From Bidens hawaiensis (taxonomy: Eukaryota; Streptophyta; Magnoliopsida; Asterales; Asteraceae), in assembly GCA_021521415.1 (NCBI GenBank), contig JAIQDT010001732.1, positions 186,001-250,000 on the forward strand: DNA of 64,000 bases. Reading direction: 5' to 3'. The stretch's first letter is position 1. The number at the start of each line of letters is the position of its first letter. The position numbers and the translations under genes were made by a program. The notes beneath the pieces were generated by a model. That model did not search any database. It was not told the DNA's origin and was given only the letters and a program-made list of their open reading frames with translations. Shown piece by piece: positions 1-64,000 of the stretch.

Positions 1-814
1 ATTTGCATTCACTTTACTTTTCTTATTTATGTAAATAATTTCACATAATTAAAATGGAGTCAATGCATAATAAGATTAAATGAGTAAATAAGTGATAAAT
101 ATATTTGTGCAAATACACTTAACAACATATATGAAAGAAGGATTTTATTTTGTACATAAATCGTCCTCCGATCACATTTAATCACATAATTACTTGATTA
201 CCAAATTTTTTATTTGCATTTTGGCCCGCCTTCCATTTCTAAGATTTCAACCCATGTAAAATGCGGGATTTCTTAATCCTTTTAAACAATCAATCAATCA
301 TATTAATATATTAATTCCAACTTTCGAAAAGAGTTTATCTCCCTTTGTTGAAACCCTCTGTTTATCTTCAAGAAGCCGGCAAAATGACACCTGCAGCCAC
401 CGGTTTGAACCAGTAGCATCGGTGTATTTCGCCTTGAGATATTTGATAGTCATCTAACGTAGTCATTTCAAAACACACATGTGTAAACCTACTTTTTATG
501 CAAGTACAGAATGCATAATCATGTCAAACATTCATATTGCAATCATAATCAAGCATGTAGAGTGATCATTCAATTCATCACAAAGAAATTTAGACACACG
601 TATTCATTGATCATTAGCACACACAATCAACATTCTTATATAAAAAAACACAGCATTCATGGATAATCAGTCAAGAACTTTTCAAGCAACCACATATAAC
701 CAGAAAAACACATAGAGAACTCTTAAGACCTTGCTAGAGATAGTCAGTTAGCACAATAAGCATATTTCATCAATTAGATTTTATCAGAGTTTAACAGAAA
801 GTCGCCTAAAGCCT
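1..814. other. No recognisable gene; region 3' of Copia-1
   Basis: AT-rich sequence beyond the RNase H end of the minus-strand Copia-1. I see no polypurine tract and no second copy of the 7,929-8,971 LTR here, so the 3' end of that element is deleted, decayed or outside the window. No other gene is supported. Confidence 0.6.
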
Positions 815-1483
815 TTAACAAAAGTTGAATCTAGTTTTACCTTGTGGCTTGGTGAACAAGTCAGCCAAGTTATCACTAGTTACAACTTGTTTCATTTCTA
901 TCAAGCCTTTCTCATTACAATCTCTGATAAAATGATGTCTAATTTCAATATGCTTGGTCTTCGAGTGTTGCACATGATTTCTTACAATGAGCAAAGTAGC
1001 AGTGTTGTCAATGAGAATAGAGGTATTCAGAAAATTCAAACTATAGTCCAACAATTGATTCTGAATCCAGGGAACTTGTGCACAACAAGCAGATGCATCA
1101 ATGTATTCTGCTTCAATAGTTGAAATGGACATTGTAGTTTGCTTCTTGTATTGCCATGACACCGGTCTATTACCCAAGTACTGACATCCCCTGAGGTAGA
1201 GTTTCTACTCATATTACAGCCATCATAGTCATTGTTTGTGTATGAAAGAAAATCAAATGATCTATTCTTTGGGTACCAAATTCCAAAGCCTGCCTTTCCC
1301 TTTAAATATCCGAAGATCCTTTTCACAGCCATCACATGAGAAACTTTGTGATTGGCTTGAAATCTTTAAACAAACCCATACAGCAAACATGATGTCAAGC
1401 CTAGATGCAGCAAGATACATTAATGATCCTATCTTGGCTTTGTACCCATGCTGGTCTACATCCCCCCCCCCCCCCCTCATCAA
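815..1483 (-). pseudogene. Copia-1 RNase H and 3' end of pol
   Basis: RNase H degrades the RNA strand of the RNA/DNA hybrid during reverse transcription. Two overlapping frames carry copia RNase H landmarks: STxEAEY (read as STIEAEYIDAS), a QHSKTKHIEIRHHFIRD block and a DNLADLFTK C-terminal signature. The upstream part (SLMYLAASRLDIMFAV, then the YLKGK segment) continues in other frames. The domain is therefore interrupted by at least two frameshifts. A poly-C tract (poly-G on the coding strand) sits inside it. Confidence 0.85.
1462..1476. repeat. Poly-C tract (about 15 C) within pol
   Basis: Uninterrupted C run inside the decayed pol, read as a glycine run on the coding strand. It is likely a homopolymer expansion and its length may be an assembly artefact. 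A similar C run occurs at 20,080-20,095. Confidence 0.7.
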
Positions 1484-1574
1484 CTATCATTTTCTCATGT
1501 GTGTCCATAGGAGTTGAGGCTGTCTTCACATCATGGCATTTAAACTTGGTCAAGATTTCATTTACATACTTGGA

Positions 1575-2330
1575 TTAGTTAATGAATATTCCGTCCTTTT
1601 TTTGTTGAACTTGCAACCCAAGGAAGAAATTCATCTCTCCCATTGAATGCATGTTGTACTTTGACTTCATCACACCCTCAAATTCCTTACACATGTCTTC
1701 ATATGTAGATCCAAAAATGATGTCATCAACATACACGTGTACCAACAGTAAGTTTTTTCCTTTATTTTTATAGAATAAGGTCTTGTCGATAGCTCCTCTG
1801 TTGAAGCCATTTGCAAGAAGATGGTTTGATAACTTATCATACCAAGCTCTTGGAGCTTGATGTAACCGATACAAGCCTTTGCTAATCTAATACACCTTGT
1901 AAGGAAACTCAGGGTCTTCAAATCCTGGATAAACCTTAATGTTTCCATTCAAGAAAGCAGATTTGATATCCAACTGGTAAACCTTAATGTTCTTTGATGC
2001 TGCATAAGCTAGGAAGAGTCTAATTGCTTCTAATCTTGTAACTGGGCAAATACTTCCTCAAAATCAATACCTTCTTCTTGTAAACATCCAAGGGCTAAAA
2101 GTCTAGCCTTATTTTTCACTACAACCCCTCTCTTATCTCTCTTATTCCAGAAAGCCCATTTGGTGCCTATAGCATATTTTCCTCTTGGCTTGTCTACCAG
2201 TTCCTAGACTCGCAAATTTCTGATCTATGCCCACTCATCCTGCATAGCTTCTACCTAATTGTTGTCTTTCAATGCTTGAACAATGTTCTTTGGTTCAATC
2301 TGAGATAGAAAGCAAGAATAAATACAAATA
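1575..2330 (-). pseudogene. Copia-1 reverse transcriptase
   Basis: RNA-dependent DNA polymerase of a copia element. The clearest part (1,575-1,874) has LHQAPRAWY, the catalytic VYVDDIIFGS motif with both aspartates kept, and the MGEMNFFLGLQV segment. The N-terminal half (roughly 1,880-2,330) shows the YQLDIKSAFLNG-type block and upstream sequence, but only in scattered frames with several stops. The active site is intact while the reading frame is not, so it is a pseudogene. Confidence 0.85.
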
Positions 2331-2401
2331 TTTACAGTTTCATATGCAATTCTAGTAACCCTCTCATGCAGGTCACCAATGATGTTTTCAAGGGGATGAT
2401 T

Positions 2402-2752
2402 TCATTGAACTGAAGAGGTTTGGTTGATTGAACTTGTAGTCAGATGAGTGTATGAATTTGAAACATTCAAATCAGGCTCATCACTGTTTTGATTTGAAGT
2501 GTTGGATGTTGAAGCAACATTGTTTGAAATATTAAGATTTTCAAATAAAGATTCAAACATAGTTTGAGTATCATGTTGAGGTTGTTCATAAGGAGATTCA
2601 ATTGGATCTTCATTAGTGAAATTTTGATCTGTCTCCTGAGTGTCAACATGCTGCTCAATTTCTTCATTATCAGTTGAAATCTTCTTTTGAAATGTAAACT
2701 CAGTGTCATCATTAGCAACTTTGGACCATAATTTGTCCAAATCTATTTTCAT
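2402..2752 (-). pseudogene. Copia-1 integrase-RT linker
   Basis: An open stretch of 116 codons, acidic and rich in Asn, Ser, Thr and Gln, lies between the integrase and reverse transcriptase remnants. Low-complexity acidic linkers are usual at this place in copia polyproteins. No domain is recognisable. The assignment rests on position and strand only. Confidence 0.55.
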
Positions 2753-2821
2753 TTCAGTTGTTGCTTCAGGAAAAATAGTTTGATAAGCACTTTCTTCAAT
2801 GTCTTAAGGGTATATCTTGGA

Positions 2822-3643
2822 TTACTTGATGAGCTTTTCAAGGTTAAACAACCAGCTATGACCATCAACAGTGTTGAAATGGTTTTCATTGAATACAATG
2901 CCAGAGGATTCAATCACACTTAAATGATTTTTGACACAAAATCTATAAGCTTTTGATTGTAATGAATATCCAACAAAGAAACAATCCAAATATTTAGCCA
3001 GAAACTTGTTCAAGTAGTCCTTGGTGTTCAACAAGGAACATTTGCAACCAAATGGTTTAACTTTTGTTGAGAAGCACCATATTTTGAACATAGCAAGTTG
3101 TGTTAATAGCCTCAGCCCAAAAGGAGACAGGCAGATATGCATCAGCAATAATGGTTCTTGCAACTTCAATTAATGTTTTGTTTATTCTTTCTGCCCATTT
3201 TGTTAAGGATTTCTAGGATTACTAAACTATTGAAATATTCCCTCTGCAAGACAAAATTCAGTCATTACCTCATTCTTGAATTTTGTACCATTGTAACTAT
3301 TGAATACCTTAACCTCTTGTCAAGCTGATTCTCCATTCTTGTAATGCAACCATTTTTTAGCTCAACTGCTTTATCCTTTGTAGATAAGAAATACACCCAT
3401 GTGAACTTTGAATAATCATCAGTTATCACCAAACAAAACCTCTTGTTTCTAATACTTAGAACACTCACAGGACCAAAGATCCATGTGAAGCATTTTAAGC
3501 ACTTTATCTATTGAGTTTATAAATTTTAATTTGTGTGATGATTTATGTTGTTTACCCTTTTGATATGAGGAACAATGGTCTTCTAGCTTGAACTCCCTTA
3601 TAGGAAAACCAATTACATGGGCACCTTTTACAAGTTTGTTCAT
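2822..3643 (-). pseudogene. Copia-1 integrase and GAG-pre-integrase zinc region
   Basis: Integrase inserts the cDNA into the genome. From 3,643 down: a cysteine and KGKQHK segment typical of the HHCC zinc region, then LHMDLW (first catalytic Asp), CLVITDDYSKFTWVYFLSTKDK, and in another frame a C-terminal part with SPFGLRLLTQ and FGCKCSLLNTKDYLNKFLAK. At least three frames are used and the DNGTEF and PQQNGVAER segments are not intact. It is non-functional. Confidence 0.85.
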
Positions 3644-3649
3644 ATTTTT

Positions 3650-4130
3650 TTAAATTAACTTGACACAATTTTCAATGCCACAACCTTGATTCATTTTCAG
3701 AAGCTTTTGAAATAAAGCATGTTCCTCCTATTGATACTGCATCTTTCATGCTTAGCTTATATAGATTCCCATTTCTAGTAGCCATCATCACTATCATTGC
3801 AAGGGGAATCACAAACTCAGGTTTCGATATAAGCAGTGTGAATCATTAAATCCCACTTTATAACCCTTGCCACAAACCTGTGAAATGCTCAACATGTTGT
3901 ATTGAAGTCCTTCAACATGTAAACCATTATCAAAAGATATTTTTCCATTTGTCAAGATTCCTCTACCAACAATCTTTCGTCCATTCTCATCACTGCTAAA
4001 TGCAACATGTCCTTCATACTTTTCTTCATAATTAGTTTTGAAGTGAAATACAAGCCAAAGCAGCTTGCACTTCAACAATCTTTCTTCTTATTGCATTTCA
4101 TGTGTCTGGAACATCACTGTCCATGTATCA
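3650..4130 (-). pseudogene. Copia-1 protease remnant
   Basis: The frame at 3,809-4,078 reads GRGILTNGKISFDNGLHVEGLQYNML-type sequence followed by SISQVCGKGY. This is the stretch that follows the retropepsin site in copia elements. Just upstream (about 4,090-4,130) a CSRHM remnant of the DSGCSRHM active site can be read, but the DSG part is destroyed by a stop codon. The protease is dead. Confidence 0.65.
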
Positions 4131-4222
4131 TATGTCAGTTTGCTATGTGGACTTCTCCTTCACATAAAAGAGACATTTTGATTAGTTTTGAAGTGAAATA
4201 CAAGCGAAAGTAGCTTGCACTT
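4019..4222. repeat. Local direct duplication
   Basis: About 45 bp at 4,025-4,072 (attagttttgaagtgaaata and onward) recurs almost unchanged at 4,175-4,222, so the unit is about 150 bp. The duplication lies at the protease remnant and helps explain its scrambled frame. Confidence 0.8.
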
Positions 4223-4229
4223 TTTCAAG

Positions 4230-6130
4230 CACAATTTCATATTGTTCATCTTGAACTGGATCTTCTTAGACTACTTCACAAGACTCATCAGTCTTATAAC
4301 CACTCTCATCAGGCTTTCCATATAAGCCACAATACTAGTGCATTCTCCTAATACAGTTTCCCTTCTCAAAATATTTCTTAGTGTTTCATCTTTAGGCTTC
4401 CAAAGAAATCCTCTTGGCTTAAGCCCATTTTTCATTAGGTACTTTTCATCACCATTAAGTTTTCTTCCTTGTTTTCTTCTGAAGGTTCTTAGATTATATT
4501 TTCCTTTTACATCAGTTATAAAAGATGATACTAACTTCTCATAATCAAATGAACTTTCAGATTCATGTGATATGAATGAACAATTCTTCACAACTTTCCT
4601 TTCTATCACAGTTTCATTTTTCACTTCATATCCCACATCCTTCTTCATACCTCTCTCCAAGTATTCAACATACTTTTTCTTGTAGAAAACAAAATCTTGA
4701 CTAAACTTGGTGGAGTCAAGAACATGAAAAGCTTTAGGAGTGAATATGTCTTGAGAAGAATCAGTAAGATGCCAATAAACATCATAGATCCTTCACCACA
4801 CTTGTCCATTATGCTTTGCAACTAAGTTTCCATTCTTGTACCTCTCACTTGGTCTAGGAGGATCAGTTCTAATGGTATTATGATGGTTGAGTTCTCTGTA
4901 AAATTCGATTAAGATTGGTTAAAAAACATCAATCCTTTCATAACTTTGATCACAAAGATTACTCTTTCAAGATTTAGTCTATTTCCTCTTTAATCACATT
5001 CGCTTGTTGGACTTGATCTCCTTTTGGAAAAATACTCAACATCTAAAATTCCAAATAGCTCATGGTTTGAAAACACATGATAGATGGGTAGGAATTGATT
5101 GATATCTTTTAAAGCTTCTTCAGATTTCTTGTAAAATGAATTACCTTGTTTTACATTATTGAATTGTTTATTCTTTGGTTATTAGGTTTCTCTTCTCTTG
5201 AGGACTCTTGTTTGCATAAGGGATTTCATTTCTTGTTTTTATTTGATATCCTCCACAAATATCAAATGGTTTGTGATTCTTTCTCATCTATTAAAAATGT
5301 TTCTTCAATTTTGGAGATATGATTTTGCATTTGCTTTGATGTACGTTTTCTTTTGTGACGTCTTCTTGTTCTTATCAGTGATCTTGCAGCTGCAATAGCT
5401 TAAGCTTTTACTCCTTTGACTACTTGAATCTGTTTCAGTGTTTTCACTTGAATCTGCTGATTTAATATTACTTGAGTCATCCTCTTTCATTTCAAAGTCA
5501 CTCTTATCATTCATAATCACTTTCTCATAGTTTTCTATGAATTCTTTCTTGTCACTGAAAGTTGACGTCCTCTGACACAAATATGCTTCTATGTTTTCTT
5601 TATCAACCTTCAATGGGTAATTGTCACAAAAAGGTGGTGGAACAACCCTGTATTTTTCTTCGGGTTTAATTTTCTCAAGTTTTCCACAAATGTTTCCAGT
5701 GGAGACCAAATTCTTCAAAAATTTGACTTCAACTTGTAACTAAGTGTTCTTCAACTTTTCCTCTATATACATATTTTTTCAATCCATTAATCTGAACTGT
5801 GAATCTTCACTGAGTCCTGTAACTTTTAATACAGTCCTCCTTAAGACCTCTGATTTGATTTTCATATGTATTCTCACTCATTTTGTACACATTGATGACA
5901 CTATCCTTCCTGTTACTTCTACACTCCCATTTTCCCACATATTTTCTCAAATTATCAATTATGATCAGTAATTTAGAAGATGAGGGTTCAGAAGTTACCT
6001 GACTGTTTGAAGATTCACCACTTTCATTTATCACTTCCTTGTAAGACACAATAAAATTTTCAATTTCCTTGGCATGATTACTCCAATCAAATTGTCGATC
6101 TTGTGGCTCTCTTGCAACTGCCACATTACC
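4230..6130 (-). pseudogene. Copia-1 gag C-terminal / inter-domain region
   Basis: Three separate open stretches (4,271-4,660; 5,305-5,718; 5,807-6,124) lie between the zinc knuckle and the protease remnant. They are charged and Lys/Glu/Ser rich, and one contains VPPPFCDNYP, which resembles the VPPPFNHNYTY segment of the Sire-B gag. This is the long extra gag region of Sirevirus-like elements. It is broken by several frameshifts. Confidence 0.65.
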
Positions 6131-6139
6131 TTAGTTTCT

Positions 6140-7499
6140 TGGTTGTTGATTCATGCCATATTGATTTTGATTATTTCCGTTCTGATTAGGAGGGGCTTGA
6201 TTTAAGTTCTGGTTGTTATGTGGTTGTTGATGTTGTTAAGGAATAATTTGCTAATTATTCTGGTTATTCTGCTATTGGAAATTGTTCTGATTTTGCCTTT
6301 GTTGAGGGTATTGGTTTCTTTTAGGGTAGTTGTTGTTGAAATTGTTTTGATGATGCCTAGTAAGATTGCATTCTCTTGCAAAGTGTCCTAGTTGCTGACA
6401 TTTGTAGCAAATTGCCTTGGACTTATCAAAACCTATTCTTTCATTAGGATGAGAGAATGTGGATCTCCATGTTCTATTATACAAACTATTGCTTCTTGGT
6501 GCCAACATTGTTGCTTGCCACTTCAGAACAATTACTTCAAGATCATCAGCATCAATTTGTTCCAAGTCTTCTTGGACCACACTTGTGTGTATGAGATTCT
6601 TGGCAACAAATGCATTGTAAGAGTCAGTGAACATTGAGAATAGAGCTTGGTACTCATTTCTTTGACTAGCATTGTTTGGCACATAAGGAACATGAGAACT
6701 TGCAACATAAGAGGTATCCCCTTCATTTATCATTTCACATTGAATTTTTGCTGACCAAACTGACTACCAATTTTGAAGGTTCTTCAATGAGTGGAAGTTG
6801 TTGTTGAGGTTTTGTGTTCAAATTACTCATAGGAGCAATGAGAGAATTTGTGACTGGAAAGCTTGGTTTGTTTCCTTTGATCATATTATTTTCAATCATC
6901 TCATGCTCTGCTGCGTGTAGGAGGAAAATGACATCATCTAGCTTGAAGCTTGTAAAGTTGACCTTTTCTTTGATAAATTTAGTAGTATACCATTCACCAG
7001 AAAATGAGAATAATAACTTCTTGTTCACATCAAAATCTGTGATTTGCAAGTCAGTTGTCCTAATTTTATTGATAATGGATACAAATCTTTGTAGTATAGA
7101 TTTCAACTTCTCCCCTTCCTTAAACTTGAACCTGTCAAGTTGTTGTTTCAGTGTATCTTTCTTTATATCTTTCAATTCAGTATTTCCTTTAAACATTTCA
7201 ACCACAACATCATACATGCTCTTTGTTGTTGTATGATTATTAACACTTGTAAGTATTTCCCACGACAACCCCAATTTAAGCATAGGCAATGCTTTTTCAT
7301 CAACCTTTTGCATCTGCCTTTTAACAGTTTGGTTATTATTTGGTGCTGTCGAAGGAACATATGGTCCATTCTTGATTGAATTCCACAATTCGGAGTTATT
7401 ATAATTCACAACTGCCTCAAACAGAACATTCCACTTGATATAGTTATCCTGGCCCAATAGTCTAGGAATCTTGTTAGTAGAAACCTCTTGGTCATCCAT
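6140..7499 (-). pseudogene. Copia-1 gag (capsid and CCHC nucleocapsid)
   Basis: Gag packages the element RNA in virus-like particles. The N-terminal frame (7,499-6,735, 254 codons) starts at a clear ATG and matches the copia gag UBN2-type domain (LLGQDNYIKWNVLFEAVV, then LDRFKFKEGEKLKSILQRF). After a frameshift near 6,735 the second frame (6,733-6,272) carries QIDADDLE and one CCHC knuckle, CYKCQQLGHFAREC, with all four ligands, then an Asn/Gln-rich tail. Confidence 0.88.
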
Positions 7500-7914
7500 T
7501 TGCTTTTTAAAAAGTATTTTGATAATATATTTTTGGTATTTTGATTTTTGGAAACTTTAACAGCTAACTTGAAAGAAAAGTTAAATACTTGTAAGAAAAA
7601 TTTGAAAGACTTTGAAATTTTCAGATCTAATGAGAAATATCTTAGATCTGCTAAAAACAAAGGATTCTGACCATGGTCTAAACAATGATGATGAAATGAG
7701 TGTATATCAAGGAATAGAAAACTTTTAAACCTCTTAGAAATTCAGATCTGAAGCTAAAACAAATAAATTATAGAGTAGCTCGCGTCACTTTTCAATAGAA
7801 CAGTGATTTGCTTACGTCATCTTCTTCAATCTTCGTTCAAATTTGCACAAATCTTCAAAATATTTCACAATCACTCCTTGTAGTAACAAACCGGTCTTTA
7901 CCGAGCTTACTCAA

Positions 7915-7926
7915 GCTCTAATACCA
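7915..7926 (-). other. Primer binding site of Copia-1
   Basis: On the minus strand this reads TGGTATtAGAGC, complementary to the 3' end of initiator tRNA-Met with one mismatch. It lies 2 nt from the LTR end, which fixes the 5' LTR boundary and the element's orientation. Confidence 0.85.
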
Positions 7927-7928
7927 CT

Positions 7929-8971
7929 TGTTAGGACCGTATTGTACCTCGTACTCAAACACTAAATCGACAAGAAAACTAAGAGATACAAAATATGTAA
8001 AGTCCCCACCCTTAGAATATAGCAGACGGAATCGACAAAAACCTGGATGTTTCTAAATATAGAAAGAACACAAAACAAACAAACACATGATTCACTCAAA
8101 AGATTTCCATTAGAATATTTAGAAAGATAAAATTGGAAATGCTTTAGGTTTCAGGTGGAATGTCAGGTGAGGCTGCCTTCTGTACAGAGAATAATCAGTA
8201 TGTCTCAAAAGGTGTGTAATCAACCGTCTTCATAAATGTGACCTAGTATTCCCTTATATAGGCACATGACAGTCCTTTTGGAAACTTTAATCATTACAAA
8301 ACATTCTCAAAATAAACACAAGTGTCAAAACAAGACTTCGAGTTAGCTTGATCTTTGTCGAGCGGACCTTGTAATCCTAAGTGTTCTTGAGGCAGTTCTT
8401 CGAGTAGACTTTACTTAAAATGTTTCCAAATTCCTTTGGAAATATTCTTCCAAGCAGACTTCAAACTTCATGATATATCCAAACTTTGCTCGGAAATATC
8501 CATCGAGCAAACTTGTTCTTCTTGATCTCTTCAATCTTTGTCCTTAGACTTATTCTAGCAATCACATTATACTCGGGTACTATAGCTTGCTCGAGACTAA
8601 ACTATGCTCGTATAAGTCCTTATATTAAACCCTTTAACATCTCACAAGCATGCTTGAGATCTTTCTTATTGAATCTTTGCTCGACCCACAAAATTACTTG
8701 TAAACATGGCCTAAGCTTGGATATGTCAAGTGTTTGCTCTGACACAAAATGTGCTTGACTAAAGAACAACTTTGCTTGATGAAGTGCAGTTTGCTCGAAT
8801 CTTGACACTTAGAAGAATTCTTGAAGATAACCTTACTCTCATAATATGCCTTGCTCGAATAAGTAAATACCTTGCTCGAAGTGCTGGGTTTGCTCGAGTT
8901 CCATACTTAGCATATTTCTGAGGAGGTTGAAAAGATTCCTATCTACCGTGATTAATCCTTTAGTCCCAAAA
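7929..8971 (-). repeat. Copia-1 5' LTR
   Basis: Starts TG on the plus strand next to the primer site and aligns along its length with the LTR at 54,791-55,705. Shared stretches include the atcgagc/tgctcga-rich middle and ttccatacttagcatatttc near the end. The outer end is worn (cccaaa instead of cccaaca). It holds a dense array of TTGCTCGA/TCGAGCAA words (8,340-8,900). On the minus strand that array precedes a TATA box. Confidence 0.85.
8252..8262 (-). promoter_or_regulatory. TATA box of the Copia-1 LTR
   Basis: Minus strand CCTATATAAGG, between the TTGCTCGA array (upstream) and the LTR end and primer site (downstream). This is the expected place for the retrotransposon promoter. Confidence 0.7.
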
Positions 8972-9169
8972 AGTTAACTCCATAAGAGAAATGCTAGGAT
9001 CGTGAGTAGTAAAGTGAATGATGAGAAAGTAGGGATGATTGAGAAGGATGGTGATTGTCAAGGTATCCTAATTGAAAAGGCATGAAATGATGAGGCTACA
9101 TGGTGTAGCGAATGTGAAAGAAGAACACTAGGAAGTATGTAGTTGTGAACCTGAGACTGTTATGAAGAG

Positions 9170-9390
9170 ACCATTATCAATACTTTAGTTAAAATCATGA
9201 GAATGGTTAAAAATTGTAAGATAGAGCTACAGGGACAAGTGTTCCATGCTACTCTTTATGTTATGACCTTAGGAGGGTTCTATGTGGTTTTGGGGATGGA
9301 TTGGCTATCTGAGTTTGAGGTTCATATAGTGTGTAAGAGTAAGTCGATGAGGTTGAAGTCTGTAGACGGTAGTATAGTGACGGTTTAGGG
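9170..9390 (+). pseudogene. Gypsy aspartic protease fragment
   Basis: The frame at 9,197-9,388 ends in a recognisable Ty3/gypsy retropepsin C-terminus: GGFYVVLGMDWLSEFEVHI, then CKSKSMRLKSVDG. In complete genes this follows the catalytic DSG segment, which is absent here. Sequence from 8,972 to 9,170 and from 9,390 to 9,500 may be further decayed gypsy sequence but shows no clear domain. Confidence 0.75.
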
Positions 9391-9500
9391 TGATAAAAAA
9401 TTTCCAGGGCTTAATGTCATTTAGATAAATAAGTACGACATATTAGGCAACCTGATATGCAGAAGCAGACAACAATGAATTCAGAGGATAAGACGAGACT

Positions 9501-9958
9501 TGTTGATACACGTTTTGTCATCTCGGTCTTTGTTTAATGTATTTGGATAATATTATAAAGTCTAGGGGTATTTTGGTAACTGTATTAGATACATTCGTTA
9601 ATGTAATTAAAATATTTGTTGGAGTAGGTCATAACGAATGTGTCCCCGCGTGTCTATCATGCTCATTCGTCAAGGGATGTTAACGTATGAATCCATTCGT
9701 TATTAGAACGAATATAGAGTAACGTATAATGATGAACGAAGAGCTCATTCGTTAGGCATGTCTAATGAATGAGATCGTCTTCTATACATACCCTGTATTT
9801 ATCCAAGTTAATTATTAGTTGTTATTATTATCATTCATGTACCTTTACTCTGCCAAAGCATCCTCTCAACACACAGTGCACACAACTAACGTAATTGTAA
9901 ACGTAATTCATATCATAGACCAGATCCATGATCGTAATCAATAACATATGGTTTCTCA
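9501..9958 (+). repeat. Plus-strand copia LTR (Copia-2 family)
   Basis: Begins TGTTGATACA and ends TTTCTCA, 2 nt before a perfect primer site. It aligns with the LTR at 53,970-54,443, sharing the same layout of ATTCGTTA/TAACGAAT words followed by a ctatac segment. The ATTCGTTA cluster spans about 9,590-9,770. The rest of the element is missing. Confidence 0.8.
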
Positions 9959-9960
9959 AG

Positions 9961-9973
9961 TGGTATCAGAGCC
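9961..9973 (+). other. Primer binding site of Copia-2 fragment
   Basis: TGGTATCAGAGCC, a perfect match to the usual initiator tRNA-Met primer site, directly after the LTR end. The element is cut off about 60 bp further on. Confidence 0.85.
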
Positions 9974-10266
9974 ATATGTTTTGGGCTAGACTTAATGGTT
10001 TATACTTAATCTATTAGGCTTGGGTTTTGGCTAACTTGTAACACCAAAAATTCTATTTTCGGTGGGGTTTTGTATGGGCTTGGGACATAGGGTATTTGGT
10101 AGCATATATACCTTGTAACTAGGGTGTTTGGTATTCTAATCATATTGTAATCGCTGTGAAGGGCTTAAGCACCAGACGTTAATATGACGTGTGTTTTGAA
10201 GTCCATCGTGTCTTGATTGTTGTTTATACTTGTTTGTCTAGAACCAATTCGTTGTTAGTTTCCGCT
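9974..10266. other. Truncated leader and gypsy-like LTR start
   Basis: About 60 bp of copia leader follow the primer site. From about 10,037 the sequence starts TGTAACACC, the usual first bases of many Ty3/gypsy LTRs, and runs to the LARD insertion point. No coding sequence is visible. Confidence 0.45.
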
Positions 10267-12263
10267 TGTAACATTCGTTACTTTTCAAACCCGAAAACCC
10301 AACCCATTTTAAATTTTCGGTTTTGTTTCTATTTAAATTTATATATTTTTTTATATTATTAATTAATCTCAAATTTTCGTTAATGTATTTTATGTGATTA
10401 TTTCACCACCCTTGTAGTATTACATACTCATTTAAAACAATCATAATCAAGATCAAATATATATGTACATGTTTCATGCAATTTACTAGAATTATTATTT
10501 AACTACAACTACTACTTTTATTATTTATAATTATTATTATTAATTTATAATTATCATCATCTTGTCATATGTTACTTAACTAATAAAAACTAATGAATGT
10601 TTTAATTCAATAAAATTTATTAAAATAGTTAAACCTTTTGAATACCCTATTAAACACTTTTTAATTTGTGTTTTAATTATATTAAATATGATTAATTTTC
10701 ATAATTTCCTTAAGACATAACATCTCTATATTTTCAATATAAAAGGAGGACAAATCCTCCATTATTTTCACAACTCAATCCATTCTTTTCTTAAGTTTAA
10801 GAGCACTAACAATTAAGTTGTTACCATTTCAAGCATTTTATAGCTTTTGTTTTGATTTTATCTTGAATGTTCATACTTGTTCATAAGTTGTTCTTCATGA
10901 TCATGTTACTTTTATCATAAAAATATTATATCTTGGTTTTAAGAATCATTATGATCATGGATATCCAAGATGAACACTTTGATTTTTCTAAATCTTGGAT
11001 CAAGCCTAGCTATTTTTCAAGAACAAACATGAATATATATTTATCTAAATCTTATGATTCGTTGATCATCATAACTTATAAACTTTCTTTTAAATAAGAT
11101 TATTTATTAAAATTTCTTTTATTTAAAATATTTTACAATAGATATAACATACTTCATATCTTTGAATTAATAATTGAGTAAATTAATTATTGTTTATTTT
11201 ATTTCAACATAACTACTATTTATAATTTTCTTTATGAGAATTCATGCAAAACATGTAAGTTAATTAATTATGTTACTTGGAAACAAATGTTTAATCATAA
11301 ATTGTTATTAATATTATTATTTAATCTTATATTAATAAGTTATAATTATTTGTCTACAAATCATTCTTCAACTAATAAACATCAAATGATTTATATAAAC
11401 TTTATTCATTTTTGTTAAACTCATTAAGAATCCCCAAGTCCCCATTTACCATAAGTTAATTAACTTTATAACTCCGGTAGCTAGTCCTTGATTTTTGTAT
11501 CTTCCTTATTATTTATAGTTTCGTGAGATTCAATTGCTTCCTTTGTTAACTCGCTTTCGGTTATTATTTCAAGTTGTCTCCAATATCAAAGGTGAGTTTC
11601 TCACACCCCTTTTTTTTTACCTTTTTACTATTTTGGGGGTAGCATATATATCCTATCAAAACTCAATTTTGTTTATTTATTATTTACAAACTACAATTCG
11701 CATCACGGACTTGTGTGTCTACTTGTTACTTGCTCAAATATTACGTGAATGGATTTCTTCGATAAGTATGATCATACGCCCCCCTTTGCACTCAAGACCA
11801 TTGTTTCTAGTGGAAAAGGGACTTCGATCTGAGTACGTTGGTGCACAATCCCAACTGTAAAAGACCTTCATTTATTCTTTACACTCATGGACCATTGTTT
11901 CTAGTGTAAAGAACCCTTATGAGTTTTTCACAAGTTTTCATGGAATTGTATGGTTTTTATGTAGTATTAAAACTGTGTGAATTTACCAACTATTCAATTA
12001 GTTGACTTTATTTTATATATATGCTATAGGTACTTTCATTAGAGAATGAAATGAAGAGGATACTAGAAGTTAGGTTATCTAGATAATAAACAAGAAGATG
12101 TTTGTTTTGTTCCTTTTCCCTTGTATTTGTTCATTTGAAATAACTTGTGTACTTGATGCTTTGGAATGAATTAATGATAATATTGTCACTTAATACTGTC
12201 ACATGTGTTTTGGGCAATCTGTATGTCACACTCAGGCGTTTCCGCTTTAGCCAAGGTGTTACA
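10267..12263 (+). repeat. LARD 5' LTR
   Basis: About 2.0 kb, TGTAACATTC...GTGTTACA. A TATA box, TATAAAAGG, lies at 10,738-10,746. It is highly similar to the right LTR, with scattered substitutions. Near 10,940-10,975 a segment is present that the right LTR replaces with a short local duplication. Confidence 0.9.
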
Positions 12264-12266
12264 GAT

Positions 12267-12279
12267 TGGTATCAGAGCC
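12267..12279 (+). other. LARD primer binding site
   Basis: TGGTATCAGAGCC, 3 nt after the LTR end; initiator tRNA-Met type. It confirms plus-strand orientation. Confidence 0.85.
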
Positions 12280-14178
12280 GTGACTATAAGATAGGACATT
12301 AGACGTAATGTTCTAGTAGGTTATAGTTTATTTGCTTAATTGTTTAGGTTGCATGATTAGAAATTATGTGAGCCTTATTTGATTGTTCAATGCACATTAT
12401 TTGGTCATTATTAATTTGTTTATGCCTCATGTACGCAAATAATATTATACCGATGATTCAATTGCCTCAATTACACAAGCACACACAAGTCAAAAGGTTA
12501 TGTTTAACGCAAAGATTTTCAATAATCAAATTTTTGATTTATGGTTGTCCGATATTTTTCTTCTTAAAGATGGTTTCGTTATGGCGGGTATGTAGTAAAC
12601 TGTAAGGGGGACGTGCCTGTTTTCCGAAACTCTTGACACCAAGGTTATTGAAACCTACGGATAAGCAATGCGTATAAATCCTAATCAGACGCGGGACCCA
12701 GTTGCTTACCTGGAGAGTTAGAAAAGAGCATGAACTCTATTAAGCCAAAAGCATACCACTTTCAACGTCATATGAATCACAACTTTAAGTTTTCAAACGC
12801 GACCATGTTCTCTTTGTGAAAATAATATGGTTGCACTCCTCTATGTTTTACAATGTGTTTTAACTGGAAGTCTGTACACGAAAACCAAGCTTTTGGTTCG
12901 ATTTAATTACGCATTTTTATACGAGAATAGTTAAGTTTTAAAAGCTTTGTGACACGATTTCTTTATTTATACGCTCATTTACGGCTTAAACTTTTAAAAG
13001 TTTGCAAAGTAAAAACCGAATTTCAAACGATTCCTTTGTTATTTTTCTATTATGTTTTAGAATTGAAAATTTAAAAAGTTATGGTGATACATAAATGGTT
13101 GAATTTCAATGTACTATATTATTTTATTTATTTACTACTACGTTTTTGAATTGAAAATCCTAAATGTCATGGTGATACATGAATGATCGAATTTCAATTC
13201 GATTACCTTATTTCCATATTCATTTACCCTTATATTTTAACTTAAAAAAAGTCATGGTGGCACATAAACCCTCGATTTTCAAATCAGTTTTACTATTTAT
13301 TGTTAAGTTTAATACTTTTTCTATATGATTTATGAGATTTTTCGTTTCTTGAAATATGAAAACCTATGATTACTCATAGGAATTTCAATTTTGAGTTTGA
13401 ATTTTGTTTCATGCAATTTCATTTATTTACTTATTCTTATGATTGATCTCGATAAATCTATTGGTCGTGTCATACTTGCGTCCCAAGTCACGCGAATTCT
13501 TCAAGTTTCGTATCGCGCCTTCTCGTTTTCCAAGTTGTCACGCTCAACCCGCAAAATGACAACCCAAGTTAGCAAGCAAAAGGCCTCCACGATTCCAATC
13601 ATACCACGTTCAACCACACCCACATTCATTGCTATATTAATTCCCAATTCAAATCCAGCACAATTCTTGGAAACTCAAACCAAACCCAACCGAAAACCCT
13701 CACACAGAAACACACCATTTTGTATAGTATGTGTAATTCCCACCACTTTACTTCCCAGAAACGTTGATTTACTTCTATTTGTGGTAGATTCAATTACCAC
13801 ATAATGCCAAAACCTACCCAAACTCAACGCCATTCACTCGTCTGCAAGACCTGTAGTTAACCATTTGTCTCAATCAGATGTTTGACCACGTGCTTTAAGA
13901 CTACTATCATCATGATGACCCTAGCACACTCGCCATACTTTGGAAGGCCTAACTTGTTCCCGCCATGCAATATCCTAACCTCGCATCCTTTGTCGACCTT
14001 ATACGATTTTCCGGTTTCAATACTTAGATTTTTACAAAACTCATCAAACTCGCCTATATTTTCTTTTGCATACTTTCCTACATTTTATTTCTTTTACTAA
14101 CACCTCGAGCCTAATCCCAAATCCTTAGTTATTTTTAACTTTCAATCAAATAGATTCTCTTTAAAAAAAACTTATTAC

Positions 14179-14217
<39 letters not shown>

Positions 14218-16343
14218 AGTTATTAATATTATAACCATTACTAATATTACTACTACAATTATTATTATTAGTACCATCACCGTCATCATCATTATTATTA
14301 TTACGGTAATTATCAATATTATTATTATTAAAATTTTTATTATTATTAGTGTTAATATTATTATTAGTAATATTATTATTACTAATATCATCGTCACTAC
14401 TATTAATATAATAATATTTAAAGTAAAATATTTGATTTAAACAAGTTTTGAGTCCTTTTGAAACTATTTTTCATTCAACTAGTCAAGTAATATGACAATT
14501 AATTTTCCTATGTCATTGGCCAAAAGAAAACATTTTTTTTTTACGTTTAAGATTTCATAAAACTTACAAGTCTTAGCGATAGCTAAACACTTTTTTCCTA
14601 AATAAAAATAGAATAAATCTTATTTCACCATGAGATATAAAAACCACGATTTATAACCGATTTTCGTAAATTAAAATATATGTTGTATCCCTTCCTTTCT
14701 TTCCCCTTCGTTAACGCCAATGAGTTTTGGCTAAGAAATCATGGCACCACCCCCACGCCAACCTTTCATACCCCCAAAAAAACCTACATTCGAGAAGACA
14801 ACCGTCGCAAGCTACATTTACTTTTCTTTATTTTCTCTTTCACGTATGTTTCGAGCTTACCCAAAGTGATTTTTATATCCACTTCTATAGAGTATTGGTA
14901 CGAAGTTTATTTTGGTCGTTCATTGATCCTTGGTCCATATTCGTTTGTATTTTATTTTTTTTATGAAATGTAAATTGGTACATCATTCTTATACGCCTTA
15001 TTAAATCGGTTTACGTTTGTTATTTCAAATAACGTGGTCTATGACCCATTTTTCTTAAACGTAACCGTTAAGTGGAAATTGAGACTATAAACATGTATGT
15101 ATAGCTACCTAATAGAAACTGTATTTTCATTTTATTTCTACATTTTACTATCGGTGACCGATTCTCTCCAAACGAATTCGTTTACTTAGAACCGGGACTG
15201 TATCCCATGTACATGCCGAGTTTATGTTATGTTATATTTTTACTCAATATTTTTTGTTTATTTGTGTACTTCTCTTTCACTCGATGGTTTATTTAAATCA
15301 TTATGTTGTTCTTGATTTCATCAATCTGGAATCAAGGCTTTATTTTGATTTCGAAATTTCAATTGTTTACTTTGACAAACTCAAGGTTGCTATTGTAACT
15401 TTTCTTTCACAAACTTAAATATATTTTAATAATGTGAATATAGAATTTCGTTTATCCGTTTTATTTCAAATTATTAATTTATATGTTGTAATGTTCACTT
15501 CATTTCACCTCAATGTTATCATTAATTACGCTGCATTCTTTCGAAGATTTCCATTTGTTAAACGTCATGGTATTTTGATACATAAAAAGTTTCGTTTATC
15601 TAAGCTATTCTCGAAACCAACTGCGTTATCAATTTACATGTTCATACTTCGTTGGTTAAATGTTACGTTTACTTACCACGTTATTCCCGACCCCATTATT
15701 TCGATCACATGTTACGCTGTTCATAATTTTAAATGCTTCATTCTTTAACTTCATTACCTCGTTTATTTCGTATTTTTTAAATCGTTTACTTGGTTTAGAC
15801 TCGATGATTTTATTTACTTGACTTAGTGTTTCGCGTCATCCTTGGTCTGAATGGTCTATTAATATGTTTTAGTAATGCTTACCCTTTAAATTCATTATTT
15901 TTTTTATTTTCAACGTTCTATATGAGAATTTTATGTAATTATAAAGTCTATGTCTTAAAACCACACAATAGAGCAAGTTATTTGGACCATCCGACGATAG
16001 AGGTAATTATAGGTCGACACGTAATAATCAAAGTCCTCGCATGGAAAATATAATAAGTCCGGTTGTGTGAAATAACTCAGAACTTGGAATATTTTTTGGA
16101 GAACAGGGCAAATAGAATATGATAAGGGCATGGTGGAAACGCCGCTGGTACATCCTATATATAAGTGTCATTGTCATATTTTCTATTTGTGGCGTTCTTT
16201 CGGGTCATTCAAAGATCTACGTTATTTTATTTTAATTATGCATGTATAAAATTTCTAAAATTTCTAACTCCGTTTATTAGTTGTTCTCTTTTAAATTTTT
16301 TTTATTTTAATTTCGGAACGAAATTTCTAAAAGTTGTAAGTCC
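12280..16343 (+). other. LARD interior, non-coding
   Basis: No frame shows a retroviral motif. The open stretches here (for example 13,391-13,804 and 15,434-15,748) are compositional and lack any recognisable domain. The sequence near 16,300-16,343 (cggaacgaaatttctaaaag) resembles the end of gypsy interiors just before a 3' LTR. The polypurine tract is weak. Confidence 0.7.
14171..14400. repeat. ATT/TTA microsatellite region
   Basis: Runs of TTA/ATT interrupted by other triplets inside the LARD interior. Translation gives only isoleucine-rich nonsense, so no gene is called. Confidence 0.9.
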
Positions 16344-18318
16344 TGTAACATTCGTTACTTTTCAAACCCGAAAACCCGACCCATTTTAAATTTTCGGTTT
16401 TGTTTCTATTTAAATTTTTATTTTTTTATATTATTAATTAATGTCAAATTTTCATTAATGTATTTTATGTGATTATTTCAACACCCTTGTAGTATTACAT
16501 ACTCATAAAACATTCATAATCAAGATCAAATATTTATGTACATGTCCCATGTAATTTACTAGAATTATTATTTAACTACAACTACTACTTTTATTATTTA
16601 TAATTATTATTATTAATTTTATTATTATCATCATCTTTTCATATGTTACTTAACTAATAAAAACTAATGAACGTTTAATTCAATTAAATTTATTAAAATA
16701 GTTAAATCTTTTGAATACCTTATTAAACAATTTTTAATTTGTGTTTTAATTATATTAAATATGATTAATTTTCATAATTTCCTTAAGACATAACAACTCT
16801 ATATTTTCAATATAAAAGGAGGACAAATCCTCCATTATTTTCACAGCTCAATCCATTCTTTTCTTAAGTTTAAGAGCACTAACAAGTAAGTTGTTACCAT
16901 TTCAAGCATTTTATAGCTTTTATTTTGATTTTATCTTGAATGTTCATACTTGTTCATAAGTTGTTCTTCATGATCATGTTACTTTTATCATAAAAATATT
17001 ATATCTTGGTTTTATCATAAAAATATTATATCTTGGTTTTTCTAAATCTTGGATCAAGCCTAGCTATTTTGCAAGAACAAACATGAATATATATTTATCT
17101 AAATCTTATGATTCGTTGATCATCATAACTTATAAACTTTCTTTTAAATAAGATTATTTATAAAAAATTCTTTTATTTAAAATATTCTACAATAGATATA
17201 ACATACTTCATATCTTTGAATTAATAATTGAGTAAATTAATTATCGTTTATTTTATTTCAACATAACTACTATTTATAATTTTCTTTAAGAGAATTCATG
17301 CAAAACATTTAAGTTAATTAATTAATTATGTTACTTGGAAACAAATGTTTAATCATAAATTGTTATTAATATTATTATTTAATCTTATATTAATAAGTTA
17401 TAATTATTTGTCTACAATTCATTATTCAACTAATAAACATCAAATGATTTATATAAACTTTATTCATTTTTGTTAAACTCATTAAGAATCCCCAAGTCCC
17501 CATTTACCATAAGTTAATTAACTTTATAATTCCGGTAGCTAGTCCTTGATTTTTGTATCTTCCTTATTATTTATAGTTTCGTGAGATTCAATTGCTTCGT
17601 TTGTTAACTTGCTTTCGGTTATTATTTCAAGTTGTCTCCAATATCAAAGTTGAGTTTCTCACACCCCCTTTTTTACCTTTTTACTATTTTGGGGGTAGCA
17701 TATATATCCTATCAAAATCAGTTTTGTTTATTTATTATTTACAAACTACAATTCGCATCATGGACTTGTGTGTTTACTTGTTACTTGCTCAAATATTACA
17801 TGCATGGATTTCTTCGATAAGTATGATCATACGCCCCCCTTTGCACTCAGGACCATTGTTTCTAGTGGAAAAGGGACTTCGATCTGAGTACGTTGGTGCA
17901 CAATCCCAACTGGAAAAGACCTTCATTTATTCTTTACACTCATGGACCATTGTTTCTAGTGTAAATAACCCTTATGTGTTTTTCATAAGTTTTCATGGAA
18001 TTGTATGGTTTTTATGTAGTATTTAAACTGTGTGAACTCACCAACTATTCAATTAGTTGACTTTATTTTATATATATGCTACATGTACTTTCATTAGAGG
18101 ATGAAATGAAGAGGATACTAGAAGTTAGGTTATCTGGATAATAAACAAGAAGATGTTTGTTTTGTTACTTTTCCCTTGTGTTTGTTCATTTGAAATAACT
18201 TGTGTACTTGATGCTTTGGAATGAATTAATGATAATATTGTCACTTAATAGTGTCACATGTGTTTTGGGAAATCTGTACGTCACACTAAGGCGTTTCCGC
18301 ATTAGCCGGGGTGTTACA
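16344..18318 (+). repeat. LARD 3' LTR
   Basis: About 1,975 bp and the partner of 10,267-12,263. Its TATA box is at 16,811-16,819. A tandem copy of taaaaatattatatcttgg near 16,990-17,040 replaces a segment kept in the left LTR. Confidence 0.9.
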
Positions 18319-18417
18319 CCGCTTAACAACGGATTAATAGATATCACATTGAAAGATCCTTTTTTGGGACTTACAAGATGTCTGATTAAATCACGTTTGG
18401 GTTTGATATTAACATCA

Positions 18418-18501
18418 GTTGAAACGCAAATTGAAATGGAGCCTACAAATGCTTCTACTTATATTGCATTGTGTGGTATGTATGATTCTCGAGGCATGTG
18501 A
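18418..18501 (+). pseudogene. PPR-like fragment
   Basis: Twenty-seven codons to a TGA read VETQIEMEPTNASTYIALCG then MYDSRGM. This matches the spacing of a plant PPR E-type repeat (xxLEPxNxxxYVLLSNxYxxxGx). Plant PPR proteins bind organellar RNA. Nothing upstream in frame is recognisable, so it is at most a short relic. A chance match is possible because the segment is short. Confidence 0.4.
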
Positions 18502-19776
18502 AAGGTTCCTAGGTCAGGTTTAAAGTTTGAAGGTTGAAACTTCGGGTTGTAGTTGGATTTGTTAATATGCGATCACCTCTACATTTTATATGGGTTCACT
18601 ATAATTATTCCTATATCGTTTCTACAACATTTTCAAAAATCAATTCGTGTCCATGCGCCCACGGGTACCTACGGGCCCGCCGCTATTTTTGTCAATGAAA
18701 CTTGAGTTTTTATCATGGTGAGAAGAATAGTTATATGGTTGAACGGATTATTAGAACACCCCTTTGGGTTCATTCAAAAATTCAATAATCGTTGTTGTGA
18801 ATTATTCGGTTCATATTATATTAACATTTATTTGTTTGACCTCAAAAGTCAAACTAGGTAATGTGATTTCAATTTGACTTATTTTCAAGTATAGCACTAG
18901 GTGTGAATTTCATACACAACACGCACATAACAAGATATTTGAGGGTTTAGGTTTCATGTAAACATATCACTTTTGGGTAGAACCCGTTTAGCTTAACGGC
19001 TCGTGTTAGTGTTAGCCTAACGAGTTCATGTGGGCTGACCCGTATAATCCATTTTTTTATATTCAAACCAAAAGACAAAGAAAAGGTTCATCATCCATTA
19101 AAATAATACAGTGCAAAAACACACCAAATGGCATATAAAATAAATATCAATGATTATGTTCACCTAAACCCAAATTTGACAAAAAAAAACGCGACCATGA
19201 CCCGCATTACATACTCGATAAATGCATAAATAGCATTGCATAATAGATGGAAAAAATGAAATTGTAAACATACACTCAAAAGAAATAATCGAAGCATGAC
19301 TAAAATGACTCAGCAACTAATCCAACCCTGACTCCACATGTCTTCAATATAATGACTATTATAACTTGCAATAGCAACTTTTCTTGGTATACACGCACGT
19401 TTTTGTGTAAGTAATGCAACTTGTGCTCATTATGTCCTAGAGGTTCATCGAAACGCGTTATCAAAATCTGATGATATGCCATACCGTTTTTTCCGCTAAC
19501 TCTTAGCATATCATTAGATTATGTCAAATCGTTTCGATGAACTTGAATATAATGAGTACAAGATGCAGTACTTACACCATGGTAATGCATCTATCTCATA
19601 CCCTTCAAGAAGCACTATAGAAATTAACCTACATAATACACAAAATCACAAGAGTTAAATGATAATAATATTGTACTTTATTATTATTATTAGGTATTGT
19701 TAGTCGGAGTTTATGGGCCCACCTTTTAAGCTTCTACAATTTGCATTCTCTACATGGTATTTCAAGATCTAAGTCT
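18502..19776. other. No gene seen
   Basis: AT-rich sequence without recognisable coding content. The stretch 19,190-19,260 resembles 53,900-53,968, so it belongs to a dispersed repeat. Confidence 0.5.
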
Positions 19777-20027
19777 TATTCAAATTCCATCTTTTCTTTT
19801 ACTTCCCGTGCGATAACTTTGCGTTCTTGGTGAAGTATACTTGACCTTTGGATGATGAAAGAAGTTTGTACTAGCAAGATTTGATTATTGATTACATTGA
19901 ACCATCTCTTGCAGACTTTTTTCCCCTGTAACGGAGGGTTCTCGCTGGGAGTCTTTCAAGGATCTCTTTGACAGTTTGAACCGGCTGATCAACCTTCTTT
20001 ATCCTCCGCGGCCATCTCCATAAACTT
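19777..20027 (-). pseudogene. F-box-like exon, frameshifted
   Basis: F-box proteins link substrates to SCF ubiquitin ligases. On the minus strand a 3' splice site (GCAG at 20,028-20,031) precedes VKEILERLPARTL and, after a small out-of-frame insertion near 19,920-19,935, VCKRWFNVINNQILLVQTSF. Together these match an F-box helix pattern (LPxxxL...VCKxWxxLI). The frame then stops at 19,777, far short of the usual 300-400 residues. The only ATG near the exon start leads to a very short frame. I read it as a degraded or truncated F-box gene. Confidence 0.5.
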
Positions 20028-20079
20028 CTGCAATTAATTAGAGAACATTTAAAGAAAACATGGTTAGTGTTTGTAAAAT

Positions 20080-20095
20080 CCCCCCCCCCCCCCCC
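20080..20095. repeat. Poly-C tract
   Basis: About 16 C in a row inside the presumed F-box leader intron. Confidence 0.8.
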
Positions 20096-21219
20096 GTCAT
20101 TTACTAATTAGTTTCAAATATAAGTTTTGAATATATATGTTTATAAAAAATGTAAACAACTTTAATTAATATTTTTTGTCAAATAAGCATTCTTTTCAAA
20201 TGATATGGTGGCTAGCATGGTATCACCTATTCCAGCACATCTCCAATTTATATGTAAAATCAATTAATAGAAGGGTGTAGGACCACGACAGAGAGTGATA
20301 ACAACCGTAAAAATGTGATTTAAGGTGATGAGACTTTTATATGGTATATCTTAAATCCAGACATACCTGATCATTATTAGAATTATATTAATCTAGACAT
20401 TAATAATATATAAGATGCAGAATAACATAACCATCATGTCACTAAAACAATTCTAGAAATTAGTATTAAATGTTATTTCTCCTAACAATTGAAAATTACA
20501 ATAGCGGTCCATTTTAAATGAAAAATAATAAGAAACCCAAAGAATTAAATTGGCTATACTACCCCTAGACTAATATTATCTCTAACTAATAGGATGAAAC
20601 TAGCCAAAACAAGAGAAAATATGTCAATTAGATGAAATGAACACTGACCATGCATATATGAAACCAATTTCCATCAACCATGCTCAAATAACCAAAACAT
20701 AAGGTCTATGTATGATGTTTCTTAATAATATAATTGATGATCATCAAGATAGGTTCTTTTCTCCTTATATAGATCTTAACATGCACGTTCTTTTTAATAT
20801 TAAAGACAGGGGAAACAAATTATAGAATTACCATGTGAATGTGGGAAAATCAGTTTGGTGTATCATCAGATTTTGATGATACATATTGATTAACTTCTTA
20901 AACGCAATGAGAACAAACTACATCACATGCATCAAAGTAAGCATGCATCCAACACCATTCAGAAAGCAACATAGAAACCTACAGAATACATACATTTGTA
21001 TTGTCATTATGGTTTGGGTTTTGGTTGTATTTATTGTCTTAGATGTCCCTACACTTGTAAAACAATAGGTGACCTAATAATATAGCGCACCTTGTAGAAT
21101 GTAAATTGATGTTGAGAAGGAGACAAAAGTTCAAGTAAAAGCATTATAACTGTTTGTGTTTCTTTTCTGCTGATCAGACACAACTTTAGAACAAGTGACA
21201 ATTTTAGAACAATTGACAT

Positions 21220-21600
21220 ACAGTGGTTTGAAACAGAGGATATATGGGAAACTTATAAAATTTTGCAAACCGTGGTTTAAAATCAAGGATTGCACCAAAA
21301 ACATTCACCCTAAGATCGTAAGATACCCTCCTTTAGAAAAAAAGATCAAATCGTGGTTTCAAACCATGGTTTGAGTAGAAAACCACCAAATAAAATTAAA
21401 CGGTATTAGGGTGAACGTTTTTGGTGTAATCCGTGTTTTCAAATCATGGTTTGTATAATTTAAATGTTGCTAATCAATCCCCAATTTCAAACCATGTTTT
21501 ATCATTTGTGAAATGTTGTGTCTAAAACATTTGCTAAAATGAAACATAAACCATGGTTTCAAATCATGGTTACACCAAATGTGAAACACTCTTTAAAAGT
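21220..21600. repeat. Fold-back (MITE-like) repeat with AACCATGGTTT palindromes
   Basis: Imperfect inverted arms: tgcaccaaaaacattcaccc (about 21,292) faces the complement gggtgaacgtttttggtgta (about 21,410). Both arms extend outward through AACC(A/G)TGGTTT-type words. The AAACCATGGTTT palindrome recurs several times to about 21,570. It looks like a non-autonomous DNA element. No target duplication was identified. Confidence 0.6.
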
Positions 21601-21751
21601 AAACTATTTTTAAAGAACTTTTCTATAAACACCATTTCTGGAAAAAAAATTCATTATATCTATCTATCAAACAACAAAAAAGTAAATATCAACGTCATAG
21701 TTGAAGGAAATTAAGTCAACTAGACCACATATTAATTTTTAATTAACCAAC

Positions 21752-21753
21752 CA

Positions 21754-21789
<36 letters not shown>
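21752..21789. repeat. (TA)n microsatellite
   Basis: Uninterrupted TA dinucleotides, about 19 units. Confidence 0.9.
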
Positions 21790-21793
<4 letters not shown>

Positions 21794-22537
21794 ACAATTA
21801 TGAAATAGTTGTCAACAAGTTACATTGCATGAAAATAATTACAGTTTTCAACGCATTAAGTATCATTTGAAATGTACCAATAAAATTGCAAGAAATTCAA
21901 TTGTTGATAAACCATATCAAACTGACATGATCGCACTGAATTATTAAGCCCACAATCTCGAATCATATATTTCTGTATAACAATATTGTAAAATCAACAA
22001 TGAATAAAAACATTTTTATTTCAATTGAATATCCGAGTTGACAAATTTCAGTCAATTTAATCATGATTATTAACTACTAATTACCCTTTACCAAAAAAAC
22101 TAGTGACAAGATAAACGCCTTTTTCAAAGGTTTTTAGAATCACATTGTTACCCGGTCTAAAAATAATTAAAATATTTTATGCAAGAATGCAACTGTTAAA
22201 AGCATTAACTTGTTATACAAAAGCTAACTTTGCAAACTTACCATATGTAAAACCGATTAGATCACGCTAAACAAATTAAGTGTCAAATCATGTTCAACTA
22301 GGTTAAACGAAATTTAGGCAAAATAATAAGATTCAAGAATAAAATATTTCATCTCTATACTAGAATCGGTATGAAGTTGAATTAAAACTGTAACAAATAA
22401 ACAAGATTTTATAACCCTAGTTATCAAAGAAAGCAAAGTCAGTAGATTTAAATTAAGAAATATATGGAAGATAAGTTAACAAGGAAAGATGAAACATTTA
22501 AACAAAGAAGTCATCAACCAAGGAAGATCATATATAC

Positions 22538-22630
22538 CTTTCGTTAGATATAGAGTTGTTGACGGAGTCTCTACTACAGCGGCAAATGACGATGGGGACA
22601 GAGAAAAATAGAGATTGTGTATATATAGAG
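22538..22630 (-). promoter_or_regulatory. Candidate promoter and leader exon of the F-box-like gene
   Basis: On the minus strand CTCTATATATACAC (22,617-22,630) is a TATA box. It is followed by a pyrimidine-rich leader (tttttctctgtcccc) and a 5' splice site, AACGAAAG|GTATAT, at 22,538/22,537. Together with the acceptor at 20,028 it would make a leader intron of about 2.5 kb. This is an inference; no transcript is at hand. Confidence 0.4.
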
Positions 22631-22860
22631 TAGGAAACCAACTATATACCTAGCCCTAAAGCCCAGTGGGCTACTTATTGGGCTATAACACAAATAAATG
22701 GCATTTAAAATAACATTATAAGGTTGAAAATGGAAATGAAGAAAATTACATATAGGAAATGAAGGTTAACTTTGCGTAAAGTATGCGAGAAAGAATACAA
22801 AAAGGAAAGTTTTTGAAAAATAAATTCTTTTAAAAAAATTTATAATTACACTAAAAATAC

Positions 22861-23242
22861 TGTAAGTCCTGAATCTGGATCACTACAATTATGATATCAA
22901 TACATCAAGTATAGGTGCGGAATACCTATACTTGGTGATTCAAGAACACGGATTGACAAAGTAAAATAACACGAAGTTGATTCAAAACACACGTATATTG
23001 ATAAATACGTCGGGTGCTTAAGCACTTACAATACTTGATAACAATTACTAGGAACGAACAAACATAACCTATACATGACGGCATCTATATATAGGGACAC
23101 CACCAACCTAGCCGGCCCAAACTAACAAGGGCCCACTGAGAACACATAGATGTTCTCGGCTCACATACAACCCCAAAACCCAAGCCCAAACAAAGTTAAA
23201 CTACATACAAACTAAGCTCAACCCACATAACTAGGCCCAACA
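22861..23242 (-). repeat. Sire-A 3' LTR
   Basis: 382 bp, TGTAAGTCCT...GGCCCAACA on the plus strand. On the minus strand an inverted repeat GAGAACA-6nt-TGTTCTC (23,138-23,157) precedes the TATA box CCCTATATATAG (23,086-23,097). From 22,926 on it aligns nearly base for base with 52,999-53,313. Confidence 0.9.
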
Positions 23243-23255
23243 ATCTCCCCCTTGG
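23243..23255 (-). other. Sire-A polypurine tract
   Basis: Minus strand CCAAGGGGGAGAT directly before the LTR; the plus-strand primer of reverse transcription. Confidence 0.85.
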
Positions 23256-23359
23256 TTTGTAGCTTATAATTAATCGTGCTCCATGTAGTCTATATCGGCA
23301 TCCTTCAATGCTCCAGCCCAGAACTTGTTATTGATGATAGACGCAACCATGCTCGTGTA

Positions 23360-23838
23360 TTATTTTGCGGCTTTTTCAAAGAGTGGATCAGCTGTAATCT
23401 GAAACATGCTAAGAGTCTTGATGCCTATTTCTCCAAATTTTAACAAATCCTTGGGGTCAACGAACCGGTATTGACCTTTCCCCTTTTGTAGTTTAATAAT
23501 GACCGTGGCAGTGAAAGAGTCATAGAACCAGAACCTCATGTTCTCCGATGTACCATCAGGAATAGCATCTAGTACAGGGATGTAAGTAGCTTTCTTTGTG
23601 GGAGGCCACATTACATTCACCATTGTTTTCCCAGTCCTTGGATCCAAGACACCTTTGGCTTTCTTCAGGAAAGATTCCGCAGTTGTCATGTTTGGAAAGC
23701 CTTGATCAACTTGACGTTTTAGAAAATTCCAGAAATCTGTTCCTCTTTTTTCATTAGATGGATTGGTGAATGGAGAATTGATTAGATCACTCAAATCCAC
23801 TTTAGTCCAGGAACCAAAGTCTTTCATCTTATAGTATT
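23360..23838 (-). pseudogene. Sire-A envelope-like ORF, C-terminal part
   Basis: A 155-codon open stretch from 23,827, open to the Sire-B insertion point at 23,838. It contains MRFWFYDSFTATVIIKLQ and YRFVDPKDLLKFGEIGIKTL, which align with the C-terminal domain of the Sire-B ORF (LKWWFVDCETAEAVM and LRVYDPMHLVNLSQADLQVL). When Sire-B and one GTATT copy are left out of the count, the frame continues into the ORF ending at 36,144, with one TGA between them. The two parts are therefore one interrupted gene. Confidence 0.8.
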
Positions 23839-24256
23839 TGTAGGTTCCCAGCCGGATCTACACGAGATATTGCGTTCTATTTAGGTGCGGAATCCCTACG
23901 TAAGACGTTACGAGTATAGAAAACAATACGAGCTAACACACGATACGATAACCAAACACACGTTGTATTCCAACCGTAAACACGTGATACTATGACCACT
24001 GAATACAAAACTCTCTGACTCGAATACACGAATAAACTCTCTGATTAATTAACTTAATAAGCCGTATACAAATGGCTTATATAGACACGACAACTTCGCC
24101 TGGCATGTTCAGGCGAAGTTGTCCCTAACTTCACTTGTCTAACAAGTTCGCCCATATAAGCGAACTTGTTAGCAACTTCGCTTACATACAAAACTCAAAT
24201 CTAACTAACACGATTACAGACACTCGACACTGAACTACTGACATCATGCACCAACA
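23839..24256 (-). repeat. Sire-B 3' LTR
   Basis: TGTAGGTTCC...CACCAACA on the plus strand. TATA box CTATATAAGCC at 24,074-24,084 (minus). Upstream of it lie two perfect inverted repeats: CAACTTCGCCTG/CAGGCGAAGTTG (24,091-24,121, 12-bp arms) and CTAACAAGTTCGC/GCGAACTTGTTAG (24,139-24,172, 13-bp arms). Confidence 0.93.
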
Positions 24257-24267
24257 GACTCCCCCTT
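24257..24267 (-). other. Sire-B polypurine tract
   Basis: Minus strand AAGGGGGAGTC directly before the 3' LTR. Confidence 0.85.
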
Positions 24268-24327
24268 GGCAGTAGCTTCATCTCTTTAGCTTTAAACACG
24301 TGTCTTGTAATCTTCAATCTTCTATCT

Positions 24328-27219
24328 TCAAGCATGCACTCCTTCTCGAACACAAACTGAGACAACTCTTTGATATTTCCTCGCTTCGTCTTTCCAAGCA
24401 GGAATATAAAATATATTCTTATCATTCAACACCTGCAAATCAGCTTGCGATAAGTTTACCAAGTGCATCGGATCGTACACTCTAAGCAGCTCTTGTTCAT
24501 CTTCGTCTTCCATCACTGCCTCAGCTGTCTCACAATCTACAAACCACCACTTCAGGTCTTTAAGCACATCCTTGGGCATTAGCTTCATCGGTACTTCTTT
24601 CAAACACCGGATCGGTTTATACTTCATAATCATCCAAGGCTTTCCGTCAGCTCTCAAACCTCTATCCTTGTCTTCAACAAGTTTTCCCTTTTGTCGTTTC
24701 AACAGCTCAAATTTCTTCTCTTTTATACTCTCTTTCCACACAATTTTCCCAATGACTCTAGCCATATTATCGTCACTTCTGTTTATCAATCCCAATCTGG
24801 CTAAGTCTTTCACTTCATATTCTGGCAGTGTATTCAACGATCTTAACATCCTTCTAAAGTACTGAACACCGTCATACCTTTTAATCACGAAGAGCCTCAA
24901 CTGCTCATCATATATCAAGCAAATAATTCCTTTATTCGCTTCAGCATAGCCTTTAATGTTGTAACTCTTCTTAAACATTGTAGGAACCGCCGGTTTCTTC
25001 GTTTTGACGAACCACTGAGCATAGCCTTCTTTCCATCTAGGCTGCTCTTCCCATTCAGACTCATCATTCCCAATCTGTTGACTCATATCTACGTTCTCGA
25101 CTTGCGGTATCTCATGCTCCACATTCTCCTCTACTATCTCTCCCTCTTCTATCTCTGTATCAATCACAATCTCTTCACCAATCTTCTCTATCACATCAGT
25201 CGGTAGTACATCATCATCACCAACCAAAACATCATCCATCTCCTCTACGTCCACCACCACCACATCATCACCACCAGCTGCAGTTGTCGACTCCCCCTGA
25301 GTTGTGGAAGTTCCAAGAGCTTGATCAGTTCTTGGCAACTCACCACCTGCATCTTTCGATGCATTGGGATCATCGTCTCTATCATTTCGTCTCTTGGTCC
25401 TCAACTCGTCGCCTTTACAGCTCGTCTCCCCCTGAGATGCCAAGAACTCCTTGAAAGCATCTATGATTTTTCCATGTTATACCAGCAGGGACGACTGCAT
25501 CTGATTCTCTGTAAATAGGCGCTGAATAGCCTGGGTCTGGATAAGATTAATCCTTGACTGCTCTGCCACGACCCGTTCCAGTGCTGCTATTCGTTCTGAG
25601 TCTGATAGGGTTGCATCAAAATCGAACCTCATATGTGATATATCTTGAGTGTACTGAGGAGGGATTTCCGATGTCACCGGGACCTCAGAAGTAGAAATAG
25701 ACGTAACCGCAGGTGGTATCGTCACCGATAGCTCTGCAGTGGCCACAACAGTCGACTCTATAAATTGTGCCACGACCTCCGATGGAGTAACGGTCGGAGG
25801 CGGCAATGAAACGATCTCAGGAGTCGAAAGTTGGAAGGTAGTGGGTGGGAGGCCAAAAGTAAACGAGGTAGCCACCACGGGAACACCCGTAGCGCTTGGC
25901 CTTGTAACCTGTAGTGATGAGGGAACCATTGTCATACCGGATAGTGCTGGTGGAGTGAAACGTACCACCCCAGAGCTCTCACCAGCTCCTGATCCTGCAC
26001 CTATCCGTTCCCTTCTTGACCTCCGGATCAACTGTTGTACCTCTTCCTCATAATCAGACTCGCTGTCATCAACAGTTCTCTTTCTCTTCCCATGTAGTCC
26101 TTCTCGAGTTACAATAATCCTTCTTGCCTCTGCCACTTCATCATCAGAATCTGAGCCAGCCACCGTTGTAGCTGCCCTAGTAACATTCACAGTCGAAGCA
26201 CGTTCAACCGGGACCTGTACGTTCTCCTCTGGATCCACCCGATCCATATCAAAGAAGCCTTGACCACTAAATTCTGCATCAAGGTCCACGTTCTCCTCCG
26301 GTGACACAACAGGTGCAGCAGGTATAACTTGAGGTGCTCCTGCTTGTTGTGGTGCCGGGTCCCTAAACTCGTCCCCTCGTGCAGGCACATACCCCGGGTT
26401 GATCAAGTATCCAAAGAGTGGAGTATGCCGAGGACGGAGCTCAGGTTTGCTCCTCGCACTGGAGGATCTACATTGGGCGAAGATCCGTTTGTTTACACTC
26501 TCAACGTATCGGATCGGACGGCGCTGAAGAAGCGTTGGAGCAACATGATTCAAGATCATTTGTAGGAATCTTGGATACATGATGAATCGCTCACGCGTCA
26601 TCGCTCTTCTTTGACGATCAATTTCATAAAAGACCATCTGACTAAAGCTGAATCGCTTGTTGTAAGTCAGAGCAGTCATCGCTGACTGCAATGTCGCGCC
26701 CATGCCATCAGTGCCCGCCTTTCTTCCTGACATGCATACAATCATGACATGCATGAGAAAGCGCCACTGGTCAAGTAAAAAGCCTTTCCTCCTCTGCGTA
26801 TCCCCCAAGGGACCAGAGTATCCCATTCTCAAAAACGCTCCATCACGGAAAGGAGCTACAAACTCTGTTGGGTCATCCCTTGTCTCATTCCCAAATCGTA
26901 AAGCCGCCCGGATTTGTTCAGAAGAGAACTGAACAATCTGATTGTTGACTGTTGCGCGCATCACCGGGGGCTCGACCCTACAATCGTATTCCACGGTCTG
27001 CCAAAAGTCCTCAATATTGGGCAAGGATATTGGCAGAGTTGTAATAATCGCGTGGAATATCCTCGAGCGTAAAAGAAATGTGATGATTTCGCGGAAATCA
27101 TCAACTCCGCTCGCCTCCGGGTCTAATGTAATGTACATGTTATGACCCGGGAAGAACTGTCTCTGGTGATCACCTCCGTCATCACCGCCTGCACCACCTG
27201 CTCCAGCAACAGCAGCCAT
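24328..27219 (-). pseudogene. Sire-B envelope-like (accessory) ORF with one stop
   Basis: About 960 codons in one frame, broken only by TAA at 25,477-25,479. N-terminal domain (residues about 25-260) with LPNIEDFWQTVEYD, FLLDQWRFLMHVMIVCMSGRKAGTDG and YPRFLQMILNHV. A central Pro/Ser/Val-rich acidic part carries a basic GKRKRTVDD patch that could be a nuclear signal. A heptad-like segment (IAALERVVAEQSRINLIQTQ) precedes the stop. The C-terminal domain contains LKWWFVDCETAEAVM and VYDPMHLVNLSQADLQVL. I see no signal peptide and no membrane segment, so the label envelope rests on position only. Its promoter and leader intron lie upstream. Confidence 0.8.
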
Positions 27220-27960
27220 ATCTGCAACAAACAGGTTAAGTTACATAAAACGTCAAAGCGAATCACAAGTTCGCCTGTTACCATGAGCGAAGTTGTGATC
27301 AATTCTGTATAGGCGAAGTTAAAGGTGAGGCGAAGTTGGGAAACAACTTCGCTTCAACTTGAACTTCGTCTAATAATAGTTAAGTAAAATGGTCCAGGCG
27401 AAGTTACTGATAACTTTGCCTAATCACAACATCGCCTCATAAACTGTTTCAAAAATTAATAATCAGGCGAAGTTACGGATAACTTCGCCTAAACTGTAAC
27501 TTCGCCGAATTTGAATCGGCAACAGTTAGGATTTACGAACGACGTGTAGATGATGATTTCGGAGATCGAGGACTCCGAAATACATGATTTTATGAAGTTT
27601 TAGACGTTCAAGTAGTTTACTATCACGTAAAAACAAGTTTGAAATCGGGTGTTTAAGGTTTCGAAAGACGAGGTCGAGAATCGAGTCGAAACGACCGATG
27701 ATTAACCTCAAAAGACATTGATAATATGATAAACAAACCCTACACACCTTGAGTTTGATTAGAATCGAAGTAACAAAGACAGATGATTGATATCGATAAG
27801 TTCGCTGATGTTTCAGAGAGTATAAGTTCACTGAATGTGGAATAATGAAACTGTTTGACCTATAAACTTCTTTATATAGGGTCAAAGTTAGTACAGGCGA
27901 AGTTGTCGATAACTTCGCCTATTCCAGGCGAAGTTATGAACAAGTTCGCCTGTATTTACA
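27220..27960 (-). promoter_or_regulatory. Internal promoter and leader intron of the Sire-B envelope-like ORF
   Basis: Minus strand, in order: AACTTCGCC/GGCGAAGTT inverted repeats (27,894-27,952), TATA box CCTATATAAA (27,871-27,880), short exon, 5' splice site CTCAAG|GTGTGT (27,748/27,747), a 526-nt intron with many more GGCGAAGTT words (27,255-27,510), and 3' splice site TTGTTGCAG at 27,222. The ATG starts 2 nt after the acceptor. Repeats followed by a TATA box copy the layout of the element's own LTR. Confidence 0.65.
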
Positions 27961-28079
27961 AAACAAACCCCTATACTTTTAACAATTTTCAATAAAGTTT
28001 TAAAAACATCCTTTAAAGCGTTAAAGATACGATCAAGACCAAGTAACCACGTATAAAATCATACCACTACATAAGTAAC

Positions 28080-28450
28080 GAAAATTTGAAAAATTAAAGT
28101 ACACGGGATCAAATTTCATTCTCGACAGGGACTACCATGTTTTAGAGAAGATCCGAACAGGAATCATACTAATTACGTGACTGTCACACAGATCCGTGTT
28201 CAGCTGTATTATGACATAAAGAAACAGGTTGTAAGCAGGTAATCTACTTAAAATGGTTTTCATCGTTTCTGTGATACGAGTTAGGTTCAATTAAGCTCAA
28301 AAACTTAAGTGGGCAACAACTCAGAAATTATGATGCCTCCTATCTATTCTCAAGGCGTATTTGGCTTTCCCCAAGTCACCCCGAATTGACCTCGACCCGT
28401 AGTGTCTGATTAAGTAGTAATTACTCTTCGATCTTAGACTCTGCTTCCTT
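28080..28450 (-). other. Conserved non-coding block (Sire-B copy)
   Basis: Untranslated spacer that is strongly similar to 39,180-39,500 in Sire-A and, reversed, to 61,900-62,210 in Sire-C. The core at 28,332-28,370 (tgatgcctcctatct, then gcgtatttggctttcc) is the best kept part. It sits between pol and the envelope-like promoter in all three. Function unknown. Confidence 0.75.
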
Positions 28451-29274
28451 TTCATCTTCTTGCGTCTTGATTGACAATCATTAACATTATGAACTCTAGA
28501 CGTTTTTTTTTTAACATGTATATACACAACTTCAAGTAGAAAATAACTGCAAGTCCCGAATCTGGATCACTGCAGCGTCTTGACACTCTATCTTCACGGG
28601 AATCAGAACACTCACGGGCTCGTGTATGACTGGGTAATCGCATTTCTGCATATCATCGGAAAGATATGTATGAAGACATGCACAACTCTTAAGGAGTTTC
28701 CACATAAAATCGAGTAGATTTAGTTAGTATCACTTCTACTTTTACGCACCATAAAAAGCTACCATGACATACAATGACTGTTCTAAAGTCTTTTAGGCCT
28801 AATAACTTCACTAGTTAAGCACACAGAATCAGTATATCTATCATTTTCCAAGGTTGGATCAATTTTCTGTTAATCATAGTAAAGTAACTTCTTACGAAGT
28901 AGTAGACTTGAAAAATAATTTCATCTCCCGAAAAGAAAAAATTTTAACATCAATCGCCCCGACCAAATCAAAGTCTTCAGGTGAACGGCTATCCCGAAGA
29001 TCCAATGGATCAGCTGGACCGACCACATACTAGTATGTGTCCTTCTAACTAAGTATGATCGACTAATTTTCAGCGAAAGAATGAAAACTCATCATAAACC
29101 GCCCCGGTCACTTTCAGTCATCTGGTTAATGGCTATCCTCATATTCTACAAGTAAAAATGTGGACCAAACATATCCGAAGACATGCCCTTCAAACTGAGG
29201 CAACCGACATAATTCTAAGCGATAGTGACGTTTTTTTTTTTTTTTTTTTTTTCAATCACAAACATATGACATGG
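28451..29274. other. Sire-B spacer between pol and the conserved block
   Basis: No coding content. Two related segments about 130 bp apart (around 28,955-29,010 and 29,090-29,150, sharing cgcccc and ggctatcc) look like an old tandem duplication. A T run lies at 29,229-29,252. Confidence 0.5.
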
Positions 29275-31001
29275 TTACTCGGGATTGATCATCCCATTCA
29301 GCTCAATAAGGTTTTGAAATCTAGTTTTGTCAAATGCTTTCGTGAACAAGTCAACGAAATTATCTAACGTGTCAACCTTTTCGAGCTCAATCAGTTTCTT
29401 CTCAGCACAATCCCGTATAAAATGATGACGTATGTCAATATGTTTAGTTTTACTGTGCTTCACGGGATTGTTAGTTACTGAGATAGCAGCAGTGTTATCA
29501 ATGTAAATAGGAGTAAGTGAGAAATTCAGACCATAATCGCGCAACTGTTGTTGAATCCAAAGAACCTGGGAGCAGCAGTTGGATGCTGCCATGTATTCTG
29601 CTTCACAGGTTGAAATTGCGACTGAGGTCTGCTTCTTGCATTGCCACGACACTAGTCTGCCACCAAGAAACTGACATCCACCAGTTGTAGACTTCCGACT
29701 CTGATTGCACCCTCCATAATCAGAATCTGTGTAAGCGACTAGCTCCAAGTCTCCTCCTCTCGAGTACCACAACCCTAGCTTCGGCTTGCCTTTGAGATAC
29801 CGCAGTATCCTCTTCGCACCCTTCAAATGAGATTCTTTTGGGTTTGCCTGAAAGCGTGCACAAAGACAAACAGCAAACATTATATCAGGCCTAGAAGCAG
29901 TTAAGTACATTAAAGAACCTATAATTGCCCGATATTGGGTTGGGTCCACGTCTGCATCGTTGTCTGAATCAGCACCCAATTTGTGATTGACGCAGACTGG
30001 AGTATCATATGGAGTGCTGTCCTCCATCTTGAAGCGTTTTAGAACATCATGGACATACTTCGTCTGATGAATGAACATCCCATCTTTCCTTTGATCAACC
30101 TGCAATCCTAAAAAGAAGGTTAGTTTACCCATAGCATTCATTTCAAATCTCTTCTTCATGACGGCCTCAAACTCCTGACACATGGCGACCTTTGATGCAG
30201 CAAAGATAATGTCATCCACGTAGACTTGCACCAGCAGAAAGTCGCTACCCTTTCTCTTGAAGAACAACGTGCTATCAATTTTACCTCTTTCAAACTCATT
30301 CTCAAGCAAGTAATCTGATAAGGTTGAATACCAGGCACGAGGTGCCTGATGTAGTCCATACAGCGCTTTACTTAGCTTGTACACGTGATCGGAAAGTCAG
30401 GGTCAGGAAAACCCGGAGGTTGCTCAACATACACAACCTCATCGACTTTACCGTTTAGGAACGCGCTCTTCACATCCAACTGAAAGACCTTCATCTCCTT
30501 ATGAGCAGCAAATGCCAAAAACAGCCGAATGGCTTCCAATCTTGCCACAGGAGCAAACACCTCATTGTAATCAATCCCCTCTTGCTGATTAAAGCCTTTA
30601 ATAACCAGCCTCGCCTTGTTCCTGATAACAATCCCTTTCTCATCTCTCTTACATTTGAAGACCCATTTCGTGCCAATCGCATGCACACTTCTTGGTTTTG
30701 CAACCAAGTCCCATACTTCCATTTTCTTAAACTGAGCTAACTCTTCTTGCATGGCTTTGACCCACGAGCTGTCCTTAAGAGCCATTTGATAGTTCTTTAG
30801 TTCAATCTTGCTGATAAAGCAGGTGTACAAGCACTCGTTGATTATGCCTGATTCTTTAATGCTTGTGTAAACACAGGTGTGCTCATTCAAGCTTTGTCTT
30901 GTTTGTACACCGGCGGACAGATCACCTATCACATTCTCCAATGGATGATCTTTGTGAATTCTCGTAGTCGGAACCGAACTGACATTCAGATTATCTTCCA
31001 A
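29275..31001 (-). pseudogene. Sire-B reverse transcriptase and RNase H
   Basis: RT N-terminal half at 30,372-31,001 (WVKAMQEELAQFKKMEVWDL, RLVIKGFNQQEGIDY, VFQLDVKSAFLNG). RT C-terminal half plus RNase H at 29,275-30,384 (LHQAPRAWY; catalytic YVDD codons at 30,211-30,222; TDSDYGG; STCEAEYMAAS; HSKTKHIDIRHHFIRD; VDLFTKAFDK). The two frames overlap at 30,372-30,384, where a one-base loss in a C run breaks the frame. All catalytic residues are kept. A TAA also lies upstream near 31,124. Confidence 0.92.
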
Positions 31002-31139
31002 GTTCGAAGATAGCTCATCAATGGGTGATTGATGTTGAGAGTGAAACGGATTGAAGAATTCCTCTTCAGTAGAGGCAGCAGGGGTATTGACAGCATTTGA
31101 CGAGGAAGGCTGACATTCATCTTACTGTGGTCGTTGCAC

Positions 31140-32399
31140 CAAAGTGTCTTCCTCATCGCATATCATCTTCGTAGCAATTCTTTCCTCAACTTCTGCAAAA
31201 TCCAGATAAGGTATGTTAAAGATTTAAAAAGTCTATCATAGTCGAAAACCCCAGCGGGTCCCGAGCTTGGTTTTGGTGATTTGTAACTTGTGATTTCAGT
31301 GTTACACACCACCTCAACCTTGCTGTTCGATGTATTAAAGACCCGTCTGTTGGGAGTCCCAACAACGTATCCGACTAAGATTCCTTCGTCGGCTACTTCA
31401 CCAAATTTAGAATTGGTCTTTAATATCGAACATGGGGACCCGAATGGTTCAAGACCACTCAAGTTTGGCTTTCTCCCATGCATAAGTTCATAACAGGTTT
31501 TATTTAATCTTTTAACAGTTAACACTCTATTAAGGATATAACAGGCTGTAGCAACAGCTTCAGCCCAGAACACCACGGGAAGTTTCGAATCAGCCAGCAT
31601 GGTTCTGGCTCCTTCAATTAAGGTTCTGTTCTTCCTCTCAGCCACTCTATTTTGTTGCGGTGTATACGGTGCGCTGTATTGGTGTTCTAATCCCCTTCTG
31701 TAAGCAGAAGATCTCCATCTCATAGTTCTTGAACTCAGTTCCATTATCACTCCTGATGAATTTAACCCGTTTCCCCATGATATTCTCAACCTTGGTAATC
31801 AAATTCTTTACCATCTGCACTGTTTCATCCTTTGACTTCAGGAAATATACCCAGGAATATCGAGAGAAATCATCAGTGATCACCAAGCAATACGATGTTC
31901 CTCCTAGACTTCTTACATTCACGGGACCGAAGAGATCCATGTGAAGTAATTCTAGGGTACAGACAATTGAATTGACCTTCTTGGTGTGATGGGATTTCTT
32001 GTGTTGCTTTCCCTTTTTGCATGATAGGCATTTGTCTTCAAAGTTGAAATTCTTCAAGGGAACACCCAGCACAAGCCCATTTTTGACAAGGTAGTTCATT
32101 TTCCGAAGATGAATGTGCCCCATTCTCCTATGCCACAACTCGGACTCCGATTCAATTGCTTTTGACTGAAGACACGATTCTTCTGTGGCCATCTCAGTCG
32201 ATCTCATATCCATGATATACGTATTCTTCACTTTTGGAGCCTTCATAACAATCCAATCCTCTGGTATCTTAAAACCAGGATACAACACAATCGCTTCATT
32301 CTTTGTAAAATGTACGGTGTAGTCTTTGTCACAAATCTGCGAAACACTCAGCAGATTGTGCTTCAGTTCTTCAACAAAATTTACTTTCTCCAAAGTCAT
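31140..32399 (-). pseudogene. Sire-B integrase
   Basis: The frame 32,399-31,647 holds the zinc region (LWHRRMGHIHLRKM, then CLSCKKGKQHK) and the catalytic core with LHMDLFGP and IRSDNGTEF. The rest (YTPQQNRVAERKNRTLIEGA, ELMHGRKPNLSGLEPFG) is in the frame 31,789-31,163. The switch needs one extra A near 31,689. A second slip in an A/T run near 31,225 ends the frame early. The DDE residues are all present. Confidence 0.92.
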
Positions 32400-32600
32400 C
32401 TTTCAATTCGACACCGTCCCTATTCCTGTAATCCTTCCACTGCTCTCTCCTGCGAAACTCACTCTTCCTCCTTGAACAGGTTTCAAGTCGTGTAACAATT
32501 TCTTGTTACCCGTCATGTGCCGGGAACAGCCGTTATCCACAACCCATTGATTGTTGGCAGCCCTGTTCAACTGTTCCTGCACGATTAAAGCAGATGATTA
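32400..32600 (-). pseudogene. Sire-B protease
   Basis: The minus strand reads QWVVDNGCSRHMTGNKKLL. This is the copia retropepsin site, with the usual DSG changed to DNG; the catalytic Asp is kept. It is preceded by an in-frame TAA (32,598-32,600) after the gag end SWVPRF. A second TAA follows about 35 codons after the active site. The domain is therefore not in an open frame. Confidence 0.75.
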
Positions 32601-35203
32601 AAATCTGGGGACCCAAGACCGATTGGTCTTGGGTCGATACATTCCGTACCTTGGCTGTCCAAAGTTAGTATCATAATAATTTCTGTGAGTCCTAACAGGA
32701 TACCTTCTTGTGGATTGACTATGAGGCCATCCAAACCTTCGTGAATTAAAAGAATTATTACTTAAGGTTTGGTTGTTAGCAGTGTAAAACTGAGATCTAT
32801 TTTTTTGAAAACCTGAATTAGTCCATTTTCTGAAATTTGATGGGTTTTCATTTTTACCATTATATTGATTACCGCTAGTTCTTTTCTCAGATTTTGAAGT
32901 CCTCACACCTCTGAATTTCTGCTTCAGAGGGCAATCAGTAACAAGGTGTCCTATTTGATTACATCTAAAACAACTCCTGTGTTCAACTTTCTTATCAATA
33001 GTTGTCTTAGATGTTGAGGCTGTATTACTGCCCGTTTGTCTCACATATGGTGGGACATACGGGTTTAGTGGAGACTTCTTTTCAGGTGTTTTATTTTTCT
33101 CTCCACTTTTCGGTAACACTTCCTCTTGTTTTGTCTCACACGACTCAGAGGACTTGTCTGAGTTAGATGAGACAGGACTCGGAGCAGAAATCTTAACACT
33201 TGCAACAGGCTTACTAACTTCTGGTTCTTTAGTAGTAACTTGAACTGGAACTGTCTGACCATAGTCAACATCAACAGATTTCTGATTACTAGGGTCATAA
33301 GTGTAATTATGATTGAAAGGTGGTGGAACTTCATGATAACCAATTCCTCCCCTTTTTGGAGAACCTTGATCACTAACAAGGTGATCAAGTATAGCGGAGG
33401 AATTTCTGAATTGCTCAAGTTTCCGGTTAAGTTCCACCACTTTCACCTGGTGATCAGCTATCTGTTTTTCCCTTTCAGCTATTAGTTTGGTTTTCTCTTC
33501 TAGAACCTCATAGCTAAGATCAATCACTTGAATTTTTTCAGCAAGCTTTGCTTTAAGACTTTTAATATCCTTCTCACTAGCTTTAATTTTTACTTTGTAA
33601 CTATTTTCTCTAGCTTTAGTGAAATGATGATCTTCTTTTAAAGTTTTAAATTGCGCATCCAAACTAACAAACTGATCAGTTATAGTTGTCAGTTGTTCAG
33701 ACAGATGTTCACACTTAGTACAAGGGAGTTCGGTACTTACCTCGGAGAGCTGGTCTGCCACATCTGCCATGTAAGCTTCATTTTCACCAGTTCCCTTCTT
33801 CTCACTATCTGCAGTTTCGATGTTTGCCAAATTGGCCTGTTCAAATACTTCTTCAACATGCAGATTCCAGTTGTACTCCTCATTCTGTCTGGAAATCATG
33901 GCTCTATAGTCATTACCACTACCACTTTGCTGTGTAGATCTGTTTTGACTGCGTTCTACACGTTCATTTTTGCATTCTTTTGCAAAGTGGCCATTCTGCT
34001 GACAGTTGTAACAGCGTACCTTCGACTTATCAAACCCTGGCCTCTCTCCGACAAACTTCCTGCCAGTCTTCTTCAAGAACCTCTTAACTCTTCTGACAAT
34101 CATAGCCATCTGCCACTGCAGATCCATCTCCTCCAGATCATCAGCATCGATCTGATCATAGTCTTCATCCAAAATTGCAGGATCAACAATCTTACCCTGA
34201 ATGAAGTTCTCATACGAAGCAATAAAAGATGCATAGAGAGCAAACTGCTGTTCAGCAGATTTAACACTCATGGGCATCTTCGAGTAGTTGTTGTTTGACA
34301 CACTTGGGGAAAAACTACTCTTGGTCGCTTGAGGTTGAGAAGCATTTGATCCTCCAGCTACAAAGCACATATCACCGTTCATGTTGAGAGATACATGTCC
34401 TTCATGTGTTGAGCTAGCGCCTGACTCTCCCTTAGAGTAATAAGCAGATGATTCAGTTTTCGAACTTGATCCAGAGTTAACCTTTGCACCATACATACTC
34501 GGATCTTGAACCTGATCGGTAGGTGTCTCCTTTCGTACCATGTTCAGTTCAAACGTTCTTAGCTTGTTAACTGCTGTCTCCAGGTCATAGTCAGCAAAGT
34601 CTTTGTCTTCTCTCATCAACACAGTGTACATCTCCCATTTCGGTGGGAGAGCATCAAGAAGCTTTTCAACAATCTCTTCTTCTTTGTAAGCAATTGAATA
34701 GTTGCTGAGTTCAGTCATCAGATGATAATATCTAGTGATGATATCATCAAGTGATTCATTTTTCAGATACTTGAAGACCGAGAATTGGGTTTTTAGAAGT
34801 TTAATTTTTGAGGCACGAATTCCCACATTGCCCTCAAACCGGTTCTCAAGTGCTTCCCAAAGCTCTCTAGCAATTTTATACTTTCGGAAGGTGTGAAGTA
34901 TCTCTTGTGGAAGAGCCATTGTAATTGCTGCATGTGCTTTGCTTTCTGCCTCATACATTTTCTTTTCTTCTTCCTCCATCTCTTTGTATTTCTTGATCTG
35001 ATCACGACCCTCATACTCGAAGTAGGTGGAATGTAACCATCTTGTATGCACACCCACATCTTGGCATCTTGATACTTGACATATTGTTCAAAACGATCTT
35101 TCCACGCTACATAATCAGTTTTCTTAAGCATCTTAGGTGCCTTTGTAGCCGAACCCGCTTCTACTTCCATCTTTACCAGTTCGGTAATGTTTATCGAAGA
35201 CAT
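32598..35203 (-). pseudogene. Sire-B gag with two zinc knuckles
   Basis: Gag starts at ATG 35,203 (LKKTDYVAWKDRFEQYVKYQ, UBN2-type capsid start). A frameshift near 35,010-35,040 moves it to the 819-codon frame 35,057-32,598. That frame has capsid helices (AHAAITMALPQEILHTFRKY), a CCHC knuckle CYNCQQNGHFAKEC (33,973-34,013), a long coiled-coil-like stretch, and a second CCHC, CFRCNQIGHLVTDC (32,931-32,972). The extra length and distant second knuckle fit the extended Sirevirus gag. Confidence 0.92.
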
Positions 35204-35249
35204 CTTTTTCTAACTCAAAGAAATCCGAAATTAAAAATTTTATTTTCAA

Positions 35250-35540
35250 ACAGCACTGTAGGCGAAGTTGTGGATAACTTCGCTTAAAACTTAACTTCGC
35301 GTGAATTTGTAACTTCGCTCACTTTCTTAAATTCGCCGGATTGGCGAACTTGAGAAAAACTTCGCTTAAGTTGAGCGAACTTGGGAGGTAGGCGAAGTTG
35401 TGGGTAACTTCGCTTGAGGTAAGCGAACTTGAAGAGGTAGGCGAAGTTGTGGATAACTTCGCTTAACCTTATATCTTCGCCGAAACCCTACTAACAGTGA
35501 CGGCAACTTCGCCTGATGAACACGAACTTTCTGCAGATTA
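35250..35540 (-). promoter_or_regulatory. GGCGAAGTT array in the Sire-B gag leader
   Basis: Non-coding leader between primer site and gag ATG. It is filled with GGCGAAGTT/AACTTCGC words, several arranged as inverted pairs around short gaps (for example at 35,262-35,284 and 35,390-35,415). The same word occurs in the LTR and in the envelope-like leader. Confidence 0.7.
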
Positions 35541-35699
35541 GATTTCTGGGTTTTTCGAGGTTTGTGAAGGTGTTCTGGGTTGTTTAAGATTGTAGGAGGA
35601 GAGTATAGCACAGAAACTCAGAAAACTCGTCCCGCGAATAGTCGAACGGAACGATTTCTATACCCGCGTGATAATCCCGAACCACACAATCGAGCAAAT

Positions 35700-35711
35700 G
35701 CTCTGATACCA
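35700..35711 (-). other. Sire-B primer binding site
   Basis: Minus strand TGGTATCAGAGC, a perfect initiator tRNA-Met match, 2 nt inside the 5' LTR. Confidence 0.93.
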
Positions 35712-35713
35712 AT

Positions 35714-36131
35714 TGTAGGTTCCCAGCCGGATCTACACGAGATATCGCGTTCTACGTAGGTGCGGAATCCCTACGTAAGACGTTACGAGTATAGAAAACA
35801 ATACGAGCTAACACACGATACGATAACCAAACACACGTTGTATTCCAACCGTAAACACGTGATACTATGACCACTGAATACAAAACTCTCTGACTCGAAT
35901 ACACGAATAAACTCTCTGATTAATTAACTTAATAAGCCGTATACAAATGGCTTATATAGACACGACAACTTCGCCTGGCATGTTCAGGCGAAGTTGTCCC
36001 TAACTTCGCTTGTCTAACAAGTTCGCCCATATAAGCGAACTTGTTAGAAACTTCGCTTACATACAAAACTCAAATCTAACTAACACGATTACAGACACTC
36101 GACACTGAACTACTGACATCATGCACCAATA
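35714..36131 (-). repeat. Sire-B 5' LTR with promoter
   Basis: 418 bp, partner of 23,839-24,256. TATA box CTATATAAGCC at 35,949-35,959 (minus). Upstream inverted repeats at 35,966-35,996 and 36,014-36,047. The terminal dinucleotide on the minus strand is TA instead of TG (one substitution). Confidence 0.93.
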
Positions 36132-36136
36132 GTATT

Positions 36137-38153
36137 CAGTCGTTCATGACTTTCTCTTAACCCACCACATACTCTTGTCTGCGTCGAAACCCCAAGATAG
36201 AACTCCAGATCGATCACCATATTTGTCAGAGAATCCCTTTTGAAGCGTAACAGCAAACCTGTCTAGGTGATCTGATGATACAACATTCTGATCTGAATTC
36301 TTCATCACCAGCAGTTTCTTCTTTCCTTTTTCGAGTAGTTTCTTCTGAATTCTGCCTGATTTCTCTTTGGTGAATGGTGGTGCTTCCAGGTATTGCTTTA
36401 AAGACTCTGATTCCTCTTGTCTGCTAATACCAATGTTGTCGACTGGACGAACAGCAGAATCTTTATCTTGATCACCAGTGTGAGATTGATATACTACAGG
36501 TTCATTACTCTTGAATTCATCTCCAAATTTCTGAAATAGCTTTTGTTGGAGATCGAGATACATTGCTGTTAAACCTCCCATGCCAGATTGCAACTTTTTA
36601 ATCTTGGAGTCTTTGTCTGAGTTGCTAGCCTCAAGTTCCTGAATACGGACATCTTTAATCACCGAATCCTGCTCGAGTTCAAAGACTCGTCGTTGCAGTG
36701 CATGAACATCTACTGGAGCATTCTCAAGGACCACACCTTTTCCCTTGTTCTGAAAATAGCTCTCCTGCATAACAAGGATTTGGGAATCTTATCTGAAGTA
36801 CATGAGCTTGATTTACCCTGAACAGATGGGCCAGATGAACCAGAGGGAATGTCTGAAGGGTTTGAGCATGGAATTTCTGTCTCAAAATCAAAATCACTGA
36901 AAAAATCACTAGATATCAACTCCTGGAAAGATGGTTTAGCAACAGGTGCATTTGGTCAGCTTGTGTTTCTTGAGCATATGACTCTGGTCGATCAGTGAGT
37001 TGTTGTGGGCTGGTGGTTGATTCTGGTGCTGGTATGGGTGTTGGTGTTGGTGTTGGTGTTACGGTGGTTGTTTCGACTTCAATGTCCAACTCGATAGATC
37101 TCAAATCATCCCTTTTTCGTTTCGATGGATGAGATAAGCAGCTGGTTCTTCAACATAGTCTTCCTCAATGTTTTCAGTAACTGTCTGAGGAGGCTTCAGA
37201 GCAGTTGACTGAAATAAAGCTTTAGCAGCTTCAAGGGCTTTCAATCCTTCATCATCAGTAAGAATGGTTGACTGACGGTGTTCTTCTTCGTCTTCTTCAT
37301 CATCAGAAATTTCAAACGCTACAACACGTGGTTGAGCGGGTGCCACATGCTCGTCAGCAATCTGAGCTAAAACCGGCTCAGTCTCGGTCTCAGAAAATCG
37401 TCCGAATTTTACTAGAGCATGTAATCCCCGATAAACCACTTTTGCTCCTTTCCTAGACTGCTTCATCAACCCAAAGGAGTTGGGTCCCACAGACTTCATG
37501 TCCAAGGTTTCAACAGATTTAACCATGTCGGTGTACTGAGAATCAAAAATCATCTGCAAGAACATCTCCTTCTTCTTTGCCCTTAGGTTGCTCATCATTT
37601 CATTGAAAATGAATTTGGAATAATTGTAATTCCAATCCATGATCAGAGCAGCAATGGCAGACATTTGGGTGTGGCTGATCTCATCTGATCCTCCCTTTCT
37701 TCCTGAGATACATGTAAAGAACATGTACAAGAGGTATCTCCAGTATGGGTGAAACAACTTCTTGATTGCTGGTGGATAGGTACCTTCATAACCCATTCTT
37801 GTAAGAACTTCAGTAACTTTAGAAGCAGAGTACTCTGTTGGGTAGTCGGATTTTTCCCCAAACAGGTGCACCTCTCTGATGATGGCCTCAGTAACAACGA
37901 CTAGCTTCTTCTGTACTTTGGAATCGATTGACATGACTCCATCTAGCCCTTGTGGATTAATCTTTGCATTGTTCAAAAAATCGGTAACCATCTTCTTGCA
38001 AATGACAGGGTTCTCCCGAAGAGCATGAGAGATCCTGCACGTATTGAGTCTGACTATCATCGACTTGAATTCCTTGTGAGCCATTGGTGGATCATACAAG
38101 TGGCCAGCTATGTTATGAGTATCAAAAAACTTTAACGGGTTCTGATCAGCCAT
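36137..38153 (-). pseudogene. Sire-A envelope-like ORF, N-terminal and central part
   Basis: Starts at ATG 38,153. The first frame (to 37,101) has FFDTHNIAGHLYDPPMAHKE, CRISHALRENPVICKKMV, FHPYWRYLLYMFFTCISGRK and KKKEMFLQMIFDSQY, matching the N-terminal domain of the Sire-B ORF and the Sire-C fragment. It then passes through three more frames: a Thr/Pro repeat near 37,020-37,070, a Ser-rich part, and a coiled-coil-like part (LQRRVFELEQDSVIKDVRIQ). It ends at TGA 36,144, close to the Sire-B insertion. Hydrophobic residues near the WRYLLYMFF stretch are too short for a safe membrane call. Confidence 0.82.
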
Positions 38154-38960
38154 ATCTGCACCAAACGCATCAAGTTAGATAATAATTAAATTCACTTGAT
38201 AATAGTTAACAATTTGTCCATAATTAGTAAAGAACTTGAGTTATTAAAGTGAGACATGCCCAAATAAAACTCATGTGACAGCCCAAAAGACATTAAATTG
38301 GCCCAAATTCACACCACTGTGTAGGTTTGGGCCCAGTCAGTGAGAATTAGGCCCAGCAGGAGAGATTTCGGTCAAAAGAGGGGTTCTCGGTCAACGACTG
38401 AGATTTCGGTCAACAAAGTCAAGGAAATTAACCAAGAACTGAGTTCTCGGTCAACGTTCTCAGTCAAATTACCGAGAACGAGAGTTTTCTGCCAATGTAA
38501 GGTGTTCTCGGTCAACGAAAGTCAACCGAGAACCCTTGACAGCTGGGGACAGAAAACTCTTGGGTTTCCGCATTGGGAAACGTGCAGTCATCTTTAACCA
38601 CCGAGATCCCTACAAAAACCTCCATTAAACCTGCTATTAAGTTTATGAGATTCAACCCAAAACACTCCATAATTGCCCTAAGATATTCATCAAAACCCCT
38701 AATAACTCATGAATCCACTCTCAATTTTAGCGAACCATCAGTCCATGGCAACATCAGGCAACCCTCATTGAACACATAGATCTCATATTACTTGTGAATC
38801 AACAAGCAAATGATAGTAGATGATTAGTGAAGATGATTCGGTTTTCGGCTAAGACACTTGAGAGAAAAGGTTTTTGGTTATGTGAAAATAATGAGAGTGA
38901 AAATAAAATAGGCTTTTTAATACCACTTATATTATACCCAAGTCGGGCCGAGAACACTTG
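38154..38960 (-). promoter_or_regulatory. Promoter and leader intron of the Sire-A envelope-like ORF
   Basis: Minus strand, in order: a GTTCTCGG word (38,948-38,955), TATA-like GGTATAATATAAG (38,926-38,938), a leader exon, 5' splice site CACAA|GTAATATG (intron from 38,791), an array of GTTCTCGGTCAAC/ACCGAGAAC words (38,350-38,545), and 3' splice site TTTGGTGCAG at 38,156. The ATG is 2 nt further. Intron about 636 nt. Confidence 0.55.
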
Positions 38961-39179
38961 GATGGGCTCAAACCAGTTTAGGGCCCAAGAAAGCTATGTC
39001 CGAGCAACAGGAGGCCCAAAATATTTCATAAACCAAATTTTGAAATGAATTTTCACAAACGTTTCGAGGAGAGTAGTTTCGAGAAAAAAAATATAACTGA
39101 TATGAGCAAGACAAAACAAAAAATAAACAAGAACAAAAATAACAAAAATTCTACATTTGAATAAACAAAACTCCCTTGA

Positions 39180-39593
39180 ATTTATTAAGTCGGGATCAAA
39201 TTTCAGTTCTTAGTAAAAACGCCGCCCTTTTATGAAAACATCCGAACATTGAATCATATCGTTTAAGAGGCTGTCACAAGGATTCATGTTCAGTGTTATT
39301 ATGACATAAGAGACAGGTCGATAGCAGGTATAACATACTTAGCATGATTTTCATTGCATCCATGATATGATTAAGGTTCAGTTCGGCATAAAGCTTAAAT
39401 GGACATCACTCATGGACCTGTGATGCCTCCTATCTCTTCTCAAAGCGTATTTGGCTTTCCTCATATCACCCCAATTTGACTCCAACCCCCTATTGCTTGA
39501 TCAAAAGATTTTACATAAAAAACAGGCTTAGTTTTTAAGATTGAACGTTGGACTTAGTGCCAGTAAACTGACAAGCCTTTCATTCGAGACATG
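39180..39593 (-). other. Conserved non-coding block (Sire-A copy), truncated by gypsy LTR
   Basis: Aligns with 28,080-28,450 and with 61,800-62,210 reversed. The core is at 39,422-39,460. It continues to gttgaacgttggacttag-type sequence shared with Sire-C near 61,830. It is cut at 39,594 by a TGTAACATCC start. Confidence 0.78.
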
Positions 39594-40740
39594 TGTAACA
39601 TCCTACTTTCGGTTATAATAATAAAAAAAACTTCGTTTATTTTATAGTGGGTCGTTATCGGTTTAGATAAATAGAATATGAGTTGCGCTAGTGTTGGGTT
39701 AAATGGATATGGGTTATGGACTTGGGTTATAAAGAAAGAAGGAAAGACCATGGGCTTATGCCCATGATCCCTAAATATATAAACCATAATCACCATTAAA
39801 TCCCTCATTTCACACATATTCCATACACCACCCAAAACACACACTTAAGCTTTCTCTCTAGTTCTTCCTTTCTCTAAGCCGAAACCAAGAAGGAAAACGA
39901 GCACCGACCCGAGGTAATAATAAATTGATGTTTATAAACTTAAACCCGTTAGATTTAGTCATGACACGACGAGCTGACACCGTTAAACCGTTATGTTACG
40001 AGATCCAGGTATTATCGGGTATAAACCGAACCTAAGATGAGCTTAGGGATCACCCTAGCTCAGATCCGGATTGAACGGGACGAAAAATAGTGTAAAATGG
40101 GGTAAACCGCGTTTTTCCGGTCACCACCCAGTTTTCCGGCACGTCGGCGCCGGAAAGGCGGCGCATGTATTTAAGGATGTCAGGGAATGTTCCTGACATT
40201 CTCTGACAAACCCTAACACTAATTCGTTACGGAAGCTTAACGAACTAACCCATGATTTGTTAAGCCAATTCGCTATGGAAGACTAACGAGCTAGCTTCAT
40301 TCGCTAACTAATTCGTTAAGCAATTCATATGAAAATTCGTTAAGTAGTTCGTTAAGGGGGAAATGGCAGATGAACCCCAGTTCGTTTAAGGTTCAGTTCG
40401 TTATAAGGGTTCAGTTCGCTATGAATTTCAATTCGCTAGCCAGACCAAACGAATGAGGTCCAATTCGTTACAAGGACCAGTTCGTTATGATAGTTAATTT
40501 GTTAAGAACTGAGTAACGAACTACAAGTTTAACAAAATGATAGAACAGTCCCTGGACTTAGAAAAAGAACGAATTAATTACAATTAAGCCTTTGAACTTT
40601 CGAGTTAGCGAATTAAATAATGATTTAAAATCCTAATGGAACCCCCGGACCCCCGTCCGTTGAGGGTTATAATTAGACTAGAAACGCGATGTGGACGCCA
40701 CCACATCAGGAGAAAATCAAACCGAAGAAATGATGGTGGC
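39594..40740 (+). repeat. Gypsy-type LTR fragment with TTCGTTA array
   Basis: Begins TGTAACATCC, with a TATA box CTAAATATATAAAC (39,771-39,784), as in the LTR of a Ty3/gypsy element on the plus strand. From 40,210 to 40,545 the words TTCGTTA, TTCGCTA and TAACGAA recur many times. No primer site was found before the Athila gag. The origin of this piece (other gypsy element or an unusual Athila 5' LTR) is unresolved; it does not match the Athila 3' LTR. Confidence 0.6.
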
Positions 40741-40748
40741 CTAGAACA

Positions 40749-41540
40749 ATGAGCCGAACATGAGCCAGTATGCCAAGCCAACTCTCGAAGGCTACGGCAA
40801 TGGAGTGGCTCCACCCGAAATCACCGAAACTTTCGAAATCAAATCAAGCACCATTCATATGGTGGAAAATTCAGTTCAATTTCATGGTCTCCTCGACGAA
40901 GACCCTCTTTCACACATATCCCGATTCTTATGAATCTGCGGAACCTTTAAAATCCAGAACTGTTCAGAAGATCAAATCAAAATCAAACTCAAACTCAAAC
41001 TCTTTCCTTTCTCTCTAAGGGCACAAGCCCTAGAATGGATAGAATCTCTTTCTTCTGGTTTCATCACCACTTGGGACCATATGGTTGAACAATTTCTCCT
41101 CAAATATTTTCCGCACGATAAAATTGCCAAATACCGAGCCAGCATTACCGGATTCCGGACCGATGATGATGAATCGTTACACGCAGCATGGGAAAGATAC
41201 AAAAGTCTTCTAAGAAGATGCCCACATCATGGACTGAGCGTATGGTTACAAGTTCAAACTTTCTTTGATGCACAATCCAGTCAAAACAAACAGGCCATCG
41301 ACCAAATCGCTGGTGGAGACCTGGGATCCAAATCACCTAACAAAGCATTTGAAGTCCTGGAGAAAGCCGTAAAGAAGAGTTTCGCTTACAACCCACCAAG
41401 ATCTACACCTACCCATAAAGGAATACATCACGTTGATTCCAACACTCTTGTCAGCACAGCTTGAAGCCCTTTCTAAAAAATTCGAACAACTTCAAGCCGA
41501 ATTATAAAAAACCAGACTCACCTGTGACACTTGTTGAGGA
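40749..41540 (+). pseudogene. Athila gag
   Basis: Capsid-type gag: EPNMSQYAKPTLEGYG, VQFHGLLDEDPLSHISRFL, LFPFSLRAQALEWIESL, TTWDHMVEQFLLKYFP, LRRCPHHGLSVWLQVQTFFD. It is one frame from 40,749 to 41,464 with a TGA at 40,931-40,933. After a frameshift near 41,460 it continues through a damaged CxxC...HKMSDC knuckle (about 41,520-41,560) that contains stop codons. Confidence 0.88.
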
Positions 41541-41549
41541 AATCATAAG

Positions 41550-42830
41550 ATGAGTGACTGTAAACAAGTAATCATGGCCATGGAAGAAGTCAATTTCATC
41601 GCTCGACAGAACAACACTTTCAGCAACAACTACAATCCAGGATGGAGAAACCACCCGAATTTCAGCTGGAAAGACGGAGGTAACACTCAACCTTTATCCG
41701 GATTCGAAAAAAGACCAATGAATCAACCATTCCAACCTAAACCTCAATACCAAGATCAAAGTTCTAGCAGCCATCAAAACCCAAGCTACTCTAAGATCGA
41801 AGAAATGTTAATCCAGTTAATGACTAAAACAAATGAAGCAGAAAAGAAAGCCGACTCAAGAGCTGTTGATATCAGCGGAGTATTATTAAAACATGAACCC
41901 GATCTCAAAAGTCAACAAGCATCACTTCAAAACCTAGAAACCCAAATCGGACAAATTGCCCAACAATTATCCGAAAGACCACCTAGCGCTCTTCCAAGCA
42001 ACACAATCACCAACCCGAATGCAACAGCTAACGCCGTTACACTCAGGAGCGGTACGACCACTGTTGTCTCACCAACTTCAGAATCAGTTATGGAGAAAAA
42101 GTCTCCTGATGAAACACAGGAAAAGCGGACCCCAACAAGCATAGTCCAGCCTAAGGAGCCAGTCCGAACCTATGTTCCACCTATTCCTTACCCTGGAAGA
42201 CTGAAGCAGGAGCGATTGGAAGCCCAGTATGGGAAGTTTCTAGAACTCTTTAAACAACTCCATATCAACATCCCTTTTGTCGAAGCTATTGCTCATATGC
42301 CAAAATATGCTAAGTTTCTCAAAGAAGTGCTAACAAACAAAAGGAAGCTGGAGGAGCTCTCGCATGTTACCCTAAGTGAAGAATGTTCAGCTGTCCTCCA
42401 AAGCAAGCTACCGACAAAGATAACCGATCCAGGGAGCTTTACTATCCCTTGTCTCATAGGAAATTTATCTATTAGCAATGCCCTGGCTAACCTAGGAGCT
42501 AGTATTAATTTAATGCCTTATGCGGTTTTTGCAAAACTAGTGATAGGAGAACCAAAACCCACCCGCATGAGCATTCAGTTAGCTGACCGATCCATTAAAT
42601 ATCCTCGAGGCATTGTTGAAAACATGCTTGTCAAAATTGACAAGTTTGTTTTCCCATTAGATTTTGTGATTCTAGACATGGAGGAAGACAAAAGTGTACC
42701 TCTGATTTTAGGAAGACCCTTTTTAGCCACTGCAAAGGCTATCATTGATGTTTGCACTGGTAAACTCACTCTCAGGGTCAATGACGAGGCAATCACTTTT
42801 GACATAGGAAAATCTATGCAACATCCATAA
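41550..42830 (+). CDS. Athila gag C-terminus and aspartic protease
   Basis: 426 codons open. The N-terminal third is Asn/Gln/Ser rich and has a coiled-coil-like segment (SQQASLQNLETQIGQIAQQL) and the family motif AVTLRSG. The protease follows, with SFTIPCLIGNLSISNALANL, GASINLMPYAVF and VILDMEEDKSVPLILGRPFL. The catalytic Asp of the DLGAS motif is Asn here (AAC at 42,489-42,491), which should abolish cleavage. The next pol frame starts at 43,002 after about 170 bp with stops. Confidence 0.88.
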   Translation: MSDCKQVIMAMEEVNFIARQNNTFSNNYNPGWRNHPNFSWKDGGNTQPLSGFEKRPMNQPFQPKPQYQDQSSSSHQNPSYSKIEEMLIQLMTKTNEAEKKADSRAVDISGVLLKHEPDLKSQQASLQNLETQIGQIAQQLSERPPSALPSNTITNPNATANAVTLRSGTTTVVSPTSESVMEKKSPDETQEKRTPTSIVQPKEPVRTYVPPIPYPGRLKQERLEAQYGKFLELFKQLHINIPFVEAIAHMPKYAKFLKEVLTNKRKLEELSHVTLSEECSAVLQSKLPTKITDPGSFTIPCLIGNLSISNALANLGASINLMPYAVFAKLVIGEPKPTRMSIQLADRSIKYPRGIVENMLVKIDKFVFPLDFVILDMEEDKSVPLILGRPFLATAKAIIDVCTGKLTLRVNDEAITFDIGKSMQHP

Positions 42831-43001
42831 CAGCACGATGACACTTTATATTGTGTTGACATCATAGACTCCATCGTGAGTTGCTATATGCGAGATTCCT
42901 CCATCAACACTCCCTTAGAAACACAAGTCTTAGACAAAAAACTCAACAAACCCATTTTAGAGAACGAAAATTTCAATAATAACCACCAAGAAGAATAAAA
43001 A

Positions 43002-44414
43002 ATGATATGCGAAATCATTGAAAACAATGAAAAATCAAAACCATCAATCGAAGAGCCACCAGCCTTAGAGTTAAAAGAACTACCAAAACATCTCGAATAC
43101 GCCTTTCTAGAGAAATATTCTCAACTCCCAGTAATTATTTCATCTCACCTTTCTAAAAAAGAGAAAGACGAACTTCTTAAGGTTCTCAAAAACCATAAGA
43201 AAGCTATCGCATGGAAGATCATGGATATCAAGGGCATCAATCCTTCCTTTTGTACTCACAAAATTCTCATGGAAGAAGAATACAAACCCGTGGTCCAACA
43301 TCAAAGACGTCTCAAACCAAACATGCAAGATGTGGTGAAGAAGGAAGTAATCAAAATACTTGATGCCGGATTAATCTACCCGATCTCGGATTCACCTTGG
43401 GTTAGTCCTGTTCAGGTAGTACCCAAGAAGGGAGGAATGACGGTCGTAATGAACGAGAAGGATGAACTAATACCAATGAGAACCATTACAGGCTGGCGAG
43501 TTTGCATTGATTATCGGAAGCTTAATGATGCCACAAGAAAAGATCATTTTCCACTTCCTTTCATAGATCAAATGCTCGAACGATTATCTGGAAAATTGTT
43601 CTACTGTTTTCTTGATGGATTTTCCGGATACTTTCAGATTCTCATTGCTCCTGAAGATCAGGAGAAAACTACTTTTACATGTCCATACGGAACCTTCGCC
43701 TACCGAATAATGCCATTTGGACTATGTAATGCTCAAGCCACCTTCCAACGTTGCATGGTGGCCATCTTTCATGAAATGATCGAAAACTCTATGGAGGTTT
43801 TCATGGACGACTTCTCAGTCTTTGGAGACTCCTTCGATCATTGTCCAAAAAACCTAGACAAAATGTTAGCTAGGTGTGAAGAAGTAAATCTAGTGCTCAA
43901 CTGGGAAAAATGTCACTTTATGGTAAAGGAAGGCATTGTTCTAGGACACAAGATTTCTCAAAACGGACTAGAGGTTGATAGGGCCAAAATAGAAACCATA
44001 TCCAAACTTCCGCCACCAACTTCAGTCAAATCCATTAGAATTTTTCTAGGTCACGCAGGTTTCTACCGCCGCTTCATAAAAGACTTTTCAAAAATCTCAA
44101 GACCTATGACCAAACTTCTGGAGAAAGACGCACCATTTGTCTTCTCCAAGGAATGTGTTGAGTCATTCAATACACTAAAAGACAAACTTATCAACGCACC
44201 AATCATAACCACACCCGATTGGACCCTTCCATTCGAAATCATATGCGATGCAAGTGACTTTGCAGTTGGAGCCGTACTCGGACAACGCAAAGAAAAACAC
44301 TTTCACCCAATTTACTATGCCAGTAAAACTCTTAAAAATGCACAAGAGAATTACACCACAACAGAAAAAGAGTTACTAGCAGTAGTCTTTGCCTTTGAAA
44401 AATTTAGATCCTAA
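43002..44414 (+). pseudogene. Athila reverse transcriptase and start of RNase H
   Basis: 470 codons. RT motifs in order: GLIYPISDSPWVSPVQVVPK, GWRVCIDYRKLNDATRKDHF, FIDQMLERLSGKLFYCFLDG, YGTFAYRIMPFGLCNAQATF, catalytic FMDD (43,800-43,811) and FLGHAGFYRRFIKDFSKI. RNase H begins with LPFEIICDASDFAVGAVLGQ and ENYTTTEKELLAVVFAFEKF. TAA at 44,412 then breaks the frame. Confidence 0.93.
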
Positions 44415-44648
44415 TTAGTTCTTTCCAAAACCATAGTTTACACCGATCATGCCGCAATATGATACCTATTCAACAAACAAGATGCCAAACCTAGACTCAT
44501 CCTACTACTCCAAGAATTCGACATCGAAGTTAAAGACAAGAAGGGAGCAGAAAATGTAGCCGCATACCACCTTTCACGTTTAGAATGTCCAACTCCCGAG
44601 GAACTTCACAAAAAATTAATCAATGATAATTTCCCACATGAAGTCCTC
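44415..44648 (+). pseudogene. Athila RNase H remainder
   Basis: Continues in frame after the TAA: IVYTDHAAI, a TGA near 44,460, YLFNKQDAKPRLI, FDIEVKDKKGAENVAAYHLS. These are RNase H C-terminal landmarks. Compared with the usual pattern a few residues after PRLI are missing. Confidence 0.8.
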
Positions 44649-45970
44649 ATGCACATTCAAGAAGTGATAGAGGAAAAAGACGAAAGTCCTTGGTATGCCG
44701 ACTTTGCAAATTACTTAGCTTGTAGAATCCTCAGAAAAGGGCTTACCCATCAACAGCGGAAGAAATTCTTCTCCGACCTTAAGTTTTACTTCTGGGAAGA
44801 TCCATACGTATTTAGGAGAGGTGCGGATCAAGTCATTCGTAGGTGCGTAGCAGGCAAGGAGGCCTTAGACATTCTCAAACACTGTCATGAAGGACCTACT
44901 GGTGGGCACCACGGTACCGTCACTACGGTCAGAAAAGTGTTTGATGCAGGATTTTCTGGCCCACTATATACAAAGATACACATACTTTGATCCAAGCATG
45001 CGATGCTTGTCAAAGAGCCGGGAACATCTCATCAAAAAAAGAGATGGCTCAAAAGGGCATTCAAATTTGTGAAATCTTTGATATATGGGGGATAGATTTC
45101 ATGGGGCCATTTCCTAAATCATTTGGAAATAAATACATCCTGGTAGCAGTCGACTACGTATCTAAATGGGTAGAAGCACAAGCTTTTCCCACCAACGATG
45201 CTCGAGTAGTTGTAAGAATTCTGAAAAAGTTATTCTCAAGATTCGGTACTCCAAAAGCTCTCATCAGCGACAGAGGTACTCACTTCTGTAACACCCTGAC
45301 GGACAAGGTCTTAGCACGATATGGGGTCCATCACCGACTGGAAACACCATATCACCCGCAGACCATTGGGCAGGTGGAAGTCTCAAATCGAGGAATTAAG
45401 AGAATTTTGGAAAGAAGTGTGGGGATGAATTGCAAAAATTGGGCAGAAAAATTAGATGACGCATTGTGGGCCCTCAGGACGGCTTACAAAACTCCCATAG
45501 GAACGACACCCTTCAAGCTCGTTTACGGTAAGGCATGTTATCTACCAGTAGAATTAAAACACAAAGCCTACCGGGCCCTTAGAGCAGTAAATTTTGATCT
45601 AACGTCCGCCGGAGCAAACCGGAAAGATCAAATTCGTGAGCTCGAGGAACTGAGAAGAATGGCCTATGAAAATTCCTGGTCCTACAAGGAGAAGACTAAA
45701 CGCATACACGACGCTCATTTAAAAGGAAATAAAAAATTTCAAACTGGCGATCGTGTACTATTATACAACGCTCGTTTACGTCTTTTCCCAGGAAAACTGA
45801 AATCCCGATGGACAAGTCCATACGTAGTTGAAACAGTTTTTGACTACAGAACCATCGAAATTTCAAATTCAACCGGCCAAAAGTTCAAGGTAAATGGACA
45901 TCGATTAAAACCATATATCGACGGTCCACTTAAAGAAGTGTTGGAGGTATTAACCCTCCAAACTTCTTGA
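44649..45970 (+). pseudogene. Athila integrase
   Basis: The zinc region HCHEGPTGGHHG...CDACQRAG spans a frameshift near 44,970-44,990. The catalytic core follows in frame 44,987-45,970: [31 protein letters not shown] and [20 protein letters not shown] supply all three acidic residues. The C-terminal part ([35 protein letters not shown]) is the GPY/F-like module. No chromodomain follows, as expected for Athila. Confidence 0.92.
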
Positions 45971-46062
45971 TTAAAGAAATTTGGGAAATAAGGTCTGGCC
46001 AAGAACTTCTCAAAACTAGGCCTTGTAAAAAAAATATTTGTATATTTATAAAATATAAAAAT

Positions 46063-46232
46063 CACGGGGGCGTGCTCTCAAAGCACGGTCCCGTGCCTAA
46101 AAATGCGGGCCGACATCTACGCTGCAAAAATCTTAGTCAGAATGGCTTGTAGCAGAATTGTTAGAACAAAAACGCGGGGGCGTGCTTCCAAAAGCATGGT
46201 GCCGTGCTTGGTTTCCTGTTTGGTTATAAAAG
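46063..46232 (+). promoter_or_regulatory. Paired GC palindromes A and B with TATA box
   Basis: Pair A: CACGGGGGCGTG (46,063) and GCACGGTCCCGTGC (46,083). Pair B: CGCGGGGGCGTGC (46,173) and GCATGGTGCCGTGC (46,194). TATA box TATAAAAG at 46,225, 17 nt after pair B. The ORF at 46,299 follows. Confidence 0.65.
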
Positions 46233-46298
46233 GCACCTTGTGTCATTGCATTTCTTGCATAAACCAAAACTAAAACCAAAAACCTCTGGAAATTCAGA

Positions 46299-46595
46299 AT
46301 GCCAACTGAGATGAATGAAGCAATTCCCGTTTCCCGACATCCGAGAAATGATGCCCGCCATGTTTCCAAAACCGAGCTTCTCTTGAAACTTCAAGAACTC
46401 GTGAAAGAACTCACCGAAATGAATCTCCTTGCGGAGATGCGTCTCGCGCAACTCACCGAATCAGTGGAAAACGTGAAAATGGAACTCCGAGACATCAACG
46501 AGCAACTCCAGTTTCAAGTTCTCAGTTTCACGTATTTTCCACCACCAGGACCATTCGGAGGAGGAGAGCATTTCGGGGAGCTCTGGGAAACTTAA
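46299..46595 (+). CDS. Athila accessory ORF 1 (small coiled-coil protein)
   Basis: 98 codons with ATG, 67 bp behind a TATA box. The middle is a long amphipathic Leu/Glu helix (LLKLQELVKELTEMNLLAEM, then LTESVENVKMELRDINEQLQ). The C-terminus is PPPGPFGGGEHFGELW. No known family is recognised. A similar but broken ORF follows at 47,057 with the same promoter layout, which argues that it is a real accessory gene and not chance. Confidence 0.55.
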   Translation: MPTEMNEAIPVSRHPRNDARHVSKTELLLKLQELVKELTEMNLLAEMRLAQLTESVENVKMELRDINEQLQFQVLSFTYFPPPGPFGGGEHFGELWET

Positions 46596-46837
46596 TTTTA
46601 TGCTTTTATGTGTAAACAAGTGCATTAAGCACAATGTGTTAGGAGTTCGGGCTTAACCCGATTATTTTCTTTTCGTAGGAAACCCGGGCTTATCCCGAAA
46701 TTGTTCTAGGATCTTTATTTAATGAAAAGTAATTTTTAGATGACCAAACTTCCAAATTATCACAATAAACGTCATTCTAAAAATTCCGGATCTTGAATCA
46801 TGTTGAAAATTTAAAAGAAAAATCACTGTGACAAAAT

Positions 46838-47009
46838 GCACGGGCCGTGCTTTCCTAAGCACGAGGCCGTGGTCACCCCAGAATCTTCAGCATGATACGC
46901 GCTGACTCCGTACAATTCTCTGACTCAGAAACATTTATTCCTATAGCAGCACGGGGCCGTGTTTCCAAAAACACGGTGCCGTGTTCAACTTTCCAGTCTC
47001 TATATAATG
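46838..47009 (+). promoter_or_regulatory. Paired GC palindromes C and D with TATA box
   Basis: Pair C: GCACGGGCCGTGC (46,838) and GCACGAGGCCGTGG (46,859). Pair D: GCACGGGGCCGTGT (46,949) and ACACGGTGCCGTGT (46,971). TATATAATG at 47,001, 17 nt after pair D. The ORF at 47,057 follows. Confidence 0.65.
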
Positions 47010-47056
47010 CATGCATAAATTCACTATTCCATTCACACCAAACAAAAACTACCTAA

Positions 47057-47395
47057 ATGGAAGGAAAACGGGTTGAATGGAATCCAGTGAAAAAGGGGAA
47101 ACAACATGAATCTTCCTTCCTCGAGGAATAAGTCATGCGACTCCAATGCATCGTAAGAGATCAAGTTGAGAGCAACATGTAAACCGAAGCTCGAGTAGTC
47201 GAGTTAATTAACAAAGTCGACCTGCTTAGGTTCGAAAACTTCCATGTTGTGGATGGCCACCACAAGGAAGTGACTTCCAAACTTAACTTTCTCAACCGAG
47301 AAATCGTCATGCTCAATAAAAAGCTTGACGAACTTTTTGAAGGCAAGCGAGCACCACCACACATCCAGGACTTGTTCGGGAGTGGTGGCCGTTGA
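47057..47395 (+). pseudogene. Athila accessory ORF 2 (broken coiled-coil protein)
   Basis: 112 codons from ATG to TGA with two in-frame TAA. Helical, charged middle (VTSKLNFLNREIVMLNKKLD) and a C-terminus RAPPHIQDLFGSGGR, similar in style and length to the ORF at 46,299. I take it as a diverged duplicate of that ORF that has decayed. Homology is suggested by layout more than by sequence. Confidence 0.45.
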
Positions 47396-47624
47396 AGTTC
47401 TGACTTTGTTTCATGTTTAAGTTGTTCCTGCTAGTACTATGTGTTAGGACCCGAGAATTGTTGTACTTTTCATTTCATCTATCTTTAATTATGTTTTTAG
47501 TTTTATGTTTTTAATGAAAATTAGGATGTTTAAATTACCAAGTTTAAAATAACCAGAAAATAAAAACCCAGTTAAAAACAAACCAGCTCAATAAATAAAA
47601 AAAACAATACTGTCTGCACTACGC

Positions 47625-48279
47625 AGCACGGTACCATGCTTCTTAATGCACGGGGCCGTGTTTTTGGTCAAACAGCAGTTACGAGTTTTTACTTAATAAA
47701 ATAACTTTCTCACACAACCAACCCTATTTTCACTGCATTCTGAACCGAAAACCGCCGACCTTCAATTGTTTTGCAAATTTCTTCATCAATTCATCAATTC
47801 TAAACCTAAGGTATGTTAATTTAACAAATGTATTATCCAAATTCGTCATTCTAGGTTTAGATTAACCCTAGAATTGTTCAAATCGACCAAATCGGGTCAA
47901 AACCCGAAAAGGGTATGGGTTATTATGCTTGATTGTGATGAATAGATTGTTGAATGTTGAATAATTAGGATTTAATTGAAAGAAACAATTCGGGTTTTTG
48001 GGTTTTGACATAAATACCCAACTTACCATTAAACCCAATTGATATAACTGGTTAGAAACCAGGGTTCGAGTCTGAGTAAGTTAAAAATCGATATTAAAAA
48101 CACGAGCCGTGCCCGAAACAACACGAGTCGTGGTCAACCAAAAGTCAAACATCAAAGGAATTGAACCAGAAGCAGCAGCACGGTACCGTGCTTCTGAAAG
48201 CATGCCGCCGTGCTTTGCTTCTGTTTCAGCAAAATGAAAATTTTCCATGAGTTTTGACTAATTTAAGTGTAAATTGCAG
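47625..48279 (+). promoter_or_regulatory. Promoter and leader intron of the Athila envelope-like ORF
   Basis: Pair E (GCACGGTACCATGC at 47,626; GCACGGGGCCGTGT at 47,648), then a weak TATA (TTAATAAAATA near 47,693), a C-rich leader exon, 5' splice site CCTAAG|GTATGT (intron from 47,811), pairs F (48,101/48,122) and G (48,178/48,200) inside the intron, branch-like tgactaat, and 3' splice site AAATTGCAG ending at 48,279. The ATG follows at once. Intron about 469 nt. Splicing is inferred. Confidence 0.6.
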
Positions 48280-49293
48280 ATGGTTGAGTATGGGGAAGAC
48301 GTTCATGCATTTTTAGTCTTTACCGGATCTGATACAATAGACCGACAAGCAAATGCAAGGCTACGCCACTTAAACAAAAGAATTCTTGAACCAAATTTCT
48401 ATGCTTGCCAAGAAACCCTACACACGGTTAATCAATGGAACATATACAACACATTTGTGACCAAGTCGTGGAAGACGGTCTTTGAGCAAACAGGGGAGGC
48501 GGTAACAGAACTAACAAGGGAATTCTTGGCATCCTTTAATATAAAGAAGAATAATTTGGATATGTGGGATGAAGATGCCATTGAGTTTCGATGTGGAGGT
48601 ATATGGCGCACAACATCTCTTACCCAACTTGGGATTGATATGGGAATTTACACGAAAGAAGAAACAGAACGAGAGATCTGGGCCCATGCAAAGATAGCAT
48701 TTTAAAAAGAAGACAGTAATGAGATTGGGGATACACAAGCACGAGCATGGGAATTGTTAGGTTTCAAGGATGAAACAAACCACGTCAATGTTTCAAGCAG
48801 CACAGCCTTACGAGATCCACTGATGAAATATATTCACCAGCTGCTAAGCAAGACGATAACAGCACGCAAGAAAAATAAAGGACTGGTGAATTTACGGGAT
48901 CTGTGGGCACTTTATTGTATAAGGAATGAAGTTGCTTGCAACATCACTCACCTCTTCTGTCAACTCTTCAAGACAAATGCAACCGCTGAATGTCCAAGTA
49001 CCCCACTCTTCGGCGGTGCATGGATTTACAAGCTTTACGAAGCTTATCACGTGGACAGGGAAGGAACAGAAAGCTCAAAACCTATTGCTCTTAACCTCAA
49101 ACTCTGTTACAAATTGCAGATAGCTCAAATCTTTAGTGTAAGACCAGAAATGTGGAGGTTCATTGACAGCCGAGGCGACATCTGGGAGCCGGAAAGCCAG
49201 TTGGAGATGATGATGGAGGACGAACGACAAGATAGATTAGAGGCACAGATGGAGATGGAAGCCGAGCATGGACAGGCAGTGGGGACCATTTGA
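48280..49293 (+). pseudogene. Athila ORF1-type envelope-like protein
   Basis: About 337 codons in one frame with a single TAA at 48,703-48,705. Contains LRHLNKRILEPNFYACQETL, FRCGGIWRTTSLTQLGIDMG, LRDPLMKYIHQLLSKTITAR and GLVNLRDLWALYCIRNEV, the pattern of the Arabidopsis Athila ORF1 family found downstream of pol. The acidic C-terminus is EMMMEDERQDRLEAQMEMEA. No signal peptide or membrane segment is seen. The start at 48,280 directly abuts a splice acceptor. Confidence 0.8.
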
Positions 49294-49707
49294 CCCGGAT
49301 GCGGGTAACTGATGACTGGCGGCACTGGTAGGTCAGGCACGGGCACGGGTTGGTAGTATTTTATGAACTTATTATGTGTGTTCTAAACAATTTACTTTTC
49401 GTCGTACTTGTTTGTTTATTTTTATGTTGGTTTGGATATTTTTATGGCCGGGGGAGCCAAAGACATTATGCTAGGTACTAATTTAGCCTGGTAGGGCAAG
49501 GGATGGATGATTCCATACCCAATTTTCAGCAGTTTATGCTTGGTTGTTTGTGGATGTGTGCAGTTTTATACTATACAGGTACAAAAACAGGAAAACTGAC
49601 GAAAACCAGGGGACGCTTTGTCGAAATTTCGTTAACCCGTAGGGAAGTAACTCTTCATTTTAACCCATAATACTTAATTAGAATTTTTATATTTTCATGA
49701 ATCTTGT

Positions 49708-49746
49708 CACATTGAGGACAATGTGAGATTCAAGTGTGGGGAGGGG
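49708..49746 (+). other. First GAGGAC hairpin and polypurine-like motif
   Basis: CACATT-GAGGAC-AATGTG (49,708-49,725) forms a 6-bp stem with loop GAGGAC. Six nt later comes the purine-rich AAGTGTGGGGAGGGG. The same module occurs at 51,107-51,145 at the true LTR border. Confidence 0.75.
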
Positions 49747-50221
49747 AATTACTTGACCAAATTGATTGTCCAACTAATTATAAAAATTCTCTAAAACAAA
49801 TATTTTTGCAGTATAACAAAGATTACTTAAAAACCTAAAGAGAAAACCAAGAAAATTTTTTTGCAAACAACCAATCACTATAAAAGTGAAAAAGTAAAAG
49901 AGGTTTTGTAATATTGAGAAAAATTTTTGCAAAATATGGCGTTAATACCCAATTCCTCCGTTACTGTGAGATAAACCTTATGCCATATAAATAATTTTTT
50001 CAGAAGCTTTGAGTGAGTCATATGTTTCATGTGATTTAGAACTTGTCGCAATTATTCATTTCAAGACCGCATGAAGCGTTGTATAAAGAAGAAGGTAATA
50101 TCTACACAATTCCATCAAACCCATTATCAAATTACAAAACCCAAAAATCCGATCACCTTATCCACTTTCACCGGTAAAATACAACATTAGTCTTTTACCG
50201 GCAGACCCTAAAGAACTGGAA

Positions 50222-50641
50222 ATGCATTCTTTCGATTTCAATTTACTTTGCTGCATACACTTCACAAAACCTAGGTTGCCTCCAGAACTTAGGGAGAGAA
50301 TCTTTCTCTTTAGCAATGAGGTGAGGAAAAAGTGGCGCCAAAATGAACAAAGGCCACCATTCTGTGGAATTTCCAAAAAGGCAATGAAGAGAAGAGCAAA
50401 AAGATATGAACGATGTTTAGGTTGCGGAAATTGGTCCCACGAAGGAAGATGTAGAAAAAGTCAAACTCAGTCTCAGCATGAATATACCGAACTAATGAGG
50501 GCGGGGGCTATTAGGCTCAAAGCCGAACGATCCATTAGAGTTGGAAGTTATATTCAGAATAGGATGGAGGAAGAATTAATCCACATCCTCGATAAAACTG
50601 GTCTTGACGATCTGACCTTAAAAGAGTCATTAGGTATATAA
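50222..50641 (+). CDS. Athila accessory ORF 4 (basic, CCHC-like)
   Basis: 139 codons. A strongly basic segment (SKKAMKRRAKRYER) leads into CLGCGNWSHEGRC, a C-x2-C-x4-H-x3-C pattern one residue shorter than a classical zinc knuckle. It ends in an acidic helix (RMEEELIHILDKTGLDDLTL). It could be a nucleic-acid-binding accessory protein. No family is recognised. The frame is open upstream of the ATG, so the true start is uncertain. It lies between the two polypurine-like motifs. Confidence 0.5.
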   Translation: MHSFDFNLLCCIHFTKPRLPPELRERIFLFSNEVRKKWRQNEQRPPFCGISKKAMKRRAKRYERCLGCGNWSHEGRCRKSQTQSQHEYTELMRAGAIRLKAERSIRVGSYIQNRMEEELIHILDKTGLDDLTLKESLGI

Positions 50642-51106
50642 TGGTTATATATATATATATAAAACTCTCGAAGAAAAGGAGCTAACCATTGAAGACATCT
50701 CAAAACTCCCGACAAACAGTGGAAGTTGTATCTACCATTAAACTTTGAACCACCACAAAATACCAATCCCTACTCACACTAAACCGAAACCCCTTTTTAC
50801 CTTCTGATCTATGCAACCATTAAAAAGGTGGAGATTTGAACTTGTTACAAGCTTATTTATTACAGGTTGCATTTTGACTAAGAGTGTTCACACATACATC
50901 ACAGGTATGATCAGATATAAAACCGAGTGTTAGTGAACATTATGAGAACGTTACGTTTTGCATAAATGGAAGCTCATAAAAACAAAAGTTCTCTCTTATT
51001 TATCACTAACATAAAGATTGGTTATTTTGTTTCATCTTCTTGGAGCTCACTTAAGGAATAACTATAACCTAAATTTGCTGTTTTTTTAGAGGATATTTAT
51101 AAGAAG

Positions 51107-51145
51107 ATTGCTTGAGGACAAGCAATGTTCAAGTGTGGGGATGTT
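51107..51145 (+). other. Second GAGGAC hairpin and Athila polypurine tract
   Basis: ATTGCTT-GAGGAC-AAGCAAT (51,107-51,126) forms a 7-bp stem with the same loop as 49,714-49,719. AAGTGTGGGGATGTT follows and directly precedes the LTR start TGATGTACAT. Confidence 0.8.
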
Positions 51146-52998
51146 TGATGTACATATAAATATTCATCTTTTCGGCATCATATAATCTCTAAAAACTGCA
51201 ATTTCTATCTAATAACATAGCATAAAAGACTACTTATCATAATAAAACATAATTTCAGGTGAAACCAAGCCCCAAACAAAGAAACAAGCAAAAAGACGAA
51301 GAAAAACAGAAGAAAACACAAGAAAACGAAGAAACACGCCCCTATGCCTCAAAAAACACGCCCCCATGCTTCAAACATAAGAAGAGACAAAATCTGGAAG
51401 CAAAAGCACGGGCCGTGATTATCACGCACGGGTCGTGGACGAGGATACAGAAAAGACAAAAAGAATTGAGCACATGTCACTAAAAAAGCACGGGGCCGTG
51501 CTTATCACGCACGGGGCCGTGGACGATAATACAGAAAAGACAAAAAGAATTGAGCACATGTCACTAAAAAACACGGGGTCGTGCCTACCAACCACGGGGC
51601 CGTTGCCACCTCACACAAAATACAAAACAAATCTGGCACATGTCATAAAGATACACGGGGCCGTGCCTCACCATCCAGATTGCCTATAAATAGTGGCACA
51701 TGTTGCATTCATTAAGTGTGCCTTGAAAAGAATTCTCTCCGGTTTTCACTTATAAAAACACACACTAACACTCACTTTGAAGATCTAGTGAAGAGTTTGA
51801 AGGTTTGGAGGTCATCACCACTAATCATCATCATCAACCATCATTACCATCATTAAGAAGAAAGATTCATCTATATTTGGTTAGATTGTTCTAAGTTTAA
51901 TCATGTATTTGTTATTATCAATCATCTTAATGTCTATCATCATGCTCATTATGAGCTAAACTCCTTTTACCATCTAAAATCTATGAAGAAGCTTAGTTTT
52001 ACTTGATAATTAATCAAGACATGTGATGTAGTCTAGTAAAGTACATGGTTATATTACAATTATCTTTTGATGAGAAATGTTTCACCATCTTAAATCACTA
52101 ATTCAAAGTTGGAAGTTGTCAATATCATTGGCAATCGTTCATGATCGATTCATGTTCTTGAAAGATATAAATACTTTGATATATTATCGAAACATGGATC
52201 CTTATATTGTACTTAGAAATGATGAGATATAAGTTATGGTGTATTTTTCTAATCCTTGGTAATCCAAAAATGGCTGTGCTTAGGATATCAAATTAGCCAA
52301 AGAAACCATATGTTAACGGAATGTGTAATTATAACCTACTTAATCAACCAAGGGGAGGTTGTGTGATGAACTACAACCACCCGAAGTTGTTAGAATTGGT
52401 ATTCGAGAAATTGAAGTCAATCCTAATCTTTCTACTTTACGAAACTACTTGCCAACTTAAATTGACATCATTGAGATGGTATGACATTAAGAAAGGGTGG
52501 ACTTTAAAATGCGCATATCATCTCCTTAGTGCCAAAGATGCTCACTTAAGGTTTAAGGAGCTATCTATCATATATTGCTACGGCAAGTTTATCACATGTC
52601 TACATATTACTTATCAATGTTAAAATGGAGTGGATTCTTGATCTTAGATGGTAACCTTCGCATAATTGAACAACTCGTTTAGAATTTCTTATCTTGGTCA
52701 CCTATATATTATATATAAGTATTTATATTTTATAAAAAGATAAAAATTCACCCTAAAATGACTAAAACCTCCGATTAAAGCAAAACAACGATTCATTATT
52801 AGAAACCTTTGTGTCCACGGATCGATACTTGGTTCTTACCAATACTATTCTACATATACGATAGGTACACTTGCCTATTTTGTGTGTGTTTAGTCTTTGT
52901 AGAAATCACTTTTATAAATTTAAAACACGATCTTGTGCAAAAGCAAATCATTCCATCCCATCATTTATATTTTATACAAGCCGCGCACACGCACATCA
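51146..52998 (+). repeat. Athila 3' LTR
   Basis: Starts TGATGTACAT after the polypurine tract. Contains pairs H-L of the GC palindrome, a TATA box CTATAAATAG (51,684-51,693) and, near its end, the conserved GGATCGATACTTGGTTCTTA and acacttgcctattttgtgtg stretches typical of Athila LTRs. The right border, about cacatca at 52,998, is set by the reappearance of Sire-A LTR sequence at 52,999. Confidence 0.75.
51403..51670 (+). repeat. Tandem repeat of about 83 bp in the Athila LTR
   Basis: Three full units and a partial one start near 51,403, 51,485, 51,568 and 51,650. Each has a pair of CACGGGGCCGTG words, then gacaaaaagaattgagcaca-type sequence. The last unit has a single palindrome, followed 19 nt later by the TATA box. 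Confidence 0.85.
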
Positions 52999-53313
52999 CT
53001 ATACTTGGTGATTCAAGAACACGGATTGAAAAAGTAAAATAACACGGAGTTGCTTCAAAACACGTATATTGATAAATACGTCGGGTGATTAAGCACTTAC
53101 AATACTTGATAACAATTACTAGGAACGAACAAACATATCCTATACATGAAAGCATCTATATATAGGGACACCACCAACCTAGCCGGCCCAAACTAACAAG
53201 GGCCCACCGAGAACACATAGATGTTCTCGACTCACATACAACCCCAAAACCCAAGCCCAAACAAAGTTAAACTACATACAAACTAAGCTCAAACCACATA
53301 ACTAGGCCCAACA
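52999..53313 (-). repeat. Sire-A 5' LTR remnant
   Basis: Matches 22,926-23,242 nearly throughout and ends GGCCCAACA, followed by the duplication AATAC. The first 65 bp of the LTR are lost at the Athila junction. The GAGAACA/TGTTCTC inverted repeat and the TATA box (about 53,157-53,168) are kept. Confidence 0.9.
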
Positions 53314-53318
53314 AATAC

Positions 53319-53969
53319 AGTTATCAAATACAAAAACAAGTGTGATTTTTCAAGGATGTGCGCAATTGTTAATAGCGTTAGCTGATGATCGAGAACATAA
53401 CATTAATTTCTCACATATTTGCTTAATTCTCGTCCTCGTGACAGTGAGGTTGGGTTGTGCCGATCTCAAGTAATGGGGCGACTAAAGTTGTCTTGGTTTC
53501 AACTTTCGAATTGGAACAATTATTAATTAATGCAAATGGGGATAAATTAAATAGATTGTATTTAATATATGATATATAATTAAATTAGTAGATGAACATG
53601 TAGGTATTATTTATTTTCTAATTACCGAGTTAAGGAATATATAACCTAATCAAACTAGTGATTTTGGTTATGTTTTTGAAATCAGTTTTAGAGATATATT
53701 TTTATAGTTATATAGCCAGATTGAGTGTTATTCAGTTGAGTTCATCATGTGTGTTTTTCATTTTGGTGAGTTATATCAAACCTTTTTTCATTAATTTTGG
53801 AAATTTACCAAATGTAAAGTCTCCAAATACCAATGTTGATAAAATAAATCAAACCGATTAGGGGATCTAACTGGATAAATAAGGTTAAAAACAAAGTTTT
53901 TAAACCATAACCCACATTACATACTTGATAAGTGCATAAATAGCATAGTACATAAAGGGAGGAAAAAGT
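53319..53969. other. Flank between Sire-A and the next LTR; no gene seen
   Basis: AT-rich, no recognisable coding sequence. 53,900-53,968 resembles 19,190-19,260 (acattacatacttgataag-type stretch), so part of it is a dispersed repeat cut by the LTR at 53,970. Confidence 0.5.
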
Positions 53970-54443
53970 TGTTAGTGCACGGTTTTGCTTCTCAGTGTTT
54001 GTTAATGTATTTTGGATGATATTTAAGGTATTAAGGTTATTTTGGTTATTTACATGACACATTTGTTATCGTTAAAGACATATTCGTTAGAGTAGCAAAT
54101 AACGAACGTGTCATTAGTCTTTATTCGTTAGGGGATGTTAACGAATGAAGCTAACGTATGTGTTCATTTGTTATGTTAACAAATGGAATTAATGTATTGA
54201 TAGCGACTGAGATTCATTCGTTATGGTATGTATAACAAATGAGGCTCATCTTCTCTATACACCACCCTGTAATTAAGCAGAATTAATAACAGTTCTTCAT
54301 TTATCCAATTTTCTCTTGTTACCATGCCGGATTCACTTCTCAACACACACTTAATGTAATTCATCAATACCTAAACATATTTCATATCATAAGATTAGAC
54401 CCGTAATGTATAATATGGTATTCAATCAAATAGTATTCTCTCA
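53970..54443 (+). repeat. Plus-strand copia LTR (Copia-2 family)
   Basis: TGTTAGTGCA...TCTCTCA, homologous to 9,501-9,958. It has a cluster of ATTCGTTA/TAACGAAT words (54,060-54,240) followed by a ctatacacc segment. It ends 2 nt before a primer site. Confidence 0.82.
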
Positions 54444-54445
54444 AG

Positions 54446-54790
54446 TGCTATCAGAGCCATACGTTTGACTGAACACGTTTAGGTTGATAATTCAAGTCAA
54501 TTCCTCATTAATTTGGATAGTAATTGTATCGAATTAAACGTAATTGAGTTTCGGAACTGTTCGTATAAAAATTGATCAATTAAGAATTGGAATGATGTTG
54601 ATTGAATCTAAATGGACTCTAGGATTATTCACAACGCTGAACTGAGTATTTGTTATCATTTAATTGTATCAAATCGTGTTGAATTGTTGTAATCGATTTG
54701 CACGGGAAGAGTTTACGTGTTTGACTGTATTTTGGTCAAATTGTGTCAGGATCGATTTTGGAACTATCAACCTCCTAACCAACAACTTAC
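54446..54790 (+). other. Copia-2 primer site and truncated leader
   Basis: TGcTATCAGAGCC at 54,446-54,458, one mismatch from the initiator tRNA-Met site. About 330 bp of non-coding leader follow and are cut by a minus-strand LTR at 54,791. Confidence 0.75.
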
Positions 54791-55705
54791 TGTAGACAAG
54801 ACGGTTACGAATTTGCTAATGTGAAAACCCAATGAATACTAAAGGCAGAATCAATAGTATTCAGGATGTTGCTCAAATAACACAAAGATGACAAACATGC
54901 AAGACACTCAAAATATTTTCAATGATATTAATTCATAATACAATGGAATTACTTTAGGGTTTATAGGTATAATGGCAGGTGAGGCTACTTTCCTTAAATA
55001 GGCACGCCTGACACCTTCTAGAAACCCTAAACATTGGAAAAATATATTCAGGCGTATAAAAAATTATTACAAGTGTAAACAAGTTTTCAAGTAAGCTTTT
55101 GTCTTTATCGAGCAGACATTGTAATCCATAAGTGTGCTGGAACAGTTCTCCAAGAAAAGCTTTTACTTTGAATATTTTCCTTACAAAATATTCTTCAAGC
55201 AGACTTCAATCTTCATGATAATATCAAACATTGCTCGATAATGTCCTACGAGCAAACTTTTTATTCTTGATCTCTTCAACCTTTTGTTGATAACTTATTC
55301 TAGCAAACTAAATGTGCTGCGGTACTGTATCTTTCTCGAGGTAGAACTTTGCTCGTAGAAGTCTATATAATTCCATTAACTTTCTACAAGTGTGCTTGAG
55401 ATCACCATTATTGAAACCTTTCTCAACCCACCAAATTACTTGTATTAAGCTTGGCAAAGTCAAGGGTTTGCTCTAAAACAAACCTTGCTCAACTGAAGAA
55501 CAACCTTACTAGATGGAGTATAGTTTGCTCGAACTAAACACTTAGAAGAATTCCAGATGATAACCTTGCTCGTTGTAAGATACCTTGCTTGAATAACTAT
55601 TAGGCTTGCTGGAAGTTCTTGATTTGCTCGAATTCCATACTTAGCATATTTCTTGCCGAGGCTGAGAAGATTCCAATCTTCGTTGATCAATTCTTGATCC
55701 CAACA
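54791..55705 (-). repeat. Copia-1 family 3' LTR and polypurine tract
   Basis: 915 bp, TGTAGACAAG...GATCCCAACA. It aligns with 7,929-8,971 and has a similar TTGCTCGA array (55,090-55,640). A TATA-like tatttaagg lies on the minus strand near 54,990. The minus-strand polypurine tract TAGGGGGAGAT (55,706-55,716) adjoins, so this was a 3' LTR. About 130 bp of interior remain, to about 55,840. Confidence 0.8.
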
Positions 55706-55850
55706 ATCTCCCCCTAGATTGGAACAAACTCAGATGCACCAAAACACCTTTTGTAGGTTACATACACTTGTCTAAAATACACATCAAATTCTTAAAAGCA
55801 TTAATAAGGTAGATCTGTATAGAGTTCACAATAGTAATCTGATTAGAGAA

Positions 55851-57268
55851 GTGGAAAGAATAAAATATGAAAATCTCACCCTTAAGAAACTTGAAAAGGC
55901 TTTGAAAGATAAACTAGAAGCAAAACAAAAGGATTTCTCCAAACTTCAAAAGGATTTTAGTGTAAAATTTTGTCACCACTTAGATGAAAAAGAGAAAATT
56001 GTCGAGTTAACTTCCGTGTTAGACGCTTCAAAGTTGGAGATTGCAAAAATAACTGCTAACTTGGAAAATGATAAATTCAACTTTAAGAAATTCGATGTCT
56101 CTAGTGCTGTTGTCAAATCTGTGATTGAAAAACAGTTAAAATGGAAAGAGAACAAAAGTGAGGGTATTGGGTACATGTTAGTTACTCCTCCATATAATGA
56201 AAATTACATTGGGCTTCTTCTTACTAAAGAAGAGGAAGCAAGGAAACCGTTCATGCAGTACGGCAAGCCAACTGCAAATGGCAAAAGTGTTCATGGTTCA
56301 GTCAAATCTACTAAACCATCATTGAGAGTGAATGATACTAATGTGTTTACTTCACGTGAAGATGAAGTAATTATAGAGGATTAGACTGATGAGGAGGAAG
56401 ATTTACTTGTTTTAAATAATAAAGACATTAATTCTACTGTTTCTTTAAATTTGCCTATTTTGGATTATGTTGCTACTAATGTTTGTGTGGGCTCTATTTT
56501 TAAGAGCAAAGACAACTGTGTGGTTGATCCTTCTAAAACTTTTAAAACTTTTGTTGTGGTTTCAAATAACATTTATAAAAATAAAAGTTTGCATAAACAT
56601 TTATCACCTAAGTATGTTAAGAAGGAAGTTCATGTGTTCATAATTGTAATAAATCAAATGTTCAGTCCAAAGCGGGACAAACTGGCTCACAGAACAGGTC
56701 AAGACCAGGGGTTGACAACAATTATTTTTATATTAAAAGGCAAGCATGTTTCAATTGTGGCATTATTGGTCACACTGCTAGAAATTTCCCACACCGTCCT
56801 TATGTCCTATACTACAGACATAATCAGAGGAATATGTCTCGAGATACCTTCAATAAATTTAATTCTAATAAATCAAGGTATTACAAGGCAAATCCCTCTG
56901 ATGGTTATTGGAAAAGAAACAAGGCTGACAGGTTGAAATCCCATCAGGCTAAGCCTGCCATATTTCAAAAGCGTGATGGAAAATCGACGTCCCGAGACTA
57001 AATTCGGCCTCTAGATCGAAATCAATCTTGAAACCAAAGTCTAACATGACTTCCATCCGAAAACCCGAGACAAAGTCAATCGTTTACGCTAGTCACAAAA
57101 TTATAAAACCCAACAATAAAAGGTTGCCTAATTCTTCGGTGTCTAAATCACAAAAGACTTCCTGTTCAATCTTAGATAACCAGGAAGACATGTCATGGCA
57201 ACCTGTATCTTGCATAGATGAATCAGGAGTACCCAAACATTACTGACTGGGTACCAAAAACTAATTAA
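55851..57268 (+). pseudogene. Sire-C gag, C-terminal half
   Basis: A coiled-coil-like segment (LEKALKDKLEAKQKDFSKLQ) and a GIGYMLVTPPYNENYI block correspond to the middle of the Sire-B gag. A knuckle CFNCGIIGHTARNF at 56,747-56,790 has lost its last Cys to Phe. The gag end DWVPKTN is followed by TAA (57,266-57,268). Several frames are used. Confidence 0.8.
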
Positions 57269-57279
57269 TCTCACACATC

Positions 57280-58020
57280 GTGCAGGAACATCTATGGAGG
57301 AATATCATCAGACCTTGGTATATTGATAGTGGTTGTTGCATATGACATGAGACATCTCTCAACTGCACGACATTCAAATATTTAATGGAGGGTATGTTTC
57401 CTTTACGGGAGGAGAATCCAACTATCACAATTCAATCATAGGGCTAAACTGTGCTTGATTAGTACCGGCTTTCGTTGAACTGAACAAGCGAAATGAGAAT
57501 GTCAGTCTAGTGCTAAAAAGGGCGAATAGCAATCGGGCTAAATGCATGGCTACGACTCCTAATTCTAACTTTAAAGGGCTTCGTTTCGGCCTATGAAATC
57601 TCAGTTCTGTAAAAGCCGGTCTTTGAGAGCATAAAGAGGGCCTTCTAATTCATAAAGAGGGTCTAGCTGCCCATCCGTTATAGTTGCTTCAGAAAAAGAA
57701 ATTGGAAGGTTGGGCGATCTCCTATCCTGTCCGGTCGTTGTGGCAAGCGAATCAACATCGATAAAATGGGAAGATCACATAGAAGGGTACTATAAGCAAT
57801 GGTGTTCTTAAGTTCGAAAATGTCAATTTTGTTCCACAGTTAAAACACGGTCTGCTAAGTGTCTCGCCGATTTGTGGCAAGGGTTTTTCAACACATTTCA
57901 CAAACAAAGAGTGTCTTATTTTTAAACCTGGTATCATCATACTAGAAGATTGGGTTCTTGTTCGATCACAAAGAAAAGATAATGCTTACGTGATCGACAT
58001 GAATAAAAATGTTCCAGATG
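57280..58020 (+). pseudogene. Sire-C protease with a 360-bp insertion
   Basis: WYIDSGC (57,316-57,336) is a retropepsin active site with Asp kept, followed by a TGA. The usual following segment starts (MEGMFPLREENPT-like frames) but is interrupted at about 57,439. It resumes at 57,801 with GVLKFENVNFVPQLKHGLLS and CGKGFSTHFTNKECLIFKPG. The 57,439-57,800 sequence is not copia-like. Confidence 0.75.
57439..57800. other. Foreign insertion inside the Sire-C protease region
   Basis: About 360 bp that is visibly richer in G and C than its surroundings, with words such as aagccggtctttgagag and ggttgggcgatctcctatcc. It has no frame and no similarity to the other elements. Its style recalls plant organellar DNA, but I cannot identify it. 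Confidence 0.55.
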
Positions 58021-58029
58021 AAATCACTT

Positions 58030-59510
58030 GTTTATTTTCAAAAGTGTCGAAACATAATGCCATGCTTTGGCATCGTTGTCTTGGTCATGCTAATGTTAAA
58101 AATCTAAACCGTCAAGAAAGAACATTGTTCGAGGTTTGCCAGTCAAAGATTTTGTAACAATTGAGAAATATGTAGCTTTTGCTTTAGGAAAACGTCATCG
58201 TAAATCTCACAAACCAAAACTGGTCAATACCATATCATCTGTTTTTTAGTTGCTTCATATGGATCTGTTTGGTCCTGTTCATGTATTGATTCTTTCTCGC
58301 AGTTCATATTGTCTGGTTATAACTGATGACTACTCATGTTTTACTTGGATGTTTTTCTTATCAAATAAGAGTGAAACTGTAGAATTGATAAAGCCCTTTG
58401 TGGTGCTAAAGGAGAATCAACTCAATTTTAAGCTAAAAGGGATTCTACGTGACAATGGCACGGAGTTCAAGGAACTCAACGTTAAATAATTTTTGTGCCG
58501 AAAAAGGAGTACCCAGACAATACAATTCAACTCGTACACCGCAACAAAATGGTGTAGCAAAGAGAAGGAACAGAACCCTAATTGGAGCCGCAAGGACCAT
58601 GTTGTGCGACTCGAAGCTACCTCTGTTCTTCTGGCCGGAAGCGGTTAACACAGCGTGTTATGTTCAAAATCAGGATTTGACCAACAAAACACATATGAAG
58701 ACTCCTTATGAGATTGTTTATTGTCAAAAGCCCACTGTAGCAAACTTGTGTGCCTTTGGATGTGCATGCACTCTGTTGAATCTCGAATCAACTCCAAAGT
58801 TTGGAGCTAAAGCTCATGATTGCTACTTCGTGGGATACGATGGTCGCACTGCCTATATACTTTATAACAACGCGACAAAGCATGTTGTGGAATCTTATGA
58901 TCATGTACGCTGGCTAGAGGAGAATGAAACTGATGCTCGTGTCAGTTCTGACGGGTTATTTGATTATAATGAACTGTTTAAGCCATTTAATGTGTTTCCA
59001 GTTGTTGATGCAGGAAAATCAGGTGCAGAGGTTTCAAATATTGTTGATGAAGAAGGAGACATATCTGTTGGTTTACAAAAGTCTCTGGTGCTGGGTATCG
59101 ATCCATCGAAATTGTCGGATATTTCTCAGCCTTCGTCTTCAAGACCACAAGTACATGTTACTAAGATTGATTTTTCTCAAAAGTCTCCTGAAGAATGTAA
59201 ATTGCATATTGCTGAGACATCTGCGGCTGATGTTTCGTCCGCAGAGGGGGAGAGTACCACTGGTCAAATATTTGGTAGCACTCTTTTTCCAAATGTCATA
59301 CCAAACGAATACATTGCAAGTACCTCGTACTCGCACAATACCTTGGCATCTGGATGGAGGAACCCTCTATCTGAACTCCTTAAAGGCCTAAAAAAATTAC
59401 TGGCTACTAGTTCCGTTCCCGATCACTCTGTTCCAACAAGAATTCAACAGGATCATCCAATCGAGAATGTCATAGGTCCCCTTGAAACAGGCATCTCAGC
59501 CTTAAGTTAG
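58030..59510 (+). pseudogene. Sire-C integrase
   Basis: WHRCLGHANVKNLN (zinc region), then LHMDLFGPVHV, YCLVITDDYSCFTWMFFLSN and LRDNGTEF in the frame 58,250-58,489. The remainder is in the frame 58,449-59,510 (TRTPQQNGVAKRRNRTLIGA, YVQNQ, FGCACTLL). The third catalytic residue, normally Glu in NGVAER, is Lys (AAG at 58,560-58,562). The C-terminal linker is acidic and Ser rich. Confidence 0.88.
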
Positions 59511-59576
59511 ACAACACACATCAATAGGTGTCTATATTCCTGTTTTATTTCTCATATTGAATCGAATTCCGTTGCA

Positions 59577-60540
59577 ATGGCACTACAAGAACCAAATTGG
59601 GTGGAAGCCGTGCATGAAGAGTTAAATCAGTTTGATAAACTTAAGGTTTGGAGATCGTTTGAGTTACCCGTCAAGAAAAAGGCATTAGACACGAAATGGG
59701 TTTTCCGTAACAAGCAAGATGATACTGGGGTTATTGTTCGAAACAAGGTGCGGCTTGTGGTTCGTGGTTTTCGTCAGGTTGATGGTTTAGATTACACCTA
59801 AGTGTATGCTCTAGTGGCTTGTCTTGAGGCCATTTGAATTTTTTTGGAATATGCTTCCTACATGGGTTTCACAGTTTACCAAATGCATGTCATGACGGCA
59901 TTTCTGTATGGAGAAGTAAAGGAGGAGATATACGTGGATAAGCCACCTAGTTTTACTGATTCGAAGCATCCTACTCATGTCTATAAGTTGGACAAAGCTA
60001 TTTATGGTCTTCATCAAGCTCCTCGGGCATGGTATGCTACTTTGACGGCTCATCTGCTGGAGCATGGATGTAAGCGAGGAACCATCGATCAGACACTGTT
60101 CCTCAAAACTGTTGGGAAAGATTTGATCTTGGTTCAGATTTATGAGGACGGCATCATTTTTGCTTCCACTAGCAATGCTCTGTGTTCCGAGTTTGAGGAA
60201 ATAATAAAGAAAAGGTTTGAGATGAGTTCGTTAGGGGAGGTGACGACATTTTTGGGGTTACAGGTTCATCAGACTTCAACAGGAATTCTGCTACACCAAG
60301 GGAAATATGTCGAGGACATGTCGGCGAAGTTCGATTTCCAAGATTCTAAGTGTGCGGCGACTCCCATGGCGAAGAGACCTCTTCTTTCATCTGATCCTGA
60401 AGGGAAACCCGTAGATTAAACGTACTATCGATCAATGATCAGATCCCTGATGTATCTCACTACCAGTCATCCCGATATCATGTTTGTTGTCTGTCAATAC
60501 GCGTGTTTCCAAGCTAATCCTAAACTTTTCACTTAACTGT
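59577..60540 (+). pseudogene. Sire-C reverse transcriptase
   Basis: WVEAVHEELNQFDKLKVWRS, TKWVFRNKQDD and RLVVRGFRQVDGLDY, then stops, then MHVMTAFLYGEVKEEIYVDK, IYGLHQAPRAWYATL and TTFLGLQVHQ. The catalytic YVDD motif reads YEDG (60,141-60,152), losing one of two essential aspartates. TAA at 60,417 and further stops follow. Confidence 0.9.
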
Positions 60541-61045
60541 TGTTAAACGTAATTTTAGATATCTGAAAGGGCAACCGAAGCTAGGTCTTTGGTATCCCAA
60601 AACCTCATATTTTGATTTATATGTTTTTGCTGACAGCAATTATGGAGGTGATGATATTGACATGAAATCTACGTCTGCTGGATGTCAATTCTTGGGTGAT
60701 CGACTTATTTCATGGCAATGCAAGAAACAACAAACGATGTCCACATCCATTGCTGAGGCTGAGTACATTGCTGTTTCTGCATGCTGTTCATAGGTTATCT
60801 GGATGCTACAACAATTACTGGATTATAGTTTGGAATTTCTTGACGCTCCTATCTTTGGTGATAATGATGCTGCTATTTTTATTGTTAAAAATCCGGTTCA
60901 GCATTCTAAAACCAAGCACATTGACATAAAAATGCATTTCATTCGTGACTGTTACGACCGGAAATTGATTCATCTTGAACAAGTTCACACTGATAATAAT
61001 GTGGCGAACTTATTTACAAATTTCGACGATTTAATGTGCTTGTAG
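60541..61045 (+). pseudogene. Sire-C RNase H
   Basis: YLKGQPKLGLWYPKT, ADSNYGGDDIDMKSTSAGCQ (usual DSDY is DSNY), AEAEYIAVSACCS, QHSKTKHIDIKMHFIRDCYD and NNVANLFTNFDD. A stop lies after ACCS. The decayed end closes pol. Confidence 0.88.
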
Positions 61046-61799
61046 GATTACTTAAAATGTTACATTTCGACGATTGAGTCTTTTTTAGGTTAAATTTGTA
61101 CATAAAAATTTTTATTTCTGTTTAATTTTTTGCATAAATTTAGGGAGGAGAAAATTCAAAAATACATAAAGAGTGAGTGTGTGTTATATTATTCAAAAAT
61201 TCAAACAGAGTGTGCGTGTATTATAAATTCAAAAATTCAAAAAGAGTGTGCGTGTGTCTTATAAAATTAAAAAAAATATATACAAAACTTGGCTTTTGGT
61301 CCTTTTTCTAACTGAGAAGTGATATGATTATTCAGTTACAAGCTTTATAAGAAGCTCAAAATGTTTTAAATAAAAATTTGATCCAACCTTTGGAAAATGA
61401 TAGGTAAATTGATTTTGTGTGCCTATCGTTTTAAGTACTAAGCTAAAAAGGCTATTGAACAATCATTGATAAGTATGGTAGCTTTCCATGATGCGTAAAA
61501 GTTTGAAGTGATATAAACTAAATCAGCTAAACGTACTATGAAGAGTCATTTTAAAGATTTATGCATGTCTCTAGATAAATCTCTCCAATTGAAAGGCAGA
61601 AAAGCAATTACCCAGTCATGCACGAGCCCGTTAATGTCTTGATCACCAAAAATATTTTATTCTTTAATTATTGATAAAAAAGAGTGCATATAATTATTGT
61701 AATAATAGTATATAATCTTGAAGTCAAAATTGTTTTAAAGCGTAAAGGGTTAAACTAGAACTACAAGGGTGGGGCATTCAAATTAGTCCTAAACACTCT
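61046..61799. other. Sire-C post-pol spacer; no gene seen
   Basis: AT-rich, with a short imperfect tandem repeat (attcaaaaattcaaa with gagtgtgcgtgt, 61,150-61,265). No coding content. Confidence 0.5.
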
Positions 61800-62215
61800 G
61801 AATGTAAGGCTTGTAAGTCCGGACGGCATGTAAGTCCAACGTTCAACCTTAAAGCTTAAAATTTTTGTTTGTATAGCAAAAGTCAAAAACGTTTTGATCA
61901 AGAACTAGGGGGTTGGAGTCAAAGTAGGGTGATCTGGAGAAGCCAAATACACTTTGAGAAGAGATAAGATGCATCATAGGTCCATAAGTGATGTCCATCT
62001 AAGCTGTATGCCTAATTGAACCTAATGCATATCATTGATGCAATGAAAATCAAGCTAAGTATCTAAATACCTGTTATTGACATGTTCTCCATGTCATAAT
62101 AATGTTGAAAATGAATCATTTTGAAAGCATCTAAGTCAATATGATTCCATGTTAGGATCTTTTCATAAATGTTTGCTCATATGACAAAACTGAAATTTGA
62201 TCCCGCAATATGTTA
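61800..62215 (+). other. Conserved non-coding block (Sire-C copy)
   Basis: The reverse complement aligns with 39,180-39,590 and 28,080-28,450. Core at 61,930-61,980 (agccaaatacactttgagaa, gatgcatcatagg). Same position relative to pol and the envelope-like gene as in Sire-A and Sire-B. Confidence 0.78.
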
Positions 62216-62439
62216 GAACTACTGAAGGCCAGGTGGTAAAATTTGGTTTTATTTGGTTTTTATATTTATTTTATTTTTAAAATTTTCATTTTTATCTTAT
62301 GTCTTTGACTTTAACTCACATTTATTCTTGTCGAAACAAATGCGTTAAAGAATTGTTTTTATCAAACATAAAGCAAGCTTTATGTTCATTTGTGGTCTTA
62401 GCCCATGAGGCCTAGTACGCCTATTGTGTTTTCGGCCGA

Positions 62440-63337
62440 TATGGTCTGCCCAGATGATAGTGAAAATCCTTGGGTTTTCGGCCCAAATCAAAACTTTGAT
62501 ATTTAAAGGGCACTTGATATGATTTGTGTTTATTATTTTCAAAAAAAAAATCAAATGGCAAATTATACTCTCTTCTAAATTTCAATAATCATACTTGCCA
62601 TTATTTTCATCTTCTTCGCTTTCACTAATCTTTGTAGGTAAATAAATTCGCTTTTAAGGATTTGTTTCCGGGTCACTGTTAAATGATCTATGGACCTTAA
62701 GAATGTTTTGATTTAAATGGGTTATTTTTTAGTGTTATGTTTGATTGTAAGAATGTGATTGTGGTGCCTATTTGTGGTGTATTGTGGTCTTGTTATGAGT
62801 TTTTTTAGAAGTTGCAGGTTCTTCGTTAATGGCGTTTTTGGTGTGTTTGGGAAGATGACACTTTATTCGAGACGGATTTCAAATGGTTTATATGCCCGAG
62901 ATCATCGAAGATCTCGGTATCCTGGGTTCTCGGGGATGGTTGACCGAAAACCTTTGCTCAACTAGAGAACCCCTGAGATTAACCGAGATCTCAAGCAGTC
63001 AAGTTTGATCGAGAACTCATAAGGTTGACCGAGAACCATAGGTTCTCGGCTGTCAAGGCTTATTTTTAACATAGAACTAATTTGTTGGACCAAAATTGCT
63101 TATTATTGACCGAAAACTCTTTATTTTGACAGAGAACTCATAATTTGGACAGAAAACTCATTGATCATATTTTAATATGTGTTAATTAGACTAAACTTAT
63201 AAAAAGGGACTTATAGTTTCATCATTCCAAGTCTTGGTCCTTATAATATTATCATGTTATCAAAAAAATAAAAAAAAAAACTAATAGAGTATGGACATAA
63301 GTTAATATGTATCTAACTTGACTCGTTTGTTGTAGTC
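62440..63337 (+). promoter_or_regulatory. Promoter and leader intron of the Sire-C envelope-like ORF
   Basis: TATA-like GATATTTAAAGGGC (62,497-62,511), leader exon ending CTTTGTAG|GTAAAT (intron from 62,638), inverted repeats CCGAGATC/GATCTCGG (62,896-62,917) and CCGAGAACC/GGTTCTCGG (63,029-63,049) plus single GAGAACT words inside the intron, a second TATA (CTTATAAAAAGGG, 63,196-63,208) and 3' splice site TTTGTTGTAG ending at 63,335, 2 nt before the ATG. Confidence 0.55.
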
Positions 63338-64000
63338 ATGGCTAATCAAGCATCTCTCAGATATGTTGATACGCACAATATAGTTGGATGTCTGTTTGAT
63401 CCTCCTCCAGCTCACAAAGAATTCAGGTAAATGATTTTGGGGCTGAATACATGTAGGATTCCTCACGCATTACGAGAAAATACTATGATTTGCAAGTAGA
63501 TGGTGACAGATTTCTGGAACCATGCCTCAATAAATAAATGAGGGGAGCAGTTACCATTGACTCTACTTATATAGAAGAGACCAGTGACTATCTTTGAAGC
63601 TATTATACGAGAAGTGTTGCTTGTTGGTGATCAACATGAATACCCTACATAGTATTAAACTGAGGTTGCAGCAGAGATCGTGCAACGAATGGTCTATGAA
63701 AGAACCTATCCTCCTGCCATCAAGAAGCTATTCCATCCATACTAGAGGTTTTTGATTCACACATTCTTTACGTGTGTCTCGGGAAAAAACGGGGGTTCTG
63801 ACGAGATCAGTCGTCGGATGTGGTTGCTTTGATCATGGTCTGGAATTATAACTACTCAAAGTTCGTGTCAGATGAGATGATAACCAACCTAAAGGGGAAG
63901 AAGAAAGAGATGTTTATGATGTATCTAAGGTTTCTACAGATGATCTTTGATTCTCATTATCATGATCTGAACCGATCTGTAAAGATGCTTGATCTAAAGG
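63338..64000 (+). pseudogene. Sire-C envelope-like ORF, N-terminal fragment
   Basis: From ATG 63,338: YVDTHNIVGCLFDPPPAHKE, stop TAA at 63,428, then LNTCRIPHALREN, and later YPPAIKKLFHPY and FFTCVSG in other frames. This is the N-terminal domain seen in Sire-A at 37,101-38,153. It has several stops and shifts and runs off the window. Confidence 0.85.

Follow-up and report, generated by a model that had tools for sequence, protein, structure and literature searches.

An Athila-like retrotransposon of Bidens hawaiensis carries pairs of palindromes, at a near-fixed spacing, ahead of three TATA boxes, one in the LTR and two internal. These pairs probably serve as upstream activating elements for the LTR promoter and for two internal accessory-gene promoters, a reading to which we give a probability of about 70%. 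The extra 3' genes of plant retrotransposons may be expressed via splicing, read-through or internal promoters; in the present element, TATA promoters of the LTR, A and B, three in all, appear to be built on a single strict module. Because the pairs precede the main TATA box as well as the two internal ones, the arrangement points to what may be a common on-switch that serves both the element itself and part of its additional genes. The analysis shows the sequence, the spacing, the TATA offset and the conservation across copies; binding by a protein, transcription that starts at the internal boxes and splicing are inferences.

The window, i.e., the whole stretch of 64 kb that was analysed, contains the RT-RNase H domains (43002-44414) followed by the integrase (44990-45970). 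This is the gypsy gene order, and the accessory ORFs lie between the integrase and the 3' LTR (Table 1). The element is described as Athila-like Ty3/gypsy on the basis of an earlier reading and of this gene order; a search for a second LTR copy found none. As for relatives elsewhere, a pattern scan of viral contigs and an integrase scan gave no matches, and 36 pattern stretches in a genome contig collection, in records titled bacteria or bacterial MAGs, were judged to be chance.

The palindrome words listed in a preliminary description were found again within one base of their positions, and their pairing was confirmed: CACGG(N1-2)CCGTG palindromes occur in pairs whose centres are 20-22 bp apart. 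With up to two mismatches, GCACGGNNCCGTGC has 14 matches in the 64 kb, all of them at 46062-51666; chance is ruled out, since 0.18 matches are expected and none of 100 shuffles of the sequence reached at least 14. All 10 exact CACGG(N0-4)CCGTG sites of the window, and 18 of the 21 with at most one mismatch, fall inside 46000-51700. An eleventh pair, degraded, was added to the earlier list (51335/51357). The pairs at 51407, 51489 and 51572 are not independent of each other because they are all part of a tandem repeat of ∼82 bp.

Table 1. Palindromes, TATA boxes and accessory ORFs in the 3' part of the element (window coordinates)
Feature	Position	Strand	Remarks
P1 distal palindrome pair	46063..46095	+	motif scan
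P1 TATA-proximal palindrome pair	46173..46206	+	motif scan
P1 TATA box TATAAAAG	46225..46232	+	18 bp past last palindrome; identical in 5/5 aligned copies
Accessory ORF A, 98 aa	46299..46592	+	homologues P0012, P0013
P2 distal palindrome pair	46839..46871	+	motif scan
P2 TATA-proximal palindrome pair	46950..46983	+	motif scan
P2 TATA box TATATAAT	47001..47008	+	17 bp past last palindrome; identical in 8/8 aligned copies
Accessory ORF B	47057..47395	+	in-frame stops break this copy (read by eye)
P3 first pair	47627..47660	+	no TATA box 17-19 bp further on
Likely intron 5' of ORF C	47811..48279	+	donor GTATGTTAATTTAACAA in 6/6 copies, acceptor AG in 6/6 copies
P3 second pair	48101..48132	+	within likely intron
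P3 third pair	48179..48212	+	within likely intron
Accessory ORF C	48280..49293	+	broken by stop at 48703-48705
Accessory ORF D, 139 aa	50222..50641	+	Viral_NABP PF05515, E 6.3e-18
3' LTR	51142..52998	+	ends inferred by eye: polypurine tract at 51131, TG...CA
LTR degraded pair	51335..51368	+	absent from earlier list
LTR three pairs (51407/51427, 51489/51510, 51572/51593)	51407..51604	+	∼82-bp tandem repeat
LTR single palindrome, TATA-proximal	51654..51665	+	
LTR TATA box TATAAATA	51685..51692	+	19 bp past last palindrome

Three sets of palindromes had been said to end 17-19 nt before a TATA box, and the gaps measured are 18 bp (46225), 17 bp (47001) and 19 bp (51685). With spacers of 0-30 bp allowed, the 3.47-Gb assembly of the species holds 2766 palindrome pairs and its reversed control none. 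The distances do not spread evenly; instead, they peak sharply at 21-22 bp, as 50 of 50 pairs listed lie at 20-23 bp (12-42 possible) and 48 of 50 at 21 or 22, with the proviso that the matches listed come from the first contigs and include related copies. Among these 50 pairs there are 36 distinct spacers, which vary in sequence yet stay 8-11 bp long. The association of palindromes with TATA boxes was also borne out: combinations of palindrome and TATA number 1437 + 1508 (reversed control, 0 + 4), and in 92 of 100 matches listed, again from the first contigs and with related copies among them, the gap is 17-19 bp (0-30 possible), the other 8 falling outside this range. One copy, L074, speaks against the module: TATAWA lies at 9 and 31 bp in its 5' cluster, and the 448 bases 3' of its integrase are free of palindromes with one mismatch or fewer.

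Across copies, mean divergence is 0.106 for the arms, 0.208 for the spacers, 0.239 for the flanks and 0.082 from the TATA box to +35; the value for the arms is below half that for the flanks, and the spacers come close to the flanks. For the P1 arms taken alone, the slower divergence is not significant (p 0.074). A constraint on the arms is thus supported, as is the view that spacer length is better kept than spacer sequence.

How might such a module work? One palindrome (about AAGCACGGnnCCGTGCTT) would offer two half-sites to a single protein dimer, and two dimers about two helical turns apart would both sit on one face of the DNA. The TATA-proximal dimers would help to position the transcription machinery at the TATA box that follows after 17-19 bp. 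In the LTR the module would yield the genomic RNA, and at the two internal promoters separate mRNAs for ORFs A and B; ORF C may use a TATA-less, spliced form of the module. The protein that binds would most probably be a transcription factor of the host.

The closest known counterpart, as far as the accessible text goes, is the set of CGG-CCG repeated motifs (RMs) of Sireviruses, which belong to Ty1/copia and for which an internal promoter was proposed (Bousios et al. 2010, PMC2829016). Both systems have a palindromic unit in many copies with a CGG-CCG core, gathered in clusters ahead of the TATA box in the LTR; in the Sireviruses the clusters coincide with CpG islands (PMC2829016). Sirevirus RMs also precede the ENV-like gene, and here pairs P1-P3 precede the accessory ORFs A, B and C. 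In Ty1/copia the integrase precedes the RT, whereas in this element the RT-RNase H comes before the integrase; here, unlike in the RMs, the sites are paired about two helical turns apart with a 17-19 bp offset to the TATA box, and two internal TATA boxes precede separate small ORFs. The comparison suggests that copia and gypsy lineages alike make use of CGG-CCG palindromes ahead of TATA boxes, and this hints at a common host factor. In potato, the accessible account of StBBX24 gives a ChIP-seq motif, AYCYACGGDCCGTRG, that is a CACGG-CCGTG palindrome, its database matches having q-values of 1 (PMC12701598). A literature search of partial coverage, where absence is weak evidence, brought up neither a description of palindrome pairs in Athila nor one of Viral_NABP in any retrotransposon; NABP is not named in the accessible part of an extra-domain screen of 121 angiosperm genomes (PMC9289625). 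With 2766 pairs in the assembly and three promoters that appear to share one strict module, the internal-promoter hypothesis is directly testable.

Gomez-Orte et al. 2013, by the title cited in PMC11963269, reportedly described an accessory gene of Grande, an element of a different lineage; this gene of the 3' internal region is said to have a promoter of its own, as proposed here. In the accessible parts of PMC2829016 and PMC1142308, the env-like ORFs of Athila, Calypso and BAGY-2 have predicted splice acceptors; these elements share with ours an additional polypurine tract and an accessory ORF after pol, here ORF C, that is probably spliced, and those parts make no mention of paired palindromes or internal TATA boxes.

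Pooled dN/dS values of 0.24 for ORF A and 0.26 for ORF B show purifying selection on both, in favour of the promoter reading. ORF A matches no Pfam family at E≤0.01, and the idea that A and B are duplicates was unsupported (hhalign probability 2.3%). The reading in the preliminary description is supported in part, and its proposal that the module is reused for each accessory gene is not borne out in that form: the near-fixed TATA offset stands for the LTR and for two accessory ORFs, and not for the others. Three pairs lie upstream of ORF C, and none of them (47627, 48101 and 48179) is followed by a TATA box after 17-19 bp; the ORF looks spliced, the segment in front of it probably being an intron. 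Its second part (48754-49293) shows a sub-threshold resemblance to Athila ORF1/Transposase_32 (PF20167) at E 0.0041 and 17.5 bits, the curated cut-off being 45. In the 2.0 kb upstream of ORF D there is no palindromic site with one mismatch or fewer. Two points count against the module reading: P3 lacks a TATA box at this distance, and no pair lies near ORF D.

Could the element read its own palindromes? In a logic like that of VANC, the anti-silencing proteins of VANDAL transposons, the pairs might bind a protein encoded by one of ORFs A, B and D, which would activate the element or lift its silencing. We consider this unlikely, and ORF D is a speculative candidate for such a binder. It is a Viral_NABP protein kept at one position in 5 of the 7 copies fetched (pooled dN/dS 0.37), and the ORF A homologue P0012 weakly matches, below threshold at E 0.0026, a tetramerisation coiled coil. 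The accessible text on a carlavirus protein, p12 of Chrysanthemum virus B, describes it as activating transcription in the nucleus and suppressing silencing (PMC7588395). However, the match of ORF D to Carla_C4 is not significant (E 0.7), and its structure model is poor (mean pLDDT 54). ORF D has no match in the phages collection, and Mago nashi, the top hit among PDB sequences at E 0.33, was dismissed as chance. A bolder version is a closed circuit, where a paired-palindrome code would drive the genomic RNA and the accessory mRNAs and be read by the element's own carlavirus-type NABP (ORF D), a protein that an RNA virus has in common with the element or has passed on to it, as activator or anti-silencer; its odds are low.

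Another possibility is that the palindromes work as RNA, as hairpins of the genomic transcript that serve in packaging or as a source of small RNAs. The arms can pair by construction, and Bousios et al. 2016 reportedly tied small RNAs to the palindromic LTR regions of maize Sireviruses. The accessible text of PMC10760457 describes small RNAs as over-represented at these palindrome clusters; clusters in the LTR cis-region are common to both systems, and the maize elements have a different word (CACCGGACNNNGTCCGGTG) and belong to a different lineage. We hold this role improbable, given the changes seen in 193 distinct paired palindromes: pairing is lost through 96 single changes and kept as a wobble in 45 others, and 7 double changes restore it where about 6 are expected by chance, with the caveat that many changes may reflect decay in dead copies. 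Thus, the arms vary independently, which fits half-sites in DNA. The fixed 17-19 bp TATA offset and the lack of any Rfam family at gathering scores in 45900-53000 likewise speak against hairpins. The outer spacer bases (CTT...AAG) gave no signal of complementarity, the count being 32 of 48 and the mean of the shuffles 32.0 in 16 ten-base spacers chosen by eye from the 19 of that length. A hairpin effect could coexist with the promoter role.

Finally, that the pairs have no function and spread through tandem duplication or slippage at palindromes is very improbable: the LTR pairs do sit in the ∼82-bp repeat, and the number of pairs differs between copies (P2 of L072 has lost 22 bp, and P3 of L070 has an extra degenerate pair), but the flanks of the internal pairs are unrelated (no similarity at p<0.02 in any comparison involving one, with 55 comparisons per side), the spacers keep their length despite sequence differences, the arms persist longer than the flanks, and the TATA offset is near-fixed.

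The palindromes of the CACGG(N1-2)CCGTG type occur in the window as 11 pairs, with a centre-to-centre distance of 20-22 bp. Their positions, as read from the sequence in the preliminary description, were borne out, and chance is excluded as their source. They belong to an Athila-like element of Ty3/gypsy gene order (gag, RT-RNase H, integrase) that carries four accessory ORFs, A to D, downstream of the integrase; the pair-bearing regions upstream of ORFs A, B and C are called P1, P2 and P3.

Features of the window element
Feature	Position	Remark
gag	41081-41464	Athila-like element
RT-RNase H	43002-44414	Athila-like element
integrase	44990-45970	Athila-like element
accessory ORF A	46299-46592	
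accessory ORF B	47057-47395	broken
accessory ORF C	48280-49293	broken; Transposase_32 similarity weak, sub-threshold
accessory ORF D	50222-50641	Viral_NABP, E 6.3e-18
polypurine tract	51131	followed by 3' LTR
3' LTR	51142-52998	boundaries placed by eye

No second LTR copy was found when 50600-53600 was compared with the window, the single match outside itself being a 318-bp repeat (22926-23243 and 52999-53314, 96% identical, 30 kb apart), whose latter copy starts directly after the inferred 3' LTR end. A second polypurine-like tract (CAAGTGTGGGGAGGGGAA, 49731-49747) resembles that at 51131; PMC2829016 notes an additional PPT in Athila4 and Calypso.

Could the pairs simply have been copied together with their surroundings? 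With palindromes masked, the 80-bp flanks of all 11 pairs were compared (55 comparisons per side), and similarity at p<0.02 was limited to LTR pairs, in one comparison upstream and five downstream (p 0.015 for the weakest two). The internal pairs are thus not recent copies moved with their surroundings, while the three best LTR pairs are tandem repeats.

Pairs recur across the 3.47-Gb assembly. When a spacer of 0-30 bp was allowed, 2766 pairs were reported (reversed control, 0), each appearing on the two strands alike, since the pattern equals its own reverse complement. Under a stricter pattern there were 1200 + 1276 matches (control, 0 + 0). The even spread of spacings that would have spoken against a fixed distance was not seen: among the 50 places listed, which are from the first contigs, include related copies and are not 50 independent events, start distances were 20 (1), 21 (24), 22 (24) and 23 bp (1), with 36 distinct spacers. 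A Streptomyces contig (L026:1724-1830) holds three occurrences of the CACGG/CCGTG pair pattern with a 38-bp period.

The offset to the TATA box is 18 bp in P1, 17 in P2 and 19 in the LTR. Across the assembly, a palindrome followed by TATAWAWR within 30 bp, a pattern that leaves out the P2 box (TATATAATG), was found 1437 + 1508 times (control, 0 + 4). Among 100 places listed, the gap was 19 bp in 76, 18 in 13 and 17 in 3, the remaining eight being 9, 10, 13, 15 (three times), 20 and 24 bp. The window and fetched loci (23 sources) hold 28 TATAWA at 17-19 bp, a rate biased by the strand having been picked by this very rule in 15 of the 23; the assembly-wide counts are free of this.

Seven other 9.9-kb stretches, selected via pair matches, keep the order INT-P1-A-P2-B-P3-C-D-LTR as far as each extends. 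The integrase is present in 4/7, A in 5/7, B in 7/7, C in 5/7 and D in 5/7. ORF A of L069 and L070 and ORF D of L072 would fall outside the stretches. L067 carries D and lacks C; in L073, A and B are present and C and D absent despite sufficient length. The TATA boxes are unchanged in aligned copies at P1 (n=5) and P2 (n=8), as are the putative splice donor and acceptor AG upstream of ORF C in the P3 alignment (6 copies). Loss of 22 bp (one spacing unit) has left P2 of L072 with one palindrome, and P3 of L070 has an additional degenerate pair. Two further stretches were examined. L074 has gag, RT and integrase and, upstream, a palindrome cluster where TATAWA stands at 9 and 31 bp; the 448 bases after its integrase contain no palindrome with ≤1 mismatch. 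In L075 (1-8901, minus strand), ORF D lies between two palindrome clusters and precedes gag, RT and integrase, so that this copy is rearranged or nested.

Mean pairwise divergence is 0.106 in the arms (140 columns) vs 0.239 in the flanks (1070 columns), a difference attained in 0/10000 permutations (singly: P1, p 0.074; P2, p 0.0003; P3, p 0.0001) and retained in CpG columns alone (0.144 vs 0.233, p 0.027). Central bases (0.201), spacers (0.208) and near flanks (0.208) diverge more, and TATA to +35 less (0.082). Deviating arm cells (75/869) fall chiefly at inner G/C and CpG positions, which leaves CACG...CGTG as the best-kept core; 315 distinct half-sites prefer G (0.66), A (0.69) and A (0.66) at -1, -2 and -3 outward. 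Of the single changes seen in 193 distinct paired palindromes, 96 disrupt pairing and 45 keep wobble, and pairing-restoring double changes number 7 vs ~6 expected. Since the arms vary independently, the sequences favour half-site recognition in DNA over a selected hairpin, although many changes may be post-insertion decay.

The word, its paired spacing, TATA offset, conservation and many copies are observed directly. On the proposed mechanism, two dimers would sit on one DNA face and the paired palindromes would activate TATA promoters, yielding separate mRNAs for ORFs A and B; that of ORF C would be spliced and TATA-less. The notion of one module for each accessory gene does not hold, because ORF D has no palindrome with ≤1 mismatch within 2.0 kb upstream.

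The putative pair-reading factor would by default be a host factor. A bold alternative, by analogy, would be the element's own ORF D protein, prompted by p12 of chrysanthemum virus B, to which PMC7588395 assigns the role of a nuclear transcriptional activator. ORF D belongs to the carlavirus-type nucleic-acid-binding protein family, occupies the same place in 5/7 fetched copies and has relatives in Tagetes erecta and Smallanthus sonchifolius, which makes the host plant probably an Asteraceae; section 12 of PMC9289625, which screened LTR elements of plants for domains, does not name NABP. Relative to the window copy, pooled dN/dS values (INT 0.20, A 0.24, B 0.26, D 0.37, and C1 0.14, the ORF C values resting on nearly saturated synonymous sites) indicate past purifying selection on the accessory genes; single copies reach 0.95 (B, L068) and 0.93 (A, L071). 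ORF A has relatives solely on short contigs in ENA, with 12 and 5 member sequences and maximum lengths of 1202 and 748 bases; these contigs may be transcripts.

The closest known counterpart is the Sirevirus RM, a repeated motif of copia elements whose CGG-CCG palindromes lie upstream of both TATA and ENV (PMC2829016). The RM is a good fit as a motif class, but assignment to the Sirevirus lineage fails because the window element is gypsy by gene order. With respect to the literature, as far as searched, three features are new: the spacing in pairs, the nearly exact distance to TATA and the presence of two internal TATA boxes.

Elsewhere in the window, a minus-strand ORF of another element (37101-38153) is weakly similar to Transposase_32 (E 2e-6, under the curated cut-off), a direct repeat of ~2 kb (10267-12263 and 16344-18318) is 95% identical at 6.1 kb apart, and a short-period array at 14135-14446 has steps of 9, 12, 15 and 21 bases.
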